Below, in pieces: positions 1 through 64,000 of a stretch of 64,000 nt of DNA (position 1 is its first letter; each line of letters starts with the position of its first letter). This DNA is from Pirellulaceae bacterium (GTDB lineage: Bacteria > Planctomycetota > Planctomycetia > Pirellulales > Pirellulaceae): contig JADYZV010000103.1 of the NCBI GenBank assembly GCA_020852965.1, positions 1 to 64,000 of the forward strand. The letters are read 5' to 3'. The notes under the pieces were generated by a model, which was not told the DNA's origin, ran no database searches, and saw nothing but the letters and a program-made list of their open reading frames with translations. Made by a program: the position numbers and the translations under genes.

Positions 1-1308
1 CTCAAGAGCCTTGTCGATTCAGTTGGTGTCATGGCCCCGCGCGATCTGCCATTGAGTGACCTATCACATCGCGACGCTTCCACCATCGAAAGCCCTGATG
101 CGACTGGCAATTTGCCAGACACCTCAGCTGGCGACACCTCAGATGCCTATGTGGCGAATGAATACGAGGGGGAAGCAGACGAAGCCCTCGTATCCGAGGT
201 GGCTGATTCAGCATCGCACCCAAGCGATTCCCTACTTCCGCACAATGCCGACGCTCCAAGCGATTCGCCGCTGCCAGCACCGCCACCGAAGTACGCCAGT
301 AGCGGTTCGAGCAATCACTTCGGTACGGCGCACGCCGGGCTAGAGTCGACCACCGCTCATGGCTCAAATGCCAGTTCCTTGGGTGGGCCGAGCGTAGATG
401 CCGTGGCCACTCGCCCCGAGGATCAAGCGCGTGTGTTCGACGCCGAACATGAACAACACGACGGCATCGTTTTAGGTATCAGCATCGGATCGACTCGCTA
501 TCGCGATGCTGCGTCGGGCAATGTGGCCGATTACTACTATGTTCAACCGGGCGACGATGTGCGCGTTACCTTCCCTTCGGCGGGGAACTCGCCAACGGCG
601 ATCCACAAGTTGTTTACCGTCGTCGACTTTTACGAAAGCAAAATGAGCGAGTACGATGCGACGTTTGCCTTTGTGCCGATCGAACGTTTACAAGCCGCGC
701 GAGGAATGGGAGATGCCGTCTGTTCCATCCAACTCCGCGTGCGCGAAGGAGCCGACTTGAACCATATTCGCGATTCACTGCGCGCTCAGTTCCCATTGGA
801 GATGAGTCTGCAGATCAGCACCTGGCGCGATCTACAAGGTGCATTGTTGGCTGCGGTGCAAATGGAAACCACCATCTTGAACATCCTGCTGTTCCTGATT
901 ATCGCAGTGGCTGGATTCGGTATTCTGGCCACATTCTTCATGATCGTGGTGGAGAAGACCAAAGACATCGGTGTTCTCAAATCACTTGGTGCTAGCGGAT
1001 TCGGAATCGCCTCGATCTTTTTGGGGTATGGAGTACTGCTGGGTGCCCTTGGAGCTGGCGTGGGTGCTGTCGCTGGACTCGTGTTTGTTGCCCATATCAA
1101 TTCGGTAGCCGATCTGCTCGAGACGATTACCGGCCAGGAGGTCTTCGATCCAACCGTGTACTATTTTGAAACCATTCCTACCATCGTCGATCCCTGGACC
1201 GTTGCCTGGGTCATCGTCGGAGCTGTGCTCATCGCCGTGATGGCCAGCGTCTTACCATCCATCCGAGCTGCACGCATGCATCCCGTAGAGGCTCTTCGCT
1301 ATGAATAA
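1..1308 (+). CDS. LolC/LolE-like (FtsX family) ABC transporter permease, 5' end outside window
   Basis: The reading frame is open from base 1, so the start lies upstream of the window. The C-terminal part is a standard FtsX/MacB permease half: a transmembrane segment near 885-950, the family's cytoplasmic coupling stretch (EKTKDIGVLKSLGAS, about 952-1000), two further hydrophobic segments, and the conserved ending with [15 protein letters not shown]. The visible extracytoplasmic part carries about 130 residues rich in Ser, Ala, Asp and Pro (about bases 40-440), which is unusual for LolC/E. The next gene overlaps by 8 bp and encodes the matching ATPase, so the pair is probably a lipoprotein-releasing or MacB-type exporter of the inner membrane. 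Assignment to LolC/E rather than another FtsX branch is inference. Confidence 0.85.
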   Translation, partial: LKSLVDSVGVMAPRDLPLSDLSHRDASTIESPDATGNLPDTSAGDTSDAYVANEYEGEADEALVSEVADSASHPSDSLLPHNADAPSDSPLPAPPPKYASSGSSNHFGTAHAGLESTTAHGSNASSLGGPSVDAVATRPEDQARVFDAEHEQHDGIVLGISIGSTRYRDAASGNVADYYYVQPGDDVRVTFPSAGNSPTAIHKLFTVVDFYESKMSEYDATFAFVPIERLQAARGMGDAVCSIQLRVREGADLNHIRDSLRAQFPLEMSLQISTWRDLQGALLAAVQMETTILNILLFLIIAVAGFGILATFFMIVVEKTKDIGVLKSLGASGFGIASIFLGYGVLLGALGAGVGAVAGLVFVAHINSVADLLETITGQEVFDPTVYYFETIPTIVDPWTVAWVIVGAVLIAVMASVLPSIRAARMHPVEALRYE

Positions 1309-2098
1309 CGCTACCCATGTTAGCCCTGCTGCGCAGCCCATTGGCACTCAGCCTGCCAATTCCCAGCCGTGCAGTTCAGGCGGGCCGACACAGTTGAAGA
1401 TAGCCAGTCCTTATGTGCTCGAAGGTCGTGAGCTCTACAAAACTTATCGCAAGCACAAGCACGAAGTGCCTGTACTCAAGGGCTGTGACTTCCGCGCCGT
1501 TTCAGGCAAGGTAACAGCCATCTTGGGGCAAAGTGGTTCTGGGAAAAGCACGCTGCTGCATCTGTTGGGGACGCTCGACGCGCCCGACGCGGGTGAAATA
1601 TACTTTGACGGCGAGCGGATCGATGCCTTACCACGTCGCCGACGCGATCGCTTTCGAAATGCTCGACTGGGGATGATCTTCCAGTTCTACCATTTGCTGC
1701 CTGAGATCAGCGCCTTCCAAAACGTGCTCATGCCGATGATGATCAAGGAGGGTTTCTTTAGCTACATGCGCAAGCGGACCGAGATCAAGACGCGCGCTAA
1801 AGAATTGCTGCGACGTGTCGGGCTCGAACATCGCTTGCACCATAAGCCGAGTGAGCTCTCTGGTGGCGAGATGCAGCGTGCCGCTATTGCCCGGGCGCTG
1901 GTCGCCGAGCCCGATTTGCTGCTCGCCGACGAACCAACTGGCAATCTTGACCGCGAAACGGGCAAGCAAATCCTGAGTTTGCTCGGGGAACTCAAACGTG
2001 AACGAGGGCTGACCATCGTGATGGTCACTCACGACGAAACCATCGCCGCAGCCTGTGATTCCGTAATCCACCTCGTCGATGGCCGCATCAAAGCGTAG
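1301..2098 (+). CDS. lolD: LolD-like ABC transporter ATP-binding protein
   Basis: 265-residue ABC ATPase that energises the permease encoded just upstream (8-bp overlap, so translationally coupled). Visible motifs are Walker A (GQSGSGKST), the signature LSGGEMQR, Walker B with [12 protein letters not shown], and the switch histidine in VMVTHD. The DEPTGNLD form and the absence of a membrane domain are typical of the LolD/MacB/FtsE group. The first 45 or so residues before the ABC core are extra and low in conservation, so an internal start is possible. The gene symbol reflects family resemblance; the substrate cannot be read from the sequence. Confidence 0.88.
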
Positions 2099-2105
2099 CG
2101 GAGGG

Positions 2106-2134
2106 GGGGAGGTATGGCGAAGACTGCCCTCCCC
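2106..2134. terminator. G/C-rich hairpin after lolD-like gene
   Basis: GGGGAGG at 2106-2112 pairs with CCTCCCC at 2128-2134 across a 15-nt loop, a few bases after the lolD-like stop and ahead of a convergent gene. There is no T tract, so this is only a candidate terminator. Confidence 0.3.
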
Positions 2135-2279
2135 GCTCGTATGCGTTAGGGTATGACACGCCTCATTTCAGCCGCTCGCCTCGCTCGGCCATCCACTGCG
2201 ATCTGCCTACTCTTCGCAATTTTGCGGGTTCGTTGGTACGCTTATTTTGTCGCGCTGCGGTAGAGTTCGTCCACTTGCG

Positions 2280-4976
2280 CTAGTGCGCGAACAGAAATTC
2301 TTGGCTGGTCATCAGACTCCACAACACATCCTGATACGACTCGGAGCGTTCCACTCCCTCCGCATCGGCCTGGCTAATCAGGCTGAATAGTCGCTCGCGC
2401 TCGAGGGATGATGGAAAGCGAGACAGACTACGCAAGTAGGCTTGATCGATCACTTCGGCTGCGGTTAGATCGTCACGCAACCATTGTGCGACGATGCTAT
2501 TGGGACTGGCGAGTTTGTCGTTGATTGTGTGCCCATTGTTCAAGTGCAGCACTTGAATGATGGTGGGTTGATCGCTGCGTTCACATTCGCAGGTAATTCG
2601 CCGCTGGTGGCGGCCAAATGTTTTCAAGAAAGTGTTGACCACCGCCGAATCGTACAACTCCAACGCGTTGGTCCCCTCGGGATAGAAATCGGTCGGCTTG
2701 CGCTCAGATGAACTAAACTCGATCTCTTTGAAATCGGTCGGTACGCCGGTTACACGCATGACGGCATCCAGCAACACTTCAGCCATCAATCGGCGTGCGT
2801 AGTAGCGACTGTAGAGCCGGTTGTCCTGTGCGTTACCGGCCACAGTGACCGAAGACCGTTGATAGGTTTGCGAGGTCATGATCAAGCGCATCAATGCCTT
2901 CAAATCATAATTGTGCTCGACCAGGTAATCCGCTAGGGCATTGAGCAAGCGTTCGCTGCTGGCCGGATTGCTGGCGCGCAGGTCATCGACCGCCTCGACC
3001 AGGCCGACTCCCATATAGGCCGCCCAAACGCGATTGGCGATTGCGCGGCTAAAGTAGCGATTCTCAGGGCTGGTCAACCATTGGGCCAGCGCTTCGCGTC
3101 GGTCGCCAGGATCATCGAAAGCCAGCGGCGTTGCGTCGAGCGGCGTGGGAGGCTGAGGCTTGCCGGTCGACGGTTGAATCAAATCGCCTTGATCGAGCAC
3201 TAGCAGCGTTCGCTTACCATCGCCGTTGCGAGCGTCTCCGCCCCAACCTTTCGCGCGTACCCGAGCGAACAGGTTGGCCATGCCATAGTATTGATCATTG
3301 GTCCACTTCTCCAACGGATGGTTATGGCATTTGGCACAGCCGATCGACAATCCCATGAAGGCTTGGCAGGTATTCTCCGTGAGGCTTTCAGGGTCTTGAT
3401 GTAGAGCATAGAAGTTCGTAGCACCCTGCTCAGTACTCTCTCCCTTGGCCAACACAATTTCCCGCGCGAATTGATCCCAGGGAGTGTTGGCCTCGACTTG
3501 AGCGCGAATCCATTTGTAAAACGCAGCCACCGCATCGGGGCGGAGCAGGTTCCCGTTGACCAATAATAGATTGGACCATTGATACGACCAGTAGTCGACA
3601 AAGGCATTCGTGGTGAACAGTTCCTCGACCAGCCGCTGCCGACGATCCGGATGAGTGCTCCCCAAAAACTCACGCACTTGCTCGGGCGTCGGGATCGTGC
3701 CCGTCGCGTCGATATATGCGCGGCGCACAAAGGTCTCGTCCGAACAAGTCGGCGAAGGGCTCAGGCCCAACGCCCGCCATTCTTCCAGCAATATATCGTC
3801 GATCAAATTGGCCGAATGGAAGTCATCATAAGCTCGCTCGGCGACCAATGGACTCGACTCCGCCGTCGCATAGGGAACGACGACCGAAGCCATCGCAATG
3901 CGGCTGCCAAACCAAGTGGAGATGGCACCTTTACCGGGGCCCATGATGGTCACCTCTCCTTGCGCGTCGACTTGGGCTACTACGGCATTGGTCGAGGTAA
4001 ACTTGGCCCAATGCGTCACGTCCTCGCAGCGTCCATCGGCATAATGCGCGCGGACGATCAGCGATTGCTTATCGTCTGGGGCAAGCTGCATTTGAGTAGG
4101 CAGGACTTCAATATGATCCAAAGCTGCGTCGACGTCAGCCCCCTGTGGACCAGGGAATCCGCTGGCAATCCATTCGGCCAACACACGGTAGTCGGCCGAG
4201 TCTTCCGCCAAGCGCAGGCCACCTTTATGTGGCACCAACATCGAAGGCTTGGCCAACAACAGGCTGCGGCCGGGTTGCTCGGGTTCGATGCGCCGGCCAT
4301 GGTCTTGGCGAGTTATCGAGAAGTGGTCGGCCACGCTATCGTAGCCATGAAGTGAAAGTCGAAAGCCTCCTTTGCCTGCCAACGCACCGTGACAGGCACC
4401 GCTGTTGCAACCGCTGCGAGCTAGAATCGATTGCACGTGGGCCGTGAATTGCCAACGTTGCGGTGCAGCGGTTCCTTTAACCGTGATTGGCACGCGCGCG
4501 AGAACTTCGTCCGCCTGCTGAATCAATAGCTCGGTTTGGCCATCGTCGACGGCGATCACTCGCTGCGCTTCGACGCGAGCGATTTGTGGATTGTCACAGG
4601 CATAGGTCAACTCGGATGACCACTGTGGTCCGACGACTATATCGTTGCCACGTCGTTCTGTATGCTGCACCGTGAAATCCGCACCCAATGTGGCCCGACG
4701 CTCCGCGTCGGTTTGCATCACGTGCTGCACCTTGAAACCCGCACCCAGTGTGGTCCGACGCTCCGCGCCGGTTTGAATCAGGTGCTGCACCGTGAAACCC
4801 GCGCTGGATTCCGGGCCACTCAGTTCAATGCTGGCCGGGAAGACCGTCAAAGTACCAATGGCGGGTGTGACGGAAGTCTCAGCCGCAGAGGCAATTGCAG
4901 CCAGCAGCATCAAGCTGAAAGCGGCGAGACGGGCAATCGATGATCGAATTGAGTGGGGTGGATAGTTACTACTCAT
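2280..4976 (-). CDS. DUF1549/DUF1553 planctomycete cytochrome-like protein with Big-type domains
   Basis: About 898 residues, with a signal peptide (hydrophobic AFSLMLLAAIASA) after the ATG at 4976; an upstream GTG at 4994 is possible but neither has a clear ribosome-binding site. Order of domains: immunoglobulin-like Big domain (about 35-165), a heme-type CxxxCH segment (CNSGACH, about 190-196), a second Big2-like domain (about 280-370), DUF1549 (about 385-590) with a second Cys pair (CAKCH), and DUF1553 (about 640-890). This architecture is characteristic of Planctomycetota and is thought to be exported; the biochemical role is unknown. Residues about 60-99 are two 20-residue tandem repeats encoded by a 60-bp DNA repeat carrying a REP-like palindrome, and they interrupt the first Big domain. 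Confidence 0.9.
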   Translation of the reverse strand: MSSNYPPHSIRSSIARLAAFSLMLLAAIASAAETSVTPAIGTLTVFPASIELSGPESSAGFTVQHLIQTGAERRTTLGAGFKVQHVMQTDAERRATLGADFTVQHTERRGNDIVVGPQWSSELTYACDNPQIARVEAQRVIAVDDGQTELLIQQADEVLARVPITVKGTAAPQRWQFTAHVQSILARSGCNSGACHGALAGKGGFRLSLHGYDSVADHFSITRQDHGRRIEPEQPGRSLLLAKPSMLVPHKGGLRLAEDSADYRVLAEWIASGFPGPQGADVDAALDHIEVLPTQMQLAPDDKQSLIVRAHYADGRCEDVTHWAKFTSTNAVVAQVDAQGEVTIMGPGKGAISTWFGSRIAMASVVVPYATAESSPLVAERAYDDFHSANLIDDILLEEWRALGLSPSPTCSDETFVRRAYIDATGTIPTPEQVREFLGSTHPDRRQRLVEELFTTNAFVDYWSYQWSNLLLVNGNLLRPDAVAAFYKWIRAQVEANTPWDQFAREIVLAKGESTEQGATNFYALHQDPESLTENTCQAFMGLSIGCAKCHNHPLEKWTNDQYYGMANLFARVRAKGWGGDARNGDGKRTLLVLDQGDLIQPSTGKPQPPTPLDATPLAFDDPGDRREALAQWLTSPENRYFSRAIANRVWAAYMGVGLVEAVDDLRASNPASSERLLNALADYLVEHNYDLKALMRLIMTSQTYQRSSVTVAGNAQDNRLYSRYYARRLMAEVLLDAVMRVTGVPTDFKEIEFSSSERKPTDFYPEGTNALELYDSAVVNTFLKTFGRHQRRITCECERSDQPTIIQVLHLNNGHTINDKLASPNSIVAQWLRDDLTAAEVIDQAYLRSLSRFPSSLERERLFSLISQADAEGVERSESYQDVLWSLMTSQEFLFAH
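4681..4800. repeat. Two tandem 60-bp units with REP-like palindrome, inside a coding region
   Basis: Bases 4681-4740 and 4741-4800 are near-identical 60-bp copies, with the tail of a third (TGCACCGTGAAATCC) just before. Each contains GTGG followed by a palindrome; in the first copy CCGACGC-TCC-GCGTCGG is perfect, in the second one base breaks it. The 60-bp length keeps the reading frame of the DUF1549/1553 gene and yields two 20-residue protein repeats. The same palindrome recurs at 8918-8950 and 41528-41665. Confidence 0.9.
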
Positions 4977-5012
4977 GGCGGAATATGTGTTCACACTTTC
5001 GATTGTCTCGGG

Positions 5013-5453
5013 TTATGGTAGGCTGGCAACGGCTTGGTTTGCAGCAGGGACCGCGAGATTGGGTGCATTCCACACCATAGGATTGATCATCCAAGTAAAT
5101 GAAATGAACATCACGAAAACAATCGCGGCGAGGTAGGTATGTGAATAAGCAGAAAGACAACGGGCTGGCATCCGTGCTAGCCGACGAATAATTACTGCAT
5201 CGACTATCACGACGGCTACAACAGCCATCGAATACTTAGCGAAAAAGTCAGCGACAGACTTTACCGCATCGAATCTGGGAGTTGAACCTACGCCAATCGC
5301 CGCGTAGTGATCAACAAAAGAGTGGCCCACAAAAACGATTAGGAGGTACAACAATCCAAGTGCCATAGCGTGCACGGCAAGAATTGCGATCGGGCCACTC
5401 CATCGAATGCTCTCTGCAATGTCTTGGTCGTCTTCGGCATTGTCTTTTGTCAT
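5013..5453 (-). CDS. Small membrane protein of unknown function
   Basis: 146 residues from the ATG at 5453, chosen because AAAAGGAA sits about 8 bases upstream on the coding strand; the open frame extends further but that extension has no such site. Three hydrophobic segments are visible (residues about 20-47, 74-92 and 104-126), with a short charged N-terminus (MTKDNAEDDQ) and a cytoplasmic RRLARMPAR stretch between the second and third. I do not recognise a family. It lies upstream of, and on the same strand as, the DUF1549/1553 gene, with a gap too short to exclude co-transcription. Confidence 0.6.
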   Translation of the reverse strand: MTKDNAEDDQDIAESIRWSGPIAILAVHAMALGLLYLLIVFVGHSFVDHYAAIGVGSTPRFDAVKSVADFFAKYSMAVVAVVIVDAVIIRRLARMPARCLSAYSHTYLAAIVFVMFISFTWMINPMVWNAPNLAVPAANQAVASLP

Positions 5454-5912
5454 TGTTTGATTCCTTTTGAATGCCGGTTCTTGGCACCCAGGGCATTCGA
5501 TCGCCGAACGATTGCGTTTACTCGGTTCGCCGATATGACATTTTAGCAAGGAGGAACGCGAGCAGTGCTCCAGAGCGAGAATGTCCAGCATTCAGTCGGA
5601 TAGAAAGTTGCCCTTGCTTATGATAGCACACTTTCAGTGATTTTTTCCCAAAAATGAGGCCAGTTCTCGGCTGGCTTTGGCCACTCTGCAGAACTTCCCA
5701 ATTGGTGGTGGGATTCGTATAATTGAAGAGCTGTACGTGAACGAAGGGCTAGGAAACAATTCGCTGACCACTGTAACCCGATATTCCGACCCAATCCGCG
5801 CTCGACGCCCAACACCACGCAACGATGCTTCGCGCAGGACGCGGAGCTCGCAAAGAATTCACCGCAAAATTTGTACAGCGTAATGCCTCAATTCCACAAC
5901 AGGTTTAATAGT

Positions 5913-7079
5913 ATGAAGTTTCGTTCCTTTGAATCCTATCATTTCATTCTGAGCCTGTTCGTAGCTGCTTGGTTCGTTGCGGCTGGGGCGCTGGCAGCCG
6001 CAGCTCAGGAGCCGACGAATTCAGCCCAAGCGACAGGATCGAGCGAGACGACAAGCAGCGCGGCGAGGTATCAGCAGTTGGTCGATCGTAGCGTCGAGTA
6101 CCTACGGCAACGTGGCCAAGCCGACGATGGCTCGTTTTCATCTGCGGTCGGTATTGGGCCGACCGGAGTGGTCGTCTCGGGTTTGTTGTCCACGGGTGTC
6201 GCTCCTCATGATCCGCTGGTTGTGAAGAGCTTGAACTATTTGCTGTCCAACGTGCAGCCCGACGGAGGCATCTATCGAGTCGATTCGTCGCACAAGAACT
6301 ACGATACGTGTATTGCCATGGTAGCCTTGGCGCAGGCCAATCAGGACGGCAAATACCAAACCATCATCGATCGGGCTGAGCGCTTCGTCAAAGGACTGCA
6401 GTGGGACGAAGGGGAAGGTAAGGATCCCAGCGATCTATTCTACGGAGGTGCCGGCTATGGTTCGCATTCGCGCCCCGATCTGTCCAACACGGCTTATTTG
6501 ATCGATGCGCTCCACACGCTGGGCAATCCAGAGAATGACGAGGCGATTCAAAAGGCGTTGAGTTTCGTATCGCGTTGTCAGAACCTCGAGTCGCCGGCCA
6601 ACAACTCGGAATTTGCCGCGAAAATTAACGATGGTGGCTTTTACTACACGGTTGCCGACGGAGGCGAAAGCAAGGCGGGCAATGAGCCCAACGGGGGCCT
6701 TCGCAGCTATGGCTCGATGACCTACGCCGGTCTGAAGAGCATGATCTACGCCGGTGTCGGCGCCGAAGATCCTCGAGTCGAAGCGGCTGTCACCTTTCTG
6801 CGCAAGCACTACTCGCTCGACGACAATCCAGGAGTCGGGCAACAAGGACTTTTCTACTACTACCAAACCATGGCCAAAGCTCTTGACGCCTTCGGGGAGG
6901 CTAAGTTTGCCGACGCCAGTGGAACCGAGCACGACTGGAGAGCTGAGTTGCTCGACAAGCTCGGTGAGCTGCAGCAGCCAGACGGTAGCTGGGTCAATCC
7001 GAATACTCGCTGGATGGAGGGGGATCCGAACCTGGTAAGTGGCTATGCGCTGTTAGCCCTGTCGCATTGCAAACCGTAG
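5913..7079 (+). CDS. Secreted prenyltransferase/squalene-oxidase repeat protein (terpene-cyclase fold)
   Basis: About 388 residues from the ATG at 5913; the frame is open further upstream, but this start puts a signal peptide (SLFVAAWFVAAGALAAAAQE) directly at the N-terminus. The mature part shows repeated alpha/alpha-barrel motifs of the squalene cyclase/prenyltransferase superfamily: QRGQADDGSF, NVQPDGGIY, AGYGSHSRPDLSNTAYLIDAL, and the C-terminal QQPDGSWVN. The long DxDD motif of true squalene-hopene cyclases was not seen, and the protein is shorter than those enzymes, so catalysis of triterpene cyclisation is not implied. Planctomycetes have many such secreted proteins without assigned function. 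A strong inverted repeat follows the stop codon. Confidence 0.8.
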   Translation: MKFRSFESYHFILSLFVAAWFVAAGALAAAAQEPTNSAQATGSSETTSSAARYQQLVDRSVEYLRQRGQADDGSFSSAVGIGPTGVVVSGLLSTGVAPHDPLVVKSLNYLLSNVQPDGGIYRVDSSHKNYDTCIAMVALAQANQDGKYQTIIDRAERFVKGLQWDEGEGKDPSDLFYGGAGYGSHSRPDLSNTAYLIDALHTLGNPENDEAIQKALSFVSRCQNLESPANNSEFAAKINDGGFYYTVADGGESKAGNEPNGGLRSYGSMTYAGLKSMIYAGVGAEDPRVEAAVTFLRKHYSLDDNPGVGQQGLFYYYQTMAKALDAFGEAKFADASGTEHDWRAELLDKLGELQQPDGSWVNPNTRWMEGDPNLVSGYALLALSHCKP

Positions 7080-7089
7080 TCCGGTTGGT

Positions 7090-7155
7090 GTAGTGGACGA
7101 GGTTACGAGTCCCGGACGCATCATACATCAGAGGACTCGTAACCTCGTCCACTAC
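7090..7155. repeat. Perfect 23-bp inverted repeat (GTAGTGGACGAGG family)
   Basis: Bases 7090-7112 are the exact reverse complement of 7133-7155, separated by 20 bases. The arms begin GTAGTGGACGAGG and end with GAGTCC. It starts about 10 bases after a stop codon, so it could act as a transcription terminator, but there is no T tract and related arms occur at 10210-10277, 25584-25595 and 58799-58991, which points to a dispersed element. Confidence 0.9.
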
Positions 7156-7424
7156 CTGGAGACCGCGAGCCGGCATTTCTTACCGAGCCGCTCAAGTTTC
7201 GGTAAATGCGACATTCGCTTCGTGCTGAACTAAAATCCAACTTGGCGAGCACTTTCTTCTCTCTGGCGGCTCCACACGCGATCGATGATATGACTTCGCG
7301 TGTACCTTGGACGGATCCTGGTCTAGGTTCGCTTCTGCGTTTTGGCTTGGCATGGCTGCCCGAGCGATGAACGCTGGGACAATGCGCGGTGCTGCTTGGC
7401 ACCGCAAGACAGGATTGCTCGCTT

Positions 7425-8864
7425 ATGTTTGGAGTTCGTCGACGCTGGCCTATCTTGACTGCCGCCGGTGCAGTCCTCTTGTACGTTGTCAACAACTATC
7501 AGATCTCCGGGTTGGAAAATCTGCATCTCGAACCTCTCGGCCGCACTCAGCAGGCACGCTCACAACCAGGTGCCAATCCGCTCCAGAGTCTAACCGAGGG
7601 TGGCTTGGGGTTTGATCTCACGCAGTTCGGAATTCAGAGTTCACCGAGCCTGGCCGGGCCCAGCGATTTAGGTATGGATCCCTACTCAGCTACGGCATCA
7701 CAACACTCACCCGCTTGGCGCAATGTACTCAGCACGGGTGAGAAACTGGCGCTATGGCAGGACAAACTTGCGCCGCAAGAGCGTTTGACCGGGACTGGGG
7801 TAACCAGCTCTCTCGGCTTTCCGACTTCGAGTCCCATACCTGCGCCGCGCGGGATGAGTAGTGCTGGGTTCAATGGTTTCGGTCCGAGCGCCCGTGGAAT
7901 GGGGATGTCCGATTTCGCTTCGTCGCCCTCGACCACTGCGAGCACGGCTCCTACTACCCAAGAGAGCATCACTGCCGGCATGATGACCGGCTTGGGAGGA
8001 ACCGCACTTCCAACGCTACTTACGAACAGTCCTCTCAATTCGTTTGGCGCGGCGACAGGTGACAATCGTACTGTGCGCATTGCCTCTTTTCATCTCCCAG
8101 CGCTGGGACCTGCCCTGCTCAACAAACCACACGTGGTGCAGATGTTGATAGCCATTCTTCGTCAATACGATGTGGTTGCGCTGCAAGGCATCCAGAGTTC
8201 ACGCGACGACGTGCTGCCGATGATTATCGACAAGCTGAATCAATCGGGGCGTCGCTACGACTATCTCATAGGCCCGCGCGTTGGCCGCGCAGCTCCGCAT
8301 CACCAATTCGCCTATGTTTTCGACACGGACAAACTGGAGACCGATCGCTTCGCGCTTTATAGCGTTGATGATCCTGAAGACCTGATGAACTGCGAACCGC
8401 TAGTGGCTTGGTTTCGTTGCAAAGGGGTTCCGCAGCGCGACGCGTTTACCTTCTCGTTGGTCAATATCCTGATAGATCCCAATTTTGCCGATGCCGAGCG
8501 CTCGATTCTTCCCGGCTTGATCGACGCGGTCGTTCAAGACGGGAGAAACGAAGACGATTGGATCCTGTTGGGCGATTTCGCTGGTGGCAATGCCCAATTG
8601 TCGATGCTCGACGCCGCTTCCGTTCGTTTTGCGTTGTCCGACATTCCCACCGACGTCGCTGGTACACGCATGCTCGATACGCTACTCTTCTCCGCTCGAG
8701 CCACCACCGAGTTTACTGGCCGCGCAGGTGCATTTGACTTTCTACGCAAGTACAATCTATCTATCGAGCGAGCGCTGGAAGTCAGCCCGCACATGCCAGT
8801 TTGGGCTGAATTCTCCAGTATCGAAGGTGCCCAGCCCGGCCGCATCGCCCCGCTGATACAATAA
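7425..8864 (+). CDS. Endonuclease/exonuclease/phosphatase-fold protein with N-terminal membrane anchor
   Basis: 479 residues from the ATG at 7425; a GTG at 7389 in frame is less likely because the ATG start places basic residues and a hydrophobic helix (RRRWPILTAAGAVLLYVV) at the N-terminus as an anchor or signal. Residues about 40-200 are Ser/Thr/Gly/Pro-rich linker. The C-terminal part (about 205-470) resembles the EEP superfamily: RIASFHL at the start, VVALQGIQ where the metal-binding Glu of the family is usually found (here Gln), and LLGDFAGG in the place of the GDFN motif. The substitutions at QGIQ and FAGG suggest altered or lost catalysis. No operon partner is evident. Confidence 0.65.
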   Translation: MFGVRRRWPILTAAGAVLLYVVNNYQISGLENLHLEPLGRTQQARSQPGANPLQSLTEGGLGFDLTQFGIQSSPSLAGPSDLGMDPYSATASQHSPAWRNVLSTGEKLALWQDKLAPQERLTGTGVTSSLGFPTSSPIPAPRGMSSAGFNGFGPSARGMGMSDFASSPSTTASTAPTTQESITAGMMTGLGGTALPTLLTNSPLNSFGAATGDNRTVRIASFHLPALGPALLNKPHVVQMLIAILRQYDVVALQGIQSSRDDVLPMIIDKLNQSGRRYDYLIGPRVGRAAPHHQFAYVFDTDKLETDRFALYSVDDPEDLMNCEPLVAWFRCKGVPQRDAFTFSLVNILIDPNFADAERSILPGLIDAVVQDGRNEDDWILLGDFAGGNAQLSMLDAASVRFALSDIPTDVAGTRMLDTLLFSARATTEFTGRAGAFDFLRKYNLSIERALEVSPHMPVWAEFSSIEGAQPGRIAPLIQ

Positions 8865-8866
8865 TA

Positions 8867-9036
8867 GTCGCTGGCCGCTCCGCCGTCGGATTTCCTACAT
8901 TGCCAATAGAGAAGCGACTGTCAATGTGGCCCGACGCTCCGTCGTCGGAATTCCCGTATTACCAATACGCAAGCGACTGATCGGCGGAGCAATCCACCTC
9001 TATCAAAAACATGGATCGGCGGAGCGATCCACGACT
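8867..9036. repeat. Intergenic cluster of REP-like palindromes and tandem copies
   Basis: Two degenerate tandem copies end in AAGCGACTG (about 8867-8917 and 8918-8979); the second holds GTGGCCCGACGCTCCG with an imperfect partner. They are followed by two copies of ATCGGCGGAGC-ATCCAC (8979-8998 and 9013-9033). The last forms a perfect 6-bp stem GGATCG/CGATCC with the loop GCGGAG on the plus strand; read on the minus strand it is GTGG-headed like the other copies. The frame of the downstream lactonase gene runs into this cluster, which argues for its later GTG start. Confidence 0.8.
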
Positions 9037-9055
9037 ACTCAAAAGAGAGCTCACC

Positions 9056-10207
9056 GTGAAACACCAACCGTTACTCAAGATTTTTTGCTCGATTGGCTGG
9101 ATGACTTTGATGATGGATGCTACCGCGCTACGAGGCGAAGAATTGACCGTGTGGCTGGGCACCAGTTCCGCCAAACCGAGCCAGGGGATCTATCAATGCA
9201 CGCTCGATAGCGAAAACGGTAAACTTTCCGAGTCGCGATTGGCCGCAGCCATGGTAGGCCCCGGCTTTCTAGCCATGCACCCCAAGTTGAACGTCTTATA
9301 TGCCGTGGGTGGTTTGGACGGAAAGGCTTCCGTCGTGGCTTACAGCATTTCGCGCGAGGCTGGCCGACCACAACTCAAGCTACTAAATTCTCTCGATATT
9401 GGCGACGGAGGGGCGACGCATGTCTCGGTGGACTCGACCGGCAAGACGCTCTTGACCGCACAATATGGCGGTGGCTCGGTTGCCGTCTTTGCATTGGCGC
9501 CAGATGGTACGCTCGAAAAACGCACAGCCATCATCGAACACAGCGGCGGCTCGCAGCAAGTCGCGGGTAGGCAGGATAGCCCGCACCCGCACTGGACCGG
9601 CTTCTCACCCGACAACCGCTTCGCCTTCGTCCCCGACTTGGGACTCGATCAAGTTGTCATCTACCAACACGATGCTGCGGGCGCGACTCTGACTCCACAC
9701 GGATACGGTCAAGCACCGCTTGGCGGTGGGCCACGTCACATGCGATTCCATCCCAATGGTCGTTGGATCTATGTGCTCAACGAGCTCGATTTGAGCGTCT
9801 CGGTCTTCGACTACGATGGTCAGGCTGGAACCATGCTTCTCAGGCAAACGATGCCAACGGTACCCAAGGAGCAATTGATCAAAGAGAGATTCAGCAGCGG
9901 CTCCGAGCTCTGCGTTCACCCGACAGGGAAATTCGTCTACGCGGCCAATCGCGGCCACGATACGGTCACCGCGTTTGCCATCGATCAGGGCACAGGGCAA
10001 TTGCAAGTCATCGAGCGCGAGCCGGTGCGCGGTGCCGAACCTCGCAATATCAATCTCGATCCCTCTGGCTCATGGCTTCTGGCCGCCGGTCAGGACTCAC
10101 ACACGCTGGCCAGTTTTCAAGTGAATCCTCAGTCAGGCGAATTGGTTTACAACCGGAGCGTTATTCAAACACCTGCACCAATTTGCATACTGTTTGATCG
10201 AGACTAG
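9056..10207 (+). CDS. Lactonase family protein (6-phosphogluconolactonase/YbhE-type beta-propeller), exported
   Basis: About 383 residues from a GTG at 9056, preceded by AAAAGAGAG; the earlier in-frame ATG at 9011 lies inside a repeat. An N-terminal hydrophobic signal (ending near ATALRGEE) is followed by a seven-bladed propeller of the Lactonase family (Pfam Lactonase): LGTSS, PGFLAMHP, GGATHVSVDSTGKTLLTAQYGGGSV, PHPHWTGFSPDNRFAFVPDLGLDQV, GGGPRHMRFHPNGRWIYVLNEL, and HPTGKFVYAANRGHDTV. The family hydrolyses 6-phosphogluconolactone in some bacteria; exported planctomycete members probably act on other lactones. The substrate is not readable from the sequence. Confidence 0.85.
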   Translation: MKHQPLLKIFCSIGWMTLMMDATALRGEELTVWLGTSSAKPSQGIYQCTLDSENGKLSESRLAAAMVGPGFLAMHPKLNVLYAVGGLDGKASVVAYSISREAGRPQLKLLNSLDIGDGGATHVSVDSTGKTLLTAQYGGGSVAVFALAPDGTLEKRTAIIEHSGGSQQVAGRQDSPHPHWTGFSPDNRFAFVPDLGLDQVVIYQHDAAGATLTPHGYGQAPLGGGPRHMRFHPNGRWIYVLNELDLSVSVFDYDGQAGTMLLRQTMPTVPKEQLIKERFSSGSELCVHPTGKFVYAANRGHDTVTAFAIDQGTGQLQVIEREPVRGAEPRNINLDPSGSWLLAAGQDSHTLASFQVNPQSGELVYNRSVIQTPAPICILFDRD

Positions 10208-10209
10208 GG

Positions 10210-10277
10210 TGGTGGACGAGGCCCGCGAGTCCGTTTGATTCGTTATAGATTAGTAACTCGTAACCTCATCCACTACC
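10210..10277. repeat. Degenerate copy of the GTAGTGGACGAGG inverted repeat
   Basis: A left arm GGTGGACGAGG (from 10211) and a right arm ACTCGTAACCTCATCCACTAC (from 10256, partly decayed) flank about 35 bases, followed by a further half copy (CGACTCGTAACCTC from 10277). It begins directly after the lactonase stop codon. The arms match those at 7090-7155 with several mismatches. Confidence 0.75.
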
Positions 10278-10339
10278 GACTCGTAACCTCTCATTCAATA
10301 CCCTACCGTCTGGCGACGGTAGCTACGGGGAGCATTCAA

Positions 10340-11194
10340 ATGAGATTTCTAGATTCCTGCTGCGTGTTGCTGCCACTATGCTTCACGGCGGTGATAGCTC
10401 CCCTTTCTGCAGACGAATTGAACATCAGCTACGGGAAATCGCCAGAGCAAAAACTGGACGTCTATACCGCCGCAGACCCAGGTGATAAATCCGCAGCACC
10501 TGTTGTCATTTGGGTCCACGGTGGTGGCTGGCGAAACGGTGACAAAGACAATCTCAGCGGCAAGCGTTTGTGCAAGTCCTGGGCAAACCACGGGGTGACG
10601 ATGGTCAACCTCAACTATCGCCTGACGCCTAGCGTAGTTCATCCGGCGCATGTCGAAGATGTAGCGGCAGGCATCGCATGGGTTCATGAGAACATTGCTC
10701 GTTTCGGTGGCGACTCCAAGCGAATCTTTCTGTTGGGGCATTCGGCCGGCGCGCATTTGGTAGCTCTGGTCGCGACCAATCCCAAGTACTTGCAAGCGCA
10801 TGGCCTATTCCCGAACGAGACAATTGCCGGGGTCATGCCGATCGATACGGCTAGCTATGATCTTGTCGCAACCGACACGCGTCTCGTACGACGGATGATT
10901 CATGACGCCTTTGGCGATGAACCTGAAACGCTTGCCGAAGCTTCTCCCCTTCAGCAGGCTGAGAAGAATCGACAGATATGCCCGCCATTTCGTATTGCAG
11001 TTGTTAACCAGCGCAAGGAGGCTTTGCATGAATCTCGCTCGCTATGCGAAGTGCTACCGAAGTGCAAGCTGATCGTCATGGACTATCCACAACTAAGCCA
11101 ACTTCAATCGCATGCCGCGATCGCCCGCGACTTGATTGACCCTGAAAACTCGATGACAAAACAACTGCTCCAATTTGTGAAAGAAGGCAATTGA
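10340..11194 (+). CDS. Exported alpha/beta hydrolase (carboxylesterase/lipase type)
   Basis: 284 residues from the ATG at 10340, which has GGGGAG about 8 bases upstream; the longer frame from 10235 begins inside a repeat and is not supported. A signal peptide (SCCVLLPLCFTAVIAPLSA) precedes a hydrolase domain with the oxyanion-hole motif HGGGW, the nucleophile elbow GHSAG, and an Asp/His pair expected in the last third (HAAIARDL carries the likely His). The HGGGW form is typical of the BD-FAE/hormone-sensitive-lipase-like esterases. It follows the lactonase gene on the same strand, but a repeat lies between them. Confidence 0.82.
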   Translation: MRFLDSCCVLLPLCFTAVIAPLSADELNISYGKSPEQKLDVYTAADPGDKSAAPVVIWVHGGGWRNGDKDNLSGKRLCKSWANHGVTMVNLNYRLTPSVVHPAHVEDVAAGIAWVHENIARFGGDSKRIFLLGHSAGAHLVALVATNPKYLQAHGLFPNETIAGVMPIDTASYDLVATDTRLVRRMIHDAFGDEPETLAEASPLQQAEKNRQICPPFRIAVVNQRKEALHESRSLCEVLPKCKLIVMDYPQLSQLQSHAAIARDLIDPENSMTKQLLQFVKEGN

Positions 11195-11272
11195 ATTGAG
11201 GTGAGCATTGTCATGGGTAAATTTGCGATAGTCGCGTACGTGCAACGCAACGACGCACGGCGTTGTTTTTTA

Positions 11273-11563
11273 TCACTCGTTGAAACGATTGCCGATCTGT
11301 TTTCTAAGCGTTTCGATCGTTGCTTGCAATTCGCTCAGACTCTTGCCGCTTAGCTCTTCATTGGTCGATTCCGCAACGCCCAAGATCGATTGAAGAATGC
11401 GGATTGTGTTTGCCTTTTCATGAGTTATTCCGCGTGCCTCGCCGCGTGCCTCGCCCTTCTTGATCAACTGGTCAGCGACCGAGCCGGGTTCTGGCTGGAC
11501 GGGCCAGAATTCCGAGACTAATTCGTTCATCTTCTCTTCACCTACCACCGGATTCACACTCAT
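11273..11563 (-). CDS. Small protein resembling the C-terminus of Rpn/DUF4351-type proteins
   Basis: 96 residues from the ATG at 11563, with AAGGG about 9 bases upstream. The stretch KKGEARGEARG followed by a helical Leu/Ile-rich tail (ITHEKANTIRILQSILG) is the pattern seen at the C-terminus of Rpn-family (PD-(D/E)XK, recombination-promoting) nucleases and related DUF4351 proteins. No nuclease domain is present here, so it may be a remnant of a larger gene or an independent small protein. The family link is by resemblance only. Confidence 0.5.
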   Translation of the reverse strand: MSVNPVVGEEKMNELVSEFWPVQPEPGSVADQLIKKGEARGEARGITHEKANTIRILQSILGVAESTNEELSGKSLSELQATIETLRKQIGNRFNE

Positions 11564-11629
11564 CACATAGACCCTTATCGTATCAAGTGGTTCTCTGGAG
11601 TTGTCATGTCACCATTAACTCGATCGATC

Positions 11630-13087
11630 CTACTTTACCCCTTCCACCAACTCGACTAACGTGCGGACCATCACGCCCGTTCCCCCGGCATCCATAAAGT
11701 TCTTGGCCGAATCGTAGAAGGCGGGACCAGCGATGTCTAAGTGGGCCCAGGGGGTTGTGCCGACAAACTCCTGTAGGAACTTAGCCGCCGTGATGGCTCC
11801 GCCCCAACGCCCCTCGCCGACATTCTTGATATCAGCCACTTTGCTCTGAATCTGTTCGGCGAAGTGATCGTGCATGGGTAGCGGCCAAAGTAGCTCACCA
11901 GCTCGCCCTGCCGCCGCTTCAAGCTGCGATTGCCAGGCCGTGTCATTGGACATCAAGCCACAGATATCGGTCCCCAGGGCTACCACGCACGCGCCGGTAA
12001 GGGTAGCCAAATCGACGATGTGCGAAGGACGTTCATCCAGGGCTACGTTCAACGCGTCGGCCAACACCAGCCGCCCTTCCGCGTCGGTATTGTGAATCTC
12101 GATCGTCTTGCCACTGCGCGCCGTCAGAATGTCGCCAAGTTTATAACTGCTCCCACTGATCATATTCTCGACCAGGCCAACCACGGCGACCACAGGCGAC
12201 GCGACTTGCAAGGCGGCCAACGCCTGCATCGTACCCAGCACGGTCGCGGCACCGGCCATGTCGCATTTCATCGTTAACATCCCTTCGCTGGGTTTGATCG
12301 ACAGCCCTCCGCTGTCGAAGGTTACCCCTTTGCCTACCAACGCGATCGGGGCTTGCTTCTTACTGCCTGCGTAGCGCATCACCAATAGCCGTGGTGGCCG
12401 GGCTGAGCCGGCAGAGACGGCCAACAACGCACCGCAGCGTTCACGCCGCAGACGCAATTCGTCCCACACCTCCAGCTCAAGTCCGCTGGCCACCGAAACC
12501 TCTGCCGCCTGTTGCGTGAAAGCCTCGGGGTACATGTAGTTAGCGGGAAGATTGACCAGTTTGCGTGTCAACAACATCGCTTCCCCCAGGCATACTCCAC
12601 GCTTCAGCGCCGGCTCACTAAGCGACCAGCAGGAGAGTTGTTCGATCGCGTGCAAGCTCTTCTCCGAGCGAAATAAGTCTTGCCCGACACAGCCGTTCAT
12701 GGCTCCGGCAACGAGCGCACTGCCGACTCCATCGGTCGTTTCTCCCAAATCGAGCGCAACCGATGGGCGCGCGCTGGTCGCCAGTCGCTTGGTCGCGGCG
12801 CCAGCACAGCGAAAGGCAGCGGCTGCATCCCACTCGCTACGCTCGCCGCAGCCAACCACCAACACACTCCGGGCAGTCACTCCGGGCACCTCGTGCAACA
12901 GACTCGCCTTACCGACTTTGGTGGAGAGCTCTTCACGCGCCAGTAGTCTCTGGAGCATCTCCACCGCCGCCGTACCGAGCTGCGTGGCCGAACCGCTTAG
13001 CTGCTCGCCTTCAAAGATGCCGACCACCAATGCAGATACGTCTTGCTTTGCAATCGAACCGCTACCAGTCAAAACCTTCATCGTCAA
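11630..13087 (-). CDS. pepA: Leucyl aminopeptidase (peptidase family M17)
   Basis: 485 residues, the normal length for cytosolic M17 aminopeptidases that remove N-terminal residues using two metal ions. The N-terminal macro-like domain (1-160) is followed by the catalytic domain with GKGVTFDSGGLSIKP (Lys253, Asp258), MKCDMAGAA (Asp276) and the signature NTDAEGRL (Asp335, Glu337, Arg339), so all metal ligands and the catalytic Lys/Arg appear present. The first codons MTMKV allow a start two residues later. It is a single gene, with no partner on the same strand nearby. Confidence 0.95.
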   Translation of the reverse strand: MTMKVLTGSGSIAKQDVSALVVGIFEGEQLSGSATQLGTAAVEMLQRLLAREELSTKVGKASLLHEVPGVTARSVLVVGCGERSEWDAAAAFRCAGAATKRLATSARPSVALDLGETTDGVGSALVAGAMNGCVGQDLFRSEKSLHAIEQLSCWSLSEPALKRGVCLGEAMLLTRKLVNLPANYMYPEAFTQQAAEVSVASGLELEVWDELRLRRERCGALLAVSAGSARPPRLLVMRYAGSKKQAPIALVGKGVTFDSGGLSIKPSEGMLTMKCDMAGAATVLGTMQALAALQVASPVVAVVGLVENMISGSSYKLGDILTARSGKTIEIHNTDAEGRLVLADALNVALDERPSHIVDLATLTGACVVALGTDICGLMSNDTAWQSQLEAAAGRAGELLWPLPMHDHFAEQIQSKVADIKNVGEGRWGGAITAAKFLQEFVGTTPWAHLDIAGPAFYDSAKNFMDAGGTGVMVRTLVELVEGVK

Positions 13088-13332
13088 TCATTCCTCAGTG
13101 AGTTCGCCAATTGCAAGTTCGCCAATTGCGAAATGCCAATCGTGAGATACCAGCCAGGCACCGTTTTACGCCAACAATCAAGAATGTCGAGCCCAGACCT
13201 TTTCTCAAATTGGTCAATTGCGTGTAAACTGACGGAAGTGGGCGCTGTCTTCCGCAGAGTTGCACGCACAGTCCCTTGTGCCGTCCGCCGCAATAAATAT
13301 CCTAGGTTTCAGTGGGCTACAACACGCAGAGT

Positions 13333-14604
13333 ATGCCTGCTACTTTGAGCATCACCTTTAGCCAAAATCGTCGATCGCGCATGAATTCATCTGATACCAC
13401 CAGACTGGCTGCAGACGCTGACGCTGCCAACGCCGCCTCCGCCAATGTCGTCTCCGCCAATGTCGTCTCCGCCAACTCAGCGGAGCTTGTCGCGGCGACG
13501 ATTGCTTCCGCACCCGGACCGATCCTACCGGTGGGAGCGCGAACCAAGCCAGCGCTGTCAGCTTGCGACGGGCAAACTACGCGGCTAGATATGCGCAATC
13601 TCACGGGTGTTGTCAGCTACGATTCTTCGGAGTTTTTGATCAGTGCCCGGGCGGGAACACCGCTGACAGAGCTCCAAGCCGCCTTGGACGAGGAGCGTCA
13701 ATACTTACCATTTGATCCGCTATTTGTTTCGCAAGGCGCTACGTTGGGCGGGACCGTGGCTAGTGGTCTCAGCGGTGCCGGACGCCTGCTCTATGGCAGC
13801 CTGCGAGATTTCGTGATGGAAGTGCAGTTGGTCGACGGGCTGGGGAAGCTGGTGCGCGGAGGTGGCAAAGTGGTCAAGAATGCTGCCGGTTTCGATCTAC
13901 CCAAGCTGGTTGTCGGTAGCTATGGGCGATTGGGTGTGTTGACCGAAGTCACTTTAAAAGTCTTCCCCAGCCCGCCCGCCGCTGCGACTCTACAGGCCGA
14001 ATCGTCAAATGTGCCCGATGCCATTGCAGCGGTACAAGCTCTGCTATCTCAGCCGCTGCCGATCGCATCGCTCGATCTACAGTTCGAGCGGTCGGACGGT
14101 GTCCAGATTTTTGCACGATTTGCGGCCCACAGCGCTTCGCTACCTGAAGTTTTAAATCGCGCACAGGCAGCTTGCCGACTGCCCAGCGAGTGTGTCTACG
14201 AGTCGCCGCAGGAACTGCAGTTATGGCGTGATCGAGCCGCAGACATCGAAGGCTTGGCCGGCAGCTCTGCAAAAATTTTGGTACGCATCGCCACCACGTT
14301 GCCGGCACTTGCGCAATTGGCCCCCGTCCTGCTGTCTCTTTCTGGCGCTCGTCTGCATAGCACGGGAGGAGGCTCAGTCGTTTGGCTTTCACTACCCACA
14401 AATAGCAATTTGGATCAGCTCGATCAGCTATTGAAATTGCAAGGACTCCCCGCCATCGTCGTCTGCGCGCCCGATCATGAAGCGAACGCCGCCCTGCGAC
14501 CATTGGGAGACTGCCATTGGTTGGCAATCGCGCGGCGCATTCAGCAGGCGCTTGACCCACATCAGAAATTTGTACCTTTCGATACCCGCCCCCTGCCTGC
14601 TTGA
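13333..14604 (+). CDS. glcE: GlcE-like FAD-binding oxidase subunit
   Basis: About 423 residues; the ATG at 13381 is an alternative and neither start has a clear ribosome-binding site. The PCMH/FAD_binding_4 domain is plain: PVGARTKP, FLISARAGTPLTELQ, GATLGGTVASGLSGAGR, GGKVVKNAAGFDLPKLVVGSYG and LGVLTEVTLKVFP. This matches the GlcE subunit of glycolate oxidase, which binds FAD in the complex oxidising glycolate to glyoxylate. GlcD and GlcF are not adjacent, so the partners must be elsewhere. The N-terminal 45 residues are Ala/Asn/Ser-rich because of a 15-bp tandem repeat around 13435-13475. The stop codon lies in the first unit of a tandem repeat (14581-14730). Confidence 0.85.
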   Translation: MPATLSITFSQNRRSRMNSSDTTRLAADADAANAASANVVSANVVSANSAELVAATIASAPGPILPVGARTKPALSACDGQTTRLDMRNLTGVVSYDSSEFLISARAGTPLTELQAALDEERQYLPFDPLFVSQGATLGGTVASGLSGAGRLLYGSLRDFVMEVQLVDGLGKLVRGGGKVVKNAAGFDLPKLVVGSYGRLGVLTEVTLKVFPSPPAAATLQAESSNVPDAIAAVQALLSQPLPIASLDLQFERSDGVQIFARFAAHSASLPEVLNRAQAACRLPSECVYESPQELQLWRDRAADIEGLAGSSAKILVRIATTLPALAQLAPVLLSLSGARLHSTGGGSVVWLSLPTNSNLDQLDQLLKLQGLPAIVVCAPDHEANAALRPLGDCHWLAIARRIQQALDPHQKFVPFDTRPLPA

Positions 14605-14730
14605 CCGACATCAGCCAAAGTCTCTCAGCCAGATCGGCCCCCTGCCAGCTTGTCTGGCTGGAGCAAAAGATTTCCAGCGAGATCGGCCCCCTGCCAGCTT
14701 GTCTGGCTGGAGCCAAAGTTTTGCGGCCAG
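14581..14730. repeat. Tandem repeat of about 50 bp overlapping the 3' end of glcE
   Basis: Three degenerate units start near 14581, 14632 and 14681, sharing GGCCCCCTGCCAGCTTG and TCTGGCTGGAGC. Each of the last two contains a short dyad (CCAGC/GCTGG). The first unit supplies the last codons of the glcE-like gene (RPLPA-stop). Confidence 0.8.
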
Positions 14731-14781
14731 ATGCGATGATGTATGCGATCATTGTCCGACCCTCCATTCGTGTAGCTTAGG

Positions 14782-16947
14782 CTACTCCGCATCATCGTTG
14801 GGTATCACGATATCCCCCAAGAACTGATAGTAGTTGATGCCTTCGATGATTCCACGCGCGTGATGACCCTGTGCGAAATAGACGCGGGGGCGGTTGCGGA
14901 AACGCTCGAGCTCTGGGCTGTAATTGCCGACGACGACTCCCAAGGTGCGACCTAGCAGCATCCCTTCGTCGTTGCCCGAGTCGCCGGCCACGAGCACGTG
15001 CTCGGGTGCGAAGCCCCACTTGTATAGCAAATGCCGCATGGACAGATCGGAGCCACCACGCACGGGAATGATGTCAAGGTACATCCCCAATGAAAAAGTG
15101 ACTCGAGCGCGCAGGCCCGCCTCGCGCAGCCGCTTTTTGATTTCGTCCACGCTCGGTGCTAACTGAGCGTCGAGTTCGTAGCTGATTTTGAACTCGGACA
15201 GCTTCTCTTCGGACTGAAGAAATAAGCCCGGCTGACCATCGAGCAGTGCGCGAATCTCGATCGGTTTCCAAGCGTAACCGATTTGTTTGCGCCAACTCAA
15301 ATCGGGTGTTAGATTGACGCCATAATGGAGTTGAGTCCCTACGTCGGTGTCGAGCACATCGGGCCGTGGCAGCCCCAGGTGTTCGATCATTTGCATGGCA
15401 TCATCCAATCGTCTACCCGTAGCCACGCCAAAGCCGATTTGGGGGTGGTTGTTCAGTAGTTCGATTAATTCGGCCAGCGCACCTTCGTCACCCGTGAGCG
15501 TATTGTCGAGATCGGTCACGATGAGCCGATCGAACTCGGGCATGCGCCGGGTTTTGTGAGCGCTGGCAAGATCAGGGACCGGGGACTCTTTTAGGATTTT
15601 GTCCAAGTCACTCAAGTAACGTTCGGCATGGTTGCGCCACGAGTAGTGCTGACGCGTGCCGCTGATACCCTGCTGCGACCAAGTTTGCCATTGCTGCGGT
15701 TCGGTCAACATGCGTAATAACGCCGCTTCAATCGCGGCATCGTCGAGTGGGTCGACCAAGATCCCGTTCTTGCAGTTGGCGATGATATCGCGAGGACCGC
15801 CATCATGGGTGGCCACGATGGGAAGTCCGGTTGCCCCAGCTTCGAGCAGCGTCAATCCGAAGGGTTCGGTCAATGCGGGATTGATAAACACTCCGCCGAG
15901 TTGCTTGGCTAAGCGATATAGGTCGGCCACGTCGGGCGGATTGTGTTTGGGGTAAGCCACCTTGCCATACAAGTCGTAGAGGTCGATTCGTTGGAGCACG
16001 TTGTTGATTACGCGTTGTTGCCCTTTGGGGAGCTCGCGTAGATCGTCGCGCGAGCCCATGATCAGCACTAGGTTGGCTAACTCCTGGAGGCGCGGACTGC
16101 GACCGTAAACGTCCACCAATTTTTCCAAGTTCTTTCGCTCGTCGGGCCGGGCCATCGTCAAAATAATGGGGCGTTGGGGATCACGCAAGAAACGAGCTAG
16201 CTCGTCTACCACCTCCGCTGGCGGTTGCCAGTCTTCCGGCGGTGGAGAGAAGGCCTCCAAGTCGACGCCGGGTGGAATGACATCCATCCGTGACGGTTGG
16301 TAGTGATCGTAGAGTTGATACTGCAACTCGACTTCTTGCGACGTGCTGGTCACCACCATCGAAGCCGTTTCCAGCGCCGTCTCTTCCGCCTCGTAGCGCT
16401 GCTTGAACTTGTATCTCTTCTCCAGCGATTCGGGGAGTTGATCTTTGCCGAGCGACAGCCGCTGGCTTTTGACCCGTCCCAGCGAATGCCCCGTGAAGAT
16501 AAAGGGGATGTGCAGGAGTCGCGCTAACTGCGCTCCAGCCAGTCCCGCATCCGCATAATGGCCATGGATAATGTCGGGGATGCGCGTCTGGCGAAAGTGC
16601 AGCAGTGTCTGGTCGACGAACAGCTCGATATACGGCCACAGCGCCTCTTTCTTGAGATAGCGTTTGGGGCCAAAGGGAATGCGTACAATCTTGGCGTGCT
16701 GGCCGATTGGCTCTTCGGCAATCGAGTAGTCGGAACTTACTTTGGGATCGAAGATTTGCCGCGTCAGCAATTCGACTTCGGCCACGCGCGGGTGGGCGGC
16801 CAACTCGCACGCCAGCTCGAGCACATATTTGACTTGGCCGCCCGTATCCGCATCGCGTCCCAATTCGGGTGCTTGGCCCCGAATCAGTCCGTGTAAGCTA
16901 ATAAGAGTAATTTTCAGATCTTGAGATCGGCGTAAGCCTTCGACCAT
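14782..16947 (-). CDS. Sucrose-phosphate synthase with C-terminal HAD phosphatase-like domain
   Basis: 721 residues. The N-terminal part is a family 4 glycosyltransferase of the sucrose-phosphate synthase type: [22 protein letters not shown] (glucose-binding loop, near residue 17-38), [18 protein letters not shown], and the UDP-binding region [17 protein letters not shown]. The last 250 residues or so are a HAD-IIB domain starting with the nucleophile motif [12 protein letters not shown] and containing [12 protein letters not shown], as in sucrose-6-phosphate phosphatase. Two-domain proteins of this kind convert UDP-glucose and fructose-6-phosphate to sucrose-6-phosphate and possibly on to sucrose, a compatible solute. 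The HAD catalytic Asp residues seem intact. It is a single-gene unit. Confidence 0.92.
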
Positions 16948-17088
16948 GTCGGTTCCAAGCCTCTAGTCTTCGAGTTCGACAAGTGGGGATTGAAAGTGTG
17001 AGACTACTCCTACAGGCTGTCGCGTGCAACCACCCCCAGCCGTCGAGCTAGTCTATCAAGACTTACTCGGTCGCATTGAGGTCGAATG

Positions 17089-17358
17089 CTACGCTTCGAC
17101 GAGCGAGTAAAAACCGCCCCGCTCTTGTTTGAGTTTTCCCTGTTTGGCTAGTTCCTGCCAAACGGCCTTGGGAAACTGGTTGGGAGGCGTAATGGCCACG
17201 ATGTCCGACTTCTGACCCGAGGACATCGGTCCATAGCCCAGACCCGATTCGTCGTCCAAACGCGTTAGCTTTAGGCGTTTGCGGAATGCCTTCATCGCCA
17301 ACCGCAGTTCCTCTTTTGAGGGCGGTTCAGGCACAGCGGTGGCTTCGGGCTCTTCCAT
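17089..17358 (-). CDS. Conserved small hypothetical protein
   Basis: 89 residues, charged and helical, starting at an ATG with AAAGGAA about 6 bases upstream. A Lys/Arg-rich segment (KAFRKRLKLTRLDDE) is followed by GYGPMSSGQKSDIVAI and a C-terminal part resembling a small winged-helix (FPKAVWQELAKQGKLKQERGG). The second half is compatible with nucleic-acid binding, but no family is recognised with certainty. It looks like a real, conserved planctomycete small protein because of its length, RBS and codon use. Confidence 0.65.
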   Translation of the reverse strand: MEEPEATAVPEPPSKEELRLAMKAFRKRLKLTRLDDESGLGYGPMSSGQKSDIVAITPPNQFPKAVWQELAKQGKLKQERGGFYSLVEA

Positions 17359-17851
17359 AATTCGTTCCTTTACATAAATCGATAGGCGGCGCGTTAGGCC
17401 TCCAGCGGGTTGCTACTTTAGCTCAAGTACTCGCAACAGTGCATTCTCGACGAGCACTGAAAGCGTTGGAAATGGTAGTGCGCGCAAGGGCGTTCAAGTC
17501 TCATGGACTACCGAGAAGTCTGTCAAACCTAAAAAGATCGTCCATCAACGCTCAAGGGCTACGAAATGTGATACGCTAATTATTGTAACTCGCATCTGGG
17601 AGTCTCAGTTGTACGGGAACCGACCATTCGGCCGCGTACGTGAATCGAGGACTAGCCCAAAAAACGAACAAAGCTTTGGTGCTCCACGCGCCAACAGCTA
17701 CTTTCCCTGCCCCGGCTAAATGCCACCGACGCATCTCGATCGATGTCGGCACGGCGCGAAGCGGGGGTGGCAACAAGTTGGTAGATCCAGCTAGCTAGAT
17801 GTGAAGGTGAATTAAAAACTATCTTACCGAAATACCGAAAGGATTATCGCA
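17359..17851. other. Intergenic region without recognised features
   Basis: About 490 bases with no supported gene, RNA or repeat. A 66-residue minus-strand frame (17576-17776) has no family resemblance or ribosome-binding site. Confidence 0.6.
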
Positions 17852-18640
17852 ATGGCTTGCAGGCTTTCTGGTCCAATGTGCGGCGATAGCCAAAATAAGC
17901 ACTTGGTTGCTTGGGAGGACCACGGGTTGAGCTCGAGAGCGCCCATGCCGACGGCGCAAATTAAGAGTGGGACACCAGATCATGGAGTTCCAGCTGCCGA
18001 TGCTTTGGTGGTAAATGAGATTAACACACACCTGAGAAAAGCTAACGAGTGGTTCGCCTACGTCGCGATGCAGCTCAAGAATGAGCCTGCCGATAAAAAT
18101 CGACAAGAATTCTTGGATCAGATGGGTATCATCGCGACCAATTCAGGATTCCAGATACGGGCTGGCAATTTGATGCTGCAAGCCCGCATCACATCCGAAG
18201 CGAAACGAAACCAAGTTGGCTCGCTCGATACAGTAGCGCGGGATGCGGAATACTACCTTCTCGCACGGTGGAAGTCGTCCATTCGTGAAACCGGCAATAG
18301 CATTCCCCAATTGACGAATCAGTCAAAGAAGCCAGGGCCGATTCCTGCGGCAAGGAGTTTCGCATGGTGGCTGCTTGCACCTTTAGTGTGGGACGGGGCC
18401 AAGGGATCACTCCAGGGGTTAACGGAGCTCTTCCAGGAATTTGGGTTGGACAAAGCAGCGGTCGCCGTCGACGAGTTTCGCCAAGATACAATGCAGGGTG
18501 GGTCGGGGAGCGTCAAGCAACCCAACTCGCCGCCCGGCGGGTGTTTGTGGGCTCTCAAGGGGCTCAGGCGTGGGATGAATGAAGACGGTTACGCCTACGT
18601 GCGTGAAATACCACTCGTCATGTTGATTTCCGACGACTAG
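17852..18640 (+). CDS. Hypothetical protein upstream of the acyl carrier protein
   Basis: 262 residues from an ATG with AAAGGA about 9 bases upstream. No family is recognised. A helical stretch (about 52-110, NTHLRKANEWFAYVAMQL) is followed by a basic linker and a hydrophobic segment (ARSFAWWLLAPLVWDGAKG, about 166-185), then a Gly/Pro-rich region and a short hydrophobic C-terminus. The gap to the acyl carrier gene is under 60 bases, so the two may be co-transcribed. Support is the start site and the length; the alternative is a spurious open frame. Confidence 0.5.
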   Translation: MACRLSGPMCGDSQNKHLVAWEDHGLSSRAPMPTAQIKSGTPDHGVPAADALVVNEINTHLRKANEWFAYVAMQLKNEPADKNRQEFLDQMGIIATNSGFQIRAGNLMLQARITSEAKRNQVGSLDTVARDAEYYLLARWKSSIRETGNSIPQLTNQSKKPGPIPAARSFAWWLLAPLVWDGAKGSLQGLTELFQEFGLDKAAVAVDEFRQDTMQGGSGSVKQPNSPPGGCLWALKGLRRGMNEDGYAYVREIPLVMLISDD

Positions 18641-18698
18641 TAGCCTGTTGGAGAGCACCGTGACTTGTTCGGATACGAAAGGGAGACAATAATCGTGC

Positions 18699-18989
18699 AT
18701 GCCAAACGAAAAGCTGAATCGACGTCCTGCCACACCGCAAACTGCCCGCTCGGCTGCTGAAGTTCAGCAGTGGATGATTAGCCAGCTTGCGGAAGAACTG
18801 AAAATCGATCGGGAAAAGATCAAGGTTGATCAGCCCATACTATCTTTTGGCATCGACTCGATGCAGATCGTGGTTGTTGTGGCGAAACTGGAAGACTGGC
18901 TCGGTTTCCGTTTTCCAAGCAACCCTCTGGAAGATTACTCCACAATCGAGGAACTTTCGCAATATGTGGCGGACATGTCGGGCAAGTGA
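18699..18989 (+). CDS. Acyl carrier protein (phosphopantetheine-binding)
   Basis: 96 residues. After about 20 unstructured residues comes a carrier-protein fold with the attachment motif GIDSMQ (Ser near residue 53), helix II VVVVAKLEDWLGF, and the C-terminal TIEELSQYVAD typical of polyketide-type carriers. The serine would carry 4'-phosphopantetheine and hold an activated acyl group. It lies about 85 bases ahead of the MBOAT-SGNH gene and close to a fatty-acyl-AMP ligase gene, which suggests it hands an acyl chain from the ligase to the membrane acyltransferase, as DltC does in Dlt systems. GGGAG precedes the ATG by 13 bases, rather far. Confidence 0.9.
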   Translation: MPNEKLNRRPATPQTARSAAEVQQWMISQLAEELKIDREKIKVDQPILSFGIDSMQIVVVVAKLEDWLGFRFPSNPLEDYSTIEELSQYVADMSGK

Positions 18990-19073
18990 CGGTAGTTTGT
19001 GTCTGTATCTGAAAATGAAAGTACGCTGCCGAATCGGTTGAAGGGCTCGGCATTCTCGATCCGGAGTTAGCGA

Positions 19074-21581
19074 GTGCAGGACCACAGCGTCAAAAGTCAA
19101 TCGTCCGGGCTCGGTTCCTTCACCGCATCGGAGCGAACAGCCAGGTTCCTGCTTCTGCTGTTGGAACTCGTGCTCATATCGGCGGTCGTGTACCTGTTCA
19201 ATATCGAGGGGCGCCGCCACTTCTTTCAAGTGTTGTGCGTCATTGTTGGCGGCTTTGCAATTCATACCTGGCTGCCCATGAGGTATCGGCTGCCCTTCTT
19301 CGCCTTGCTTTCGATCGCGTGCGTGCTGTTCGTATTAGGAGTGGCAAACGGCCTGTGGGTACTTGGCATCGGCGGTCTATTGATCGGTATTTGTTACCTA
19401 CCGATCGGTTTTGGCATGCGGCTCGCGCTGCTGATAGCGGCAGGCAGCGCTCTAGTAACCGCGCGGTTTCACATGCCGTTGCCCTTTTGGCCCGTGCTAG
19501 GCTCGATGTTCATGTTCCGACTGATCATCTACGTGCACGATTGCCGGCGTGAAAAGGTCATGCCGTCGCTCGCCTCGTCGATTTCGTACTTCTTCCTGTT
19601 GCCGAACGCCTGTTTTCCACTGTTTCCGGTGGTGGACTACAAGACCTTTCGCAAAACCTGGTACGACGAAGACGAGTGGGAGATTTATCAACGTGGTGTG
19701 ACCTGGATAGTTCGCGGAATGGTTCATCTGCTGCTCTATCGCTACATCAAGTCGAACCTGGTTCCCAGTCCTTACGAACTGGTCGACATCCCGCACATTA
19801 CCGTGTTTATGGTGACGAATTACGCGCTGTACCTACAGGTTTCCGGGCAATTTCATTTGATCACTGGACTGCTGCATCTGTTCGGATTTAATTTACCACG
19901 CACTCATCATTTGTTTTTTCTTGCGTCGAGTTTCAGTGACATCTGGAGGCGAATCAACATTTACTGGAAAGACTTCATGGCCAAGTTCTTTTTCTTTCCA
20001 ATGTTTTTTGGCTTGCGCAGTCGAGGTGCCACGCTTGGTTTCGCTCTTGTGTCGGGGGTGTACTGTGTCTTTGTTTGCACGTGGCTGTTGCATTCTTGGC
20101 AGACGTTTTGGATTCTTGGCCGATTCCCCCTGACGGTCAACGACATGTTTCTGTGGCTTGGCGTGGGGACCTGTGTCGCCCTCAATGCCTTGGTTGATGC
20201 GCACCGTACTACGCAGCGCAAACGCAGCTTGTGGTTCGCCGCGTTAAGTCTTTCGGTGCGAACCGTCGGCATGTTTGGGCTCGTTAGTCTGTTTTGGTCG
20301 TGCTGGACTCAACCCGGATTTCTGGTTTCGATCAGTGGTGTGCTGGCCAAGCCGGAAGCAGGTCGCGGGCTGTTCGTCGTAAGCATGTGGATGCTGATGG
20401 CGATTGTGGTCGGGATGTTGCTAATATTACTCCTGCGTTGGCAGAGCGCCCGTGGCGAGAAACTACCGGCGTTGGATTTTCGCGCATCGGTAAGATTGCA
20501 CATGGCAGGACTCGGAGTGGTCGTCGTGTTTGCGCTACCCTGGTCGGCGAGCATGTTTGATCCGGAGATTGCACGGACATTTGCTGAGTTTCAAGCGGAT
20601 CCGATTGAGGCCGAAGTGGCTGGTAACCAGCTGCTTGGCTACTACGAGGACCTGAACATGGCCGCCATTCAGGCGGGTCCACTGATCAGCTCGTTCTCAC
20701 CGCAGGATGAGACTCGCCGAGCCCAGGCTCACGGATTCTACAAAATCTCTCGGCCGGCCGATATGTATCAGGAGGTCGAGTTGATTCCGGGAATTGCCAC
20801 GGAACTCGACGGTAGTCCATTTACCGTGAACCAGTTTGGGATGAGGGACCGTACGTCGCTTACGCTTCTCAAACCAGCTGGCACGTTTCGAATTGCACTG
20901 GTGGGCTCAAGCATCGTGATGGGATACGGCGTCTCGGACGACGAGGTCTTTGGTCGTGTGTTCGAGAACCGACTTAACAGCGAACGCATCGATCGCACGC
21001 ACCGCTTTGAAGTGTTGAATTTTGGCGTTGGCAAACAATGGGCCCCCCATCGACTGATCACTATTGGGCGCAAAGTCGTTGGCTTTGAGCCCGACTCGCT
21101 ATTCTACTTTGCCCATCAGGATGAATTCAGGGAACTCGCCAGCCATCCTGCGCAACTGATCGCGAATAAGCTGGAGCTTCCGTCGCAGCACCTGAAAGAT
21201 ATCGCTGTCACGGCGAACGTGACAGCTGACATGGCCCCCGGAGCAATTCTGAGCCGGTTGCAGCCATATGAGTCCGACTTGCTAAGTGCCGTCTATAAGA
21301 CGATCGTCGACGAATGTCGTGACCACGGGATTGTTCCCGTCTGGATCTACCTTCCCATTCCAAACGCCGGTGGCGAGAAGCTAGCGGAGAAGCTGATCCC
21401 AATCGCGACGAGCGCAGGTTTCATTGTGTGCGATCTGTCCGATTGGGCCCCAAACCAAGACGGCTTGTTCCCTTGGAAAGAGCCGCACCCCAACGCGCGA
21501 GGTCACCAACTCATCGCCGATGCATTAATGCGCATGGTGCAGTCCAATCCCAGTACGCTCCCCCTGACGCAATCTGAATGA
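19074..21581 (+). CDS. MBOAT-family acyltransferase fused to an SGNH/AlgX-DltD-like domain
   Basis: 835 residues from a GTG preceded by GGAG (6-7 bases). Residues 20-490 hold about ten hydrophobic segments. Within them GFNLPRTHHLFFLASSFSDIW (271-291) and the following INIYWKDFM (294-302) form the MBOAT core, and CTWLLHSWQTFW places the expected catalytic His at 340. A hydrophilic C-terminal part (about 505-835) is SGNH hydrolase-like: FRIALVGSSIVMGYGV (Ser612), GKQWAP, and KEPHPNARGH (His805, with Glu803 where Asp is common). MBOAT and SGNH partners are normally separate proteins, as in DltB/DltD and AlgI/AlgJ-AlgX; here they are one chain. The acceptor is unknown and probably extracytoplasmic. 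Confidence 0.85.
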   Translation: MQDHSVKSQSSGLGSFTASERTARFLLLLLELVLISAVVYLFNIEGRRHFFQVLCVIVGGFAIHTWLPMRYRLPFFALLSIACVLFVLGVANGLWVLGIGGLLIGICYLPIGFGMRLALLIAAGSALVTARFHMPLPFWPVLGSMFMFRLIIYVHDCRREKVMPSLASSISYFFLLPNACFPLFPVVDYKTFRKTWYDEDEWEIYQRGVTWIVRGMVHLLLYRYIKSNLVPSPYELVDIPHITVFMVTNYALYLQVSGQFHLITGLLHLFGFNLPRTHHLFFLASSFSDIWRRINIYWKDFMAKFFFFPMFFGLRSRGATLGFALVSGVYCVFVCTWLLHSWQTFWILGRFPLTVNDMFLWLGVGTCVALNALVDAHRTTQRKRSLWFAALSLSVRTVGMFGLVSLFWSCWTQPGFLVSISGVLAKPEAGRGLFVVSMWMLMAIVVGMLLILLLRWQSARGEKLPALDFRASVRLHMAGLGVVVVFALPWSASMFDPEIARTFAEFQADPIEAEVAGNQLLGYYEDLNMAAIQAGPLISSFSPQDETRRAQAHGFYKISRPADMYQEVELIPGIATELDGSPFTVNQFGMRDRTSLTLLKPAGTFRIALVGSSIVMGYGVSDDEVFGRVFENRLNSERIDRTHRFEVLNFGVGKQWAPHRLITIGRKVVGFEPDSLFYFAHQDEFRELASHPAQLIANKLELPSQHLKDIAVTANVTADMAPGAILSRLQPYESDLLSAVYKTIVDECRDHGIVPVWIYLPIPNAGGEKLAEKLIPIATSAGFIVCDLSDWAPNQDGLFPWKEPHPNARGHQLIADALMRMVQSNPSTLPLTQSE

Positions 21582-21652
21582 TTAACTGCACATGTATATC
21601 CGGGTTAAATCGGGAGCACTTCAGCCGTAGTTGGCCAGTTCAGTTGGGCATT

Positions 21653-22228
21653 TCAAATCTTAAGTTTGGGTTGTTTCTTAAACGGGGCAGGCGTGCTTTC
21701 GTGGGCTATCTTCCTGTCGCCCAGCCGCTTGGCGCCAGCAGAAGTCGCCGCAGTCCCTTTAAGATTCAAATCCATAAGGCAATGCACGTTCGAAAGCTGA
21801 TCTAAGCCCGCATCGGTAATCGCGGTATTGCTCAAATTCAGATCAACCATTTTCTGCAGAACCTTACCAACATCCAGTCTCACCAATTGTTCGTCGGTGA
21901 TGTTGGTGTTGCTGAGATTCAATTGGAAGACGGGAAACTCTTTGCTCGCCTCAACGAGGGAATCGATCATTCTGTCGGTGAGCTGGGCATCGGTCAGATC
22001 AATCATCCAACCGGTCATCTGGAAACCGAACATGCTTTTGCTCTCTTTGGAAGCGGTGCCCCCGGCGGCAGCGATCTGATCAATGAAACTCTGCTGCTGC
22101 TGCTTGAACTGCTCGTACTCGCTCGGACCAGAATAGCTGTTGCAACCAGCAGCCAGTACCACAATGCCCGCGAACATGGATACTGAAATTGATCGTACAA
22201 ACGGACATGCAAATTCGCTGCGTGACAA
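21653..22228 (-). CDS. Leucine-rich-repeat lipoprotein
   Basis: 191 residues from a TTG at 22228; AAGGAG on the coding strand (bases 22237-22242, read in reverse) sits 8 bases ahead and decides this start, since the next Met would leave no signal n-region. A lipobox VVLAAGC predicts attachment through Cys29 or so. After a Gln-rich helix come leucine-rich units of the planctomycete type: LTDAQLTDRMIDSL, LNLSNTNITDEQLVRL, LNLSNTAITDAGLDQL, LNLKGTAATSAGAKRL. Such repeats mediate protein binding. It lies on the opposite strand to the MBOAT-SGNH gene and converges with it. Confidence 0.8.
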   Translation of the reverse strand: MSRSEFACPFVRSISVSMFAGIVVLAAGCNSYSGPSEYEQFKQQQQSFIDQIAAAGGTASKESKSMFGFQMTGWMIDLTDAQLTDRMIDSLVEASKEFPVFQLNLSNTNITDEQLVRLDVGKVLQKMVDLNLSNTAITDAGLDQLSNVHCLMDLNLKGTAATSAGAKRLGDRKIAHESTPAPFKKQPKLKI

Positions 22229-22351
22229 AACGTGAACTCCTTAGAGTAAGATCGGAAAGTTTTACAGAGCGTTCGGGTGCTATAGAAATCCCCGGTGCGT
22301 GCGCGCGATCGAAATTCCAATTCGCAGCGCAATGCTGCAATCCAGCAGCTG

Positions 22352-22382
22352 TAGGCGATGGCTCGAGCAGAACCATCGCCTA
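22352..22382. terminator. 10-bp perfect hairpin between lipoprotein and DUF1559 genes
   Basis: TAGGCGATGG (22352-22361) and CCATCGCCTA (22373-22382) pair perfectly around an 11-nt loop, about 90 bases beyond the stop of the minus-strand DUF1559 gene. No T tract follows on either strand, so termination is plausible but unproven. Confidence 0.4.
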
Positions 22383-22473
22383 TGGCAGTGGGTTATACGA
22401 TCCGATCAACATCCCGCGCGGACTCTGGGGTAATGGGGTCGACGGAAAGCACGATCCTAAGAAATGGCTATCC

Positions 22474-23463
22474 TTAATACTCGCCGATGACCTTTCCATC
22501 CGCCATCGAACCAAGCATGTGGTAAGCGCCGAAGTCATTTACGTCGACGGGATCGTCGTTCCACTGGATGTTTTCACTGATGAACCGGACCGAACCGTCT
22601 GCCAACACAAAATTAGCGCCACCCGTGTGCTGGCTGCCGAAACTCTGAATCGGTGCGTCTTTTGCATCGGTGTTGGACGCGGCCAGGCTGTGCTTGCCCG
22701 TATTCATCTGGAACTGAGTTTGTCCCAGCAGGCACCAGACATTGGTAATTGGGTCGCATGAAAGCTCCTGGCCCGCCCAGATAGCAGCCCAGGGGCCGGT
22801 AGCGACCGTTTGCTTGGCGTACTTGTTGCTCGGTCGCTCACCTACCATGATGGTATTGGATGTTCCATCGGTAATGTCCTTAATACCGTTCCCCTTGGTG
22901 GCTCCACTGTTGAAAATTCCGTCTCCGCCACGGTTGCCGTTGCAGCCGGGGTAGTTCGATTTGGCAAACTGAGTGTTAGCCGGCACGCTCATGCCTGAGA
23001 AGGCACAGCCATTAATATCAGCCGGAAACGGACGATTGCGATTGACCCCAGCTTCCGCGTCGGAAGGGCAGATAAACGCCGGCAGTGGAGTCTGCAACAA
23101 CCTCAGCTTGACTGGATCGTTTGCAGCCGCCTCAAAGCTACTCGGTCCAACATTCAACTGATTGAACATATTTCCCTGTTCGATGAAGGGAAGGATCATA
23201 GCCGACCAAGCCCACTGTGAGTTTAGGTTTCCACCAGGTGAAAGGTCGAAGTAATTTCCTTGGGGAAAACTACGATGCGTATCATGGTAGTTGTGCAAGG
23301 CAAGCCCGATCTGTTTCAAGTTGTTCGTACACTGCATCCGGCGAGCAGCTTCTCTGGCCGCTTGTACCGCAGGAAGCAACAACCCCACTAGTATGCCGAT
23401 GATCGCGATCACGACCAACAGCTCGACCAAAGTAAAACCTATACGACTTCTGCTTCGAAACAT
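22474..23463 (-). CDS. DUF1559 prepilin-like protein (PulG/H-X9-DG family)
   Basis: 329 residues starting at an ATG with GGAG about 9 bases upstream. The N-terminus has a type IV prepilin-type cleavage and methylation motif (GFTLVELLVVIAIIGILVG) followed by the family's AVQAAREAARRMQCTNNLKQIGLALHNYHD block. The C-terminal H-x9-DG signature is present (HTGGANFVLADGS). Such proteins occur in tens to hundreds of copies in planctomycete genomes and are thought to be pseudopilin-like surface or secretion components. It is flanked by the fatty-acyl-AMP ligase and the lipoprotein, all on the minus strand. Confidence 0.95.
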   Translation of the reverse strand: MFRSRSRIGFTLVELLVVIAIIGILVGLLLPAVQAAREAARRMQCTNNLKQIGLALHNYHDTHRSFPQGNYFDLSPGGNLNSQWAWSAMILPFIEQGNMFNQLNVGPSSFEAAANDPVKLRLLQTPLPAFICPSDAEAGVNRNRPFPADINGCAFSGMSVPANTQFAKSNYPGCNGNRGGDGIFNSGATKGNGIKDITDGTSNTIMVGERPSNKYAKQTVATGPWAAIWAGQELSCDPITNVWCLLGQTQFQMNTGKHSLAASNTDAKDAPIQSFGSQHTGGANFVLADGSVRFISENIQWNDDPVDVNDFGAYHMLGSMADGKVIGEY

Positions 23464-23718
23464 AACGAGTCTCCGTTCGAGAAGGAATGAACAATTAAGA
23501 AACGACGCTGTAGTAGAGCGGGAACAGAAAAGGCTAATGCGCTGGAGTCCGACATCAAGGCAGCTTGAATGCCCAACGTCCCTCCATTGCTAAAATTAGA
23601 AACCAATTTGTTGATAATTGCAAGCAGAATCCCTTCGCTCGCAATTAGAATGTATTGGAAAGACTCGAAGAATGCCGTAGGCACGCGTCGGCGAGCAAGT
23701 GCGTTCAAGTCTTTAAAT

Positions 23719-25428
23719 TCAAGGACTTTCACGATATGCGCTGTCAATGGAGCCATTGAGGTAGCTGTCGCGGACGGCCACTCGTTTGAGCTTACCGCTG
23801 CTGGTTTTCGGGATGGAGGCAGGGCGAAGAAGCAGGATCTCAGCAGGATTTACACCAAACGCTTCGACAACTCTGACGCGAACTGCGGCAACAACCGCTT
23901 CAGGGGAGTCCATCCTCACTGCGGAGCGTCGCAATTCGGCAGCGATGACAAGTGATTCCTGCCCGTCCAAATCCGCAGAAAACGCGACCGCTTTACCTAC
24001 CGCCAGCGCCTCGTGAGCGTCGCAGACCCGCTGTTCGACATCCTCCGGGTAGAGGTTTCTGCCGCGGACAATGATGATCTCCTTGGTCCTGCCCGTGATG
24101 AACAGCTCGCCTGAGGAAAGAAATCCTAGATCACCGGTCTGCAGGAATTTCACACGGCGGCCATCGATCAGTAGGTCTCGAAATACCTGGTCGTTCAGGA
24201 CTTCCCTGTTGAAATAGCCACCGGCAACCGCAGGTCCGGATAGGAGCACTTCACCAATCTGGTCGTCGGCCAAGATGCTATTGGTTCCGGGTTCCAGAAT
24301 CACGACCTTGGATCCTTCGAAGGTCTGCCCGCAGCCGACGAGGCGCGTGCAATCGGTAGCGGCAGCGGGGGGCTCGATCCGGTTTTCCATTAGTGCCGAC
24401 GAACTAATATTGCGCAGGACGGGCGATGCTTCCGCGGGTCCGCCAGTAACCAAGAGCGTGGCTTCGCTGAGTCCGTAACAAGGGAAAAATGCACTCTGGC
24501 GAAAGCCGTAGGGCGCGAACTTTTCGGTGAACCTTTGAATGGTCTCGGGACGGATTCGTTCGCTACCGACAAAGGCGACTCGCCAAGAAGAAAGGTCGAT
24601 GCCCAGCAGCTGGTCCTCTTGGATCTTTTCCACGCACAGCCGATAGCTGAAATCGGGGCCTCCGCAGACGCTAGCGCGTTGTTCGGAAATCAATTGAAGC
24701 CATCGTTCCGGTTGAAGCACAAATTCTTCAGGCTGCAGACACCAGCTAGTATTTTTTGTGAATAGCGCTGCCAGATAACTTCCTATCAGCCCCATATCGT
24801 GGTAGTGGGGCAGCCACGTGACACCACAATCTTCGAACAGCCTGATCCCCATCCGGTCGCGGATCATCTCCAGATTCGCGAGAAGGTTGCCGTGCGATAC
24901 TTGGACACCCTTGGGACGCGCAGTGGAACCGGAGGTGTACTGGAGTAGTGCAATGTCGCTTCCGTGGGGACTCTCAAAGGCGAATTCGCATCGATCGCTC
25001 CGCCATAGTTCGGGAGTGATCACGGGCAATTGGCTTAGATTCGGGTGCTTATCGGCCTGGCTGCTCAGCACATCTGCAGTTTTTTGATTCGTGATCAGGA
25101 CCGACGGAGTGCAGTCTTTGCACACTTCCTGCAAATGTTCGTTGCTGCGGTTGAGGTTGGGGATGTTCAACGGTACGGTCGCGACGCGAGCGGCGAGACA
25201 TCCCATGAAGGCTTCCCAGAAAGCGGCTCCAGTTGGGAAGAGCAGAAGCGCGCGCGCGCCGGGATCGGCGTGCTCTGCGATTGTCCGGGCCGCTGCTCCG
25301 CAGTGCGACGCAAGCTCGCGATAGGTGAGACTTTCTGCCCTGCGCCATCTCGATTCGGGGAACACAAACAGTGGTTTGTCGGGTACTTCAGTGGCTGCCT
25401 CTTCGAGTATCGCACAGAATGAATTCAT
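23719..25428 (-). CDS. Fatty-acyl-AMP ligase (FAAL)
   Basis: 569 residues, the usual length of the FAAL branch of adenylate-forming enzymes, which activate fatty acids as acyl-adenylates and transfer them to a carrier protein rather than to CoA. Visible motifs: the P-loop-like LLQYTSGSTARPKGVQVSHGN (A3), the motif CGVTWLPHYHDMGLIGS, PCYGLSEATLLVTGG (A5), GDLGFLSSGELFITGR (A7/A8) and the C-terminal PKTSSGKLKR with the A10 lysine. The nearby acyl carrier protein and MBOAT-SGNH protein, on the other strand, form a plausible pathway with it. The start ATG at 25428 lacks a clear Shine-Dalgarno site. Confidence 0.9.
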   Translation of the reverse strand: MNSFCAILEEAATEVPDKPLFVFPESRWRRAESLTYRELASHCGAAARTIAEHADPGARALLLFPTGAAFWEAFMGCLAARVATVPLNIPNLNRSNEHLQEVCKDCTPSVLITNQKTADVLSSQADKHPNLSQLPVITPELWRSDRCEFAFESPHGSDIALLQYTSGSTARPKGVQVSHGNLLANLEMIRDRMGIRLFEDCGVTWLPHYHDMGLIGSYLAALFTKNTSWCLQPEEFVLQPERWLQLISEQRASVCGGPDFSYRLCVEKIQEDQLLGIDLSSWRVAFVGSERIRPETIQRFTEKFAPYGFRQSAFFPCYGLSEATLLVTGGPAEASPVLRNISSSALMENRIEPPAAATDCTRLVGCGQTFEGSKVVILEPGTNSILADDQIGEVLLSGPAVAGGYFNREVLNDQVFRDLLIDGRRVKFLQTGDLGFLSSGELFITGRTKEIIIVRGRNLYPEDVEQRVCDAHEALAVGKAVAFSADLDGQESLVIAAELRRSAVRMDSPEAVVAAVRVRVVEAFGVNPAEILLLRPASIPKTSSGKLKRVAVRDSYLNGSIDSAYRESP

Positions 25429-25770
25429 CGTTTACTTTGCACAAATCTATTTCGTTCCAACCAGCGACACGACCAGCGACTCGTCAGCACAGAGGAAAAA
25501 AGACGAATCAACCTCTTATGGGGCTATCCTATTACAAGATCGTCCCTAGAGGTCTGTCAAGAAACCATTTTAGGGTAGTGAGGGTAGTGGACGAGTAGTT
25601 CGCTGCACGCGTTATATCCGAATTGGAGCCCAATTGTTGATCCCTTGGGGTAATGCATATAGACTTATCCGTGGCTGGGCACGGTGACTGAGTAGAATTG
25701 AGCCGACCGGGAACCGGAAACGTTCTGATCCGGCTTGAAGATCGTCAGTCTTTCCATCGAGGTCATTGGT
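25429..25770. other. Divergent intergenic region with one GTAGTGGACGAG half-repeat
   Basis: This stretch separates the FAAL gene from the broken DUF1592-type gene and should hold both promoters. The 12-bp GTAGTGGACGAG at 25584-25595 matches the arm of the inverted repeat at 7090; no second arm is seen nearby. Confidence 0.5.
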
Positions 25771-27625
25771 ATGCTATCACGACGCCAGATTATCGAATGG
25801 GCAATCCGCCTGTCGGTAGCGCTGGTGTTGTGCTCGATCACTGCGCGACCGATGCACGCCGCGGAGACGGAGCTCGACGCGGAAATTGCGCGCCGCTTTC
25901 AGCAGCAAGTAGCGCCGATCCTCGAGCGACACTGTTTTGCCTGTCACGGCGACGGGGCGAACGAGGGACAGGTCGCGTTGGACGATTTCGCAGCCATCGA
26001 ACCGACACTGCGGCCCCTCCTCTGGTCGCGAGTGCTCAAGAACGTGCGAGCCGGCATCATGCCTCCAGCAGGTGAGGAGCGGCTGAGCCCTCGGCGAGCC
26101 GAGTCGTCCGCGAGCAGACCCTCCCCGCAGAACGGTTCTTCGATGCGGAGCGGCCAACCGATCGCATCGTATGTCGTGAGCCGCAATTGGTTACGGCGAA
26201 CTTCCCGATCGACTTGCCCGGCGAGTACCTGATCGAGGCAAAGTTCCAGGTTTACGGTTCGCCTTACTTCGGCTATCTACAGACCCACGTCGGTTTCCTG
26301 GTGGACGGGGAGCCTGTTCATCGAGACGTCTATTCGCAGCAGGAAGAGAAGCATCGGTTGATCGAGACAGTGCGATTCCGGACAAGCCTGCGAGAGGGGA
26401 ATTTGAACCTCGCGTTCGAAGTGGATCCGGTGCTGGACGCAGAGGGTAAAAAGCAAGGGCCTTCGCTCACGATGCGTGTGTTTGACGTGCGCATTGCGGG
26501 GCCATTCGACGAGTCGCAGTACGTGACTCCGCCAAACTATGCACGGTACTTTCCGCAACCCACGCCACCGATTGAAAAGGCGGAACGTCGAAATTATGCC
26601 CGCCGGGTCCTCCGGTCGTTCGTGAGTCGCGCCTTTCGACGACCGGTCGACGAGGCCACGTTGGATCGACTGGTTCAACTGGCCGAGGCGACGTACTCGA
26701 ACGACAGTGCGACGTTTGAGCAGGGCATTCAGCAGGCGATAATTGCGACGCTCTCGTCGCGTCGGTTTCTCTATCGCGTCGAACAGCCCACGCTTGCAGC
26801 GACACCTACGCAGTTTCCTCCCGTCGATGAATACTCATTAGCGTCGCGATTGTCGTATCTGATTTGGTGCTCGATGCCGGATGACGAATTGCTTGTGCTG
26901 GCCGAAGTGGGAAAACTGCATAGCCAGCTCGCCACGCAAGTCGAGCGAATGCTGGCTGATTCCAAGAGTGAGCGATTCGTCGAGAACTTTGTCGGCCAGT
27001 GGTTGCGCACTCGCGAAGTCGACACGGTAGAGATCGACGCTCGGCTGGTGCTGGCCCGCGATCTAAACTTAGAAGCAGACGAGCGATCCCATCGCGATGA
27101 AATGAACCGAGTTTTTCTCGCGGAACGAGAGCAGCAGGAGGAGGATTTTCTCAAAGGCGAACAAGATCCGAAGGATGGGGAGCCGCCGCGGTCGGTTTTG
27201 CTCAAGATGCAGACGAAACAACCCGAGTTGCCCAATGTGCGGCTCGATCGCACCCTTCGCGACGCGATGCGGCAAGAGACCTCGGCATGTTTCGCACTGA
27301 AGAATCGGGACAGAGGATCGATGTTTCCGGTGAGTTAGTTACGGGGGAAACGCTGGAGAGTGTTGACGATCTAAAGAAGGTTCTGGTCGGCGAACGACGC
27401 AAGGACTACTATCGCTGCTTGACCGAAAAATTGTTGATTTACGCCTTGGGTCGTGGTTTGGAGTACTCCGACACGGAAGCGGTCGATCAAATTGTTGCAA
27501 GGCTGGAGCAGGACGAGGGGCGGGCGATGTCGCTTGTGATGGGAGTGATCGAATCGGTCCCTTTTCAGAAATGCCGCGCCGCAGACTTTCCAGATCCGCG
27601 TTCCGCAACTACAGTCGCCCAGTAA
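25771..27625 (+). pseudogene. Degraded DUF1592/DUF1585-type cytochrome-like gene
   Basis: The remains of one gene appear in three different frames. From the ATG at 25771 (GAGGT upstream) a signal peptide and a heme motif CFACHGDG lead to MPPAGEE, where the frame changes near 26100. A second frame (26187-27338, but similar sequence begins near 26110) has the carbohydrate-binding-like region and DUF1592, ending in RDAMRQETSACF. A third frame (from about 27287) continues MFRTEESGQRIDVSGE and the DUF1585 domain to 27625. Compared with the usual order of PSCyt1-DUF1587-DUF1595-DUF1592-DUF1588-DUF1585, the DUF1587 and DUF1588 parts are missing at the two frame changes, so deletions, not single-base errors, explain it. 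The intact DUF1552 partner follows after 21 bases. Confidence 0.8.
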
Positions 27626-27646
27626 GGAAGAAGAAAGACACCAACT

Positions 27647-29077
27647 ATGCGCAGCTCGTCGACACATCGTGATCCCAATCGCCAAGCGGCCCAGCGTTGG
27701 TTGAGCCTGAGCCGCCGTCGTTTTCTACGGGGGCTCGGCGCCACCATTGCTCTGCCGGCGATGAACTCGTTATTGCCGATGGGTGAACGATCTGTCCTTG
27801 CAACGCCTAACACGAGTGAGGATGGTTCTTTGGCGGCAACCGCCGGAGGTGCTCCGCTGCGAATGGCAACCGTTTATGTTCCCAATGGAGCGATTCCCGA
27901 AAACTGGTGGCCCATTGACGAGCCTGGTGACGCTTACGCTCTCAATCACACGATGCAGCCGCTCGCTGAACTGAAGGATACATTTCAAATTCTCGGCGGT
28001 CTCGAATGCCGAGCGGCGGACCCAGGTGCCGACGGAGGCGGCGATCATGCACGAGCGGGAGGGAGCTTTCTCACGGGTGTGCGGTCGAAGAAGTCCCAGA
28101 GCGATGTTCGGGCCGGTGTTTCCATTGACCAGGTCGTCGCCGAACAGGTCGGGCACCTGACTCCCTTTCGTTCCCTGGAGCTCAGTTGTGAGTCAGCCCA
28201 TCTCACTGGTGGCTGTGACAGCGGGTATGCGTGCGCTTACTCATACAACCTGTCGTGGAAAACGCCGACTTCTCCGATTGCGCCCGAGGCGAATCCTCGA
28301 CACGTCTTCGAGCGAATGTTTGGATATGGCAGCGACGGCAACCGCGATTCGACGCTCGAGCAGCGTATGGAGCAACAGAAATCGATACTGGATTTCGTTC
28401 TCGACGACGCTGAGGCGGCCAATCGATCACTGGCCCGAGAGGATCGGGCCAAGTTGGAAGAATATTTGACCAGTCTGCGAGAGGTGGAGCGCCGCATCGA
28501 GATGTCCGAGTCGCGACCCGCGCCGCGTTTGGGCGCAAGGGTCGGCGTCCCGGTGGGTATACCAGACGACTATTCCGACCATGTTCCGTTGATGTTTGAT
28601 ATGCTGTTGCTGGCCTTCCAGACCGACCAGACTCGCATCGCAACGCTCATGCTGGCTCATGAGGCCAGCAACAGGCCCATGCCGTTCCTAAACATCGCGG
28701 AAGGGCATCACCAGTTGTCGCACCACAATAACAACCCGGACGCAGTTGACAAGGTTAAGACGATCGACCATTGGTACGTCCAGCAGTTCGCCCGTTTCCT
28801 GAAGCGTATGGATGATGTTCGCGACCTAGACGGGCAATCGCTGCTGCACAACTCGATGATCTTATACGGCAGCGGCATCTCAGACGGCAACAAACACTGG
28901 CACACAAACTTGCCAATCCTGCTGGCCGGTAGCGGAGGAGGAACATTATCGCCTGGACGATATGTACGTTCTGCGCAGACGCCGATCACGAACTGCTACC
29001 TCAGCCTCGCCGACCGCATGGGCTGCAATCTCGAGACGCACGGAGATTCGACCGGTAGATTAGTGGGAATTGTTTGA
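27647..29077 (+). CDS. DUF1552 secreted protein
   Basis: 476 residues. A twin-arginine-type signal is visible (LSRRRFLRGLGATIALPAM), so folded export by Tat is likely. The body matches DUF1552: YVPNGAIPENWWP, LEPL-type linker, DHARAGGSFLTGV, SIDQVVAEQVG, SLELSCE, and the C-terminal HHNNNP and ILYGSGISDGNKHWHTNLP. DUF1552 genes usually sit directly downstream of a DUF1592-type cytochrome gene; here that partner is broken. The function is unknown. Confidence 0.92.
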   Translation: MRSSSTHRDPNRQAAQRWLSLSRRRFLRGLGATIALPAMNSLLPMGERSVLATPNTSEDGSLAATAGGAPLRMATVYVPNGAIPENWWPIDEPGDAYALNHTMQPLAELKDTFQILGGLECRAADPGADGGGDHARAGGSFLTGVRSKKSQSDVRAGVSIDQVVAEQVGHLTPFRSLELSCESAHLTGGCDSGYACAYSYNLSWKTPTSPIAPEANPRHVFERMFGYGSDGNRDSTLEQRMEQQKSILDFVLDDAEAANRSLAREDRAKLEEYLTSLREVERRIEMSESRPAPRLGARVGVPVGIPDDYSDHVPLMFDMLLLAFQTDQTRIATLMLAHEASNRPMPFLNIAEGHHQLSHHNNNPDAVDKVKTIDHWYVQQFARFLKRMDDVRDLDGQSLLHNSMILYGSGISDGNKHWHTNLPILLAGSGGGTLSPGRYVRSAQTPITNCYLSLADRMGCNLETHGDSTGRLVGIV

Positions 29078-29159
29078 TTGGCTTCTCGGCAAGATCTACC
29101 CGCAATGAAATCTACCGTCAATGAAGACGAAGAGATGGTGCCATTGCGGTTCATTCCCC

Positions 29160-29194
29160 TTCGGCAAAATCCGGTTGACCGGATAATTACCGAA
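29160..29194. terminator. Imperfect hairpin after the DUF1552 gene
   Basis: An inner stem ATCCGG/CCGGAT (29169-29174 and 29179-29184, TTGA loop) lies within an outer pair TTCGG/CCGAA (29160-29164 and 29190-29194). It sits about 85 bases after the DUF1552 stop and before the oppositely oriented tRNA. No T tract; low confidence. Confidence 0.3.
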
Positions 29195-29273
29195 ATGCGA
29201 CTAGTGGGATGAAGCGTTCTGACTGCGTGTCAGGTATTCGTTTCTTCAACGATTCGCTTGGTAAAAACCAAAG

Positions 29274-29347
29274 CGAGGCCGACGGGGCTCGAACCCGCAA
29301 CCTCTGGATCGACAGTCCAGTGCTCTAACCAATTGAGCTACGGCCCC
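29274..29347 (-). tRNA. tRNA-Asp (GTC anticodon)
   Basis: Reading the minus strand from 29347, the cloverleaf is complete: acceptor GGGGCCG/CGGCCTC (one G-T pair), D arm GCTC/GAGC, anticodon stem CTGGA/TCCAG with loop CTGTCGA (anticodon GTC), variable AGGTT, T arm GCGGG-TTCGAGC-CCCGT, and discriminator G. A G discriminator agrees with tRNA-Asp. The 3' CCA is not encoded. Confidence 0.96.
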
Positions 29348-29671
29348 AACGGAACCGGCCATGGGCCAGTCCATTCACGGTTGGTACGACGGATTATACG
29401 TCGAGAGAAACGGCCTGCAAGGCCACTGATCCGCTAGAGTTGGGGCATTCTCGAAGAGAGTCGATTTTGTGTGGATTAATCGCTCCAATCGATTTTTCCG
29501 TGAACTTTTGACAATTAATCAGTCGACCTGGCATCCGCACGCGACGACTCGGTGGAAAGTGTCCTAAAGTTGATGGTACGTCCTGGGAAATGAGCCTGGG
29601 CGGCGTGCGATCGTATCGATCGCACGCGGAAAACTCAGATGGCTTGTCTGGCAAGCAAAGGTGGATCGATC
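29348..29671. other. Intergenic region upstream of tRNA and of a small membrane protein gene
   Basis: It should hold the tRNA promoter (minus strand). An 86-residue minus-strand frame (29394-29654) shows no family resemblance. A short dyad GCGATCGTATCGATCGC-like sequence lies near 29605-29625; no other feature is seen. Confidence 0.4.
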
Positions 29672-29827
29672 ATGTTCAAGACCATTGGCAACTTTATCGG
29701 TTCGCGCCTCAGCGCGGGGTGGGGAACGATCTACTGGCTGATGATGGAAATGGATGTGATGCAGTGGGGCATCCTCTCTCTCATCTTCGTGATCGCCGGC
29801 TTCATGGCCCTGCGCACCAAGTTCTAA
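29672..29827 (+). CDS. Small single-span membrane protein
   Basis: 51 residues from the ATG at 29672, preceded by AAAGGTGG about 8 bases upstream. The N-terminal amphipathic part (FKTIGNFIGSRLSAGWGTIYW) is followed by one transmembrane segment (WGILSLIFVIAGFMALR). The frame extends upstream, but only this start has a suitable ribosome-binding site. No family is recognised. Confidence 0.55.
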   Translation: MFKTIGNFIGSRLSAGWGTIYWLMMEMDVMQWGILSLIFVIAGFMALRTKF

Positions 29828-29887
29828 TGAATTCGACAGCCCGTACGCGCGCCGCCAACGACTCGCGCTCGTTCGCGAGCCTGTCAG

Positions 29888-30064
29888 TCAGTCTTTGCGG
29901 CTTTCAGCTACAGCCTCATAGACGCTAACCGCCGCCTTGGCCATTTGGTGCATCGTATGGCGAGCCGGGAGGAGCGGCAACTTGTTCAGGCCCATCTTCA
30001 AGATGACCTCCGCAATTGCCTCCTCGATCTTTTCTTCAAGTTTACTCACCGTCTTTTGGTCCAT
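29888..30064 (-). CDS. 58-residue hypothetical protein
   Basis: Starts at the ATG at 30064 with an excellent AAAGGAG 6 bases upstream and ends at TGA (29888-29890). The product is helical and charged: a Lys/Glu-rich N-terminal helix (VSKLEEKIEEAIAEVI), then PLLPARHTMHQMAKAAVSVYEAV. No family is recognised. Start signal and coding-like composition support a real gene. Confidence 0.6.
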   Translation of the reverse strand: MDQKTVSKLEEKIEEAIAEVILKMGLNKLPLLPARHTMHQMAKAAVSVYEAVAESRKD

Positions 30065-30423
30065 CGTTTACTCCTTTGGTGTTTAATCTTGATTATTCAT
30101 TCATGATATTCTTAAAACTTGGCTCAGGCCAGCCGAGAGGGAATTCGTTGATCGAACTCATCAGCAACGTTTGCGCCTGCTTCGAGTAGAGAGCCGGTTT
30201 GTGTGCAGCGCATTGGGCTCGTCCTGCTAGAGGTGATTTAAGGTCGTCGAAGCTTAGGATGCGGCAATGCCCATATGAGTAAATTCAGTTTCTCATTCGG
30301 TTGAAAACGGGGAGGGAAAGTTCGGTTGTAGCAGTCTTGAAGAATGCGCATTGAGCCCACATTGGTCAGGGGGTGGGATGGCTTTTTGAACTATACAAGT
30401 TAAATTAGGCAACAAGTCTATTC
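30065..30423. other. Intergenic region, nothing recognised
   Basis: About 360 bases between divergent genes, holding both promoter regions. No repeat, RNA or further gene is seen. Confidence 0.4.
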
Positions 30424-31446
30424 TTGCTGTTCGACTCTAGCGAAAACTTGCCCCCCGTCGTGTTGACCACCATTCGAACATTTCGCAATACGGATACCGC
30501 AGCGATCTGCAAAGTCTGGAACGCGCATTACGGCGATCTTGGTGCTGAATGTCGGTTGGCACCATTGCAGATCGAGTTGGCCACATTGGCAAAGCCCTAT
30601 TTCGTGGCCGACGATTTGTTGGTGGCCGAGCATGATGAACAAATGGTCGGGTTCTTGCACTTGAGCCCTGTGCCGAATGACGATTCGAGCGAGGTGAGCA
30701 CTAACGAAGCCGCTATCGCCGCATTATGTTGTGTCCCCTGTGATGGCGAAGGGGCAGTAGCCGAGGCTCTGCTTGCGCGCGCCGAGGCGATGTTGGTCGA
30801 GCGGCGAATCGCAGTATGTCGTTTCAAGCCGCTGTTGCCCAAATGTGCGTTTTATCAGGGGTTTGGACCGGCCGATTCGATGATTGGAGCGACCACCAGC
30901 GAGCGCCGCGGTTGCCGTTGGCTCACTGCGGCTGGGTTTACTCCGGCGCAAGCTACGACCCAATGGGAGCTCGATCTGAGCAATTACCAACCTCCCATCG
31001 ACCGAGTGCAAATACAGATTCGCCGCAGCACTCGGATCGAGCGTTTGCCGGACGAGCCCATGGGGCCGTGGTGGCAAGCCTGCTGGTTGGGGCATACGGA
31101 GGCGAGCCAATACGAACTGCATCATCGCAGCGAGCAACGTCTGATCTGCGACGCAATGTTTTGGACGGTAGCCATGGAGTTGCAGACTTCGCCCGACACG
31201 ATAGCTTGGCTATGGCCCACTTCGATACCCACTGGTGAGCAGGGGGCTGAACATTTGACGTTCCTACTAGGTGAGGTCTGCCGTCAATTGCAGTCCGAGC
31301 GTTTGGACCTAGTGCGGACTGCCACCCCTGCCAGCGACACTCGCTTCAATGGCATCCTACGGCGATTGAGCTTTGTCGCCGAACAGAGTGGCATGGTGTT
31401 TGAGAAACGCCTGGCCGTGCGCGAGCAACTTGCTCCGGACAATTGA
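30424..31446 (+). CDS. GNAT-like acetyltransferase protein
   Basis: About 340 residues; the first codon of the frame is TTG and a GTG at 30460 is equally possible. The first 150 residues resemble a GNAT fold: TIRTFRNTDTAAICKVWNAHYGD at the start, LLVAEHDEQMVGFLHLSPVP for strand 4, IAALCCVPCDGEGAVAEALLARAEAML in place of the acetyl-CoA loop (the Q/RxxGxG/A motif is weak: CDGEG), and CAFYQGFG near the end. The second half (from about 160) repeats a similar but more diverged layout (WWQACWLGHTEASQYELHHR), so it may be a tandem GNAT protein. The substrate is unknown. Confidence 0.65.
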   Translation: MLFDSSENLPPVVLTTIRTFRNTDTAAICKVWNAHYGDLGAECRLAPLQIELATLAKPYFVADDLLVAEHDEQMVGFLHLSPVPNDDSSEVSTNEAAIAALCCVPCDGEGAVAEALLARAEAMLVERRIAVCRFKPLLPKCAFYQGFGPADSMIGATTSERRGCRWLTAAGFTPAQATTQWELDLSNYQPPIDRVQIQIRRSTRIERLPDEPMGPWWQACWLGHTEASQYELHHRSEQRLICDAMFWTVAMELQTSPDTIAWLWPTSIPTGEQGAEHLTFLLGEVCRQLQSERLDLVRTATPASDTRFNGILRRLSFVAEQSGMVFEKRLAVREQLAPDN

Positions 31447-31805
31447 CCACGAACGATATCTTTGTTGGTTGGTTCGCAGTTAGTATTCAGCGGAAAGTAC
31501 CTTAATTGGTGGGATTAGTATTCTCAGAAAACGAATGCTTGGAACAACAAGCCTTACGAATAGAGCATCGCGACGCTGAAAATGTGCCAGCGGGGAAACC
31601 ATCAGCGACCGACTCGCTTAGATGGGATACTCACCAAGATGGGGCCCAATTGCCTGCCATGCAATTAACTCCGCAGGGTGGGGTGGCACCACCTACTGCA
31701 ACGATAGTTTAATAGTAATTCCCCGGTTTTTTCGTACGAGCATCGTCTCACTTGTTAGAATCAGAAATGCTTATCAGCCGTTTCCCCAAACCTGGAGACA
31801 GCTCA
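31447..31805. other. Intergenic region upstream of PEP-CTERM gene
   Basis: No supported gene. The segment 31640-31690 contains a GGGGCCCAATTGCCTGCC stretch with a CAATT-rich dyad but no clear structured RNA. Confidence 0.4.
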
Positions 31806-32570
31806 ATGAGGACGCATTTCATTCTCGTAGTGTTGGTATGTGTTTGCTCAAGCACGATGGCTTTTGCAGATCTGGTCGCGGATGTCGGGGCGGGGCCAGG
31901 CGTAGGTATCTCAGTCACCTCTGGCACATCGATTACTGCCAAGATCATTTACATGCCTATCAGTCCACTTCCGTTTGACGGTGTTGGACTCGATTTGAAT
32001 TGGACGCCAACCGGTTCAGGTGCAGCCCTCTTCTCAGGACCGGCGCCAGGGGTTTTTCTTACTGGTGGTGCCGCTGGCGCCGCTCCAACATTGGGTCTAC
32101 TAAGTGGTGCGGGACCGATCCCCCCTGGCACGCCGCTAATCAATCCAGGCGTGCCGCCGGCAGCAGGGGCGCTTAGCGTTGGCGGCGGAGCTCATTTCGA
32201 TCCTACCGGTGGGGCAATGAGTGGCGGTCCTTCCTATGGCGTACCTTCAGGGAGTGCCCCATTAGATCTGATGGGTGCTGACTTTATCGTCACCGGAGCA
32301 GTTGGTGACACGATAACATTTACTCCGTCCGGTATTCTTCCCATTTCCGCAATTGGACCACCACTTCCTGTAGCAGGTTTTGCACCTGTTTCTGGTGGTG
32401 CACACTATTGGACCAATGTCAGCCCAGGGATGGGACTCAGCTCCATGGATCCGATGATCGGATCCGTTACGGTTACCATCTCAGCGATCCCAGAGCCATC
32501 CAGTTGCTTGTTTGCAGTAGTTCTATGCTGCACTGCGTGTATACGGTCCCGCAGATCCAGGGTCCGGTAA
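31806..32570 (+). CDS. Exported PEP-CTERM-type protein
   Basis: About 254 residues from the ATG at 31806, with GGAG 7 bases upstream and a signal peptide (HFILVVLVCVCSSTMAFA). The mature part is rich in Gly, Pro, Ala and Ser without charged clusters. The C-terminus has the sorting signal IPEPSS, a hydrophobic helix and a basic tail (RSRRSRVR), which exosortase cleaves in PEP-CTERM systems. Such proteins are exported and often linked to exopolysaccharide; the protein itself has no recognised fold. Confidence 0.82.
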   Translation: MRTHFILVVLVCVCSSTMAFADLVADVGAGPGVGISVTSGTSITAKIIYMPISPLPFDGVGLDLNWTPTGSGAALFSGPAPGVFLTGGAAGAAPTLGLLSGAGPIPPGTPLINPGVPPAAGALSVGGGAHFDPTGGAMSGGPSYGVPSGSAPLDLMGADFIVTGAVGDTITFTPSGILPISAIGPPLPVAGFAPVSGGAHYWTNVSPGMGLSSMDPMIGSVTVTISAIPEPSSCLFAVVLCCTACIRSRRSRVR

Positions 32571-32889
32571 CCTAAGCTTCTTTCGCTTCTGGGCGGCAAC
32601 CGATCGGACTATCTATCGGTGAGCGTGCTATTTTCGCCCACTAGCAAGTGGACTTTGATCTTGTCGACGTTACCGGTTGGGAATGAGCGGAGACTGCCAT
32701 AACCAGTGGTCTGGGGGTAGCCGCGGACGTTACCAGGTGAATATTCCCTTCCAACTTTTCTCGATTAAAGTCTCCCCAGCGCTTGACTGTTGGCAGAATT
32801 GACACATGTTTCAGTTGGGCCTCAGGGTAATGGGGCTCATCGGTGAACCGAGTCGAGGTTGGTCCTGGTGGATCTAAACAGGCTCCTGA
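32571..32889. other. Intergenic region ahead of the riboswitch
   Basis: A minus-strand frame of 99 residues (32641-32940) runs into the riboswitch aptamer and has no family resemblance. The promoter of the following operon is expected here; no confident -35/-10 pair was identified. Confidence 0.5.
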
Positions 32890-32975
32890 CGGTTCGTCCG
32901 ATAAAGGCAAACCGATTGCGAAGTCGGGACGCAAAGTCACGGGTCTCGCGTAGATAGCCGGACCGCCGAAGTACG
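32890..32975 (+). ncRNA. GEMM-I (cyclic-di-GMP class I) riboswitch aptamer
   Basis: All conserved blocks of the GEMM-I motif occur in order: AAAGGCAAACC (32903-32913), a P2 stem CCGATT/AGTCGG capped by a GCGA tetraloop, GGGACGCAAAG (32926-32936), CACGGGTCT (32938-32946), AGATAGCCGGACCGCC (32952-32967). A TCT/AGA P3 closing stem and an outer pairing (TTCG-TCCG with CGGA-CGAA) can be drawn. The base equivalent to G20 of the Vibrio Vc2 aptamer is G, which favours c-di-GMP over 3',3'-cGAMP. It lies on the plus strand about 65 bases ahead of the chemosensory-type operon. Confidence 0.92.
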
Positions 32976-32981
32976 AATTTA

Positions 32982-33010
32982 CGCAAGCGCGGACACCTGC
33001 ACGCGTTGCG
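32982..33010 (+). promoter_or_regulatory. Candidate expression-platform hairpin of the riboswitch
   Basis: CGCAAGCGCG (32982-32991) pairs with CGCGTTGCG (33002-33010) with one bulged base and a 10-nt loop, between the aptamer and the first start codon. There is no U tract, so it may work through Rho, anti-termination or ribosome access rather than intrinsic termination; mechanism not established. Confidence 0.5.
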
Positions 33011-33037
33011 ATGTCACACTAATCGTCAGTGAGTCCC

Positions 33038-33412
33038 ATGCATCAATCCAAGATACTGGTCGCGGATGACAGCCGCGCCGTGCGCGTTTGTTTGGAGCGA
33101 GTCCTCAAGGGAGCTGGCTATGAAGTTAGCGTGGCCTGCGATGGGGCGGAAGCGGTGCAATTGGCTCGCGAAGTCGCTCCCGATCTGGTCATCCTAGATA
33201 TTCAGATGCCCGAGATGGATGGCTACGCGGCTTGCGACCAAATTCTACAACACGCCCAGCTCCCCGTCATTTTCTTAACGAGAAGTCGAGCTACACAGCT
33301 CGATGTGTTAGGTCATCAACTCGGCGCATACATCCCCAAGCCGGCCGACGATCAAATGCTACTCGACACAGTCCGCGAGCTTCTTCAGTCGGCCAGCACC
33401 AGCTCTCATTGA
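33038..33412 (+). CDS. Single-domain response regulator (CheY-like receiver)
   Basis: About 124 residues from the ATG at 33038; an in-frame GTG at 33029 would add three residues. All receiver signatures are present: acidic pair DD (about residues 10-11, VADDS), phosphoacceptor Asp54 (VILDIQMPEMDG), Thr in FLTRS, and Lys in IPKPADD. There is no output domain, so it is a shuttle or sink type receiver that could be phosphorylated by the hybrid CheA encoded four genes downstream. It is the first gene after the c-di-GMP riboswitch. Confidence 0.92.
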   Translation: MHQSKILVADDSRAVRVCLERVLKGAGYEVSVACDGAEAVQLAREVAPDLVILDIQMPEMDGYAACDQILQHAQLPVIFLTRSRATQLDVLGHQLGAYIPKPADDQMLLDTVRELLQSASTSSH

Positions 33413-33423
33413 AAGCGGCGAAG

Positions 33424-33792
33424 ATGCAACGCGAGTCCCTCCTTTCCATGCAAGAAGAATTGCGCGAGTTTGTTATGCGGACCCAAATCAGGCTGACGAC
33501 TGTGCGAAAGTTGATGACCCACACGCGACCAGCGAGCAGGCAGAGTTCCATCGGCAGCGGCGATACACTCCCTCTCCATGTTTCGCCGCACTGCGGGGCT
33601 TTGATTGGAGATACTGCCGAGCATCAAGAGTTCGAAGCGAATCTGGAAGCAGCCTCCAATCTGTGTGCCGTGGTGCCTGAAGCTGCGACAGCATCTCCAC
33701 AGGATGCGTCGGAGCCGTCCCCCACGTCGACCGCCACGGATCGACTCGAAGCGATCAAGCGGCGATTGTCTGAGCAAATCCAGAAAAACTAG
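33424..33792 (+). CDS. Small coiled-coil protein of unknown function
   Basis: 122 residues from the ATG at 33424, 11 bases after the receiver stop; longer frames that begin earlier overlap the receiver gene and are rejected. An N-terminal helix (MQEELREFVMRTQIRLTTVRKL) is coiled-coil-like, the middle is low-complexity, and the C-terminus is again helical and basic (RLEAIKRRLSEQIQKN). No family recognised; it sits in the operon between the receiver and the CheW-like protein. Confidence 0.65.
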   Translation: MQRESLLSMQEELREFVMRTQIRLTTVRKLMTHTRPASRQSSIGSGDTLPLHVSPHCGALIGDTAEHQEFEANLEAASNLCAVVPEAATASPQDASEPSPTSTATDRLEAIKRRLSEQIQKN

Positions 33793-33813
33793 CCCGGATT
33801 CAAGGGAACCTAC

Positions 33814-34365
33814 ATGGCTTTGACTTCCACATTAACGCCCCGGCCTCACGCATCGCGCAGCGACATTTCCGCTTCCGATAAACATTGCGTTTTTCGTTGC
33901 GGTGATGCCTGGTTCTCTGTACCAGCGGTCGCCGTTCGCCAGCTTGTGATTACACCGGAGATCGTCCAAGTTCCCCATTGCCACCGCGCGCTGGTAGGGC
34001 TTGGGCGGCTGCGCGGAGAGTTCGTACCCATCGTTGCTTTGGGGAGACTGTTGGATATCGACCCGTCCAATCAACTTCCTATCGGAGATTGTCTTTTGGT
34101 CTTGGAAGGCAAGTGCGTTTGGTCACTTCTGATCTCCGAGTCGATAGCGCTTGAATCATTAGAAACCATTGTTTCGCAGGAAGCTAAAACGGAGTCGAAT
34201 CATAACGTCGCTATCGGAACGGCCATGTTTCAAGATCGCATCGTGCGCGTGTTGAATCCCAGCGGTCTGCTGGCCAGAGCTCAATGCGTCTTGGACCAGT
34301 ATTGGAGTCGTGCTGAAGTGCAGCCTACCTTGCCAACACCTCCAACAGAAAGGAACCGGCTATGA
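33814..34365 (+). CDS. CheW-like coupling protein
   Basis: 183 residues from an ATG with AAGGG about 8 bases upstream. A CheW-type beta-barrel is visible: [46 protein letters not shown] (the GL-x-RGxxxPIxxLxxLL core) and [23 protein letters not shown]. CheW joins chemoreceptors to CheA. It overlaps the following receptor gene by 4 bases, and lies in the same run as the CheA, so it is likely the dedicated coupler. The first 25 residues are additional. Confidence 0.85.
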
Positions 34366-35708
34366 AAACGCAAGTGTTCTTTCTACTGACCCATTTGGTT
34401 ACCGGCGCTGCCTCCGCAGGCACGCTTGCCATCGCACTATCGCTAGGAAGCGAACGGGCTACCATCGTCGGTTGCTTGGTGGCACTCGTCGTAGTTGTCC
34501 TGGCCGCCATATTCTGTGCATGGCGCATACGTCATGGACTCAACTGCTTAACCATCGTGTTAACCGACTATCAGCAAGCCGAGAAGCTGCACACCGGGCT
34601 GATCGATTTTGATTTGTTCGCGCACCGCCTGGCGACGTGCGCGGAACACTGGGAGGCCATCGCTGCCCAATCCCGCAACCAAAGAGGTGAATTTCAAGCC
34701 ATGATCGCCTTGCTGGATCGACGCGGACCGAGCGAATCGTGCAGCCAGCAACTACGCGGCGCGCTAGCCAGCCTCGGAAGGTCCGTCTACGGATATCTGA
34801 CCCAGTTTCACCAAGGTGCCGCCGAGATTGAAAGCTTGGCCAAATCAATTACCGAAAGGGCCGATGCCCAGGGGAACGCTGTCGTTAAGACCACCGCTTA
34901 CGTGGAACAGCTTTCAACGACGATCGATACCGTTGCCAACAACGCCGCAGCCGCACAGTCTGCATTCCGTAAGACGGTGAACTCTGCCGCGACGGCTTTG
35001 CAATTAGTCAACGAGCTGAATGACGGAATGCAGCGAGTGCAATTGGAGACCGAAAGTTGCGAAAAGAAACTCAAAGGGTTGTGTGACCCGGCCCGCCAAG
35101 TGAGTGCGATTGTCGGTACCATTGGCGAAATTGCAGCTCGCACCAATCTTTTGGCTCTGAATGCAGCCATTGAGTCGATTCGTGCTGGAGAGCACGGTCG
35201 TGGCTTCGCCTTGGTCGCGGACGAAGTGAGAAGCCTTGCGGAACAGGCGACGGACGCCACTCGAGAAATTTCGAACCTAATGGACTCCATGCAACTGGCA
35301 ACGCAGGAATCCATCCGTGGCGTCGAGCGTGAACGTGAGCTCGTTGCAGCGGAGGTACAACGCGCCGCCAGTGCCGAACAAGCGCTGCGCGAAATCGCAG
35401 AGCTAGGAAAAGACACGCGGTCGATCGAACAGATCAACGAATCTGCATCCCAGCAGCTTCAGTTGGCCCAGGGGATTATTCTAGCGATCGAACAAATATC
35501 CAGTATGGCAAAAGCTAATCGTGGAAAAGCGGAAAGTGTCAGTTGGACCATGAAGACGCTGACCAACTTGAATCCCCAGTTCGTCAAGGTCATTGATCGC
35601 TTGAGAAAATGCAGCGGCGAAGAATCATTTTCCCAAGATTCATCCAATACGAATCCCGTGATCGTGCAATCGTCCACACCGACCGTTGACCTAGTAGCCG
35701 TCGGTTGA
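34362..35708 (+). CDS. Methyl-accepting chemotaxis-type protein without a periplasmic sensor
   Basis: 448 residues; AAAGGAACC precedes the ATG. Two closely spaced hydrophobic segments (about 4-28 and 35-54) form a membrane hairpin with only a few residues between, so no periplasmic ligand domain. A cytoplasmic helical region follows, with the MCP signalling tip at about 255-300 ([38 protein letters not shown]). No CheR or CheB gene is near. The input is probably intracellular or comes through partner proteins, for example the neighbouring FHA or GTPase products (inference). Confidence 0.9.
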
Positions 35709-35718
35709 GGAAGGCCCT

Positions 35719-38514
35719 ATGAATCCAGATTGTATCACAGTCAACGAACTCTCCCTGCTTGAGGCAGATGAACTGCTGGTGGAGGTTCGTCTCGAATCAA
35801 CGGCACGGAACCAGCCAAAACTCTATGATTTCGCAGGCTTGCTACGGAACCTAATTGCGCTCCACCAAGGCCAGAGTGCAATCAAGGCTGAACGAAACCT
35901 AACTGACTTGACCGCCTTGATTGCCAAAGGGTTGGACGAGGTACGCGTCGTCATGGATGCTTTCCAGCCATGCTTCCAGCAAATCGATCTGTTGAGTGAA
36001 CAGGCGATTTCTCAATGGGGCGATCTGCTGGTTACCCTCAGCATCGATGGTGACCAAGCTCCCGGCGCGGCTTGGGATACGACTTCAGATTGTGAATCGG
36101 AAAATGCTACAGACGACGAAGAGAGCTTCGAAGTTCCCAGTGCGGATGCGATCCGAGCGATGCTGGGCCAAATCAGTGCGGTGAACCCCTCAACCACACC
36201 TGCGATCCCAGTTGAGGAAACCATCGAAGAAACCATCTCGGAAACGACCGTCGAAACAGCCGAAGAAATGACAGTGGAAGCGACTCTCCCCAGAGCTCGT
36301 ACACAGCAACCGATGAATACTCAGCCCACGGCCTCAGCGGTCGATGCACTCGATCCAGAGCTCCGCGAGGCGTTCATGGATGACGCGACCGCCTGCCTCG
36401 GTTCCATCGAAAACTCGCTACTACGCTTAGAGTCCAATCGTCACGACTCCGATTCGTTGGCTCAAATCCTTCGCGAACTCCACACGTTGAAAGGAGCCTC
36501 GGGAAGCGTAGGACTCATGGCTTTGGCCGACCATATCCACTCGATCGAGGACGGTCTGCGTGACGATCAGGCCGCCGGTCGTGAGCCGTCGGTCGATCAG
36601 TTGCTGACTCACGTCGATCAAATCCGAGCACAGATTGGCGGAAGCAATAGCCTGCCACAGCTTCATACGGAAACCACCTCTCCCACCAGTTCTCACAATT
36701 CATCAAACACGGAAAGTAGCGGGCCGCTGACAGCCCACGCGCCTGCGTTTTCCGATGAAGATGGGGACAACGAATCGGTTCGCGTCAAGTCGTCTCAACT
36801 CAATCGTCTCATGGACATGTTGGTTGAGCTGGTGATGCTGCGGAATCAACGCGAGACGGAACTAGCGGCGCTGCAAGAGGTTTATCACGAGCTGATCTCC
36901 AGTGGATCCAAAATGCGTCTGCTGAGCAACGATCGGTCGCTATGCTCCGATTCGGGTACATCGCTGCAACTTGCAGAAGTCGCCAGCGATGTCCTCGAGA
37001 CCGCACAACAGGTTCGCGAGTGCACTCGTCCGTTCGCAAGTGGCAATGCGGCCGTATCGCGATTCATCCGCCAGTTCCGACAAGAGTTGGTCGAATTACG
37101 CCGTACACCCATTTCCGGATTGTTTCAGCGATTGCAATTAGTGGCCCGCGAAGCAGCACGGGCTGAGTCCAAACAAGTTCGACTCATACTGACCGGCGAA
37201 GACGCTGGCATGGAGCGTGGACTTCAACAGCGATTGTATGAACCACTGCTTCACATTGTTCGCAACGCGATTTGCCATGGAATCGAATCTCCCGAAGAGA
37301 GGATTGCGCGCGGTAAGGCACCCGAAGGGACCGTTACCTTGGAGGTAACGTCGGGCCCCAATCTGTTCGCGATCGAGATTCGAGACGATGGCAGCGGCTT
37401 GGACTATGAAGCGATACGACGCCGAGGCTTGGAGCGCAAGCTGATCTCAGCAGACCAAGTCGTGGGGCGCGACGAGTTGTCACAACTCATTTTTCATCCG
37501 GGCTTTTCCACGCGAGAAAGTGCGAATCAGGTTGGCGGTCGCGGCGTAGGCATGGATGTGGTTGCCTCCACCATGCAACGCATGCGCGGCTGGTTTGAAA
37601 TCACCTCGGAGCCAGGTCAGGGGACGCGTATTCGACTTAGCATTCCGCTCCCCTCGGTAATACAACATGCCATGGTATTTCGCTGTGCCGACCAGCTATT
37701 TGCTCTGCCCATGGAATCGGTCCAGTCAGCCGGGGATGTCGCGAGCGACGTTCCGCGCACAAGTTTCGCTCGACTGCTCGGACTCGACACTTCGCACGCC
37801 TGCGAAGCGAGTCAGACCATCGTGGTCGCCGATGATCGCCTTGGATCCATGCAGGGTAAGCCCTCGCCGCTAGCCCTGTTCGTGGATGAGATCGTTGGGC
37901 CCGAGGAATTGGTGGTCAGGCCACTTCCATCCTTACTCAAGCGTCATCCCTTCTGCGTAGGTGCCACCTTGTCAGGCATGGGACATACGATACTGCTGCT
38001 GGATGCCCGTCGGCTGTTGAGATCCCCCACCACATCTCTCCAAAAAATGCTACCCGCGCCATCCGCAACGGTTGCGCCGCAATCGCAAGCTCAAACCCAA
38101 CGCTTGCGTGTCTTAGTGGTTGACGATTCGCTGAGTGCTAGAAAACGGGCCGTCCGTTCCCTAAGTCGCTACCCCATCGACATCGTGGAAGCATGCGACG
38201 GCAAGGATGCTCTCGAGCGTCTAAAGAAACAGGCGTTTGCTGCTGTTTTTAGCGACATGGAAATGCCAAACGTAGATGGTATGGAACTGTTAGCCAGCGT
38301 AAATGCGTCCGGCCGCAGCGACCTGCCCCCCATCGTCATTGTCAGTAGTCGGGCCGAAAAGGAATTTACCGAACGCGCGCGACAATTGGGGGCCGCAAAC
38401 TATCTAATTAAACCATTGGTCGACGAGGAGCTTGATGCGGCGTTGCTTCAACTTGCGCCTTTAAGTCATCTGGTATGTGACGTAACACTATTCGAATCGG
38501 AGAAACTATCGTGA
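35719..38514 (+). CDS. CheA-type hybrid histidine kinase with CheW and receiver domains
   Basis: 931 residues, 10 bases after the receptor gene, with GAGGAAGG ahead of the ATG. Order: an N-terminal helical region (1-120), a low-complexity acidic linker, an HPt domain with His255 (ELHTLKGASGSVG), the dimerisation/kinase core with the N box HIVRNAICHGIE (512-523) and ATP-binding DDGSGLD and GRGVGMDVV (556-615), a CheW-like domain (about 645-765) and a C-terminal receiver (about 796-915; Asp802/803, phosphoacceptor Asp846, Lys898). The kinase residues look complete. The architecture is that of gliding/twitching and sessile-behaviour Che systems (Pil/Frz-like), not flagellar CheA. Confidence 0.93.
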   Translation: MNPDCITVNELSLLEADELLVEVRLESTARNQPKLYDFAGLLRNLIALHQGQSAIKAERNLTDLTALIAKGLDEVRVVMDAFQPCFQQIDLLSEQAISQWGDLLVTLSIDGDQAPGAAWDTTSDCESENATDDEESFEVPSADAIRAMLGQISAVNPSTTPAIPVEETIEETISETTVETAEEMTVEATLPRARTQQPMNTQPTASAVDALDPELREAFMDDATACLGSIENSLLRLESNRHDSDSLAQILRELHTLKGASGSVGLMALADHIHSIEDGLRDDQAAGREPSVDQLLTHVDQIRAQIGGSNSLPQLHTETTSPTSSHNSSNTESSGPLTAHAPAFSDEDGDNESVRVKSSQLNRLMDMLVELVMLRNQRETELAALQEVYHELISSGSKMRLLSNDRSLCSDSGTSLQLAEVASDVLETAQQVRECTRPFASGNAAVSRFIRQFRQELVELRRTPISGLFQRLQLVAREAARAESKQVRLILTGEDAGMERGLQQRLYEPLLHIVRNAICHGIESPEERIARGKAPEGTVTLEVTSGPNLFAIEIRDDGSGLDYEAIRRRGLERKLISADQVVGRDELSQLIFHPGFSTRESANQVGGRGVGMDVVASTMQRMRGWFEITSEPGQGTRIRLSIPLPSVIQHAMVFRCADQLFALPMESVQSAGDVASDVPRTSFARLLGLDTSHACEASQTIVVADDRLGSMQGKPSPLALFVDEIVGPEELVVRPLPSLLKRHPFCVGATLSGMGHTILLLDARRLLRSPTTSLQKMLPAPSATVAPQSQAQTQRLRVLVVDDSLSARKRAVRSLSRYPIDIVEACDGKDALERLKKQAFAAVFSDMEMPNVDGMELLASVNASGRSDLPPIVIVSSRAEKEFTERARQLGAANYLIKPLVDEELDAALLQLAPLSHLVCDVTLFESEKLS

Positions 38515-40115
38515 GCCAACACACCGTTTTAGTTATTGATGATAGCGCCACCATTCGCAAACTAGTCGATCGACACTTGAGTGCCGTTGGCTATCGAGTC
38601 GTGTTGGCCGCCAATGCAGAGGAAGGGGTGCAGTTGGCTGCGGAGATCATGCCAGACCTGGTACTGCTCGATCACCAATTGCCGGGCACCACGGGCTACA
38701 ACGTGGCTACACAACTTTCTGAAACGGAAGCTTTGCGACAAATTCCAGTCGTCATTAGTTCAACGTTGAGAAAAAAAGCGTACGCAGAGTATATCGACTT
38801 GGACAATGTCGTTGATATGTTGCCTAAACCGTATACGGAAGAGCTGCTGCAGACAACCGTCGCAAACGCGATAGAAACAGCGGCGATGATCGTCGGATCT
38901 CAGTCGGGAGGGAGTGCGGTTCCCGAAGTTATCAATGCGCAGGATGAAGCCGCACTCACCGGAAACTTTTCCTTCTTCGGCCTACGCGAACTTCTCGATT
39001 TCCTAAACAATGGTCAGAAGTTGGGGGTCTTGGAGGTCGAAGCTGGACGCACCCGCATCCGCTTCCACCTCGAGAAAGGGCGCATCCAAGGAGTCTACGC
39101 GCACGGTATCGATCCACATGAAGTTGAGCAGATGACGGCTCGACTTCCCAAGTCGCTCACCAACCTCGCGCCGGTTCTCAAAATGACCGTCGGCGGTAGA
39201 AGCTGCACGGAAATCGACGGATTTGTGCAACTCCTCGATCAAAAAGTGCTCGATCCGCGTCTGATGTCGAAACTGCTTCGCTTCCAAGCGTCGATATTGG
39301 TTCGCTTTGCATTCACGCAGAAGTTGACCGCGTTTCGGTTCGAAGCAGGGCACACCCCCAACACGCTCCACCGAAGTTTGCCACTCGATATTAGCTTGTT
39401 GGCACTACTGGTCGAAGCGGCCATCTATAGCGATGACCAGCTACAAATCGATGACCAAACCACTTTCGTGCGTCGCGCAATCCGTGGGCAAAACCTAGAT
39501 CGCGCCGGTCTGTCCGCGCGGCACATGAACCTAATGAATGTCCTATCTGAGCCCAAGGACGCACGTGAACTCGTACGCACCCTTGGTTGGGATAGCGACG
39601 AGGTGGGGCAAGTTCTGCTCGCGTTCGAACAAGCGGAATTGATTGAAAGACGCGTGCAATCTTGCGCTGGACTGTTTGTCGTTTTTGAGCCAGATCCGAC
39701 TCACGCTCAGCGGCTACGCGAATCGCTGGAAGCATCCGACAATCGCTACAGTGGAAAAGTCGTACGTGACAAATTGGCGCTTCAGTTGGTACTCAAACGC
39801 ACGATCCCACACTCACTAATTTTCGCCGGTGATGATGAAGCCGCCTGTGCACTGATCGGAAAGATATTGGACTACGACGACCCACAAATCGAGCAAATGC
39901 AGCGCATCGTACTAACCAGCGACAGGTCCCACCGCGATGAGTGGACTCAGCAGCTTGGCTTCAGGGTCGATAGCACTCTTGCTCGCCAGAGCACGGCAAC
40001 GCAGTTGTTTGCAGTGCTGGATCGCTTGCAGAGTGGCAAGAACACCCCGCCACCATTGGCGACTGCGGGCTCCATCGACTCACCCCTTCTCGTTAATGCA
40101 GGAGCTGCATCATGA
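38511..40115 (+). CDS. Receiver plus PATAN (DUF4388) domain response regulator
   Basis: 534 residues from a GTG that overlaps the kinase stop by 4 bases. Residues 4-120 are a receiver (Asp10/11, Asp54 in LLDHQLPG, Lys106 in MLPKP). Residues about 155-260 match PATAN/DUF4388 (LTGNFSFFGLRELLDFLNNGQKLGVLEV, RIRFHLEKGRIQGVYAHG), a domain common in regulators of gliding and surface behaviour in cyanobacteria and myxobacteria. A winged-helix-like segment follows (LMNVLSEPKDARELVRTLGWDSDEV), and the last 130 residues look like a degenerate receiver without its phosphoacceptor. Likely an output of the kinase. Confidence 0.85.
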   Translation: MSQHTVLVIDDSATIRKLVDRHLSAVGYRVVLAANAEEGVQLAAEIMPDLVLLDHQLPGTTGYNVATQLSETEALRQIPVVISSTLRKKAYAEYIDLDNVVDMLPKPYTEELLQTTVANAIETAAMIVGSQSGGSAVPEVINAQDEAALTGNFSFFGLRELLDFLNNGQKLGVLEVEAGRTRIRFHLEKGRIQGVYAHGIDPHEVEQMTARLPKSLTNLAPVLKMTVGGRSCTEIDGFVQLLDQKVLDPRLMSKLLRFQASILVRFAFTQKLTAFRFEAGHTPNTLHRSLPLDISLLALLVEAAIYSDDQLQIDDQTTFVRRAIRGQNLDRAGLSARHMNLMNVLSEPKDARELVRTLGWDSDEVGQVLLAFEQAELIERRVQSCAGLFVVFEPDPTHAQRLRESLEASDNRYSGKVVRDKLALQLVLKRTIPHSLIFAGDDEAACALIGKILDYDDPQIEQMQRIVLTSDRSHRDEWTQQLGFRVDSTLARQSTATQLFAVLDRLQSGKNTPPPLATAGSIDSPLLVNAGAAS

Positions 40116-41527
40116 CGCACCAAACCCAAGTCGAACTGGTTGCCTGGCACCCCACCGGTTTCACCCTCCCCTTCGTGGTGCGAGCCGATCAATCGGTCCT
40201 CGTCGGTAAATCGAACAATTGTGGCGTTCGTTTACGTGGTCACGACATAGCCGACATCCATTGCAGTATCGGCTTGGGGGACGGTCAGTTGTGGGTCCAA
40301 GATTGGACGTCCGCTAGCGGTACCAAAGTCAACGGTGACCCGGTCACCAGCAAGACCTATGTCGGCCAGGGATGTGTGGTCGAAATCGGCAGTTACAAAA
40401 TCCAAGTCTCGACAGCCAATAAGACCACACTCGAGTCCAAAGGCGGTGGCGATACCAAACCTCATGCAACTTCGACTCCCGTCGGCCGAGAGGATTCGGT
40501 AGAGGATTCGTCAAGTATGTCGATCCAACCGTCCGCAGTGCCAACAGTTTGTGTCGCGTCGCACCGTGAAATATCAGCGTCTGCTCCGACGGCCATCGAA
40601 CACTTGACGCCGGCTGAACATGCTGAGCAGGCTCGAGCAGCTTGCCAAGGCGAGGGCCTTGCTCAGCTCGTGCCACCGACATCTGGCATCGACTTGCTGA
40701 CGCAGGAAGATGAAGCCTATGATCGCGAGACCGTCGAACTCCTGTTGGCGGAAATCGATGACTTGAGAACTGCGCTTGCCCAGGCCGATTCAAAGCAAAT
40801 TAATTTCGCCGACTCCATGCAAGATGTCGCGGATGACGCGGATGATTCGGATCGAGTGCTGTCTCGAATTCAGGAACTTAGTGAAGAAGCCAACCGAGCT
40901 GAGGAGCGTGTACTCCTGCTTGAGGAAATGCTCCACGCCGCTGAAGACGCCAATCGCTCCGAGGTCGAGGAGCGGTCCCACCTAGAGGCATGGGTGGGAG
41001 ATATCGAAAAACGGGTCGGCCAGCGCGAGGCAGAACATGCAGCCGAACTCGAAGCGCTGCGTGAACGCCTCGATTCGGCCGATAGAGCCAACGTTCAATT
41101 GCAGCGTCAGTTGCAGCATGCGGTCGCTGGTGGTGATGGCACCGACTCTCACGATGAGGACGTGTTGGAACAGCTTCAGCTCGAGAACGGGAAGCTACAA
41201 AATGCCTTGGTTGATGTCACCAAAGACTTGCGTCAGCTCAAGCAGAAGTATGAGAATCAATCGGAAGAGTCCGAAACGGCTCTTCGAGAGGAACGCGCTA
41301 AGATCGCGCGCGAACATGCGGATATGTCGCGATTGAAGTTCGAATACGCGCAGAAAATTAAGGAGTTAGAAGAGTTGCCGATGTCCACAGCTCATGCCGA
41401 CCCAAGCCGCCAAAGCGTACTCGAACACCGTCAGCAACTGCGCGAGATGAACCGCGAGAAAAAAGAGCGTCACGTGTCGCAGTCGCTTTCTGGTCGTTTG
41501 AAACGTATCTGGAATATGATCGATTAG
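40112..41527 (+). CDS. FHA-domain coiled-coil protein
   Basis: 471 residues; overlaps the previous gene by 4 bases. Residues 25-95 are an FHA fold (SVLVGKSNNCGVRL, IADIHCSI, VQDWTSASGTKVNG) in which the usual Gly-Arg is Gly-Lys and the Ser of the SxxH signature is not obvious, so phosphothreonine binding may be altered. From about 195 to the end the protein is predicted coiled coil (heptads with many Glu, Leu and Arg), suggesting a scaffold. The C-terminus KRIWNMID is encoded by the first unit of a tandem DNA repeat (41497-41665). The role in linking signalling proteins is inference. Confidence 0.85.
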   Translation: MTHQTQVELVAWHPTGFTLPFVVRADQSVLVGKSNNCGVRLRGHDIADIHCSIGLGDGQLWVQDWTSASGTKVNGDPVTSKTYVGQGCVVEIGSYKIQVSTANKTTLESKGGGDTKPHATSTPVGREDSVEDSSSMSIQPSAVPTVCVASHREISASAPTAIEHLTPAEHAEQARAACQGEGLAQLVPPTSGIDLLTQEDEAYDRETVELLLAEIDDLRTALAQADSKQINFADSMQDVADDADDSDRVLSRIQELSEEANRAEERVLLLEEMLHAAEDANRSEVEERSHLEAWVGDIEKRVGQREAEHAAELEALRERLDSADRANVQLQRQLQHAVAGGDGTDSHDEDVLEQLQLENGKLQNALVDVTKDLRQLKQKYENQSEESETALREERAKIAREHADMSRLKFEYAQKIKELEELPMSTAHADPSRQSVLEHRQQLREMNREKKERHVSQSLSGRLKRIWNMID

Positions 41528-41665
41528 CCTTTGGGCGTAGGGAAAACCGACGCGGAGCGTCGAGCCACATTGAATACGCATTTGGAACATGATCGATTAG
41601 CCTTTGAGTGTAGGGAAAACCGACGCGGAGCGTCGAGCCACATTGAAACGCATTTGGAATATGGT
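41497..41665. repeat. Tandem repeat of about 73 bp with REP-like palindrome at the FHA gene 3' end
   Basis: The last 30 or so bases of the FHA gene (TTGAAACG-ATCTGGAATATGATCGATTAG in two parts, 41497-41527) recur, slightly changed, at about 41570-41600 and 41643-41672. Between them lie two copies of CCTTTG-GTGTAGGGAAAACCGACGCGGAGCGTCGAGCCACA (given in part), each with the palindrome CGACGC/GCGTCG; read on the other strand each is GTGG-headed like the copies at 4681-4800. The array thus duplicates the gene end together with the palindrome. Confidence 0.85.
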
Positions 41666-41723
41666 CGATCAGCGATTGGCCTACGGCCCCTGGCACCGTA
41701 TTTGTCACTGATTGAGGTAGCTC

Positions 41724-42239
41724 ATGCTTACGCGTCAACAACCTTCAGGCAGCCGCCATGTCGCATTGGCGCCACCGATGGGTGATTATCCACAGCACAT
41801 CGTGGATGAGCTGGAGTCTGTAGTCAACGAGATCCACACTTTCCTGCAGGATTTCTGCGATCGCTTCGAAACATTGACGGCGCAGGCTTCCACTTCGCCA
41901 GAAAACGCCACCGATAAAGGTGACTCCGACGAATCGTCGGGGGAGTGGGAAAACAAACGCAAGCAAGCCGAACAGAGAATTGGTGAACAAGTGGACTTAT
42001 TAACCAATGCTTGGTTGCGATTGGAGGACGAACAAAGGGCTCTCCTGCAAGCCAAACAGGGGATGGCCAACGAGCTGAAAGCTCGTGCCACAACGTTCGA
42101 CTGTGGCTCTGCAAGTAGATTGCAATGCCTGCCTGGCAGTTCTCAATTCACAGCCAACATCGAACATTCCGCCGTTCATGAGTTTGAACGATTGCGGCAT
42201 GAGATTCAATCGAGTCGACCGAACATCAAGTCTCAGTGA
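41724..42239 (+). CDS. Small coiled-coil protein in the signalling operon
   Basis: 171 residues from an ATG with GAGGT six bases upstream, about 60 bases after the repeat array. Mostly helical and charged with heptads in the middle (EWENKRKQAEQRIGEQVDLLTNAWLRL) and at the start (HIVDELESVVNEIHTFLQDF). No domain recognised. Position between the FHA and FGE-fold genes, on the same strand with a 9-base gap to the next gene, suggests a structural subunit of the same system. Confidence 0.65.
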   Translation: MLTRQQPSGSRHVALAPPMGDYPQHIVDELESVVNEIHTFLQDFCDRFETLTAQASTSPENATDKGDSDESSGEWENKRKQAEQRIGEQVDLLTNAWLRLEDEQRALLQAKQGMANELKARATTFDCGSASRLQCLPGSSQFTANIEHSAVHEFERLRHEIQSSRPNIKSQ

Positions 42240-42248
42240 GAAGTAATT

Positions 42249-43280
42249 ATGTCGTTAACAACCATGGTCAGTAGCACTTTTGGCAAATGGACCAGTCGCC
42301 AGACAGCGCAGCTCGTCACGCGTGACGCGACGTTTCCCGATGTCTCGGAAGCGCCGCTCGACAGTCGCCGTTTAATCCGCGATCGACGCTATTGCCAAAT
42401 ACTTGCCAAGCACGGTGAACTGGAGTTTGATGACCTGTCGATTCAATGTGCCTGGCGCGCCCTACATCACGAAATGGCCTCCGTTCCGGGTGGTTCGGTA
42501 AGGTTGCTCGTTGACGAATTGGTCGAAGAGGATCGGCGGTACTACCTCAGGCCCACCGCCAGTCGGGAAGCAGTCGTCGATCCGTTCTTTATCGATCGCG
42601 ATTGTATAACCAACGCCGACTTTGCCAAATTTGTCCAAGTAGGTGGCTACGAAATGCCGCAGTTTTGGCCACAAGATGTGCTCCCCTTGGTGTTGCAATT
42701 TGTCGACCGCACGGGGCATACCGGACCACGCTTCTGGTCCGATGGAAAACCACTTGCAGAAAAGGCAGAGCATCCCGTTGTTGGCATTTGTTGGTACGAA
42801 GCAAACGCCTTTGCCAGATGGGCTGGAAAGCGGCTTCCAACTAGCGCGGAGTGGCAGCGGGCTGGAACTTGGCCGCGATGCCACGGCGGCTCAGAGCAAC
42901 GCTACCCCTGGGGCAATTCCTTTGAACGTTCACTTGCCAATATTTGGTCCCACGAGCGATGCGACACCATCGTCGTTAATGCGCTAGACGAAGCCAATAC
43001 GCCCAACGGTGTTCGGCAGCTAATCGGCAATGTCTGGGAATGGATCGATACGCAGTACCATCCCGCCCGAGAAGGCTCTGTCAAAGTCATCCTGCCGGAA
43101 GCGATGGCAGAGGTGCGCGGCGGAGCTTTTGATACCTATTTCGCGTCGCAAGCGAGCTGTCAATTTCGCACGGGTCAACCCATCCTAGATCGGCCTAACA
43201 ATGTCGGCTTTCGCTGCTGCGTTAGCCCAAACGAACTCCATTCACCAACGATGAAACCAGTCGAAGAATCCAACAAATGA
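42249..43280 (+). CDS. FGE/SUMF1-fold (formylglycine-generating enzyme-like) protein
   Basis: 343 residues. After about 100 residues of unknown fold comes the FGE-sulfatase domain: DPFFIDRDCITNADFAKFV, HPVVGICWYEANAFARWAGKRLPTSAEW (in part), RYPWGN, GVRQLIGNVWEWIDTQ, EVRGGAFDTY, NVGFRC. True FGEs carry a cysteine pair near the end (YCNRYR context); here only one Cys is seen there (SCQFR), with the other position not Cys. That argues against sulfatase maturation and for a binding role, as in conflict and signalling systems that use this C-type-lectin-like fold. It overlaps the GTPase gene by 4 bases. Confidence 0.85.
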   Translation: MSLTTMVSSTFGKWTSRQTAQLVTRDATFPDVSEAPLDSRRLIRDRRYCQILAKHGELEFDDLSIQCAWRALHHEMASVPGGSVRLLVDELVEEDRRYYLRPTASREAVVDPFFIDRDCITNADFAKFVQVGGYEMPQFWPQDVLPLVLQFVDRTGHTGPRFWSDGKPLAEKAEHPVVGICWYEANAFARWAGKRLPTSAEWQRAGTWPRCHGGSEQRYPWGNSFERSLANIWSHERCDTIVVNALDEANTPNGVRQLIGNVWEWIDTQYHPAREGSVKVILPEAMAEVRGGAFDTYFASQASCQFRTGQPILDRPNNVGFRCCVSPNELHSPTMKPVEESNK

Positions 43281-44170
43281 TTGCTACCACACAAACGCTC
43301 GACCATTGTTACTGCGCTTGTTGCTCATCGTCCTTCGAGCCCTACGACGACTATTGCAACAAGTGTCAAATGCCCACGTCTCTATCGCAGTCGGTTGCGG
43401 CTCAAGGAGGCGGACATACATTCATTTCGGTACTCGGGGCCAGCAACGCTGGAAAAACTGTCTACCTCGGCCTACTTCTCGATATCCTGAGCAAGGGGCC
43501 TGCCGACTTCAAAGGTACCGCAGCCAGCTCATTTGCCGTCGACCTACAAGAGTACGTCGTTAACGAACTCGAACGGCGATCGTTCCCAGAGAAGACTCCT
43601 TCGGAGGCCGACGCATGGCAATGGCTGCACTACAAGCTAACGATGCAGGAAAAAAAATCTAAGCGAACGGCCGATCTGATCTCGCCTGATTTTGCAGGTG
43701 AAGCCATCGCCACGGAGATTAGCCGCCCCGGGCTCTATCCAGCCGTCGCCCATGTCGTCAACCGCTCTAGCGGATTGCTCATCCTGTGCGACTCGGTCCG
43801 CGTGCGCGATCAAGGGGCCAGTGAAGATCTGTTCGCGATGAAACTGGCGAGCTACATTGCCGAACACCACAAGCTTTACTGTGAGAGCTTTGGAAAAGGT
43901 GGCAACGGCCCCTCGTTGGCCGTGGTGTTCACCAAGTGCGATGCGTGTCCCGAAGCGGTAAAAAACCCCACCGCATTCGCTGCGAACAACACTCCCAGGC
44001 TGCATGATTTCTGTCGCCAGACGTTTCGTCGCGTCGAGTTCTTTGCAGCCGGTGTGACCGGCAGCACCGGCGTTATCGCCGACACCAGAGGATTGCAGAT
44101 GTGCGTCCCCTTTCACATTCAGCCCTACGGGGTTCTCGAACCACTGCGGTGGGTCTTTGCCAACCAGTAG
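43277..44170 (+). CDS. Zinc-ribbon P-loop GTPase-like protein
   Basis: 297 residues. The N-terminus has a Cys cluster (CYCACC and CNKC, residues 11-30) that looks like a zinc ribbon. A P-loop GASNAGKT (54-61) begins a GTPase-like domain; a TKCD motif (FTKCDACPE, about 220) is a fair match to the NKxD guanine-specificity motif, and DFAG (about 140) could be the switch II region. The family resembles the TRAFAC-type double-GTPases reported in bacterial conflict systems. The next gene encodes a GTPase-associated-like protein, strengthening the assignment. Nucleotide specificity is inferred. Confidence 0.75.
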   Translation: MIATTQTLDHCYCACCSSSFEPYDDYCNKCQMPTSLSQSVAAQGGGHTFISVLGASNAGKTVYLGLLLDILSKGPADFKGTAASSFAVDLQEYVVNELERRSFPEKTPSEADAWQWLHYKLTMQEKKSKRTADLISPDFAGEAIATEISRPGLYPAVAHVVNRSSGLLILCDSVRVRDQGASEDLFAMKLASYIAEHHKLYCESFGKGGNGPSLAVVFTKCDACPEAVKNPTAFAANNTPRLHDFCRQTFRRVEFFAAGVTGSTGVIADTRGLQMCVPFHIQPYGVLEPLRWVFANQ

Positions 44171-44189
44171 TTTCTTTGTAAATCGCACT

Positions 44190-44963
44190 ATGAAAATTCA
44201 ACAAGCCATCTTCACTTCGTCCGACCGTGGCCAGATCAAAGGCTACCAGTTGGTGGCAGTTTCGGAAGGCATTGATCGCAGCCTATCGAGAGAACTGCAA
44301 CTTTGGTCTCCCAGCCACCTGGGCGAAGATGACCCTGCTAAGTGGACGATCAACTACTTTCCGGTATCCTTAGACCATGTCGCCGTGACGCGCACCGTGC
44401 TAGGTGGTCCGGAGTACAGCAGCCGCGGCGGGTCACAAGTCGTAACCCTGATCGCGGTTTTGCACAATCAACAATTTTCCGCTTACGACAACAACGCGAT
44501 GCTCGTAGCGCGCACCGCATTGGCCCTCGGTTGGCTACGAATTTCCAGCGATATTCCCAGTCGTCTGGAACCGATGGAACTGCCCGACACTCCTCTGCCC
44601 GCTTCTCGCGGTAGCTACAGCTTCTCTCCTCCTCAGATCACCGACCCGGTTGATCACTGCCCCTCCATTTCCGCCTCATCCAGAACCACGCTTGATGATC
44701 AGCTCGATGTCCACGTGCTAAGTAGCCTAACCGAGCGTTTGAAAAACAAACAGCGCATCGGCATCGTTGGTGCTCGCGACCCGCTGCATATGGTTGAAAC
44801 TTTCATCGAGCGCTTGCCCATAGCCAACCGCCGTACGTTTAGTTTTACGACCGGTTTGCACCCAACCTACAATCGGCCATTTCAAGCCCACTTTCTCGAC
44901 AGCGCCAGCCCCGCGCTTGTGCAAACGCTCAAGTCCGAAGGGATTATGCTGGTGGACCTGTAG
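44190..44963 (+). CDS. GTPase-associated (GAP1-N2-like) protein
   Basis: About 257 residues from the ATG at 44190; the frame is open to 44157 but that start overlaps the GTPase gene and lacks an RBS. The N-terminal pattern (IQQAIFTSSDRGQIKGYQLVAVSEG, LSRELQLWSP, INYFPVSLDHVAVTRTVLG, GGSQVVTLIAVL) resembles the GAP1-N2 domain that accompanies GTPases in bacterial conflict systems, and the gene lies directly after a GTPase-like gene. The C-terminal half carries helices and an ERLKNKQRIGIVGARDPL segment. The family call is by resemblance, not by a search. It closes the eleven-gene run. Confidence 0.6.
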   Translation: MKIQQAIFTSSDRGQIKGYQLVAVSEGIDRSLSRELQLWSPSHLGEDDPAKWTINYFPVSLDHVAVTRTVLGGPEYSSRGGSQVVTLIAVLHNQQFSAYDNNAMLVARTALALGWLRISSDIPSRLEPMELPDTPLPASRGSYSFSPPQITDPVDHCPSISASSRTTLDDQLDVHVLSSLTERLKNKQRIGIVGARDPLHMVETFIERLPIANRRTFSFTTGLHPTYNRPFQAHFLDSASPALVQTLKSEGIMLVDL

Positions 44964-45309
44964 CCCAACCTCCCGCCGCTTTTTGCACCCCGGGGTAGGC
45001 TCGTAACGAGTACTGCGAGTTACGGCACGGGCAGCGCGTACCGATCGACCCGCACCCGTGTTGCCGCGTGTACCTGGCATATCAATGAACCCTGGCTAAC
45101 GGCAAAGCGACCAAATATGCGCATAAACTTATGCGTGGGTGCTTACTCTAGCGCGGCGGTGGACAAAATTTGGATATGCTGGTGTGTTGCGGGTTCTGCG
45201 AGTAGGCAATCTGTTATCGTATCTGACCAACTGTCCCATGAGCTGCGAAAGGGCGGGCGGCGCCCCAGCGGCCCGATGTTCTCGCGCTACAGCCTGACGT
45301 CAAATTTTC
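44964..45309. other. Intergenic region with a short dyad
   Basis: Between the signalling operon and the AspT-type transporter gene. CGCATAA (45120-45126) and TTATGCG (45129-45135) form a perfect 7-bp dyad with a 2-base centre, which could be an operator. CGTAAC/GTTACG also pair near 45003-45025. No gene is supported. Confidence 0.4.
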
Positions 45310-46950
45310 ATGCAGTCCTTCATCGCTTTTCTGAACGAAGTGCCGCTGGCCGGCTTAATGCTAGTCGTGGCGCTCGGCTACACATTGGGGCATCAGAGCA
45401 TCCGAGGCATCTCGCTGGGCCCTGCGGGCGGGACGCTGGCGGTCGCCCTGCTGGTCGGATTCTTGGGGCTCTCTTTCAGGGACATGTACGGATCGGAGGA
45501 TCCACATCTAACGCTGGGCACCCTGGGGTTTGCGCTGTTCATCTACTCGGTCGGCCTGGAAGCCGGCCCACGTTTCTTTAGCAGTTTGCTTGGAGGGGCC
45601 GGCTGGAAGATGGCCGCGGTCTGCCTAACGGTGAATGGTGTCGCAGTGACGATCGCCATCGCCTGCGGGCTGCTGTTCGGGCTCGACGACTCGGTCACTG
45701 CCGGAGTGCTTTCGGGAGCGCTGACCAGCGCTCCGACTTATGCCGCAGCCGCCGAAGTGTGCAGCAATCAGCAGACGCTCACGCTCAGCTTCGCGCTGAC
45801 TTATCCGTTTGGCCTTGTCGGCATGGTACTCATGGTGGTCTTCCTGCCTCACGCTATGCGGGATGACCTGTCCACGGACTCAGGTGAGATCGGGGATGCT
45901 GCCGATGACGAGTACTCTGACGATCTGGAGGTAACTCGCGCATTCTCGGTCGACAAAGTAGGTAGCGCCGGCAAGAGCCTGCGCGAGCTTGAACTCACTC
46001 GACGCACTGGCTGCTACATAATCACCATCCTGCGCGATGGCGAGATCGTCATACCCTCTGCGGACACTTGTTTGCAGGCGGGCGACCATCTCCAGGCCAA
46101 GGGTCGAATCGACGAGTTGCTTAAGCTTCAGCCGCTAATTGGACCCGAGATCCATGACCGTGAATTCCGCCGACGGCTGCCGCCCCAGCGACGCGTACGC
46201 GTCTTGAACCGCGGGGGAATCGCCAAGTCGCTCGCCGAGCTCGACCTTACCGGTAGGCACCGCGTGCTGGTCACGTCCATTGACCGCGGAGGCATCATCC
46301 ACGAGCCTTCGGCAGACTTCGTGATTCAGCGAGCGGACATCCTGCACGTCGCCGGCCCCAGGCGCGAGGTGCGTCATGTTGCACGCGAGCTTGGCCAGTT
46401 TGAGAGCCCGACGGGCGAGACAGACATCGCGATCTATGCTGGAGGTATCGTGCTGGGAATGCTGATCGCCAACATCGATTTCGGCCTCTTCGGCATTCGA
46501 CTGGGCTACGCCAGCGGCCTGCTTTTCGCCGGTGTCCTGCTCGGCAGGTTCCGCAGGATCGGGCGAATCAGCACCCACGTGCCGCGCCAGGCACGGCAAC
46601 TGGTGCGCGACCTTGGTATCCTATTATTCATCGCCGAGACGGGGGTGCGTTCAACCGAAAGCAGACTCTCGGACATTGATGGTGGCATCCCGCTCACGCT
46701 TTTCGCCGGAGTGCTGACCACCGCCGTGCCGGTCGTCGCCGGCATCTACCTCGCTCGGCGATGCCTGAAGATGAAGCCTACAGACTCGTGGGGCGCCGTC
46801 GGTGGCGCAATGACGTCTTCAGCCGCACTGGTCGCTATTCGCCGCGCCGCCGACTCGAACGAGCCCGCCCTCAGCTACACCGCCACCTATGCCGTTGCCA
46901 GTGTCCTCGTCACGCTTGCCGGCCACCTCGTCGTCCGCGTTATGAGCTGA
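45310..46950 (+). CDS. AspT/YidE/YbjL-family antiporter with two TrkA-C domains
   Basis: 546 residues, normal length. Two blocks of about five hydrophobic helices each (about 1-175 and 370-546) flank two RCK/TrkA-C regulatory domains (AFSVDKVGSAGKSLRELELTRRTG in part, about 210-275, and RVLNRGGIAKSLAELDL in part, about 295-360). AspT-type proteins exchange aspartate and alanine; the YidE/YbjL branch is of unknown substrate. The AYAAAAEVCS-type Ala-rich motif (TSAPTYAAAAEV) is the family duplication signature. By eye the gene is more G/C-rich than the following gene. Confidence 0.87.
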   Translation: MQSFIAFLNEVPLAGLMLVVALGYTLGHQSIRGISLGPAGGTLAVALLVGFLGLSFRDMYGSEDPHLTLGTLGFALFIYSVGLEAGPRFFSSLLGGAGWKMAAVCLTVNGVAVTIAIACGLLFGLDDSVTAGVLSGALTSAPTYAAAAEVCSNQQTLTLSFALTYPFGLVGMVLMVVFLPHAMRDDLSTDSGEIGDAADDEYSDDLEVTRAFSVDKVGSAGKSLRELELTRRTGCYIITILRDGEIVIPSADTCLQAGDHLQAKGRIDELLKLQPLIGPEIHDREFRRRLPPQRRVRVLNRGGIAKSLAELDLTGRHRVLVTSIDRGGIIHEPSADFVIQRADILHVAGPRREVRHVARELGQFESPTGETDIAIYAGGIVLGMLIANIDFGLFGIRLGYASGLLFAGVLLGRFRRIGRISTHVPRQARQLVRDLGILLFIAETGVRSTESRLSDIDGGIPLTLFAGVLTTAVPVVAGIYLARRCLKMKPTDSWGAVGGAMTSSAALVAIRRAADSNEPALSYTATYAVASVLVTLAGHLVVRVMS

Positions 46951-47029
46951 TAATTGATACGCTCACTGAATCCGTGCGACAAACTTTGACCATAGATTCG
47001 TAGTTTCACTGTACTCAAAGGGGCCCTCA

Positions 47030-47953
47030 GTGCCGGGAATGATTGCGCACCTCAATATCGCTAACACAATTCTGACCGGCAGGTCCAATTCGATCAGCCA
47101 GTTTATGGGCGCGATGGAAGAGCAAGTAGTTGCAGCCTACCACCTTGGCTGTATCGCTCCTGACTTCGGAATGTATCCAGGTGGATTAGGCATGTTCTCC
47201 GACTGCGCTCACTACATGCGGACAGGCGAGCTTTGTAAAAAACTGTTGGAATATGGTGAGACATCTAAAATAACAAGAGCGTTTGCCTGCGGGTGGATAT
47301 CGCACTATTGGGCCGATCGGATGATACACCCAAAGATAAACGAAGAGGCAGGATTACGAGTCAAAGGGAGTCGTGAAAAGCCGATTGCGTATGCAGAAAA
47401 CCCTGAGGCACACGTGGCGGTCGAACTAGGTCTTGATGCATCGCTCGTCAGCGAAGGCTACGAACTCAAAATTCCTTCCGCGCATACGCTAGAGCTCGTA
47501 AAGGACTTACTCTCAGCCGCCTACTTGGACGTGTATGGCATCGAACTGCGAGCCGGTATCGAAAAAACTATCTCCGCCTTCCTTCAATGGCACAAAGTCT
47601 GGCGGTCAGTAGCGATTTGGCATGCAGCTGAAGTTTATGGAACGAGGCCCGGTGTGACGCCTGCGACAAGACTGTTGTTTCGTACCGCTCGACTTCTTTC
47701 AAAGGTGCTTCCCAGTCCGTACATGTTGAAAGGCGCCTTCCGAGTTTACGAACCGACGAAATGGCTGCGCGATAGTTTTGCAAATGAAACGGAGGGACTA
47801 GTTGCAACCTTCGCTCGTACCGATTTTTCTAAGCTTGAATTTCATGATTTGAACTTGGATACTGGCCGCCATGACCAGGGTACGTACCCACTGGCACTTT
47901 CACTGGTCGAAACGGTCAGGCAACTACAGCTGACCCAAAAATCAATTCGTTGA
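47030..47953 (+). CDS. Zinc-dependent phospholipase C-like protein
   Basis: 307 residues from a GTG at 47030. The fold of the zinc-dependent phospholipase C / S1-P1 nuclease group is indicated by AHLNIANTIL (His near the N-terminus), GCIAPDFGMYPGG, SDCAHYMRTGEL and WISHYWADRMIHP (HxxAD), which supply the expected His and Asp zinc ligands. No signal peptide is evident, unlike secreted phospholipases, so an intracellular lipid- or nucleic-acid-related hydrolase is possible. The gene has lower G/C than its neighbours. Confidence 0.7.
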   Translation: MPGMIAHLNIANTILTGRSNSISQFMGAMEEQVVAAYHLGCIAPDFGMYPGGLGMFSDCAHYMRTGELCKKLLEYGETSKITRAFACGWISHYWADRMIHPKINEEAGLRVKGSREKPIAYAENPEAHVAVELGLDASLVSEGYELKIPSAHTLELVKDLLSAAYLDVYGIELRAGIEKTISAFLQWHKVWRSVAIWHAAEVYGTRPGVTPATRLLFRTARLLSKVLPSPYMLKGAFRVYEPTKWLRDSFANETEGLVATFARTDFSKLEFHDLNLDTGRHDQGTYPLALSLVETVRQLQLTQKSIR

Positions 47954-48196
47954 CCGCGTTCCGGCATGAGCCGTGCTGGACATCCGAGTATTCCGAAAAA
48001 CGCTCGATCAAGTACGCGGGAGGTTGGTCCAATTGAAGCGTGGCAAGAGTAGAGGTTCAATCCAACTCTTGCCCAACCAATCTTCGGAAGAACAATCTCA
48101 CTTTCTCGACCTTCACGTACTTCAATCGAATTTCATATACGATCTGTGCGGTGAGTAATGTGTGCTCTATTGGGCTGGTTGCTTGCGGGATGACGA

Positions 48197-49654
48197 TTAT
48201 CGCTGTCGCGCATGAGGAGCTGGGACTGGCGGCTTCGTCGGGCGCGCCTCTAACGGATCGAAGAACCTCATGTTGTTTCCCACCCGGTCATAGTCGCCGA
48301 GGTCTTCACGCATCGTTTCAGCAAGTCCAAGCAGTCTTTCCACGACCTGAGGATTCTCTGCAGCAAGATTCGTTGTTTCGCCGAGATCGTTTTCCAGGTC
48401 GACCAGGAAGGGCTCTTCAAAGCCGATACGATCCTCGGGGGCGATGTGGGTATTGCGACTAAACGGTGCGGCTCCGACTGGTTCATTTTCTCTGGGCAAA
48501 TGAAGTTTCCACTTACCCTGACGAACGGCCTGCAGATGGACTCGCAGATAGTAGAAGTATGCCTTATCGGGATCCGCCTTGCCGAATTCACCGTGGAAGA
48601 GATGCCGAATGTCTTCGCCATCGACTACTCGATCGGTTGGCACTTGGGCACTGGCAAGAGCGGCAAACGTTGGCATGACATCCATGGTCGTGGCAACGAG
48701 ATCGCAAACAGTTCCCGCTGGCACTTTGCTCGGTGCCCAGAGAATCGCGGGGACGCGCACGCCCCCCTCGAACGTCGACGCCTTGCCGCTCCTGAGCGGT
48801 CCGGCCGATCCACCGTGATCGCCCGGCAGATGTCCGTCGGCATGATCTTTGTTCTTGATTAGCCAGGGACCGTTGTCGCTCGTGAAAAGGACATACGTGT
48901 TCTCAGCCAGATTGAGCTCATCGAGCGTGTCCAGGATTCTGCCGACATGGAAATCGATCTCTTCCATGACGTCGCCGTACAGGCCTCGCCGGCTTTTCCC
49001 TTTGAACTCTGGCGATGCATCCAGCCGCGTGTGCGGCATTGAATGAGGGATGTAAACGAAGAACGGCTGCTCCTGATACTTTCTAATGAATGCGATGGCC
49101 TCATCGGTGTAACGCCCGGTCAGCGTCGACATGTCCGTCGCCGGTTCGATCAGTTCTTCATTGCGGTAAAGATTCGCGGTCCGGTCATTGCTGGTGGGTG
49201 TTCCGTAGAAGTAATCGAATCCCTGGCGGGTCGGGAAAAGATCCATGAAGAAACCCGACTGAGCATGTTTCGCCAAATCCCATTTTCCAAAGCAGGCTGT
49301 CGCATAACCGCGGGTTTTCAAAACTTCGGCGATGGTGATTTCGCCCTCGTGCAGAATCGGATGGACCTGTTTTATATGGCCGCGCTCGGCAACACGCATT
49401 GGATAGCAGCCAGTCATGAGTGCGGCGCGGGACGGTCCGCAAATGGGTTGAGCGTAGAAGCTGGTGAACTTCATGCCACCAGCGGCCATTGCATCTAAAC
49501 GCGGAGTTCGAATGTCGGGTGAACCAAAGCAGCCAACATCCTGATAGCCCTGATCATCTGTGAAAATGATGACCAAGTTGGGTTGCTCAGCGGCTGCACT
49601 ACTCCGGAGCATCGCAACGCAAACGTAAATCAGCAGTTGAATTCGGATGTTCAT
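48197..49654 (-). CDS. Secreted sulfatase (type I, Cys-type)
   Basis: About 485 residues from the ATG at 49654; an upstream in-frame start at 49687 is less likely because this ATG puts the signal peptide (IQLLIYVCVAMLRSSAAAE) at the N-terminus. The sulfatase signature CGPSRAALMTG has the Cys that must be oxidised to formylglycine; the metal-binding TDDQG and the later HDG-like TSDNGPW are present. It hydrolyses sulfate esters, probably of algal polysaccharides. A beta-propeller protein gene lies 63 bases upstream on the same strand (49718-50674). Confidence 0.92.
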   Translation of the reverse strand: MNIRIQLLIYVCVAMLRSSAAAEQPNLVIIFTDDQGYQDVGCFGSPDIRTPRLDAMAAGGMKFTSFYAQPICGPSRAALMTGCYPMRVAERGHIKQVHPILHEGEITIAEVLKTRGYATACFGKWDLAKHAQSGFFMDLFPTRQGFDYFYGTPTSNDRTANLYRNEELIEPATDMSTLTGRYTDEAIAFIRKYQEQPFFVYIPHSMPHTRLDASPEFKGKSRRGLYGDVMEEIDFHVGRILDTLDELNLAENTYVLFTSDNGPWLIKNKDHADGHLPGDHGGSAGPLRSGKASTFEGGVRVPAILWAPSKVPAGTVCDLVATTMDVMPTFAALASAQVPTDRVVDGEDIRHLFHGEFGKADPDKAYFYYLRVHLQAVRQGKWKLHLPRENEPVGAAPFSRNTHIAPEDRIGFEEPFLVDLENDLGETTNLAAENPQVVERLLGLAETMREDLGDYDRVGNNMRFFDPLEARPTKPPVPAPHARQR

Positions 49655-49717
49655 TCGGGTGTCTCTTCTCGCTCGCTGTTCCGCCACAGGTTGTCTGTAC
49701 TCACCGCACTTTTTGGT

Positions 49718-50674
49718 TCACTTGAGGACTGGTCCTTGCAGCTTCGTTCCGTTTGTTGTGATCACTTGAAAGTGATGGATTCCGACCTGTTGGCCGTCGG
49801 TGAACTTCCACATGACTTTCTTGTCGTGTGTCACCTCGAACAGCTTCGGGGAGTGAGGGTCTGCGCTTCCAGCGGCATAGCTGGTGATGACGACATTGCC
49901 ATTTGGCATTACCTGGGCGCCACAGGGATCCTGAAGCCATTCTCCAGGTAAATCATCGTTTGTTAAAGTCCAAACGATCTTACCATCGCGGTCGAAGTCG
50001 ACGACTCGGTTACCGTGTGTGCAGCAGACAAGAGTGTGGCCATCGCCATGTCGAATTGCAGTGAACGGCCAGGTGTGGATCTTGTGTTCGGAATCGCCCG
50101 GTGCGGTTGTATCCAGCTTGCTCAAGATTTTGCCGTCTTGGTCATAGTGGAAGACGGCAAAGTCCAGCAGATGCGGGACGAGATAAGTTCCGTCGGAGAG
50201 CTTGCGCGCCATCCGAGTCTGCATGTGATGGTTTTCCTTCTGACATGCCAACGGAAACTCGAGAACAATCTCTCCATCCGGACTGATTTTGACAAGCCGT
50301 GGATGGTTCCCCGCTTCCGTCATAACAATATTGCCATCGGGGGTTGGCTGCGCGCTGTTGACTTCACTTTGCGTGCCTTTCCAAAGGAGCGTTTCAGTCT
50401 TGTCCCGATCGATTTGGACAACGGCTCCACCCTTGTATCGCTTGGATTTGCTTAGCGTCAGAATGATCGTGCCGTCGCCCCGGACATAACCGTCTCGCGT
50501 GGCTGCCGGGTACGTCCAACTCTTCGTGCCATCAGCCTCCATGACGTAGGTATTCTTGCCACACGCCAGGAAGCTGTGCGTGGTCTCCTGAGCAATCGCG
50601 CTGGTTGAAAAGTAAAACAAGGCGATCAGAGCGACGGGTACGGGTAGTGTTGCGGGATTCATATTGTTTCTCAT
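49718..50674 (-). CDS. Exported beta-propeller protein (arylsulfotransferase/PQQ-like)
   Basis: 318 residues with a signal peptide (VPVALIALFYFSTSAIAQ). Regular propeller blades are visible: MEADGTKSWTYPAA, VQIDRDKTETLLWKG, SEVNSAQPTPDGNIVMTEAG, VDFDRDGKIVWTLTND, DPCGAQVMPNGNVVITSYAAGS, LFEVTHDKKVMWKFTDGQ. The pattern resembles arylsulfotransferase (ASST) and PQQ-like propellers, but the catalytic His/Arg set of ASST was not confirmed. It sits directly upstream of the sulfatase gene on the same strand, so the two are likely co-transcribed. Confidence 0.78.
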   Translation of the reverse strand: MRNNMNPATLPVPVALIALFYFSTSAIAQETTHSFLACGKNTYVMEADGTKSWTYPAATRDGYVRGDGTIILTLSKSKRYKGGAVVQIDRDKTETLLWKGTQSEVNSAQPTPDGNIVMTEAGNHPRLVKISPDGEIVLEFPLACQKENHHMQTRMARKLSDGTYLVPHLLDFAVFHYDQDGKILSKLDTTAPGDSEHKIHTWPFTAIRHGDGHTLVCCTHGNRVVDFDRDGKIVWTLTNDDLPGEWLQDPCGAQVMPNGNVVITSYAAGSADPHSPKLFEVTHDKKVMWKFTDGQQVGIHHFQVITTNGTKLQGPVLK

Positions 50675-50821
50675 CTATTCGTTCGCGAGTGTCAGCTTTC
50701 CAACTTAAATCGCTGCTCCCATGTTGGCGATCCCTGGACCGAGGCAGCGGGACAAAATAAACGTACCACGAACCCACTATTAAATGGATGCCCGAATCGA
50801 ACTTTCGCTAGTTGGGAGGGC

Positions 50822-51466
50822 CTAACGTACTCCGTATCGACTGAGAAACATTTCAACAGTGTGGGCAACTATTTGATTTCGCTTGCGTCGTGAGGGCGAG
50901 GGCTCGCCGTGGACAATGGTTGGCCAGAATGCAAACGTCCGCAGCAAGCCGACGAATTGCATCGCTGCGAATTCTGCGTCCGCTTCGAGTAGACCGCCTG
51001 ATGCCTGCGCCCTTTTCATCCAGGTTGTCACTCGTCTGATAAAGAATCGCTGATCGACCTGTTGGCCTGCATCCGGCTCGCCCAGCACGCGGGACAATCC
51101 GGCTCGGGAAAGCGCCTGGACATCCTCCGATGTGAAAAAGTCAATTTCGGATTGCGCAAGCTCGGTCAACTGCTCGGCAAGGTCACGCGATTCGTCGAAC
51201 TCGCACTCCGGAAGTTGTTCGACGCGGAACTTCAATTCCTCAAGAATCGCATCGAATAGGGCTTCCTTGCTGTCGAAATGGTTGTACAGCGTTCGCTTAC
51301 TGACCGACGCGGCGTCGGCGATGCCGTTCATGCTGGCGGCGAAATACCCGTGCTGCTGAAACGCCTCCACGGCGGCCTGCACGATCGACGCTCGCTTACG
51401 ATCCGTCAGTCGCTCCCGCGGCCTGGATTCGGGAATTGCACTTTGGGGTTTACTTTTGTCTAACAT
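50822..51466 (-). CDS. TetR-family transcriptional regulator
   Basis: 214 residues. Residues 27-75 are the TetR DNA-binding domain (SIVQAAVEAFQQHGYFAASM then IADAASVSKRTLYNHFDSKEALF). The C-terminal domain resembles the AcrR/TetR_C_7 ligand-binding type. It is divergent from the adaptor gene of the first RND system with about 70 bases between the starts, so it very probably represses that operon and its own promoter. A dyad in this gap (51469-51493) is the candidate operator. Confidence 0.92.
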   Translation of the reverse strand: MLDKSKPQSAIPESRPRERLTDRKRASIVQAAVEAFQQHGYFAASMNGIADAASVSKRTLYNHFDSKEALFDAILEELKFRVEQLPECEFDESRDLAEQLTELAQSEIDFFTSEDVQALSRAGLSRVLGEPDAGQQVDQRFFIRRVTTWMKRAQASGGLLEADAEFAAMQFVGLLRTFAFWPTIVHGEPSPSRRKRNQIVAHTVEMFLSRYGVR

Positions 51467-51468
51467 GG

Positions 51469-51493
51469 AGTAAAGTATACTCTACGGTTTACT
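51469..51493. promoter_or_regulatory. Candidate TetR operator between regulator and RND operon
   Basis: AGTAAA (51469-51474) and TTTACT (51488-51493) form a dyad around the 8-bp palindrome AGTATACT (51474-51481). A GGTTTACTT direct repeat also occurs at 51447-51455 inside the regulator start and at 51486-51494. Position between the divergent genes supports an operator. Confidence 0.5.
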
Positions 51494-51533
51494 TTATGCA
51501 AATAGCGGTGTGGCCCCTTTCGCTTGGCAAGTT

Positions 51534-53291
51534 ATGCATTTTCACAAGTTTGACTACATCGTTTTGATACTTGTTTCTTTGAGTGGCTTAGGAACCGCTG
51601 GGTGCACACAGAAAAAAGAGGAAGCTGTCTCGGCTGAAAAGCCTCCCAAGCCGGTTGCGATCGTTGCCTTGCAGCAAACTTCACCGACAAACACCGAATT
51701 CATGACGGGTTCGGTTGTGCCTTGGAAATCCGAACAGATTGGGTTTGAGGTGGCTGGGCGCGTCGCGGAAGTTATTGAGCCCAACGAATTCGTAACGCCT
51801 CAAATCGGCAGCGAGACCGATGACCTGACACCAGGTGCGACTCCGTTAGCTCGTCTGGATGATGAAGAGTTGAAAATTGCCGTCGAATCGGCGAACGCCG
51901 GTGTCGAAGTCGCGAAACTGAACCGCGATGCCAATCTGGTGACGATTGAGCAGCAGTTGCCCGCACAGATCGAAGCTTCAAAGGCCGAGGCCGACCTTGC
52001 CGACATCGAGCTATCCCGCACGCTAGAGCTCTCAAAACAGAATGCAATTTCGCGCTCGGAACTCGATGCTGCGGAAGCGAATGCATCGACGACGAAATCT
52101 CGCCTTTCCAGTTCCCGGGCTGAGTTGGCTCAGGCGAAAGCCCGCCAGCTTGCACTCGAAGCTCAAATCCTGTTGGCCCAGCAGCAACTCTTCGAAGCCC
52201 AGCGCAGACTCCGAAACGCAGTTCTATTCAGCCCGTTTCCAGGACAGGTTTCACAGATTCACGCGGTTCCCGGCACTTATGTCAAAGAGGGTGATCCGGT
52301 GGTGACCGTGCAGATGATGGATCCGATGACCATCGAATTTGAGGTGACAGCCCGCGACTCTCGCCGCTACCTTCGCGGTGACATGTTGTCGGTTCAAGTC
52401 ACCGATGGCAACGGACAATCCCGCCAGCTTAGCGGCATGGTTTACCGAGTCGATACGGAAGCCGACCCTGCGGCGCGAACATTTACGGTGACATTGCATG
52501 TGCGAAACGAGATCGACGAAACCGCGTACCAAACGCCGCAAGCCGACGAGCCAATCGCATGGACGGATCAGATCATGCCATTGAATATCGGCCCCATGAT
52601 TACCGGCGACCGGCGACAACTGGTGGTTCGCGAAGCGATTCACACGCTCGGCGGCGAGACATTTGTCTGGAAAGTCACCAATCGTCGATGGGGAACTCCG
52701 TCGCCGTCACGCGACCGTCTACTTTCGGTTGCCAAAGTCCCCGTTCGAATCACCAGCGACGTGATCTCCTATCTCGGGCGGTGGAAGTTTGTTGCGATCG
52801 AGTTTGCCGATCCGGACGTCGAGATGGATGTCGATCACGATCTGATTACCGGCAAACTTTACTTCAAGCCGAAAGCGTCAGAACCGTCCAACGTTTCAGC
52901 AAGCGAACTTCCGAAGCTGGAAACCTGGGCCGGCTGCCAGGTAATAATTGACGAACATCGCTGGCTGTTGCGCTCGGGCGAAGTCGTACAGATTCTACTA
53001 ACTCCAAACAAACCGACTGATGGCTACTACATCCCGATGAAGGCTGTGTGCAAAGAACAGGGGCAGACTTTCGTCCACGTGCTTGACGATACTGAGAGCA
53101 AGGCGACCGCGCGGCGAATCTTCGTCGAATTCGCTGAAGAAGAATCGGTCCTCGGTGAAACGGTTTTGCTTCGGATCACTTCGACTTCGCGGGAAGCATT
53201 GCGTGAGGGAATGCAGGTCATTGTCGAAGGCACGCACTACCTTAACGATGGAGACCGTGTCGTGGTTTCGCCGCTTGTGAGAGGGCAGTAA
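51534..53291 (+). CDS. RND efflux periplasmic adaptor lipoprotein (MFP/HlyD family), system 1
   Basis: About 585 residues from the ATG at 51534, with a lipobox (LSGLGTAGC) for inner-membrane attachment; the in-frame GTG at 51510 is less likely. Adaptor elements are present: barrel-sandwich halves (ASVE-like VAGRVAEVIEPNEF and FSPFPGQVSQIHAVPGTYVKEGDPVVT), a long alpha-hairpin between (AEADLADIELSRTLELSKQN etc.), then beta-barrel parts. At over 580 residues it is longer than common adaptors (350-400), with an extra region of about 150 residues after 300. The stop codon overlaps the permease start by one base. Confidence 0.9.
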   Translation: MHFHKFDYIVLILVSLSGLGTAGCTQKKEEAVSAEKPPKPVAIVALQQTSPTNTEFMTGSVVPWKSEQIGFEVAGRVAEVIEPNEFVTPQIGSETDDLTPGATPLARLDDEELKIAVESANAGVEVAKLNRDANLVTIEQQLPAQIEASKAEADLADIELSRTLELSKQNAISRSELDAAEANASTTKSRLSSSRAELAQAKARQLALEAQILLAQQQLFEAQRRLRNAVLFSPFPGQVSQIHAVPGTYVKEGDPVVTVQMMDPMTIEFEVTARDSRRYLRGDMLSVQVTDGNGQSRQLSGMVYRVDTEADPAARTFTVTLHVRNEIDETAYQTPQADEPIAWTDQIMPLNIGPMITGDRRQLVVREAIHTLGGETFVWKVTNRRWGTPSPSRDRLLSVAKVPVRITSDVISYLGRWKFVAIEFADPDVEMDVDHDLITGKLYFKPKASEPSNVSASELPKLETWAGCQVIIDEHRWLLRSGEVVQILLTPNKPTDGYYIPMKAVCKEQGQTFVHVLDDTESKATARRIFVEFAEEESVLGETVLLRITSTSREALREGMQVIVEGTHYLNDGDRVVVSPLVRGQ

Positions 53292-56200
53292 TGAGAGACC
53301 TTCCCGAGTTCGCAGTGCGTCGCCCGACGATCACGATCACGCTGGTGTTGTTGCTGGTCGCCTGGGGCAGCGTCAGTTTCTTCACCATGCCGCGTCGCGA
53401 AGACCCTGAATTCACGCTCAAGATCGCCCTCGTGACCACTCGCTGGCAGGGTGCGTCGGCGGAGCAAATCGAAAAACTGGTCACTGACCCGCTGGAAGAT
53501 GCGATCGACGGATTGGAAGAAGTCCGGTTGATTCGATCTACATCCAGCAGCGAACAGTCGGTCATCTTTGTCGAACTCGAGGACAACGTGCCAGGCGCGA
53601 GGGTCGACGATGCCTGGGATCGCGTGCGCGCCCGGATTCGCAATGTGCCGATGCCCGACCAAAGCATCTCGCCGTTTCTGTTCGATGAATTTGCTGACAC
53701 CAGCGTCCTGCTGTATGCCGTCCACCAACGACCGTTCGATAGTGACTCGGTCGTTGATCCGAAGTACGCCTACTCGCCGCGACAACTCGATCTGTTCTCA
53801 GAGCGAATACGTGATTCGCTTCGTCTGCTGCCCGGCGTCTCGCAGGTCGGTCGGTTCGGAGTCCAGGAAGAAGCAATCTACATCGAGACGGACGAAGGAA
53901 ACTGGTCAACGCTGGAACTAACGACGGCTCAAATCGAATCACTTGCAAAGTCGCAGAACATCGTAGCTCCAGGCGGAAGGATCGACGGCGAAGATGGACG
54001 CTTTTTTGTGAAGCCTAGCGGTGATGTCGGCGCGGTGGAGGCTTTTGATTCGTTGGTCGTTGGTGTCGTGGCGACCGGAGATGAATCGGGCGACGCAGGC
54101 GTCAATCAAGTTCAACTCAAAAACATGGGGTTGAACGTTCGTCGTGGCTACATCGACCCGGCCCAGCGTATTTGCCGCTACGGAACTCCCGAGTTTGAGA
54201 CACCCGCCATCACCCTTGCGGTATCGATGAAATCAGGCGCAAACATCATCGACATCTGCGACCGTTCCAAAGAAAGTGTCGCCCAGCTGCAAAGCACGGG
54301 GGTGTTGCCGCCCGATCTGGCGGTGTCCATCATTTCCGATCAGTCGGATAGTGTGAAGCACCGAATTCGTGAAGTTGGCGTGAACATCATCCAAGCGATT
54401 CTGGTCGTTGTCGTTCTGGTGTATTTGGTTGTCGGGTTTCGCACCGCTGCCGTTATGGCCGCCAACATCCCGTTCGTTGTCATTTCGTCGCTGGCGATCA
54501 TCACACTTTTTGATGTGCAACTCGAACAGATGTCGCTGGCTTCGATGATCATCTCGCTCGGATTGTTGGTCGACAATGCTGTTCAGGTCTGCGACCAGTG
54601 TCGCACGAACCAGATCGCCGGCATGAGCCCGCGCGAGGCTTCGGTCGCTGGTGCAAAAATGCTTGGCTCGTCGATGCTGAGCGGAACCGCGACGACGGTT
54701 GCTGCTTTTATCCCGATGTTAATTGCGATGGACGGTGCCAATCGCGAATTTATTTACAGCCTGCCTATCACGCTGTCGGTCATGCTGGCGGTTAGTTGGG
54801 TTCTGGCGATGACTTTCTGCGTCATCCTGGCCGCGTGGTTCATTCGACCGCCCAAAGATCCGACGCGCCCAACCGCGCCGTTGCCCTGGTTGATGAGCAA
54901 GCTTGGAACCGTGTGGCGCAGGCTGCGGAAGAAAGGAAGTGGAGCGCCGTCGCAAGTCGAATCACAACGCGGCGGCTTCTACCGACTTTACGCCAACGCA
55001 GTCGCATGGGCTCTGCGTCATCGCTTTGTCACTATTGTCGCATCCATCGGCATCATGCTGCTTGCGACCCAACTGCCGGTTTCGAGCGAGTTTTTTCCAC
55101 TGACGCAGCGAGACCAATTTGCCGTTGAAATCTATTTACCCGAATCCGCTTCGATTGAACAAACCAACGAGGTTGCTCGCAAGGTCGAAGGGATGATCCG
55201 CGCCCTCAGCCCACATGTCGATGCTGAAGGAACCCCGCACCAGCGTTTGTTCAACATGCGAACCATCGTCGGCGGAGGTGGATCGCGCTGGTACCTCGCA
55301 TGGGAACCGGAGACCCTGAAGCCAAACTACGCCGAAATCCTGATCCACACGACCAAGGGAGAGTTTACCCACGAATTTGCCGAGCAACTGCGTGTGGTTG
55401 CGAGGCAAGGAGACGAATCGTTGGGGCTGTCGCCGATCGCCGGCGCCCGAGTGGTTCCCGTTGAATTGGCGCTCGGCCCGCCCGCGGATCCTGTAGTTTT
55501 GCGCGTCATGGGAAACGGGCTCGCTGACGCGGACGAACTCAGGCGCATTGCGAATCGCGTCAAGTCGATTGTGGACGCCGAGCCTGACACCTGGGACGTC
55601 AACGATTCGTGGGGCGTCTTCGGCCAGCAGTTGTTTGTCGATGTGGATTCGGATCGGGCGAGCCTTTCGGGGATTCGCAACGCGGAAGTCGCCTCAACGC
55701 TCGATGCTTACTATTCCGGCAAACTGCTGACGATGTATCGGGAGGGTGACCGGCAGATCCCGGTCTACTTCCGGTTGAATCCGCAAAGCCGTCGATCACT
55801 CGGTGCCGTTAGCAGTTCACACATCGAAAGCCGCGTCGGCAAGGTTTCGCTGGCCGCCATCGCGAGCGTGAAGCCGCAATGGCGTATGGAGACCATCGAT
55901 CGACGCAACGGAAATCGAACGATCGAAGTCAGATCGAGAATCAACTTCGGGGCGTCTGGCAACGACATCACGACGCGAGTCTTCAACTCCGAGCCACTGC
56001 GAGAGCTGAAAGCCGAACTGCCTCCCGGATTTCGTATTGAGATCGGTGGCGCACTGGAAGAGTCGCTGAAGGCTCAGTGGAAAATGTTCCGTTCATTTGG
56101 CATGTCATTCATCGCAATTATTCTATTGTTAGTTTTTCAGTTCAACAGTCTCGCCCGCACTTCGATCATCATGGTGACGTTGCCGCTTGCTCTCGTGGGG

Positions 56201-56632
56201 GCGCTGTTCGGACTATGGGTGACAGGCAATGCATTCGGATTCATGCCGCAACTTGGCGTGCTGGCTTTGTTCGGAATCGTCTTGAATTCAGCCATTCTGT
56301 TTGTAGAATTCGCTGACATCGTCATGAGGGAAAGAACATCCGGGGCCGGTCAGCTTTTAACGCGCGAGGAATATCACGGTGCAATTGTCGACGCCGCACG
56401 ACAAAGGCTGATGCCGATATTTCTAACGACCGCCACTACAGTAGGCGGACTCGTGCCGTTGGCCCTTGCTGGCGGGCCGCTTTGGCAAGGTCTGGCCTGG
56501 CTGCTCATCTTTGGTCTGACATTCGCTACCGTGCTGACGCTTTTCGTCATCCCCGTCCTCTATTCCTTCCTGTCGCCCGCGTCGCGTCTTAGCACTGCCC
56601 ACGCTTCGCGTTCAAGCAGCGCTGGCACCTGA
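53291..56632 (+). CDS. RND-family efflux permease, system 1
   Basis: 1113 residues, start overlapping the adaptor stop (TAATG). Two halves, each one TM plus a large periplasmic loop and a block of five TMs, as in AcrB/HAE1. The proton-relay helix reads GLLVDNAVQVCDQ, where AcrB has two adjacent Asp; here the second is Asn, as in several HAE1 branches. The later TM region has the usual GxxxNxxxxFVEF pattern (FGIVLNSAILFVEFAD). Drives tripartite efflux with the adaptor upstream; the outer-membrane channel gene is absent here. Confidence 0.93.
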   Translation: MRDLPEFAVRRPTITITLVLLLVAWGSVSFFTMPRREDPEFTLKIALVTTRWQGASAEQIEKLVTDPLEDAIDGLEEVRLIRSTSSSEQSVIFVELEDNVPGARVDDAWDRVRARIRNVPMPDQSISPFLFDEFADTSVLLYAVHQRPFDSDSVVDPKYAYSPRQLDLFSERIRDSLRLLPGVSQVGRFGVQEEAIYIETDEGNWSTLELTTAQIESLAKSQNIVAPGGRIDGEDGRFFVKPSGDVGAVEAFDSLVVGVVATGDESGDAGVNQVQLKNMGLNVRRGYIDPAQRICRYGTPEFETPAITLAVSMKSGANIIDICDRSKESVAQLQSTGVLPPDLAVSIISDQSDSVKHRIREVGVNIIQAILVVVVLVYLVVGFRTAAVMAANIPFVVISSLAIITLFDVQLEQMSLASMIISLGLLVDNAVQVCDQCRTNQIAGMSPREASVAGAKMLGSSMLSGTATTVAAFIPMLIAMDGANREFIYSLPITLSVMLAVSWVLAMTFCVILAAWFIRPPKDPTRPTAPLPWLMSKLGTVWRRLRKKGSGAPSQVESQRGGFYRLYANAVAWALRHRFVTIVASIGIMLLATQLPVSSEFFPLTQRDQFAVEIYLPESASIEQTNEVARKVEGMIRALSPHVDAEGTPHQRLFNMRTIVGGGGSRWYLAWEPETLKPNYAEILIHTTKGEFTHEFAEQLRVVARQGDESLGLSPIAGARVVPVELALGPPADPVVLRVMGNGLADADELRRIANRVKSIVDAEPDTWDVNDSWGVFGQQLFVDVDSDRASLSGIRNAEVASTLDAYYSGKLLTMYREGDRQIPVYFRLNPQSRRSLGAVSSSHIESRVGKVSLAAIASVKPQWRMETIDRRNGNRTIEVRSRINFGASGNDITTRVFNSEPLRELKAELPPGFRIEIGGALEESLKAQWKMFRSFGMSFIAIILLLVFQFNSLARTSIIMVTLPLALVGALFGLWVTGNAFGFMPQLGVLALFGIVLNSAILFVEFADIVMRERTSGAGQLLTREEYHGAIVDAARQRLMPIFLTTATTVGGLVPLALAGGPLWQGLAWLLIFGLTFATVLTLFVIPVLYSFLSPASRLSTAHASRSSSAGT

Positions 56633-56759
56633 TCTCGTTGCCGCTGATACTGCCAGATTCAGATTCTTGCCGATCAGGTATGCTCCTGGCCATCCACAGT
56701 CATTTCGCTGCATTTCGAGAAACTTGACATGCAGAGACTTCGCCGGTACAATTCCCTGT

Positions 56760-57260
56760 ATGCAAGACGATTTTATTGACAACCTGATGCAACGTTGGTT
56801 GACGCAGCGGCCGGAACTGGACGTCAGTCCGATTGCAGTTATTGGCCGCGCGATTCGCATTGCCGACGTGTTGAAACGCGAGTTGAAGGAGCTGCTACGG
56901 CCTTACGGACTGGAGGTCTGGGAATTCGATGTGCTGGCGACGCTTCGCTGGGGTGGCAATGAAGACGGCTTGACTCCCAAAGAACTCATCGACGTCGTCA
57001 TGGTCTCGTCGGGGACAATGACACATCGCCTTGATCAGCTGGAAAAAGCGGGTTTTGTGAAACGGGTTCCCAATCCGAACGACCGTCGCTCTGTTCGCAT
57101 TCAACTGGCCAAACGTGGCATAGAAGTCGTCGAAAAATCGTTGACCGAGCACATCGCTTCGGCACAGCAAGCAGTCCGCGAACTTTCGCAGCGCGAGCAA
57201 CAACAGACGGCTCGGGTTCTGAAGAAGATCTTGGCTAAGATCGACCACCCCAAGAGTTAG
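56760..57260 (+). CDS. MarR-family transcriptional regulator
   Basis: 166 residues from the ATG at 56760; the longer frame from 56667 has no support. The winged-helix domain is clear: EFDVLATLRWGG, LTPKELIDVVMVSSGTMTHRLDQLEKAGFV, RRVPNPNDRRSVRI-type wing (KRVPNPNDRRSVRIQL) and RELSQREQQQTARVLKKIL. It lies between the two RND systems and precedes the second, so it probably controls system 2. MarR proteins respond to small aromatic compounds or oxidants; the ligand is unknown. Confidence 0.92.
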   Translation: MQDDFIDNLMQRWLTQRPELDVSPIAVIGRAIRIADVLKRELKELLRPYGLEVWEFDVLATLRWGGNEDGLTPKELIDVVMVSSGTMTHRLDQLEKAGFVKRVPNPNDRRSVRIQLAKRGIEVVEKSLTEHIASAQQAVRELSQREQQQTARVLKKILAKIDHPKS

Positions 57261-57324
57261 ACCACTATCGTTCCTTGCCCTTAGGTCGCGATTCAAGCTT
57301 ATCGCATGAGCCTCTACGAAAATC

Positions 57325-58737
57325 ATGTCGCACAAAACAGAAAATGAAACAGCTATGGCTAACAGCTTACGCTCAAGACTGATGAGCTTTCTCGCTGTCT
57401 GGGGTAAACGGTTGTTGATCGTCCCTCCGGTTGCGTTGGCGATCGGCGCGCTCATTTATCTGACGCAAACTCGTCAGCCGCCAAAGGTCAAATCGGAATC
57501 GGAATCCGCACGTGCCCTCAGTGTCATCGCCGCTCCGGTTTTTGAGATTGAACCGCGAGTCGTCGGCTTTGGCACCGCTGCGTACGCAAAGAAGTGGCGG
57601 GCAGTTGCCCAGGTCGCGGGACGCATTCTGGAGGTGCATCCAGAGCTTCGACCGGGGGCAATTATCAGTGCTGGAGACGTATTGCTGAGAATAGACGACG
57701 CGGATTATCGCTCTGCGGCTGCGGAACTCACAGCATCCATTGAGCAAAAGGAAGCGGAGATCACCCAGCTCGAACAAACTCGATCCAACTACGACAAGAC
57801 GCTGACGTTAGAACGATCGGCCCTGTCGTTGTTCGAACGCGAACTCAACCGATATGAGTCGTTGTTGGCGAGCCAAGCCGAATCGCAGGCCGCAATCGAC
57901 GGCGCGCGACGCTCGCTAATTGCACAACAAAAAGTCGTTCAGGATCTGGAAAACAGCAAGTCCTTGATCGAGCCGCAGATTCATGTGTTAAAGGCGGCTG
58001 TTCGGCAAACGGCGGCTCAACTGGAGAAGGCAGAACGCGACGTCGAGCGCACCCTCATACGAGCTCCCTTCACGATGCGTGTTGGCGACGTCGATTTGGA
58101 ACTTGATCAATTCGTTGCGACCAACGAAACACTTTTTGAAGGCTTCAGTGATTCCGAAATTGAAATCGAAGTTCAAGTTTCCACGACGGACATGCCCCGC
58201 TTGTTGGCGATGCCACCGGCGGATCATCGGCCGCCAGAAGAGTTGACGATGGATATCATGCGAAATGCGTTTCGAGTCTCACCGACGGTTGAAATTTCGG
58301 GTGGCGATTCCACTGTGGTCTATGAAGGCCGGTTTTTGCGAGTCCGTGAAGTGGTCGACTCGCAGACTCGGCAAGTGGGCGTCGTAATCGGCGTCACCAA
58401 TGAGCCGAAGCTAACCGATGGTCGACCTCGCCCTCCGGTGTTGGATGGTTCTTTTTGCAAAGTCACCATGCGCGGTGAATCTATCGGCCAGCGTGTCGTT
58501 GTGCCTCGTGTGTCACTGCACGGGGAAACCGTGTACGTGCTGGACAAGGACAGTCGGTTGGCGAAAAGTGAAGTGGAGGTTGAGTTTTTCCAGGAAGACG
58601 TCGCCGTCCTTGCCAGTGGCCTGACTCCGGCTGAGCAAGTCATCATCGCTGATCCGTCGCCCGCCGTACAAGGGAGTTTGATTAAGCCAGTCGAAGATAA
58701 TGCAATTCTGGATCGGCTCAAAAACGCAGTGCAGTAG
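57325..58737 (+). CDS. RND efflux adaptor (MFP/HlyD family), system 2
   Basis: 470 residues; the ATG at 57325 and an in-frame ATG at 57355 are both possible. An N-terminal transmembrane anchor (LLIVPPVALAIGALIYL) is followed by the lipoyl-like AQVAGRILEVHPELRPGAIISAGDVLLRIDD, a coiled-coil hairpin (KEAEITQLEQTRSNYDK etc.), APFTMRVGDVDLELDQFV, and C-terminal barrel and membrane-proximal domains. Unlike the system 1 adaptor there is no lipobox. Separated from its permease by about 270 bases holding a palindromic repeat element. Confidence 0.9.
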   Translation: MSHKTENETAMANSLRSRLMSFLAVWGKRLLIVPPVALAIGALIYLTQTRQPPKVKSESESARALSVIAAPVFEIEPRVVGFGTAAYAKKWRAVAQVAGRILEVHPELRPGAIISAGDVLLRIDDADYRSAAAELTASIEQKEAEITQLEQTRSNYDKTLTLERSALSLFERELNRYESLLASQAESQAAIDGARRSLIAQQKVVQDLENSKSLIEPQIHVLKAAVRQTAAQLEKAERDVERTLIRAPFTMRVGDVDLELDQFVATNETLFEGFSDSEIEIEVQVSTTDMPRLLAMPPADHRPPEELTMDIMRNAFRVSPTVEISGGDSTVVYEGRFLRVREVVDSQTRQVGVVIGVTNEPKLTDGRPRPPVLDGSFCKVTMRGESIGQRVVVPRVSLHGETVYVLDKDSRLAKSEVEVEFFQEDVAVLASGLTPAEQVIIADPSPAVQGSLIKPVEDNAILDRLKNAVQ

Positions 58738-58798
58738 TAGCGGGCCGGGCATAGTACAGGCTGTCAGCTTGTAAGGTCGGTGAAAATATAATTTTCAA

Positions 58799-58991
58799 AG
58801 TAGTGGACGAGGCAAAACGAGTGGGATGGTGAAACGTTAGTTCTTTGTGGCGCTAGCCTCGGGCCCTACAGGGGGCGACGATGGTGTTCGAGACACCCGC
58901 GGCTAGCGCCGTCGGCTCAGTTTTCACCAGCCCAGGCAACGAGTCGTTGCATACGAAATATTGCAGGGACCCATGGCTTCGTCCATTACAG
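58799..58991. repeat. Nested palindromic element between RND adaptor and permease genes
   Basis: Outer arms GTAGTGGACGAGG (from about 58800) and the imperfect complement in CTTCGTCCATTAC (to about 58990) enclose TGGTGAAA (58827-58834) / TTTCACCA (58922-58929) and an inner pair of 15 bases, 58849-58863 and 58896-58910, complementary at 14 of 15 positions (GGCGCTAGCCTCGGG against CCCGCGGCTAGCGCC). The outer arms belong to the GTAGTGGACGAGG family. It lies within the gap between two genes of one efflux system. Confidence 0.75.
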
Positions 58992-59010
58992 AATTGTCGC
59001 GAGTGATTTA

Positions 59011-62000
59011 ATGCTGGAAAAATTTGTTCAACATCGCACGCTGGCCAATCTGCTGATGCTGTCGTTCATTGGCGTGGGCCTGTATGCGCTGCCGAACCTG
59101 AAAAAAGAATCGTTCCCTGATTTTGACGCCTCCGAAGTCATGATCGCGATGGTCTATCGCGGAGCGTCAGCGGAAGATGTTGAGCAAGGAATTTGCTTTC
59201 GCATCGAAGACGCGATCGACAGCGTTCAAAATATCAAGAAAGTCACCTCGGTCGCCCAGGAAGGTAGCGCGGCGATTACGATCGAAATCGAAGACGGCGC
59301 AGACGTCGCCGAAGCACTGAGTGACATCGAAGTCGAAGTCGACGCCATCACCGATTTCCCAATTGGTGCCGAAGACCCCATCATTACGCAACTCAACCGA
59401 AGCGTGGCGGTCATGACACTCGCCGTCAGCGGTCCGATGCCGATTGCAGACCTGAAAGACTATTGCGAGGACCTCAAGCGCCGGCTTCGTCAGTTGCCGG
59501 TCAGCCCGCTTGTCGAAGTCGAAGGCTTTTCCAACAGGCAACTTCGCATCGAACTTGACAGCGACGCACTTCGGCGGCTCGGCCTGTCTGCTGCTGACAT
59601 CGCCACGACGGTCGGAGTCCAGAACCTTGACCTGCCCGTTGGCACTATTGAAACTAGCAATGAAGATATCCTGCTTCGGTTCGTCGAAGAGCGTCAGCAC
59701 CCGCAGGAGATCGAAGAGATTGTTGTTGCTGGCGTGCCGGGCAAATCCGAAATTCGATTGCGTGATATCGGACGAGTCGTCGACACCTTCGCCGATGCGG
59801 AAGAGAAAGCCTGGTTGGACGGTGAGCGAGCCGGCATTCTGCAAATTAAAAAGACCAAATCGCAGGACACGATCCAAGTCGCCGAGCCGCTTTACGACTT
59901 TCTTGAAAGCGAACGAAGTCGCAATCCGCATTTACGGTTGGTCGTGACCTCGGACACTTCCGAACTGATCACCCAACGCCTAAGTCTGCTGCTTACCAAC
60001 GCCTGGCAGGGTATGATATTGGTCTTCTTGACTCTGTGGCTGTTCTTCAATTTGCGGCTGAGCTTTTGGGTCGTGATGAGTCTTCCCGTTTCGTTCATGG
60101 CCGCCTTCTTTCTGATGCCCCTGTTCGGCGTGACGGTCAACATGATGTCGTCGGTCGCCTTGCTAATGGCAATTGGCGTGCTGATGGACGACGGGATCGT
60201 GATCGGTGAGAACGTTGCTCGCCATGTAGCGCTGGGGAAAGACTCGATGCGAGCTGCGGTTGACGGAGTCAAGGAAGTAGCTGGCGGGGTGGTGTCCTCG
60301 TTTCTGACGACCGTATGTGTGCTCGGTCCGCTGTTGTTTCTAGAGGGCGAACTCGGCAAGGTGTTGCGGGTGATCCCGATCGTCCTTATTGTGACACTCG
60401 GAATCAGCTTGGTCGAAGCCTTTCTGATCTTGCCAGCGCACCTTGGCCATTCACTGAGCCACCATGATCCACAACAAATCAATTACCTACGCCGCGGCGT
60501 CAATCGTTCGGTCGACTGGGTTCGCGAAAGTTTCTTTGGCTCAGTAGTCGATTGGGCCATTCGGTGGCGCTATCTGACAATCGGCATGGCCCTGGGAACG
60601 TTCGTGTTGGCGATCTCGATGTTCACCGGCGGATTCGTATCCTTCGTTGGGTTTCCTGAAATCGAAGGTGACGAGATCGACGCGAAAATTCTGCTACCAC
60701 AAGGAACGCCTTTGAGCGATACCGAGTTGATTGTGCGCAGAATCAACGAGGCGGTCGAGCGTACAAACGCACGATTCCCTAACCAGCCGCCACTTGCCAG
60801 CACAAACGACGCGACGTCGATGTCGCCGCCTTTGGTTCTGTCCACCGTTTCGACTTTCAGTCAAAACACAGACGCATCTGAATTTGGTCCGCACGTGGCC
60901 ACGGTCACAACCCGCATCCTGCCGCCGGAATCTCGCGCGACGAGCTTGCCCGAATTTATTGCCGCATTGCGCGAAGAGGTCGGTGTAATCCCAAACGCGA
61001 TCTCGGTTTCGATTGCCGAGTCGGTTCGCGGCCCGGCGGGTCGACCGATCGAAGTTCGCTTTCTTGCCGATGAACTCGAGCACGCCAAGGCAGCTTCGGA
61101 ATTGGCTCGACAATGGTTCTCGCGTTTTGAGGGCGTATACGATTTAACCGATGATATGCGTCGAGGGAAACAGGAAATACGCTTGCGACTCAAACCCGAT
61201 ACCGTTGCACTGGGTTTGAATGTACGCTCGATGGCGAACCAGCTGAGCGCGGCTTATCAGGGCACGAAAGTCACCGATATGCAGATTGGCAACGACCAGT
61301 TTGAGATCAACGTCCAATATGAAAAGGAGCATCGCAATAGTTTGCAGGACTTCGCCGATTTTCAGTTCATGCTCGCCGGTGGCAAACAGGTTCCGCTGGG
61401 GGCGGTCGCCGACGTGACCTATCAATACGGTTGGTCACGGATTGCCCGCACCGACGGATGGAGAACCGTGACGCTGATCGGCAACACGGACAGTGAGATT
61501 GCCAATGCATCCCAATTGATGAGTGTTTTTACCCGCGAGCTTCTTCCGGAACTACAAGAGCAATTGCCTGACGTTCAAGTCTCATTTGGCGGCCAGCAGG
61601 AATCGTCGGACGAAACGGGATCGTCGATGGTCTATTTAGTCCTGCTGGGGCTGTTTGGTATCTATGCGATTTTGAGTTACCAGTTTGAAAGCTGGTTGGA
61701 ACCGCTAATCGTGATGTTTGCGATTCCCATGGCGTTGATCGGCGTTGTGTTCGGTCATCTACTGATGGGGATGTCGCTCAGCATGCCCAGCCTGATTGGC
61801 TTTGTTTCACTGGCGGGGATCGTCGTGAATGACTCCATCCTGCTGGTACTGTTCCTCAAGCAGGCTCGTCGGGAAGGTACACCGACGATCGAAGCTGCCA
61901 GTCAGGCGGGGCGACTTCGGTTCCGTGCGATTGTGCTGACCAGCGCTACCACGATGGCAGGGTTGTTACCACTGGCGCTGGAACAGAGCACTCAAGCTCA

Positions 62001-62190
62001 AGTGCTTCTTCCAGTCGCGGTCTCGATCGTCTTTGGGATGCTAAGCTCAACCGTCTTAATCCTGGTCGTCATCCCCTGCATTTACGTGGCATTGCACGAC
62101 ATTCTGCCACAATCGCATCTAGTTGGTCACTCTAGCGGACAACCAACGGTGCAAAGTTTCCGGCGATCGACGTCGGAAGGTCCCATTTAG
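59011..62190 (+). CDS. RND-family efflux permease, system 2
   Basis: 1059 residues, usual length for AcrB/HAE1-type permeases. The proton-relay region has the standard double Asp (GVLMDDGIVIGENVARH), unlike system 1. The N-terminus (FVQHRTLANLLMLSFIGVGLYALP) is the first TM, and the C-terminal block contains SLAGIVVNDSILLVLF and GLLPLALEQSTQAQ. It pairs with the MFP upstream and probably the MarR regulator. No outer-membrane factor follows. Confidence 0.93.
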   Translation: MLEKFVQHRTLANLLMLSFIGVGLYALPNLKKESFPDFDASEVMIAMVYRGASAEDVEQGICFRIEDAIDSVQNIKKVTSVAQEGSAAITIEIEDGADVAEALSDIEVEVDAITDFPIGAEDPIITQLNRSVAVMTLAVSGPMPIADLKDYCEDLKRRLRQLPVSPLVEVEGFSNRQLRIELDSDALRRLGLSAADIATTVGVQNLDLPVGTIETSNEDILLRFVEERQHPQEIEEIVVAGVPGKSEIRLRDIGRVVDTFADAEEKAWLDGERAGILQIKKTKSQDTIQVAEPLYDFLESERSRNPHLRLVVTSDTSELITQRLSLLLTNAWQGMILVFLTLWLFFNLRLSFWVVMSLPVSFMAAFFLMPLFGVTVNMMSSVALLMAIGVLMDDGIVIGENVARHVALGKDSMRAAVDGVKEVAGGVVSSFLTTVCVLGPLLFLEGELGKVLRVIPIVLIVTLGISLVEAFLILPAHLGHSLSHHDPQQINYLRRGVNRSVDWVRESFFGSVVDWAIRWRYLTIGMALGTFVLAISMFTGGFVSFVGFPEIEGDEIDAKILLPQGTPLSDTELIVRRINEAVERTNARFPNQPPLASTNDATSMSPPLVLSTVSTFSQNTDASEFGPHVATVTTRILPPESRATSLPEFIAALREEVGVIPNAISVSIAESVRGPAGRPIEVRFLADELEHAKAASELARQWFSRFEGVYDLTDDMRRGKQEIRLRLKPDTVALGLNVRSMANQLSAAYQGTKVTDMQIGNDQFEINVQYEKEHRNSLQDFADFQFMLAGGKQVPLGAVADVTYQYGWSRIARTDGWRTVTLIGNTDSEIANASQLMSVFTRELLPELQEQLPDVQVSFGGQQESSDETGSSMVYLVLLGLFGIYAILSYQFESWLEPLIVMFAIPMALIGVVFGHLLMGMSLSMPSLIGFVSLAGIVVNDSILLVLFLKQARREGTPTIEAASQAGRLRFRAIVLTSATTMAGLLPLALEQSTQAQVLLPVAVSIVFGMLSSTVLILVVIPCIYVALHDILPQSHLVGHSSGQPTVQSFRRSTSEGPI

Positions 62191-62251
62191 ATTGCAGGCA
62201 AGAGCCGCAAACCCCAATATCTCAACAACCCTTTGTCAACCTGGAGAAGCC

Positions 62252-63262
62252 ATGAACCTCAATCGTATTAGCGTTCTGTCGACCGCAAATCTGCTTGCCT
62301 TCTTCGCAGCAGTTCATTCGATGGCTTACGCGCAGTCGCCAGATGTGACGACCGACCAGAAACCCTCATTTACCCAAGGCGAAGCACAAACGGATATTGC
62401 CAAACTCTACCAGTGGATGGGCAGTAACCCGCGCATAGCCAATGTCGGAACGATCAAGTCGACTGATGGCAAAGAGTGGACGGTGCCTGCGAAGACACAT
62501 TTCCAATCCGCGACCAGAGCGGCGGATCTGTACAACGAAGCCAACGGAGTCACACCTGACGGTATCGAAAACGTTGACCTGAAAACGATTCCGGTCATCG
62601 ACGCCGGCGGAAACGAGCTATTTACCGCCTACGTTTTTGGGGATAACTATTTCGAGTTCTACGTGAACGGAAAACTGTTGGCAGTCGATCCGGTTCCGAT
62701 GACGCCGTTTAACAGTAACGTTATTCGCTTCAAGTCGAAGCGGCCATTCACTATTGGAATCATGGGCGTCGATTGGGAAGAACGACTCGGTCTGGGGTTT
62801 GAGCAGTTCCGCGGCGCACCGTTTCATCAAGGAGACGCGGGACTGGTCGCAGTTATTAAAGACGCGGATGGCGAAACGATAGCGATCACCGATGCGAGTT
62901 GGAAGGCCCAAACGTATTACACGGCACCACTGAAGACGAAGTAATGTCTGGTTCTCAAAGGAGCGATCCGTGACAGCTCGAAATGCAGCACTGAGGACAC
63001 CGCAGACGGAACAGCCTACTTCGCGGCTCACTGGCCGCTTCCCGAACACTGGGCCGCTTCGGACTTCGATGATCGCGGTTGGCCAAACGCAGTTACCTTT
63101 ACGAACGATTTTGTTGGCGTAGAGAATAAGCCGGCCTACACCAACTTCACAGACTTGTTCGACAACCCTCGGGCGGACGCACAGTTCATTTGGTCATCAA
63201 GTCTAGTGCATGACAATCTGGTGCTGATGCGAACAACCATTGGCAAGCAACAAGACCGATAA
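62252..63262 (+). pseudogene. Exported protein gene with an in-frame TAA stop codon
   Basis: The start ATG at 62252 has GGAG 7 bases ahead and a signal peptide (NLLAFFAAVHSMAYA). The first 230 residues end at TAA (62942-62944) after APLKTK. Immediately afterwards the same frame continues for over 100 codons without a stop (AIRDSSKCS, HWPLPEHWAASDFDDRGWPNAV, NKPAYTNFTDLFDN, QFIWSSSLVHDNLVLMRTT), ending at TAA (63260-63262). The downstream part has coding-like composition and the FDDRGWPNAV pattern of galactose-binding-like domains. A single nonsense change, or a read-through, therefore splits one protein. Function unknown; the 230-residue product would be truncated. Confidence 0.75.
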
Positions 63263-63265
63263 CAA

Positions 63266-63918
63266 ATGAACCAGTTCTCATCGTATCCCGCTGATATGGC
63301 AACGGCGCTTATCAAGCAGTGGCGTCAGCGCGACCTACCGGCCGAATCGTTGCCAGACAGTACGTCACTGACCACGCTGTTCGATGTCAGCTATCAGGCA
63401 ACTTTGCTTCGTGAGGAAGATAATCCGGTCCGATGTCGAATTATCTATGCGAGCCCCGATCAGCTGCAGACACTACGATCCGTCCAGTCGCGTCCACATG
63501 TGCTCCCGTTTTCGCAACCGGCCGAGTTGACGGCGCACAACCTTCGCAAGTTGTCTGCTGCAGCGGATTTTTATCGGGCGATTCTAGCAGTTGATTCCGA
63601 TGCGTACGGCAGGGTCGTGATCTGGGGCATCGTCGTGACGGGAACGGATTGGGTCAATCGTGTCGAAGGCTCGAACTTCGACGGTGTGCCACTGCCGCCG
63701 AATCTCGTTGTTCAAGCGTTGGGTCCGGGGCATCTGACCTCGAATCGGAACAGTCTGTCGTCGAACCAGCCGATTCGGCGGGCACCCAGCATCGTTCGGC
63801 CTACCGACTCGTCAATGGATCCAACCAGGCGATCGCAGTCGTCGTGTCACAAGATGGCGACGTGCGGTTCGTCGCTCACCACAACGACAAGCTGACGTAC
63901 TGGCCTTACCTGCCGTAG
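63266..63918 (+). pseudogene. Frameshifted gene resembling DACNV sensor proteins
   Basis: From the ATG at 63266 the frame encodes YPADMATALIKQWRQRDLPAE, LFDVSYQATLLREEDNPVRCRI, YRAILAVDSDAYGRVVIWG and NLVVQALGPGHL, a layout that resembles the DACNV (DisA-like nucleotide-sensor) family. After about 63740 the frame turns non-coding-like (basic, Ser-rich), while another frame resumes with QAIAVVVSQDGDVRFVAHHNDKLTYWPY and ends at 63918. So one frameshift, possibly with a small deletion, separates the two halves. It begins 4 bases after the previous gene. Family call tentative. Confidence 0.55.
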
Positions 63919-63963
63919 ATAGTCTGAACTAGAAAACATTTGAATCGTTAAGGAGCTAGGTTA

Positions 63964-64000
63964 ATGAGAGATTTCAAACTGTCGCTGTTCTCAGTACTGG
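63964..64000 (+). CDS. Start of a further gene, cut by the window end
   Basis: ATG at 63964 with AAGGAG and a 9-base spacing; the visible residues MRDFKLSLFSVL look like the beginning of a signal peptide. Nothing more can be said. Confidence 0.5.
   Translation, partial: MRDFKLSLFSVL

Follow-up and report, generated by a model that had tools for sequence, protein, structure and literature searches.

A chemosensory operon of Planctomycetes that includes a DO-GTPase and a GAP1-N2 protein, preceded in one subclade by a c-di-GMP-I class riboswitch aptamer

The window, meaning the whole stretch of 64,000 nucleotides analysed here, carries on its plus strand a riboswitch aptamer followed by a run of eleven genes (g01–g11; Table 1). 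Pfam agrees with the initial annotation on the content of this run, which comprises receiver, CheW, MCP, hybrid CheA, receiver-PATAN, FHA, FGE, GTPase and GAP1-N2 proteins; the chemosensory components CheW, MCP, hybrid CheA, receiver and receiver-PATAN are all present together. The several 4-base overlaps described there were counted at four junctions (g03/g04, g05/g06, g06/g07 and g09/g10), and the single wide gap, 196 bases that contain imperfect direct repeats, separates g07 from g08. We infer that g01–g11 form one transcription unit. One hydrophobic stretch (26-44) was called in the receptor g04, in which a sizeable extracytoplasmic domain is not apparent, and small ORFs also occupy the position of g02 in four relatives. 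The conserved features of g10 include a P-loop AGKT, CxxC pairs and PDxAGE, and its structure model has a pLDDT of 84. As regards possible catalysis by g09, FGE is marked by two characteristic cysteines, of which just one (C304) is nearly invariant here.

Table 1. Aptamer, leader elements and genes of the operon in the window
Feature	Coordinates	Strand	Evidence
Candidate anti-Shine-Dalgarno strand (P0, 5' side), immediately 5' of aptamer	32881..32891	+	duplex energy versus shuffles
c-di-GMP-I class riboswitch aptamer	32897..32971	+	RF03167, RF01051, covariation, same place in 25 further genomes
Candidate P0, 3' side, over ribosome-binding region	33024..33036	+	folding/duplex analysis
g01: stand-alone receiver domain	33038..33412 (start ATG 33038 or GTG 33029)	+	PF00072, 86.8 bits
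g02: small protein, conserved C-terminal segment RLExxKRRL-like (by eye)	33424..33792	+	without Pfam match
g03: CheW	33814..34365	+	PF01584, 51.8 bits
g04: membrane chemoreceptor (MCP)	34362..35708	+	PF00015, 107.7 bits
g05: hybrid CheA (Hpt, HATPase, CheW, receiver)	35719..38514	+	Pfam
g06: receiver-PATAN (DUF4388) response regulator	38511..40115	+	PF00072, PF14332
g07: FHA and long coiled coil, conserved C-terminal motif	40112..41527	+	PF00498, 37.7 bits
g08: coiled-coil-like protein	41724..42239	+	no Pfam match above cut-off
g09: FGE-fold protein (FGE-sulfatase fold)	42249..43280	+	PF03781, 135.9 bits
g10: zinc-ribbon DO-GTPase (DO-GTPase1/2)	43277..44170	+	PF19975/PF19993
g11: GAP1-N2 protein, predicted longin-like N-terminal fold	44187..44963	+	PF20013, 47.3 bits

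The covariance search with RF01051 proposed in the initial annotation gave a significant match (61.7 bits, cut-off 35), and RF03167, c-di-GMP-I-GGC, matched 32897..32971 with 67.3 bits (cut-off 59, E = 9.6e-14). By these scores the GEMM-I element is a true aptamer of the c-di-GMP-I class, though Rfam places it closest to the c-di-GMP-I-GGC variant rather than to canonical c-di-GMP-I. In an alignment of 18 of the 26 aptamer leaders, the window's included, compensatory changes support 8 of 18 predicted pairs, and the columns that we take to correspond to the ligand-contacting G20, A47 and C92 in Vc2 numbering are unchanged in all 18. G20A and G20A/C92U mutants of a c-di-GMP-I riboswitch have been described as binding cGAMP and c-di-AMP. 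The distance from aptamer to gene run, first estimated at about 65 bases, is 66 to the likelier ATG start of g01 and 57 to the GTG.

The aptamer lies upstream of the operon in 26 of the 28 genomes of one subclade, to which the window's genome belongs, and in none of 23 loci examined outside it, a distribution that probably reflects a single gain following formation of the operon. In two genomes (G007 and G230) the aptamer is kept and the g01 match is absent. Control by c-di-GMP, limited to one subclade, is therefore not a defining part of the system; the riboswitch-led operon envisaged at first occurs in 26 genomes but is confined to that subclade. With known c-di-GMP-I riboswitches (RF01051, variant RF03167) the element shares the conserved core and helices, with scores above gathering. 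It differs from them in its target operon and, for part of the subclade, in a possible start-hiding helix that uses sequence 5' of the aptamer.

Folding of the leader suggests translational control in the window through this helix, formed between pre-aptamer sequence and the ribosome-binding region. The duplex between the 5' flank and the start region has a computed energy of −21.8 kcal/mol vs. −11.7 ± 3.0 kcal/mol for 500 shuffles, of which one was as low, and the window's own pairing ranked first of 11. The Shine-Dalgarno (SD)-hiding helix is backed for the window and G011, with a permutation p of 0.0118 over the 11 leaders from outside genus g86. As a general rule the helix was rejected: it lacks support in the 14 leaders of g86 (permutation p = 0.27), in G212 and in G213. 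When the aptamer helices were enforced, SD exposure decreased in 6 of 25 leaders, increased in three and was nearly unchanged in 16. An intrinsic terminator was discarded as expression platform, none being found on the plus strand from aptamer to start; terminator-like sites numbered 19 vs. 13.0 ± 4.1 expected, and a search of the leader for a promoter excess found none. The predicted folds suggest that the ligand-bound form would hide the start, making the element an OFF switch.

Comparison of sequenced genomes indicates that Planctomycetes keep an operon joining chemosensory genes to the GTPase and its partner in fixed order. This order is maintained in related long loci, Isosphaeraceae such as Singulisphaera retain a core, and the named organisms covered include Rhodopirellula baltica, Stieleria and Singulisphaera acidiphila; g02 and g08 are too divergent for tblastn in many of these loci. 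The REC-PATAN gene (g06) was found in 44 of 241 family genomes, the window's counted, and the GTPase in 33 of those 44. The 11 without it are eight genomes of genus g78, two whose contigs end inside the operon (G085 and G214), and G022, whose contig begins in REC-PATAN and lacks matches to FHA, FGE, GTPase and GAP1 over the next 8.6 kb. FGE and GTPase were not seen in g78, and GAP1 follows FHA in four of its eight loci. A scan of genome contigs placed the GTPase at 36 of 65 loci examined and not at 29, several of these on short contigs and including Thalassoglobus, Fuerstiella and Planctomicrobium. Its lack in g78, in G022 and at these 29 loci argues that the array can do without the GTPase.

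In other lineages, the chemosensory genes and FHA occur without GTPase, and a second GTPase type occurs as FGE-GTPase-GAP1 without chemosensory genes. A tree of 68 GTPases, restricted to long loci after omission of one sequence that was short or contained a stop, seven lacking enough upstream DNA and 23 duplicates, separates 46 chemosensory-linked from 22 stand-alone members by one branch with 100/100 support, and 100% of 200 bootstrap trees recovered this split. On the window's side of the tree, chemosensory genes lie upstream in 46 of 46 cases, from Pirellulaceae to Isosphaeraceae. Whether the two halves are regularly found apart, as the initial annotation had asked, therefore has a divided answer: for this GTPase type they are linked throughout, but in other lineages they are separate. 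FGE carries an N-terminal transmembrane segment (TM) in 15 of the 22 stand-alone loci and in 0 of the 45 linked ones, a pattern to be expected if membrane anchoring comes from the receptor array; the FGE anchor was presumably lost in the chemosensory-linked type.

Two known kinds of system resemble the operon. Cyanobacterial Pix/Pil/Hmp (Tax) pilus systems combine, in gene order, a receiver, CheW, a membrane receptor, a hybrid CheA and a receiver-PATAN protein, so that, as in the operon, a single chemosensory system contains both an MCP-type receptor and a response regulator of the PATAN kind. Unlike them, the operon continues into FHA/coiled-coil proteins, an FGE fold, a DO-GTPase and GAP1-N2, with a riboswitch upstream in one subclade. 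In Myxococcus, the Frz chemosensory array with its hybrid CheA feeds the GTPase MglA and its regulator MglB, with coiled-coil and receiver adaptors. All these elements have counterparts here, but the GTPase is of another family (DO-GTPase, PF19975/PF19993), GAP1-N2 (PF20013) takes the place of the roadblock protein MglB, g11 having no roadblock match, and the genes form one run.

We tentatively favour a reading in which the operon encodes a chemosensory array of Pil/Pix-like type with a GTPase/GAP1 switch among its outputs, comparable to Frz-MglA but built from unrelated parts. A type-IV-pilus-type chemosensory complex would have lastingly adopted the GTPase module g08–g11. The receptor array would set the activity of CheA, which would pass phosphate to g01, to the receiver-PATAN protein and to the receiver within CheA itself; PATAN and the coiled-coil/FHA proteins would form the link between the array and the GTPase/GAP1 pair, and the nucleotide state of this pair would decide whether, or at which site, a machine for surface motility is active, with type IV pili the likeliest candidate and the flagellum a possible one. 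In one subclade the c-di-GMP-I riboswitch in the leader would adjust expression of the operon. We infer the phosphotransfer steps, the GTPase coupling and the motility output, as well as the coupling of c-di-GMP to array assembly first proposed in the initial annotation. The operon contains both CheW-domain matches of the window's genome, which fits this reading. PilT-family ATPases scored above cut-off in nine of nine genomes tested, outside the operon. Pilus and flagellar genes are absent from the operon, and 221 of 241 family genomes have FliG_M matches, which leaves more than one candidate for the output organ.

General flagellar chemotaxis, with g07–g11 serving only as array scaffolding or for polar placement and c-di-GMP toggling between swimming and settled life, seems to us doubtful. 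It fits the FliG_M matches of the window's genome, the stand-alone receiver g01, which could be a CheY, and the location of both CheW domains of that genome in the operon; operon-bearing genomes other than those named here have further CheW matches. However, one genome (G241) has the operon and no FliG_M match, and CheR matches in the window's genome occur only in open frames of at least 588 aa, with none in G029 and G092. A review, moreover, names type IV pili as the presumed target of PATAN regulators in cyanobacteria, with PixE acting via PilB1.

The association of FGE, DO-GTPase and GAP1-N2 in planctomycetes was described by Kaur et al. 2020 (PMC7159879), who report that some systems in planctomycetes use FGE (FGS) as effectors and from whom the "conflict" label of these GTPases stems. 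A defence or conflict system, in which the DO-GTPase/GAP1-N2 pair is the switch they proposed and the chemosensory array its sensor, would draw on the same families, and the window shares with GAP1-N2-type DO-GTPase systems a zinc-ribbon DO-GTPase followed by GAP1-N2, and an FGE partner. It departs from them in its short GAP1 (258 aa) and its tie to a chemosensory operon, and Pfam recognised among the eleven genes neither the FNIII-repeat component nor variable effectors, be they protease, pore or nuclease. PADLOC, applied to six of the eleven proteins, returned only weak, partial matches to SduA, PD-T4-6, LmuB and DrmMII (E = 8e-7 to 7e-3); these results speak against describing the GTPase pair as conflict-type. 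Defence genes are expected to turn over, whereas many genera share a steady gene content here and each GTPase type occupies its own side of the tree, and we consider a defence role improbable. The initial annotation did not know the combination as a described system. This stands for the whole, as no description of a chemosensory or c-di-GMP link to DO-GTPase/GAP1-N2/FGE was found in the literature searched and the word "chemotaxis" occurs 0 times in the main text of Kaur et al., but not for the FGE/DO-GTPase/GAP1-N2 set, which is already described.

The g11 model (pLDDT 87) has the strand-helix order beta-beta-alpha-beta-beta-beta-alpha. PF20013 was found in 25 of 26 homologues, with a weak GAP1-N1 match in six, GAP1-M in four (best E = 2.6e-4) and no GAP1-C match in any of the 26. 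The first-ranked structural match of the g11 model in Foldseek is TagF, which represses T6SS by binding Fha, as published. A T6SS-like, FHA-centred control is conceivable, in which GAP1, with a TagF-like fold, would bind the FHA/coiled-coil protein g07 and, until released from it, keep an envelope machine from being assembled, at a threshold set by the GTPase. We hold it to be quite unlikely, since TagF is a weak match (E = 8e-3, rmsd 11.3), the Singulisphaera acidiphila counterpart of g07 has no FHA match, and no Ser/Thr-type kinase or phosphatase is present among the eleven genes. The model also weakly resembles longin folds of GTPase-regulator complexes, matching folliculin-FNIP2, GATOR1 and Roadblock-Longin structures: the best folliculin-FNIP2 and GATOR1 entries reach probabilities of 0.98 and 0.96, but with E of 0.017-0.022 and TM-scores of 0.23-0.30, other chains of these complexes score lower (0.41-0.75), and further entries reach 0.41-0.91. 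No Foldseek match had E < 0.001, and TM-scores ranged from 0.23 to 0.37. A GAP1 profile run against the sequences of solved structures gave two matches, both with E > 0.05 and unrelated names.

That independent neighbouring modules share a promoter and riboswitch for co-expression only is very improbable: either half does occur alone elsewhere, but each of the 46 GTPases of this type for which upstream DNA is available is linked, from Pirellulaceae to Isosphaeraceae, and the two GTPase types differ in the FGE anchor.

Planctomycetes switch between swimming cells and attached, budding ones, and to our knowledge little is known of how they sense surfaces. A c-di-GMP sensor on a chemosensory-GTPase operon suggests a new wiring of sensing to cell behaviour, in which three signalling languages, phosphorelay, GTPase and c-di-GMP, are tied into one locus. 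For a family of GTPases that until now was assigned to conflict systems, the operon offers a steady context without recognisable effectors, in which function becomes testable. Going beyond the array-and-switch reading favoured above, and more speculatively, the operon may represent an independent class of chemosensory-GTPase polarity system, so far seen in Planctomycetes, in which a pilus-type array drives a DO-GTPase via GAP1 as a bacterial longin-fold regulator and c-di-GMP sets the amount of the machine in one branch. If so, the GTPases proposed as "conflict" proteins would act in signalling, at least in this setting.

A motif tally for the gene before FGE (1/45 linked loci, 13/22 stand-alone loci, background 18/425) was set aside; the automatic pick was mostly g07 in linked loci. 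Compared by eye, the C-terminus of g08 looks like that of the coiled-coil gene preceding stand-alone FGE-GTPase clusters.

As the initial annotation had proposed, a c-di-GMP aptamer lies ahead of the operon, and matches to two Rfam models (table below) bear this out. The source genome (8.37 Mb, 199 contigs) is 99.5% complete. Pfam searches across the operon identified receiver, CheW, MCP signalling, hybrid CheA (Hpt, ATPase, CheW, receiver), receiver-DUF4388 (PATAN), FHA, FGE-sulfatase fold, DO-GTPase1/2, and GAP1-N2 domains; the second gene, g02, gave no Pfam match, and g08 gave none above the cut-off. Four gene junctions show 4-base overlaps. The AspT-type antiporter was unmatched in the loci of relatives. 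Most of the 196-base gap between g07 and g08 is occupied by imperfect direct repeats, which start within the final 30 bases of g07 at a spacing of ~73 bases and comprise two 72-nt copies at 93% and a third partial copy; each full copy contains a short hairpin that is rich in GC and, on the minus strand, is followed by T.

Features of the window, with strand and supporting match where available
Feature	Position	Strand	Evidence or remark
Protein with PEP-CTERM-like C-terminus	31797-32570		by reading the sequence; no Pfam match
c-di-GMP-I class aptamer	32897-32971	+	Rfam RF03167 (c-di-GMP-I-GGC) 67.3 bits; RF01051 61.7 bits
Eleven-gene operon g01-g11	33038-44963	+	Pfam; same strand as aptamer, downstream
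Imperfect direct repeats	41498-41679		
FGE-fold protein (g09)	42249-43280		
AspT-type antiporter	from 45310		next gene after operon

Every single part of the operon is a known family, and DO-GTPase and GAP1-N2 with an FGE partner have already been published in planctomycetes (PMC7159879). The earlier claim of a combination not known as a described system therefore does not extend to the FGE, DO-GTPase, and GAP1-N2 association, but it stands for the joined operon (chemosensory genes, GTPase module, and c-di-GMP riboswitch), of which no description was found in the open-licence literature on planctomycete chemosensory systems, c-di-GMP riboswitches, and DO-GTPases; for planctomycete c-di-GMP riboswitches, this refers to the titles and abstract openings of open-licence papers. 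By analogy, the operon would work like a chemosensory system driving a GTPase. In this it is like Frz-MglA, where a chemosensory array acts on a GTPase, yet it is not a member of that system; nor, by the FNIII/effector criterion, is it a standard GAP1-N2 conflict system.

Receiver, CheW, MCP, hybrid CheA, and receiver-PATAN proteins are together the components that make up cyanobacterial pilus chemosensory systems. PATAN regulators in cyanobacteria are believed to target the pilus, PixE via the motor ATPase PilB1 (reviewed in PMC7690835). Both CheW-family matches of the source genome fall inside the operon. Judged from counts irrespective of position, the operon may be the sole chemosensory system in eight other genomes also, since these have two CheW matches (G007, G029, G092, G141, G212, G236, and G241) or one (G142). 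CheW matches are more numerous in the other operon genomes, reaching 12 in G240. CheR was found in seven of these nine low-CheW genomes (source included). Receptor methylation is not a fixed part of the system, because a domain search found no CheR in G029 and G092, and in the source genome it occurs solely within open frames of at least 588 aa. PilT-family ATPases scored above the cut-off in all nine. FliG_M was matched in 221 of 241 family genomes, with no match in G241.

In a 60-genome set that counts the source genome, the GTPase was present in 28 genomes and the REC-PATAN gene (g06) in 6. The chemosensory set accompanies the GTPase in the same order in four relatives (G007, which has no g01, G011, G018, and G029); the remaining GTPase loci contain FGE and GTPase, mostly also GAP1, without it. 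Of the 241 family genomes, source counted, 72 carry the GTPase (E ≤ 1e-20) and 44 carry REC-PATAN (E ≤ 1e-40); comparison of the two lists finds both in 33. The 11 REC-PATAN genomes without GTPase are G085 and G214, where contig ends fall inside the operon, eight of genus g78, and G022. The last is a true exception: its contig begins within REC-PATAN, and the next 8.6 kb hold no further operon gene (locus L116, G022:C776, 1-10000). Conversely, REC-PATAN went undetected in G218, although the GTPase and most of the operon are present there. Genus g78 retains the chemosensory and FHA part and has no FGE or GTPase, GAP1 still being visible in four of the eight loci. In these four (L110, L112, L113, and L135) GAP1 follows the FHA/coiled-coil genes despite the missing FGE and GTPase matches, and in the two that were aligned (L110 and L113) several conserved positions are changed.

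A scan of genome contigs with a REC-PATAN alignment extended the comparison; of the best 80 of 114 loci, 65 were compared against all operon genes, and the GTPase was seen in 36 and not in 29, of which several sit on short contigs. Among the loci compared, named records with FGE-GTPase-GAP1 behind chemosensory genes included Rhodopirellula baltica, Stieleria, Roseiconus, Roseimaritima, Laterigemmans, Singulisphaera acidiphila, Aquisphaera, and Tautonia; the chemosensory part stood alone in Thalassoglobus, Fuerstiella, Planctomicrobium, and Mariniblastus. In Isosphaeraceae loci, tblastn detected MCP, CheA, REC-PATAN, FGE, GTPase, and GAP1; it did not find CheW, and mostly not g01 and g07. Singulisphaera has a g07 counterpart between REC-PATAN and FGE that shares the coiled coil and the C-terminal motif but gave no FHA match. 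A group II intron match (L188, 27-120) lies on the same contig as an Isosphaeraceae-type operon.

The initial annotation regarded regular separation of the chemosensory and FGE/GTPase genes as evidence against a joint system. Separation does occur, in the GTPase-free g78 loci and in 22 stand-alone GTPases (≥5 kb of upstream sequence, free of CheA and REC-PATAN), but all 46 linked GTPases (either gene ≤13 kb upstream) form one side of the GTPase tree. In this unrooted 68-sequence tree, a single 100/100 branch separates exactly the linked from the stand-alone sequences, and all 200 bootstrap trees (100%) reproduce the split; with shuffled labels, ~19 changes were needed. A coiled-coil gene often precedes FGE in the stand-alone type (one cluster, 10 loci). 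By eye, the C-terminus of g08 resembles that of the stand-alone coiled-coil protein, so g08-g11 appear to correspond to the four-gene core of stand-alone clusters. By simple hydropathy, 15 of 22 stand-alone FGE proteins have a predicted N-terminal membrane helix, vs. none of 45 linked ones, and we infer that the core gave up its own membrane anchor when joining the receptor array. FGE-fold proteins of both types, including that of the window, retain a single cysteine close to where the active site usually lies; the second cysteine of true FGE is seemingly missing.

An AlphaFold model of GAP1 (g11) with 26 homologues reached a pLDDT of 87, and its N-terminal strand-helix order is beta-beta-alpha-beta-beta-beta-alpha, the order of longin domains. 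The first five Foldseek matches included TagF (probability 0.80), a folliculin-FNIP2 entry (0.98), a GATOR1 entry (0.96), and a Lokiarchaeal Roadblock-Longin protein (0.87). These matches are weak, with no E-value under 0.001 and TM-scores of 0.23-0.37, and further entries of the same complexes gave lower probabilities (0.41-0.91). Should the longin likeness hold, both fold and gene context would mark GAP1 as a GTPase regulator; the words longin and roadblock are absent from the main text of PMC7159879. TagF binds Fha and so represses type VI secretion (PMC5995506), a suggestive parallel to GAP1 and an FHA gene sharing an operon. The GTPase (g10) model (pLDDT 84) matched many G-domains, among them those of septin, GBP1, and Rab proteins.

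RF01051 was run over 46 chosen genomes with stricter Infernal filters, and its matches were compared with operon positions. The aptamer lies directly upstream of the operon in 26 genomes including the source (three of genus g1, one each of g75, g76, g79, and g81, five of g82, and 14 of g86), that is, in 26 of 28 genomes of these genera, G193 and G218 having none before the operon; G207 was excluded, as its contig does not contain the upstream part. Outside those genera the aptamer was found in none of the 23 loci examined (G018, G029, G092, G103, G113, six g78 genomes with upstream sequence available, L152, L155, L156, L158, L159, six Isosphaeraceae-type loci, and Thalassoglobus). G007 and G230 retain the aptamer with g01 not found behind it, which argues that the aptamer goes with the operon rather than with g01. 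In G007 it is intact, with g01 unmatched downstream (L033, 4859-5631); in G230 (L107) ~60 bases are inserted into its second long helix, at the outer loop, and the score is still 42 bits.

Compensatory changes support eight of 18 aptamer pairs in an alignment of 18 of the 26 leaders, and the positions we assign to G20, A47, and C92 are invariant in all 18 sequences. The effect of G20A and C92U mutations has been described (PMC7288161). In the window, a stretch of 11 bases at 32881-32891, ahead of the aptamer, could form a helix (P0, -21.8 kcal/mol) with the ribosome-binding region at 33024-33036, an energy as low in 1 of 500 shuffles; the same test in G011 also gave 1 of 500. Own pairs outscored swapped pairs among the 11 leaders from outside g86 (p 0.0118), of which G212 and G213 do not share the start-hiding pairing; no effect was seen among the 14 g86 leaders (p 0.27). 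When two aptamer helices and the short inner pairs were enforced and P1 was left free, exposure of the start fell from 0.38 to 0.10 in the window; across 25 leaders it fell in six, rose in three, and hardly moved in 16. Given this fall and the start-hiding pairing, translational OFF control would be the better guess for the source genome specifically.

Of the 241 family genomes, 128 contain an RF03167 match, far above the 26 with the aptamer before the operon. Two further c-di-GMP-I aptamers are present in the source genome. The genome's best (78.5 bits; L059, G000:C14, ~10345-10433, minus strand) precedes an uncharacterized gene, then Tad and TadE pilus genes, and the third (L060, G000:C185, ~9781-9860) lies ~830 bases ahead of a planctomycete cytochrome PSCyt1-PSCyt2-PSD1 gene.
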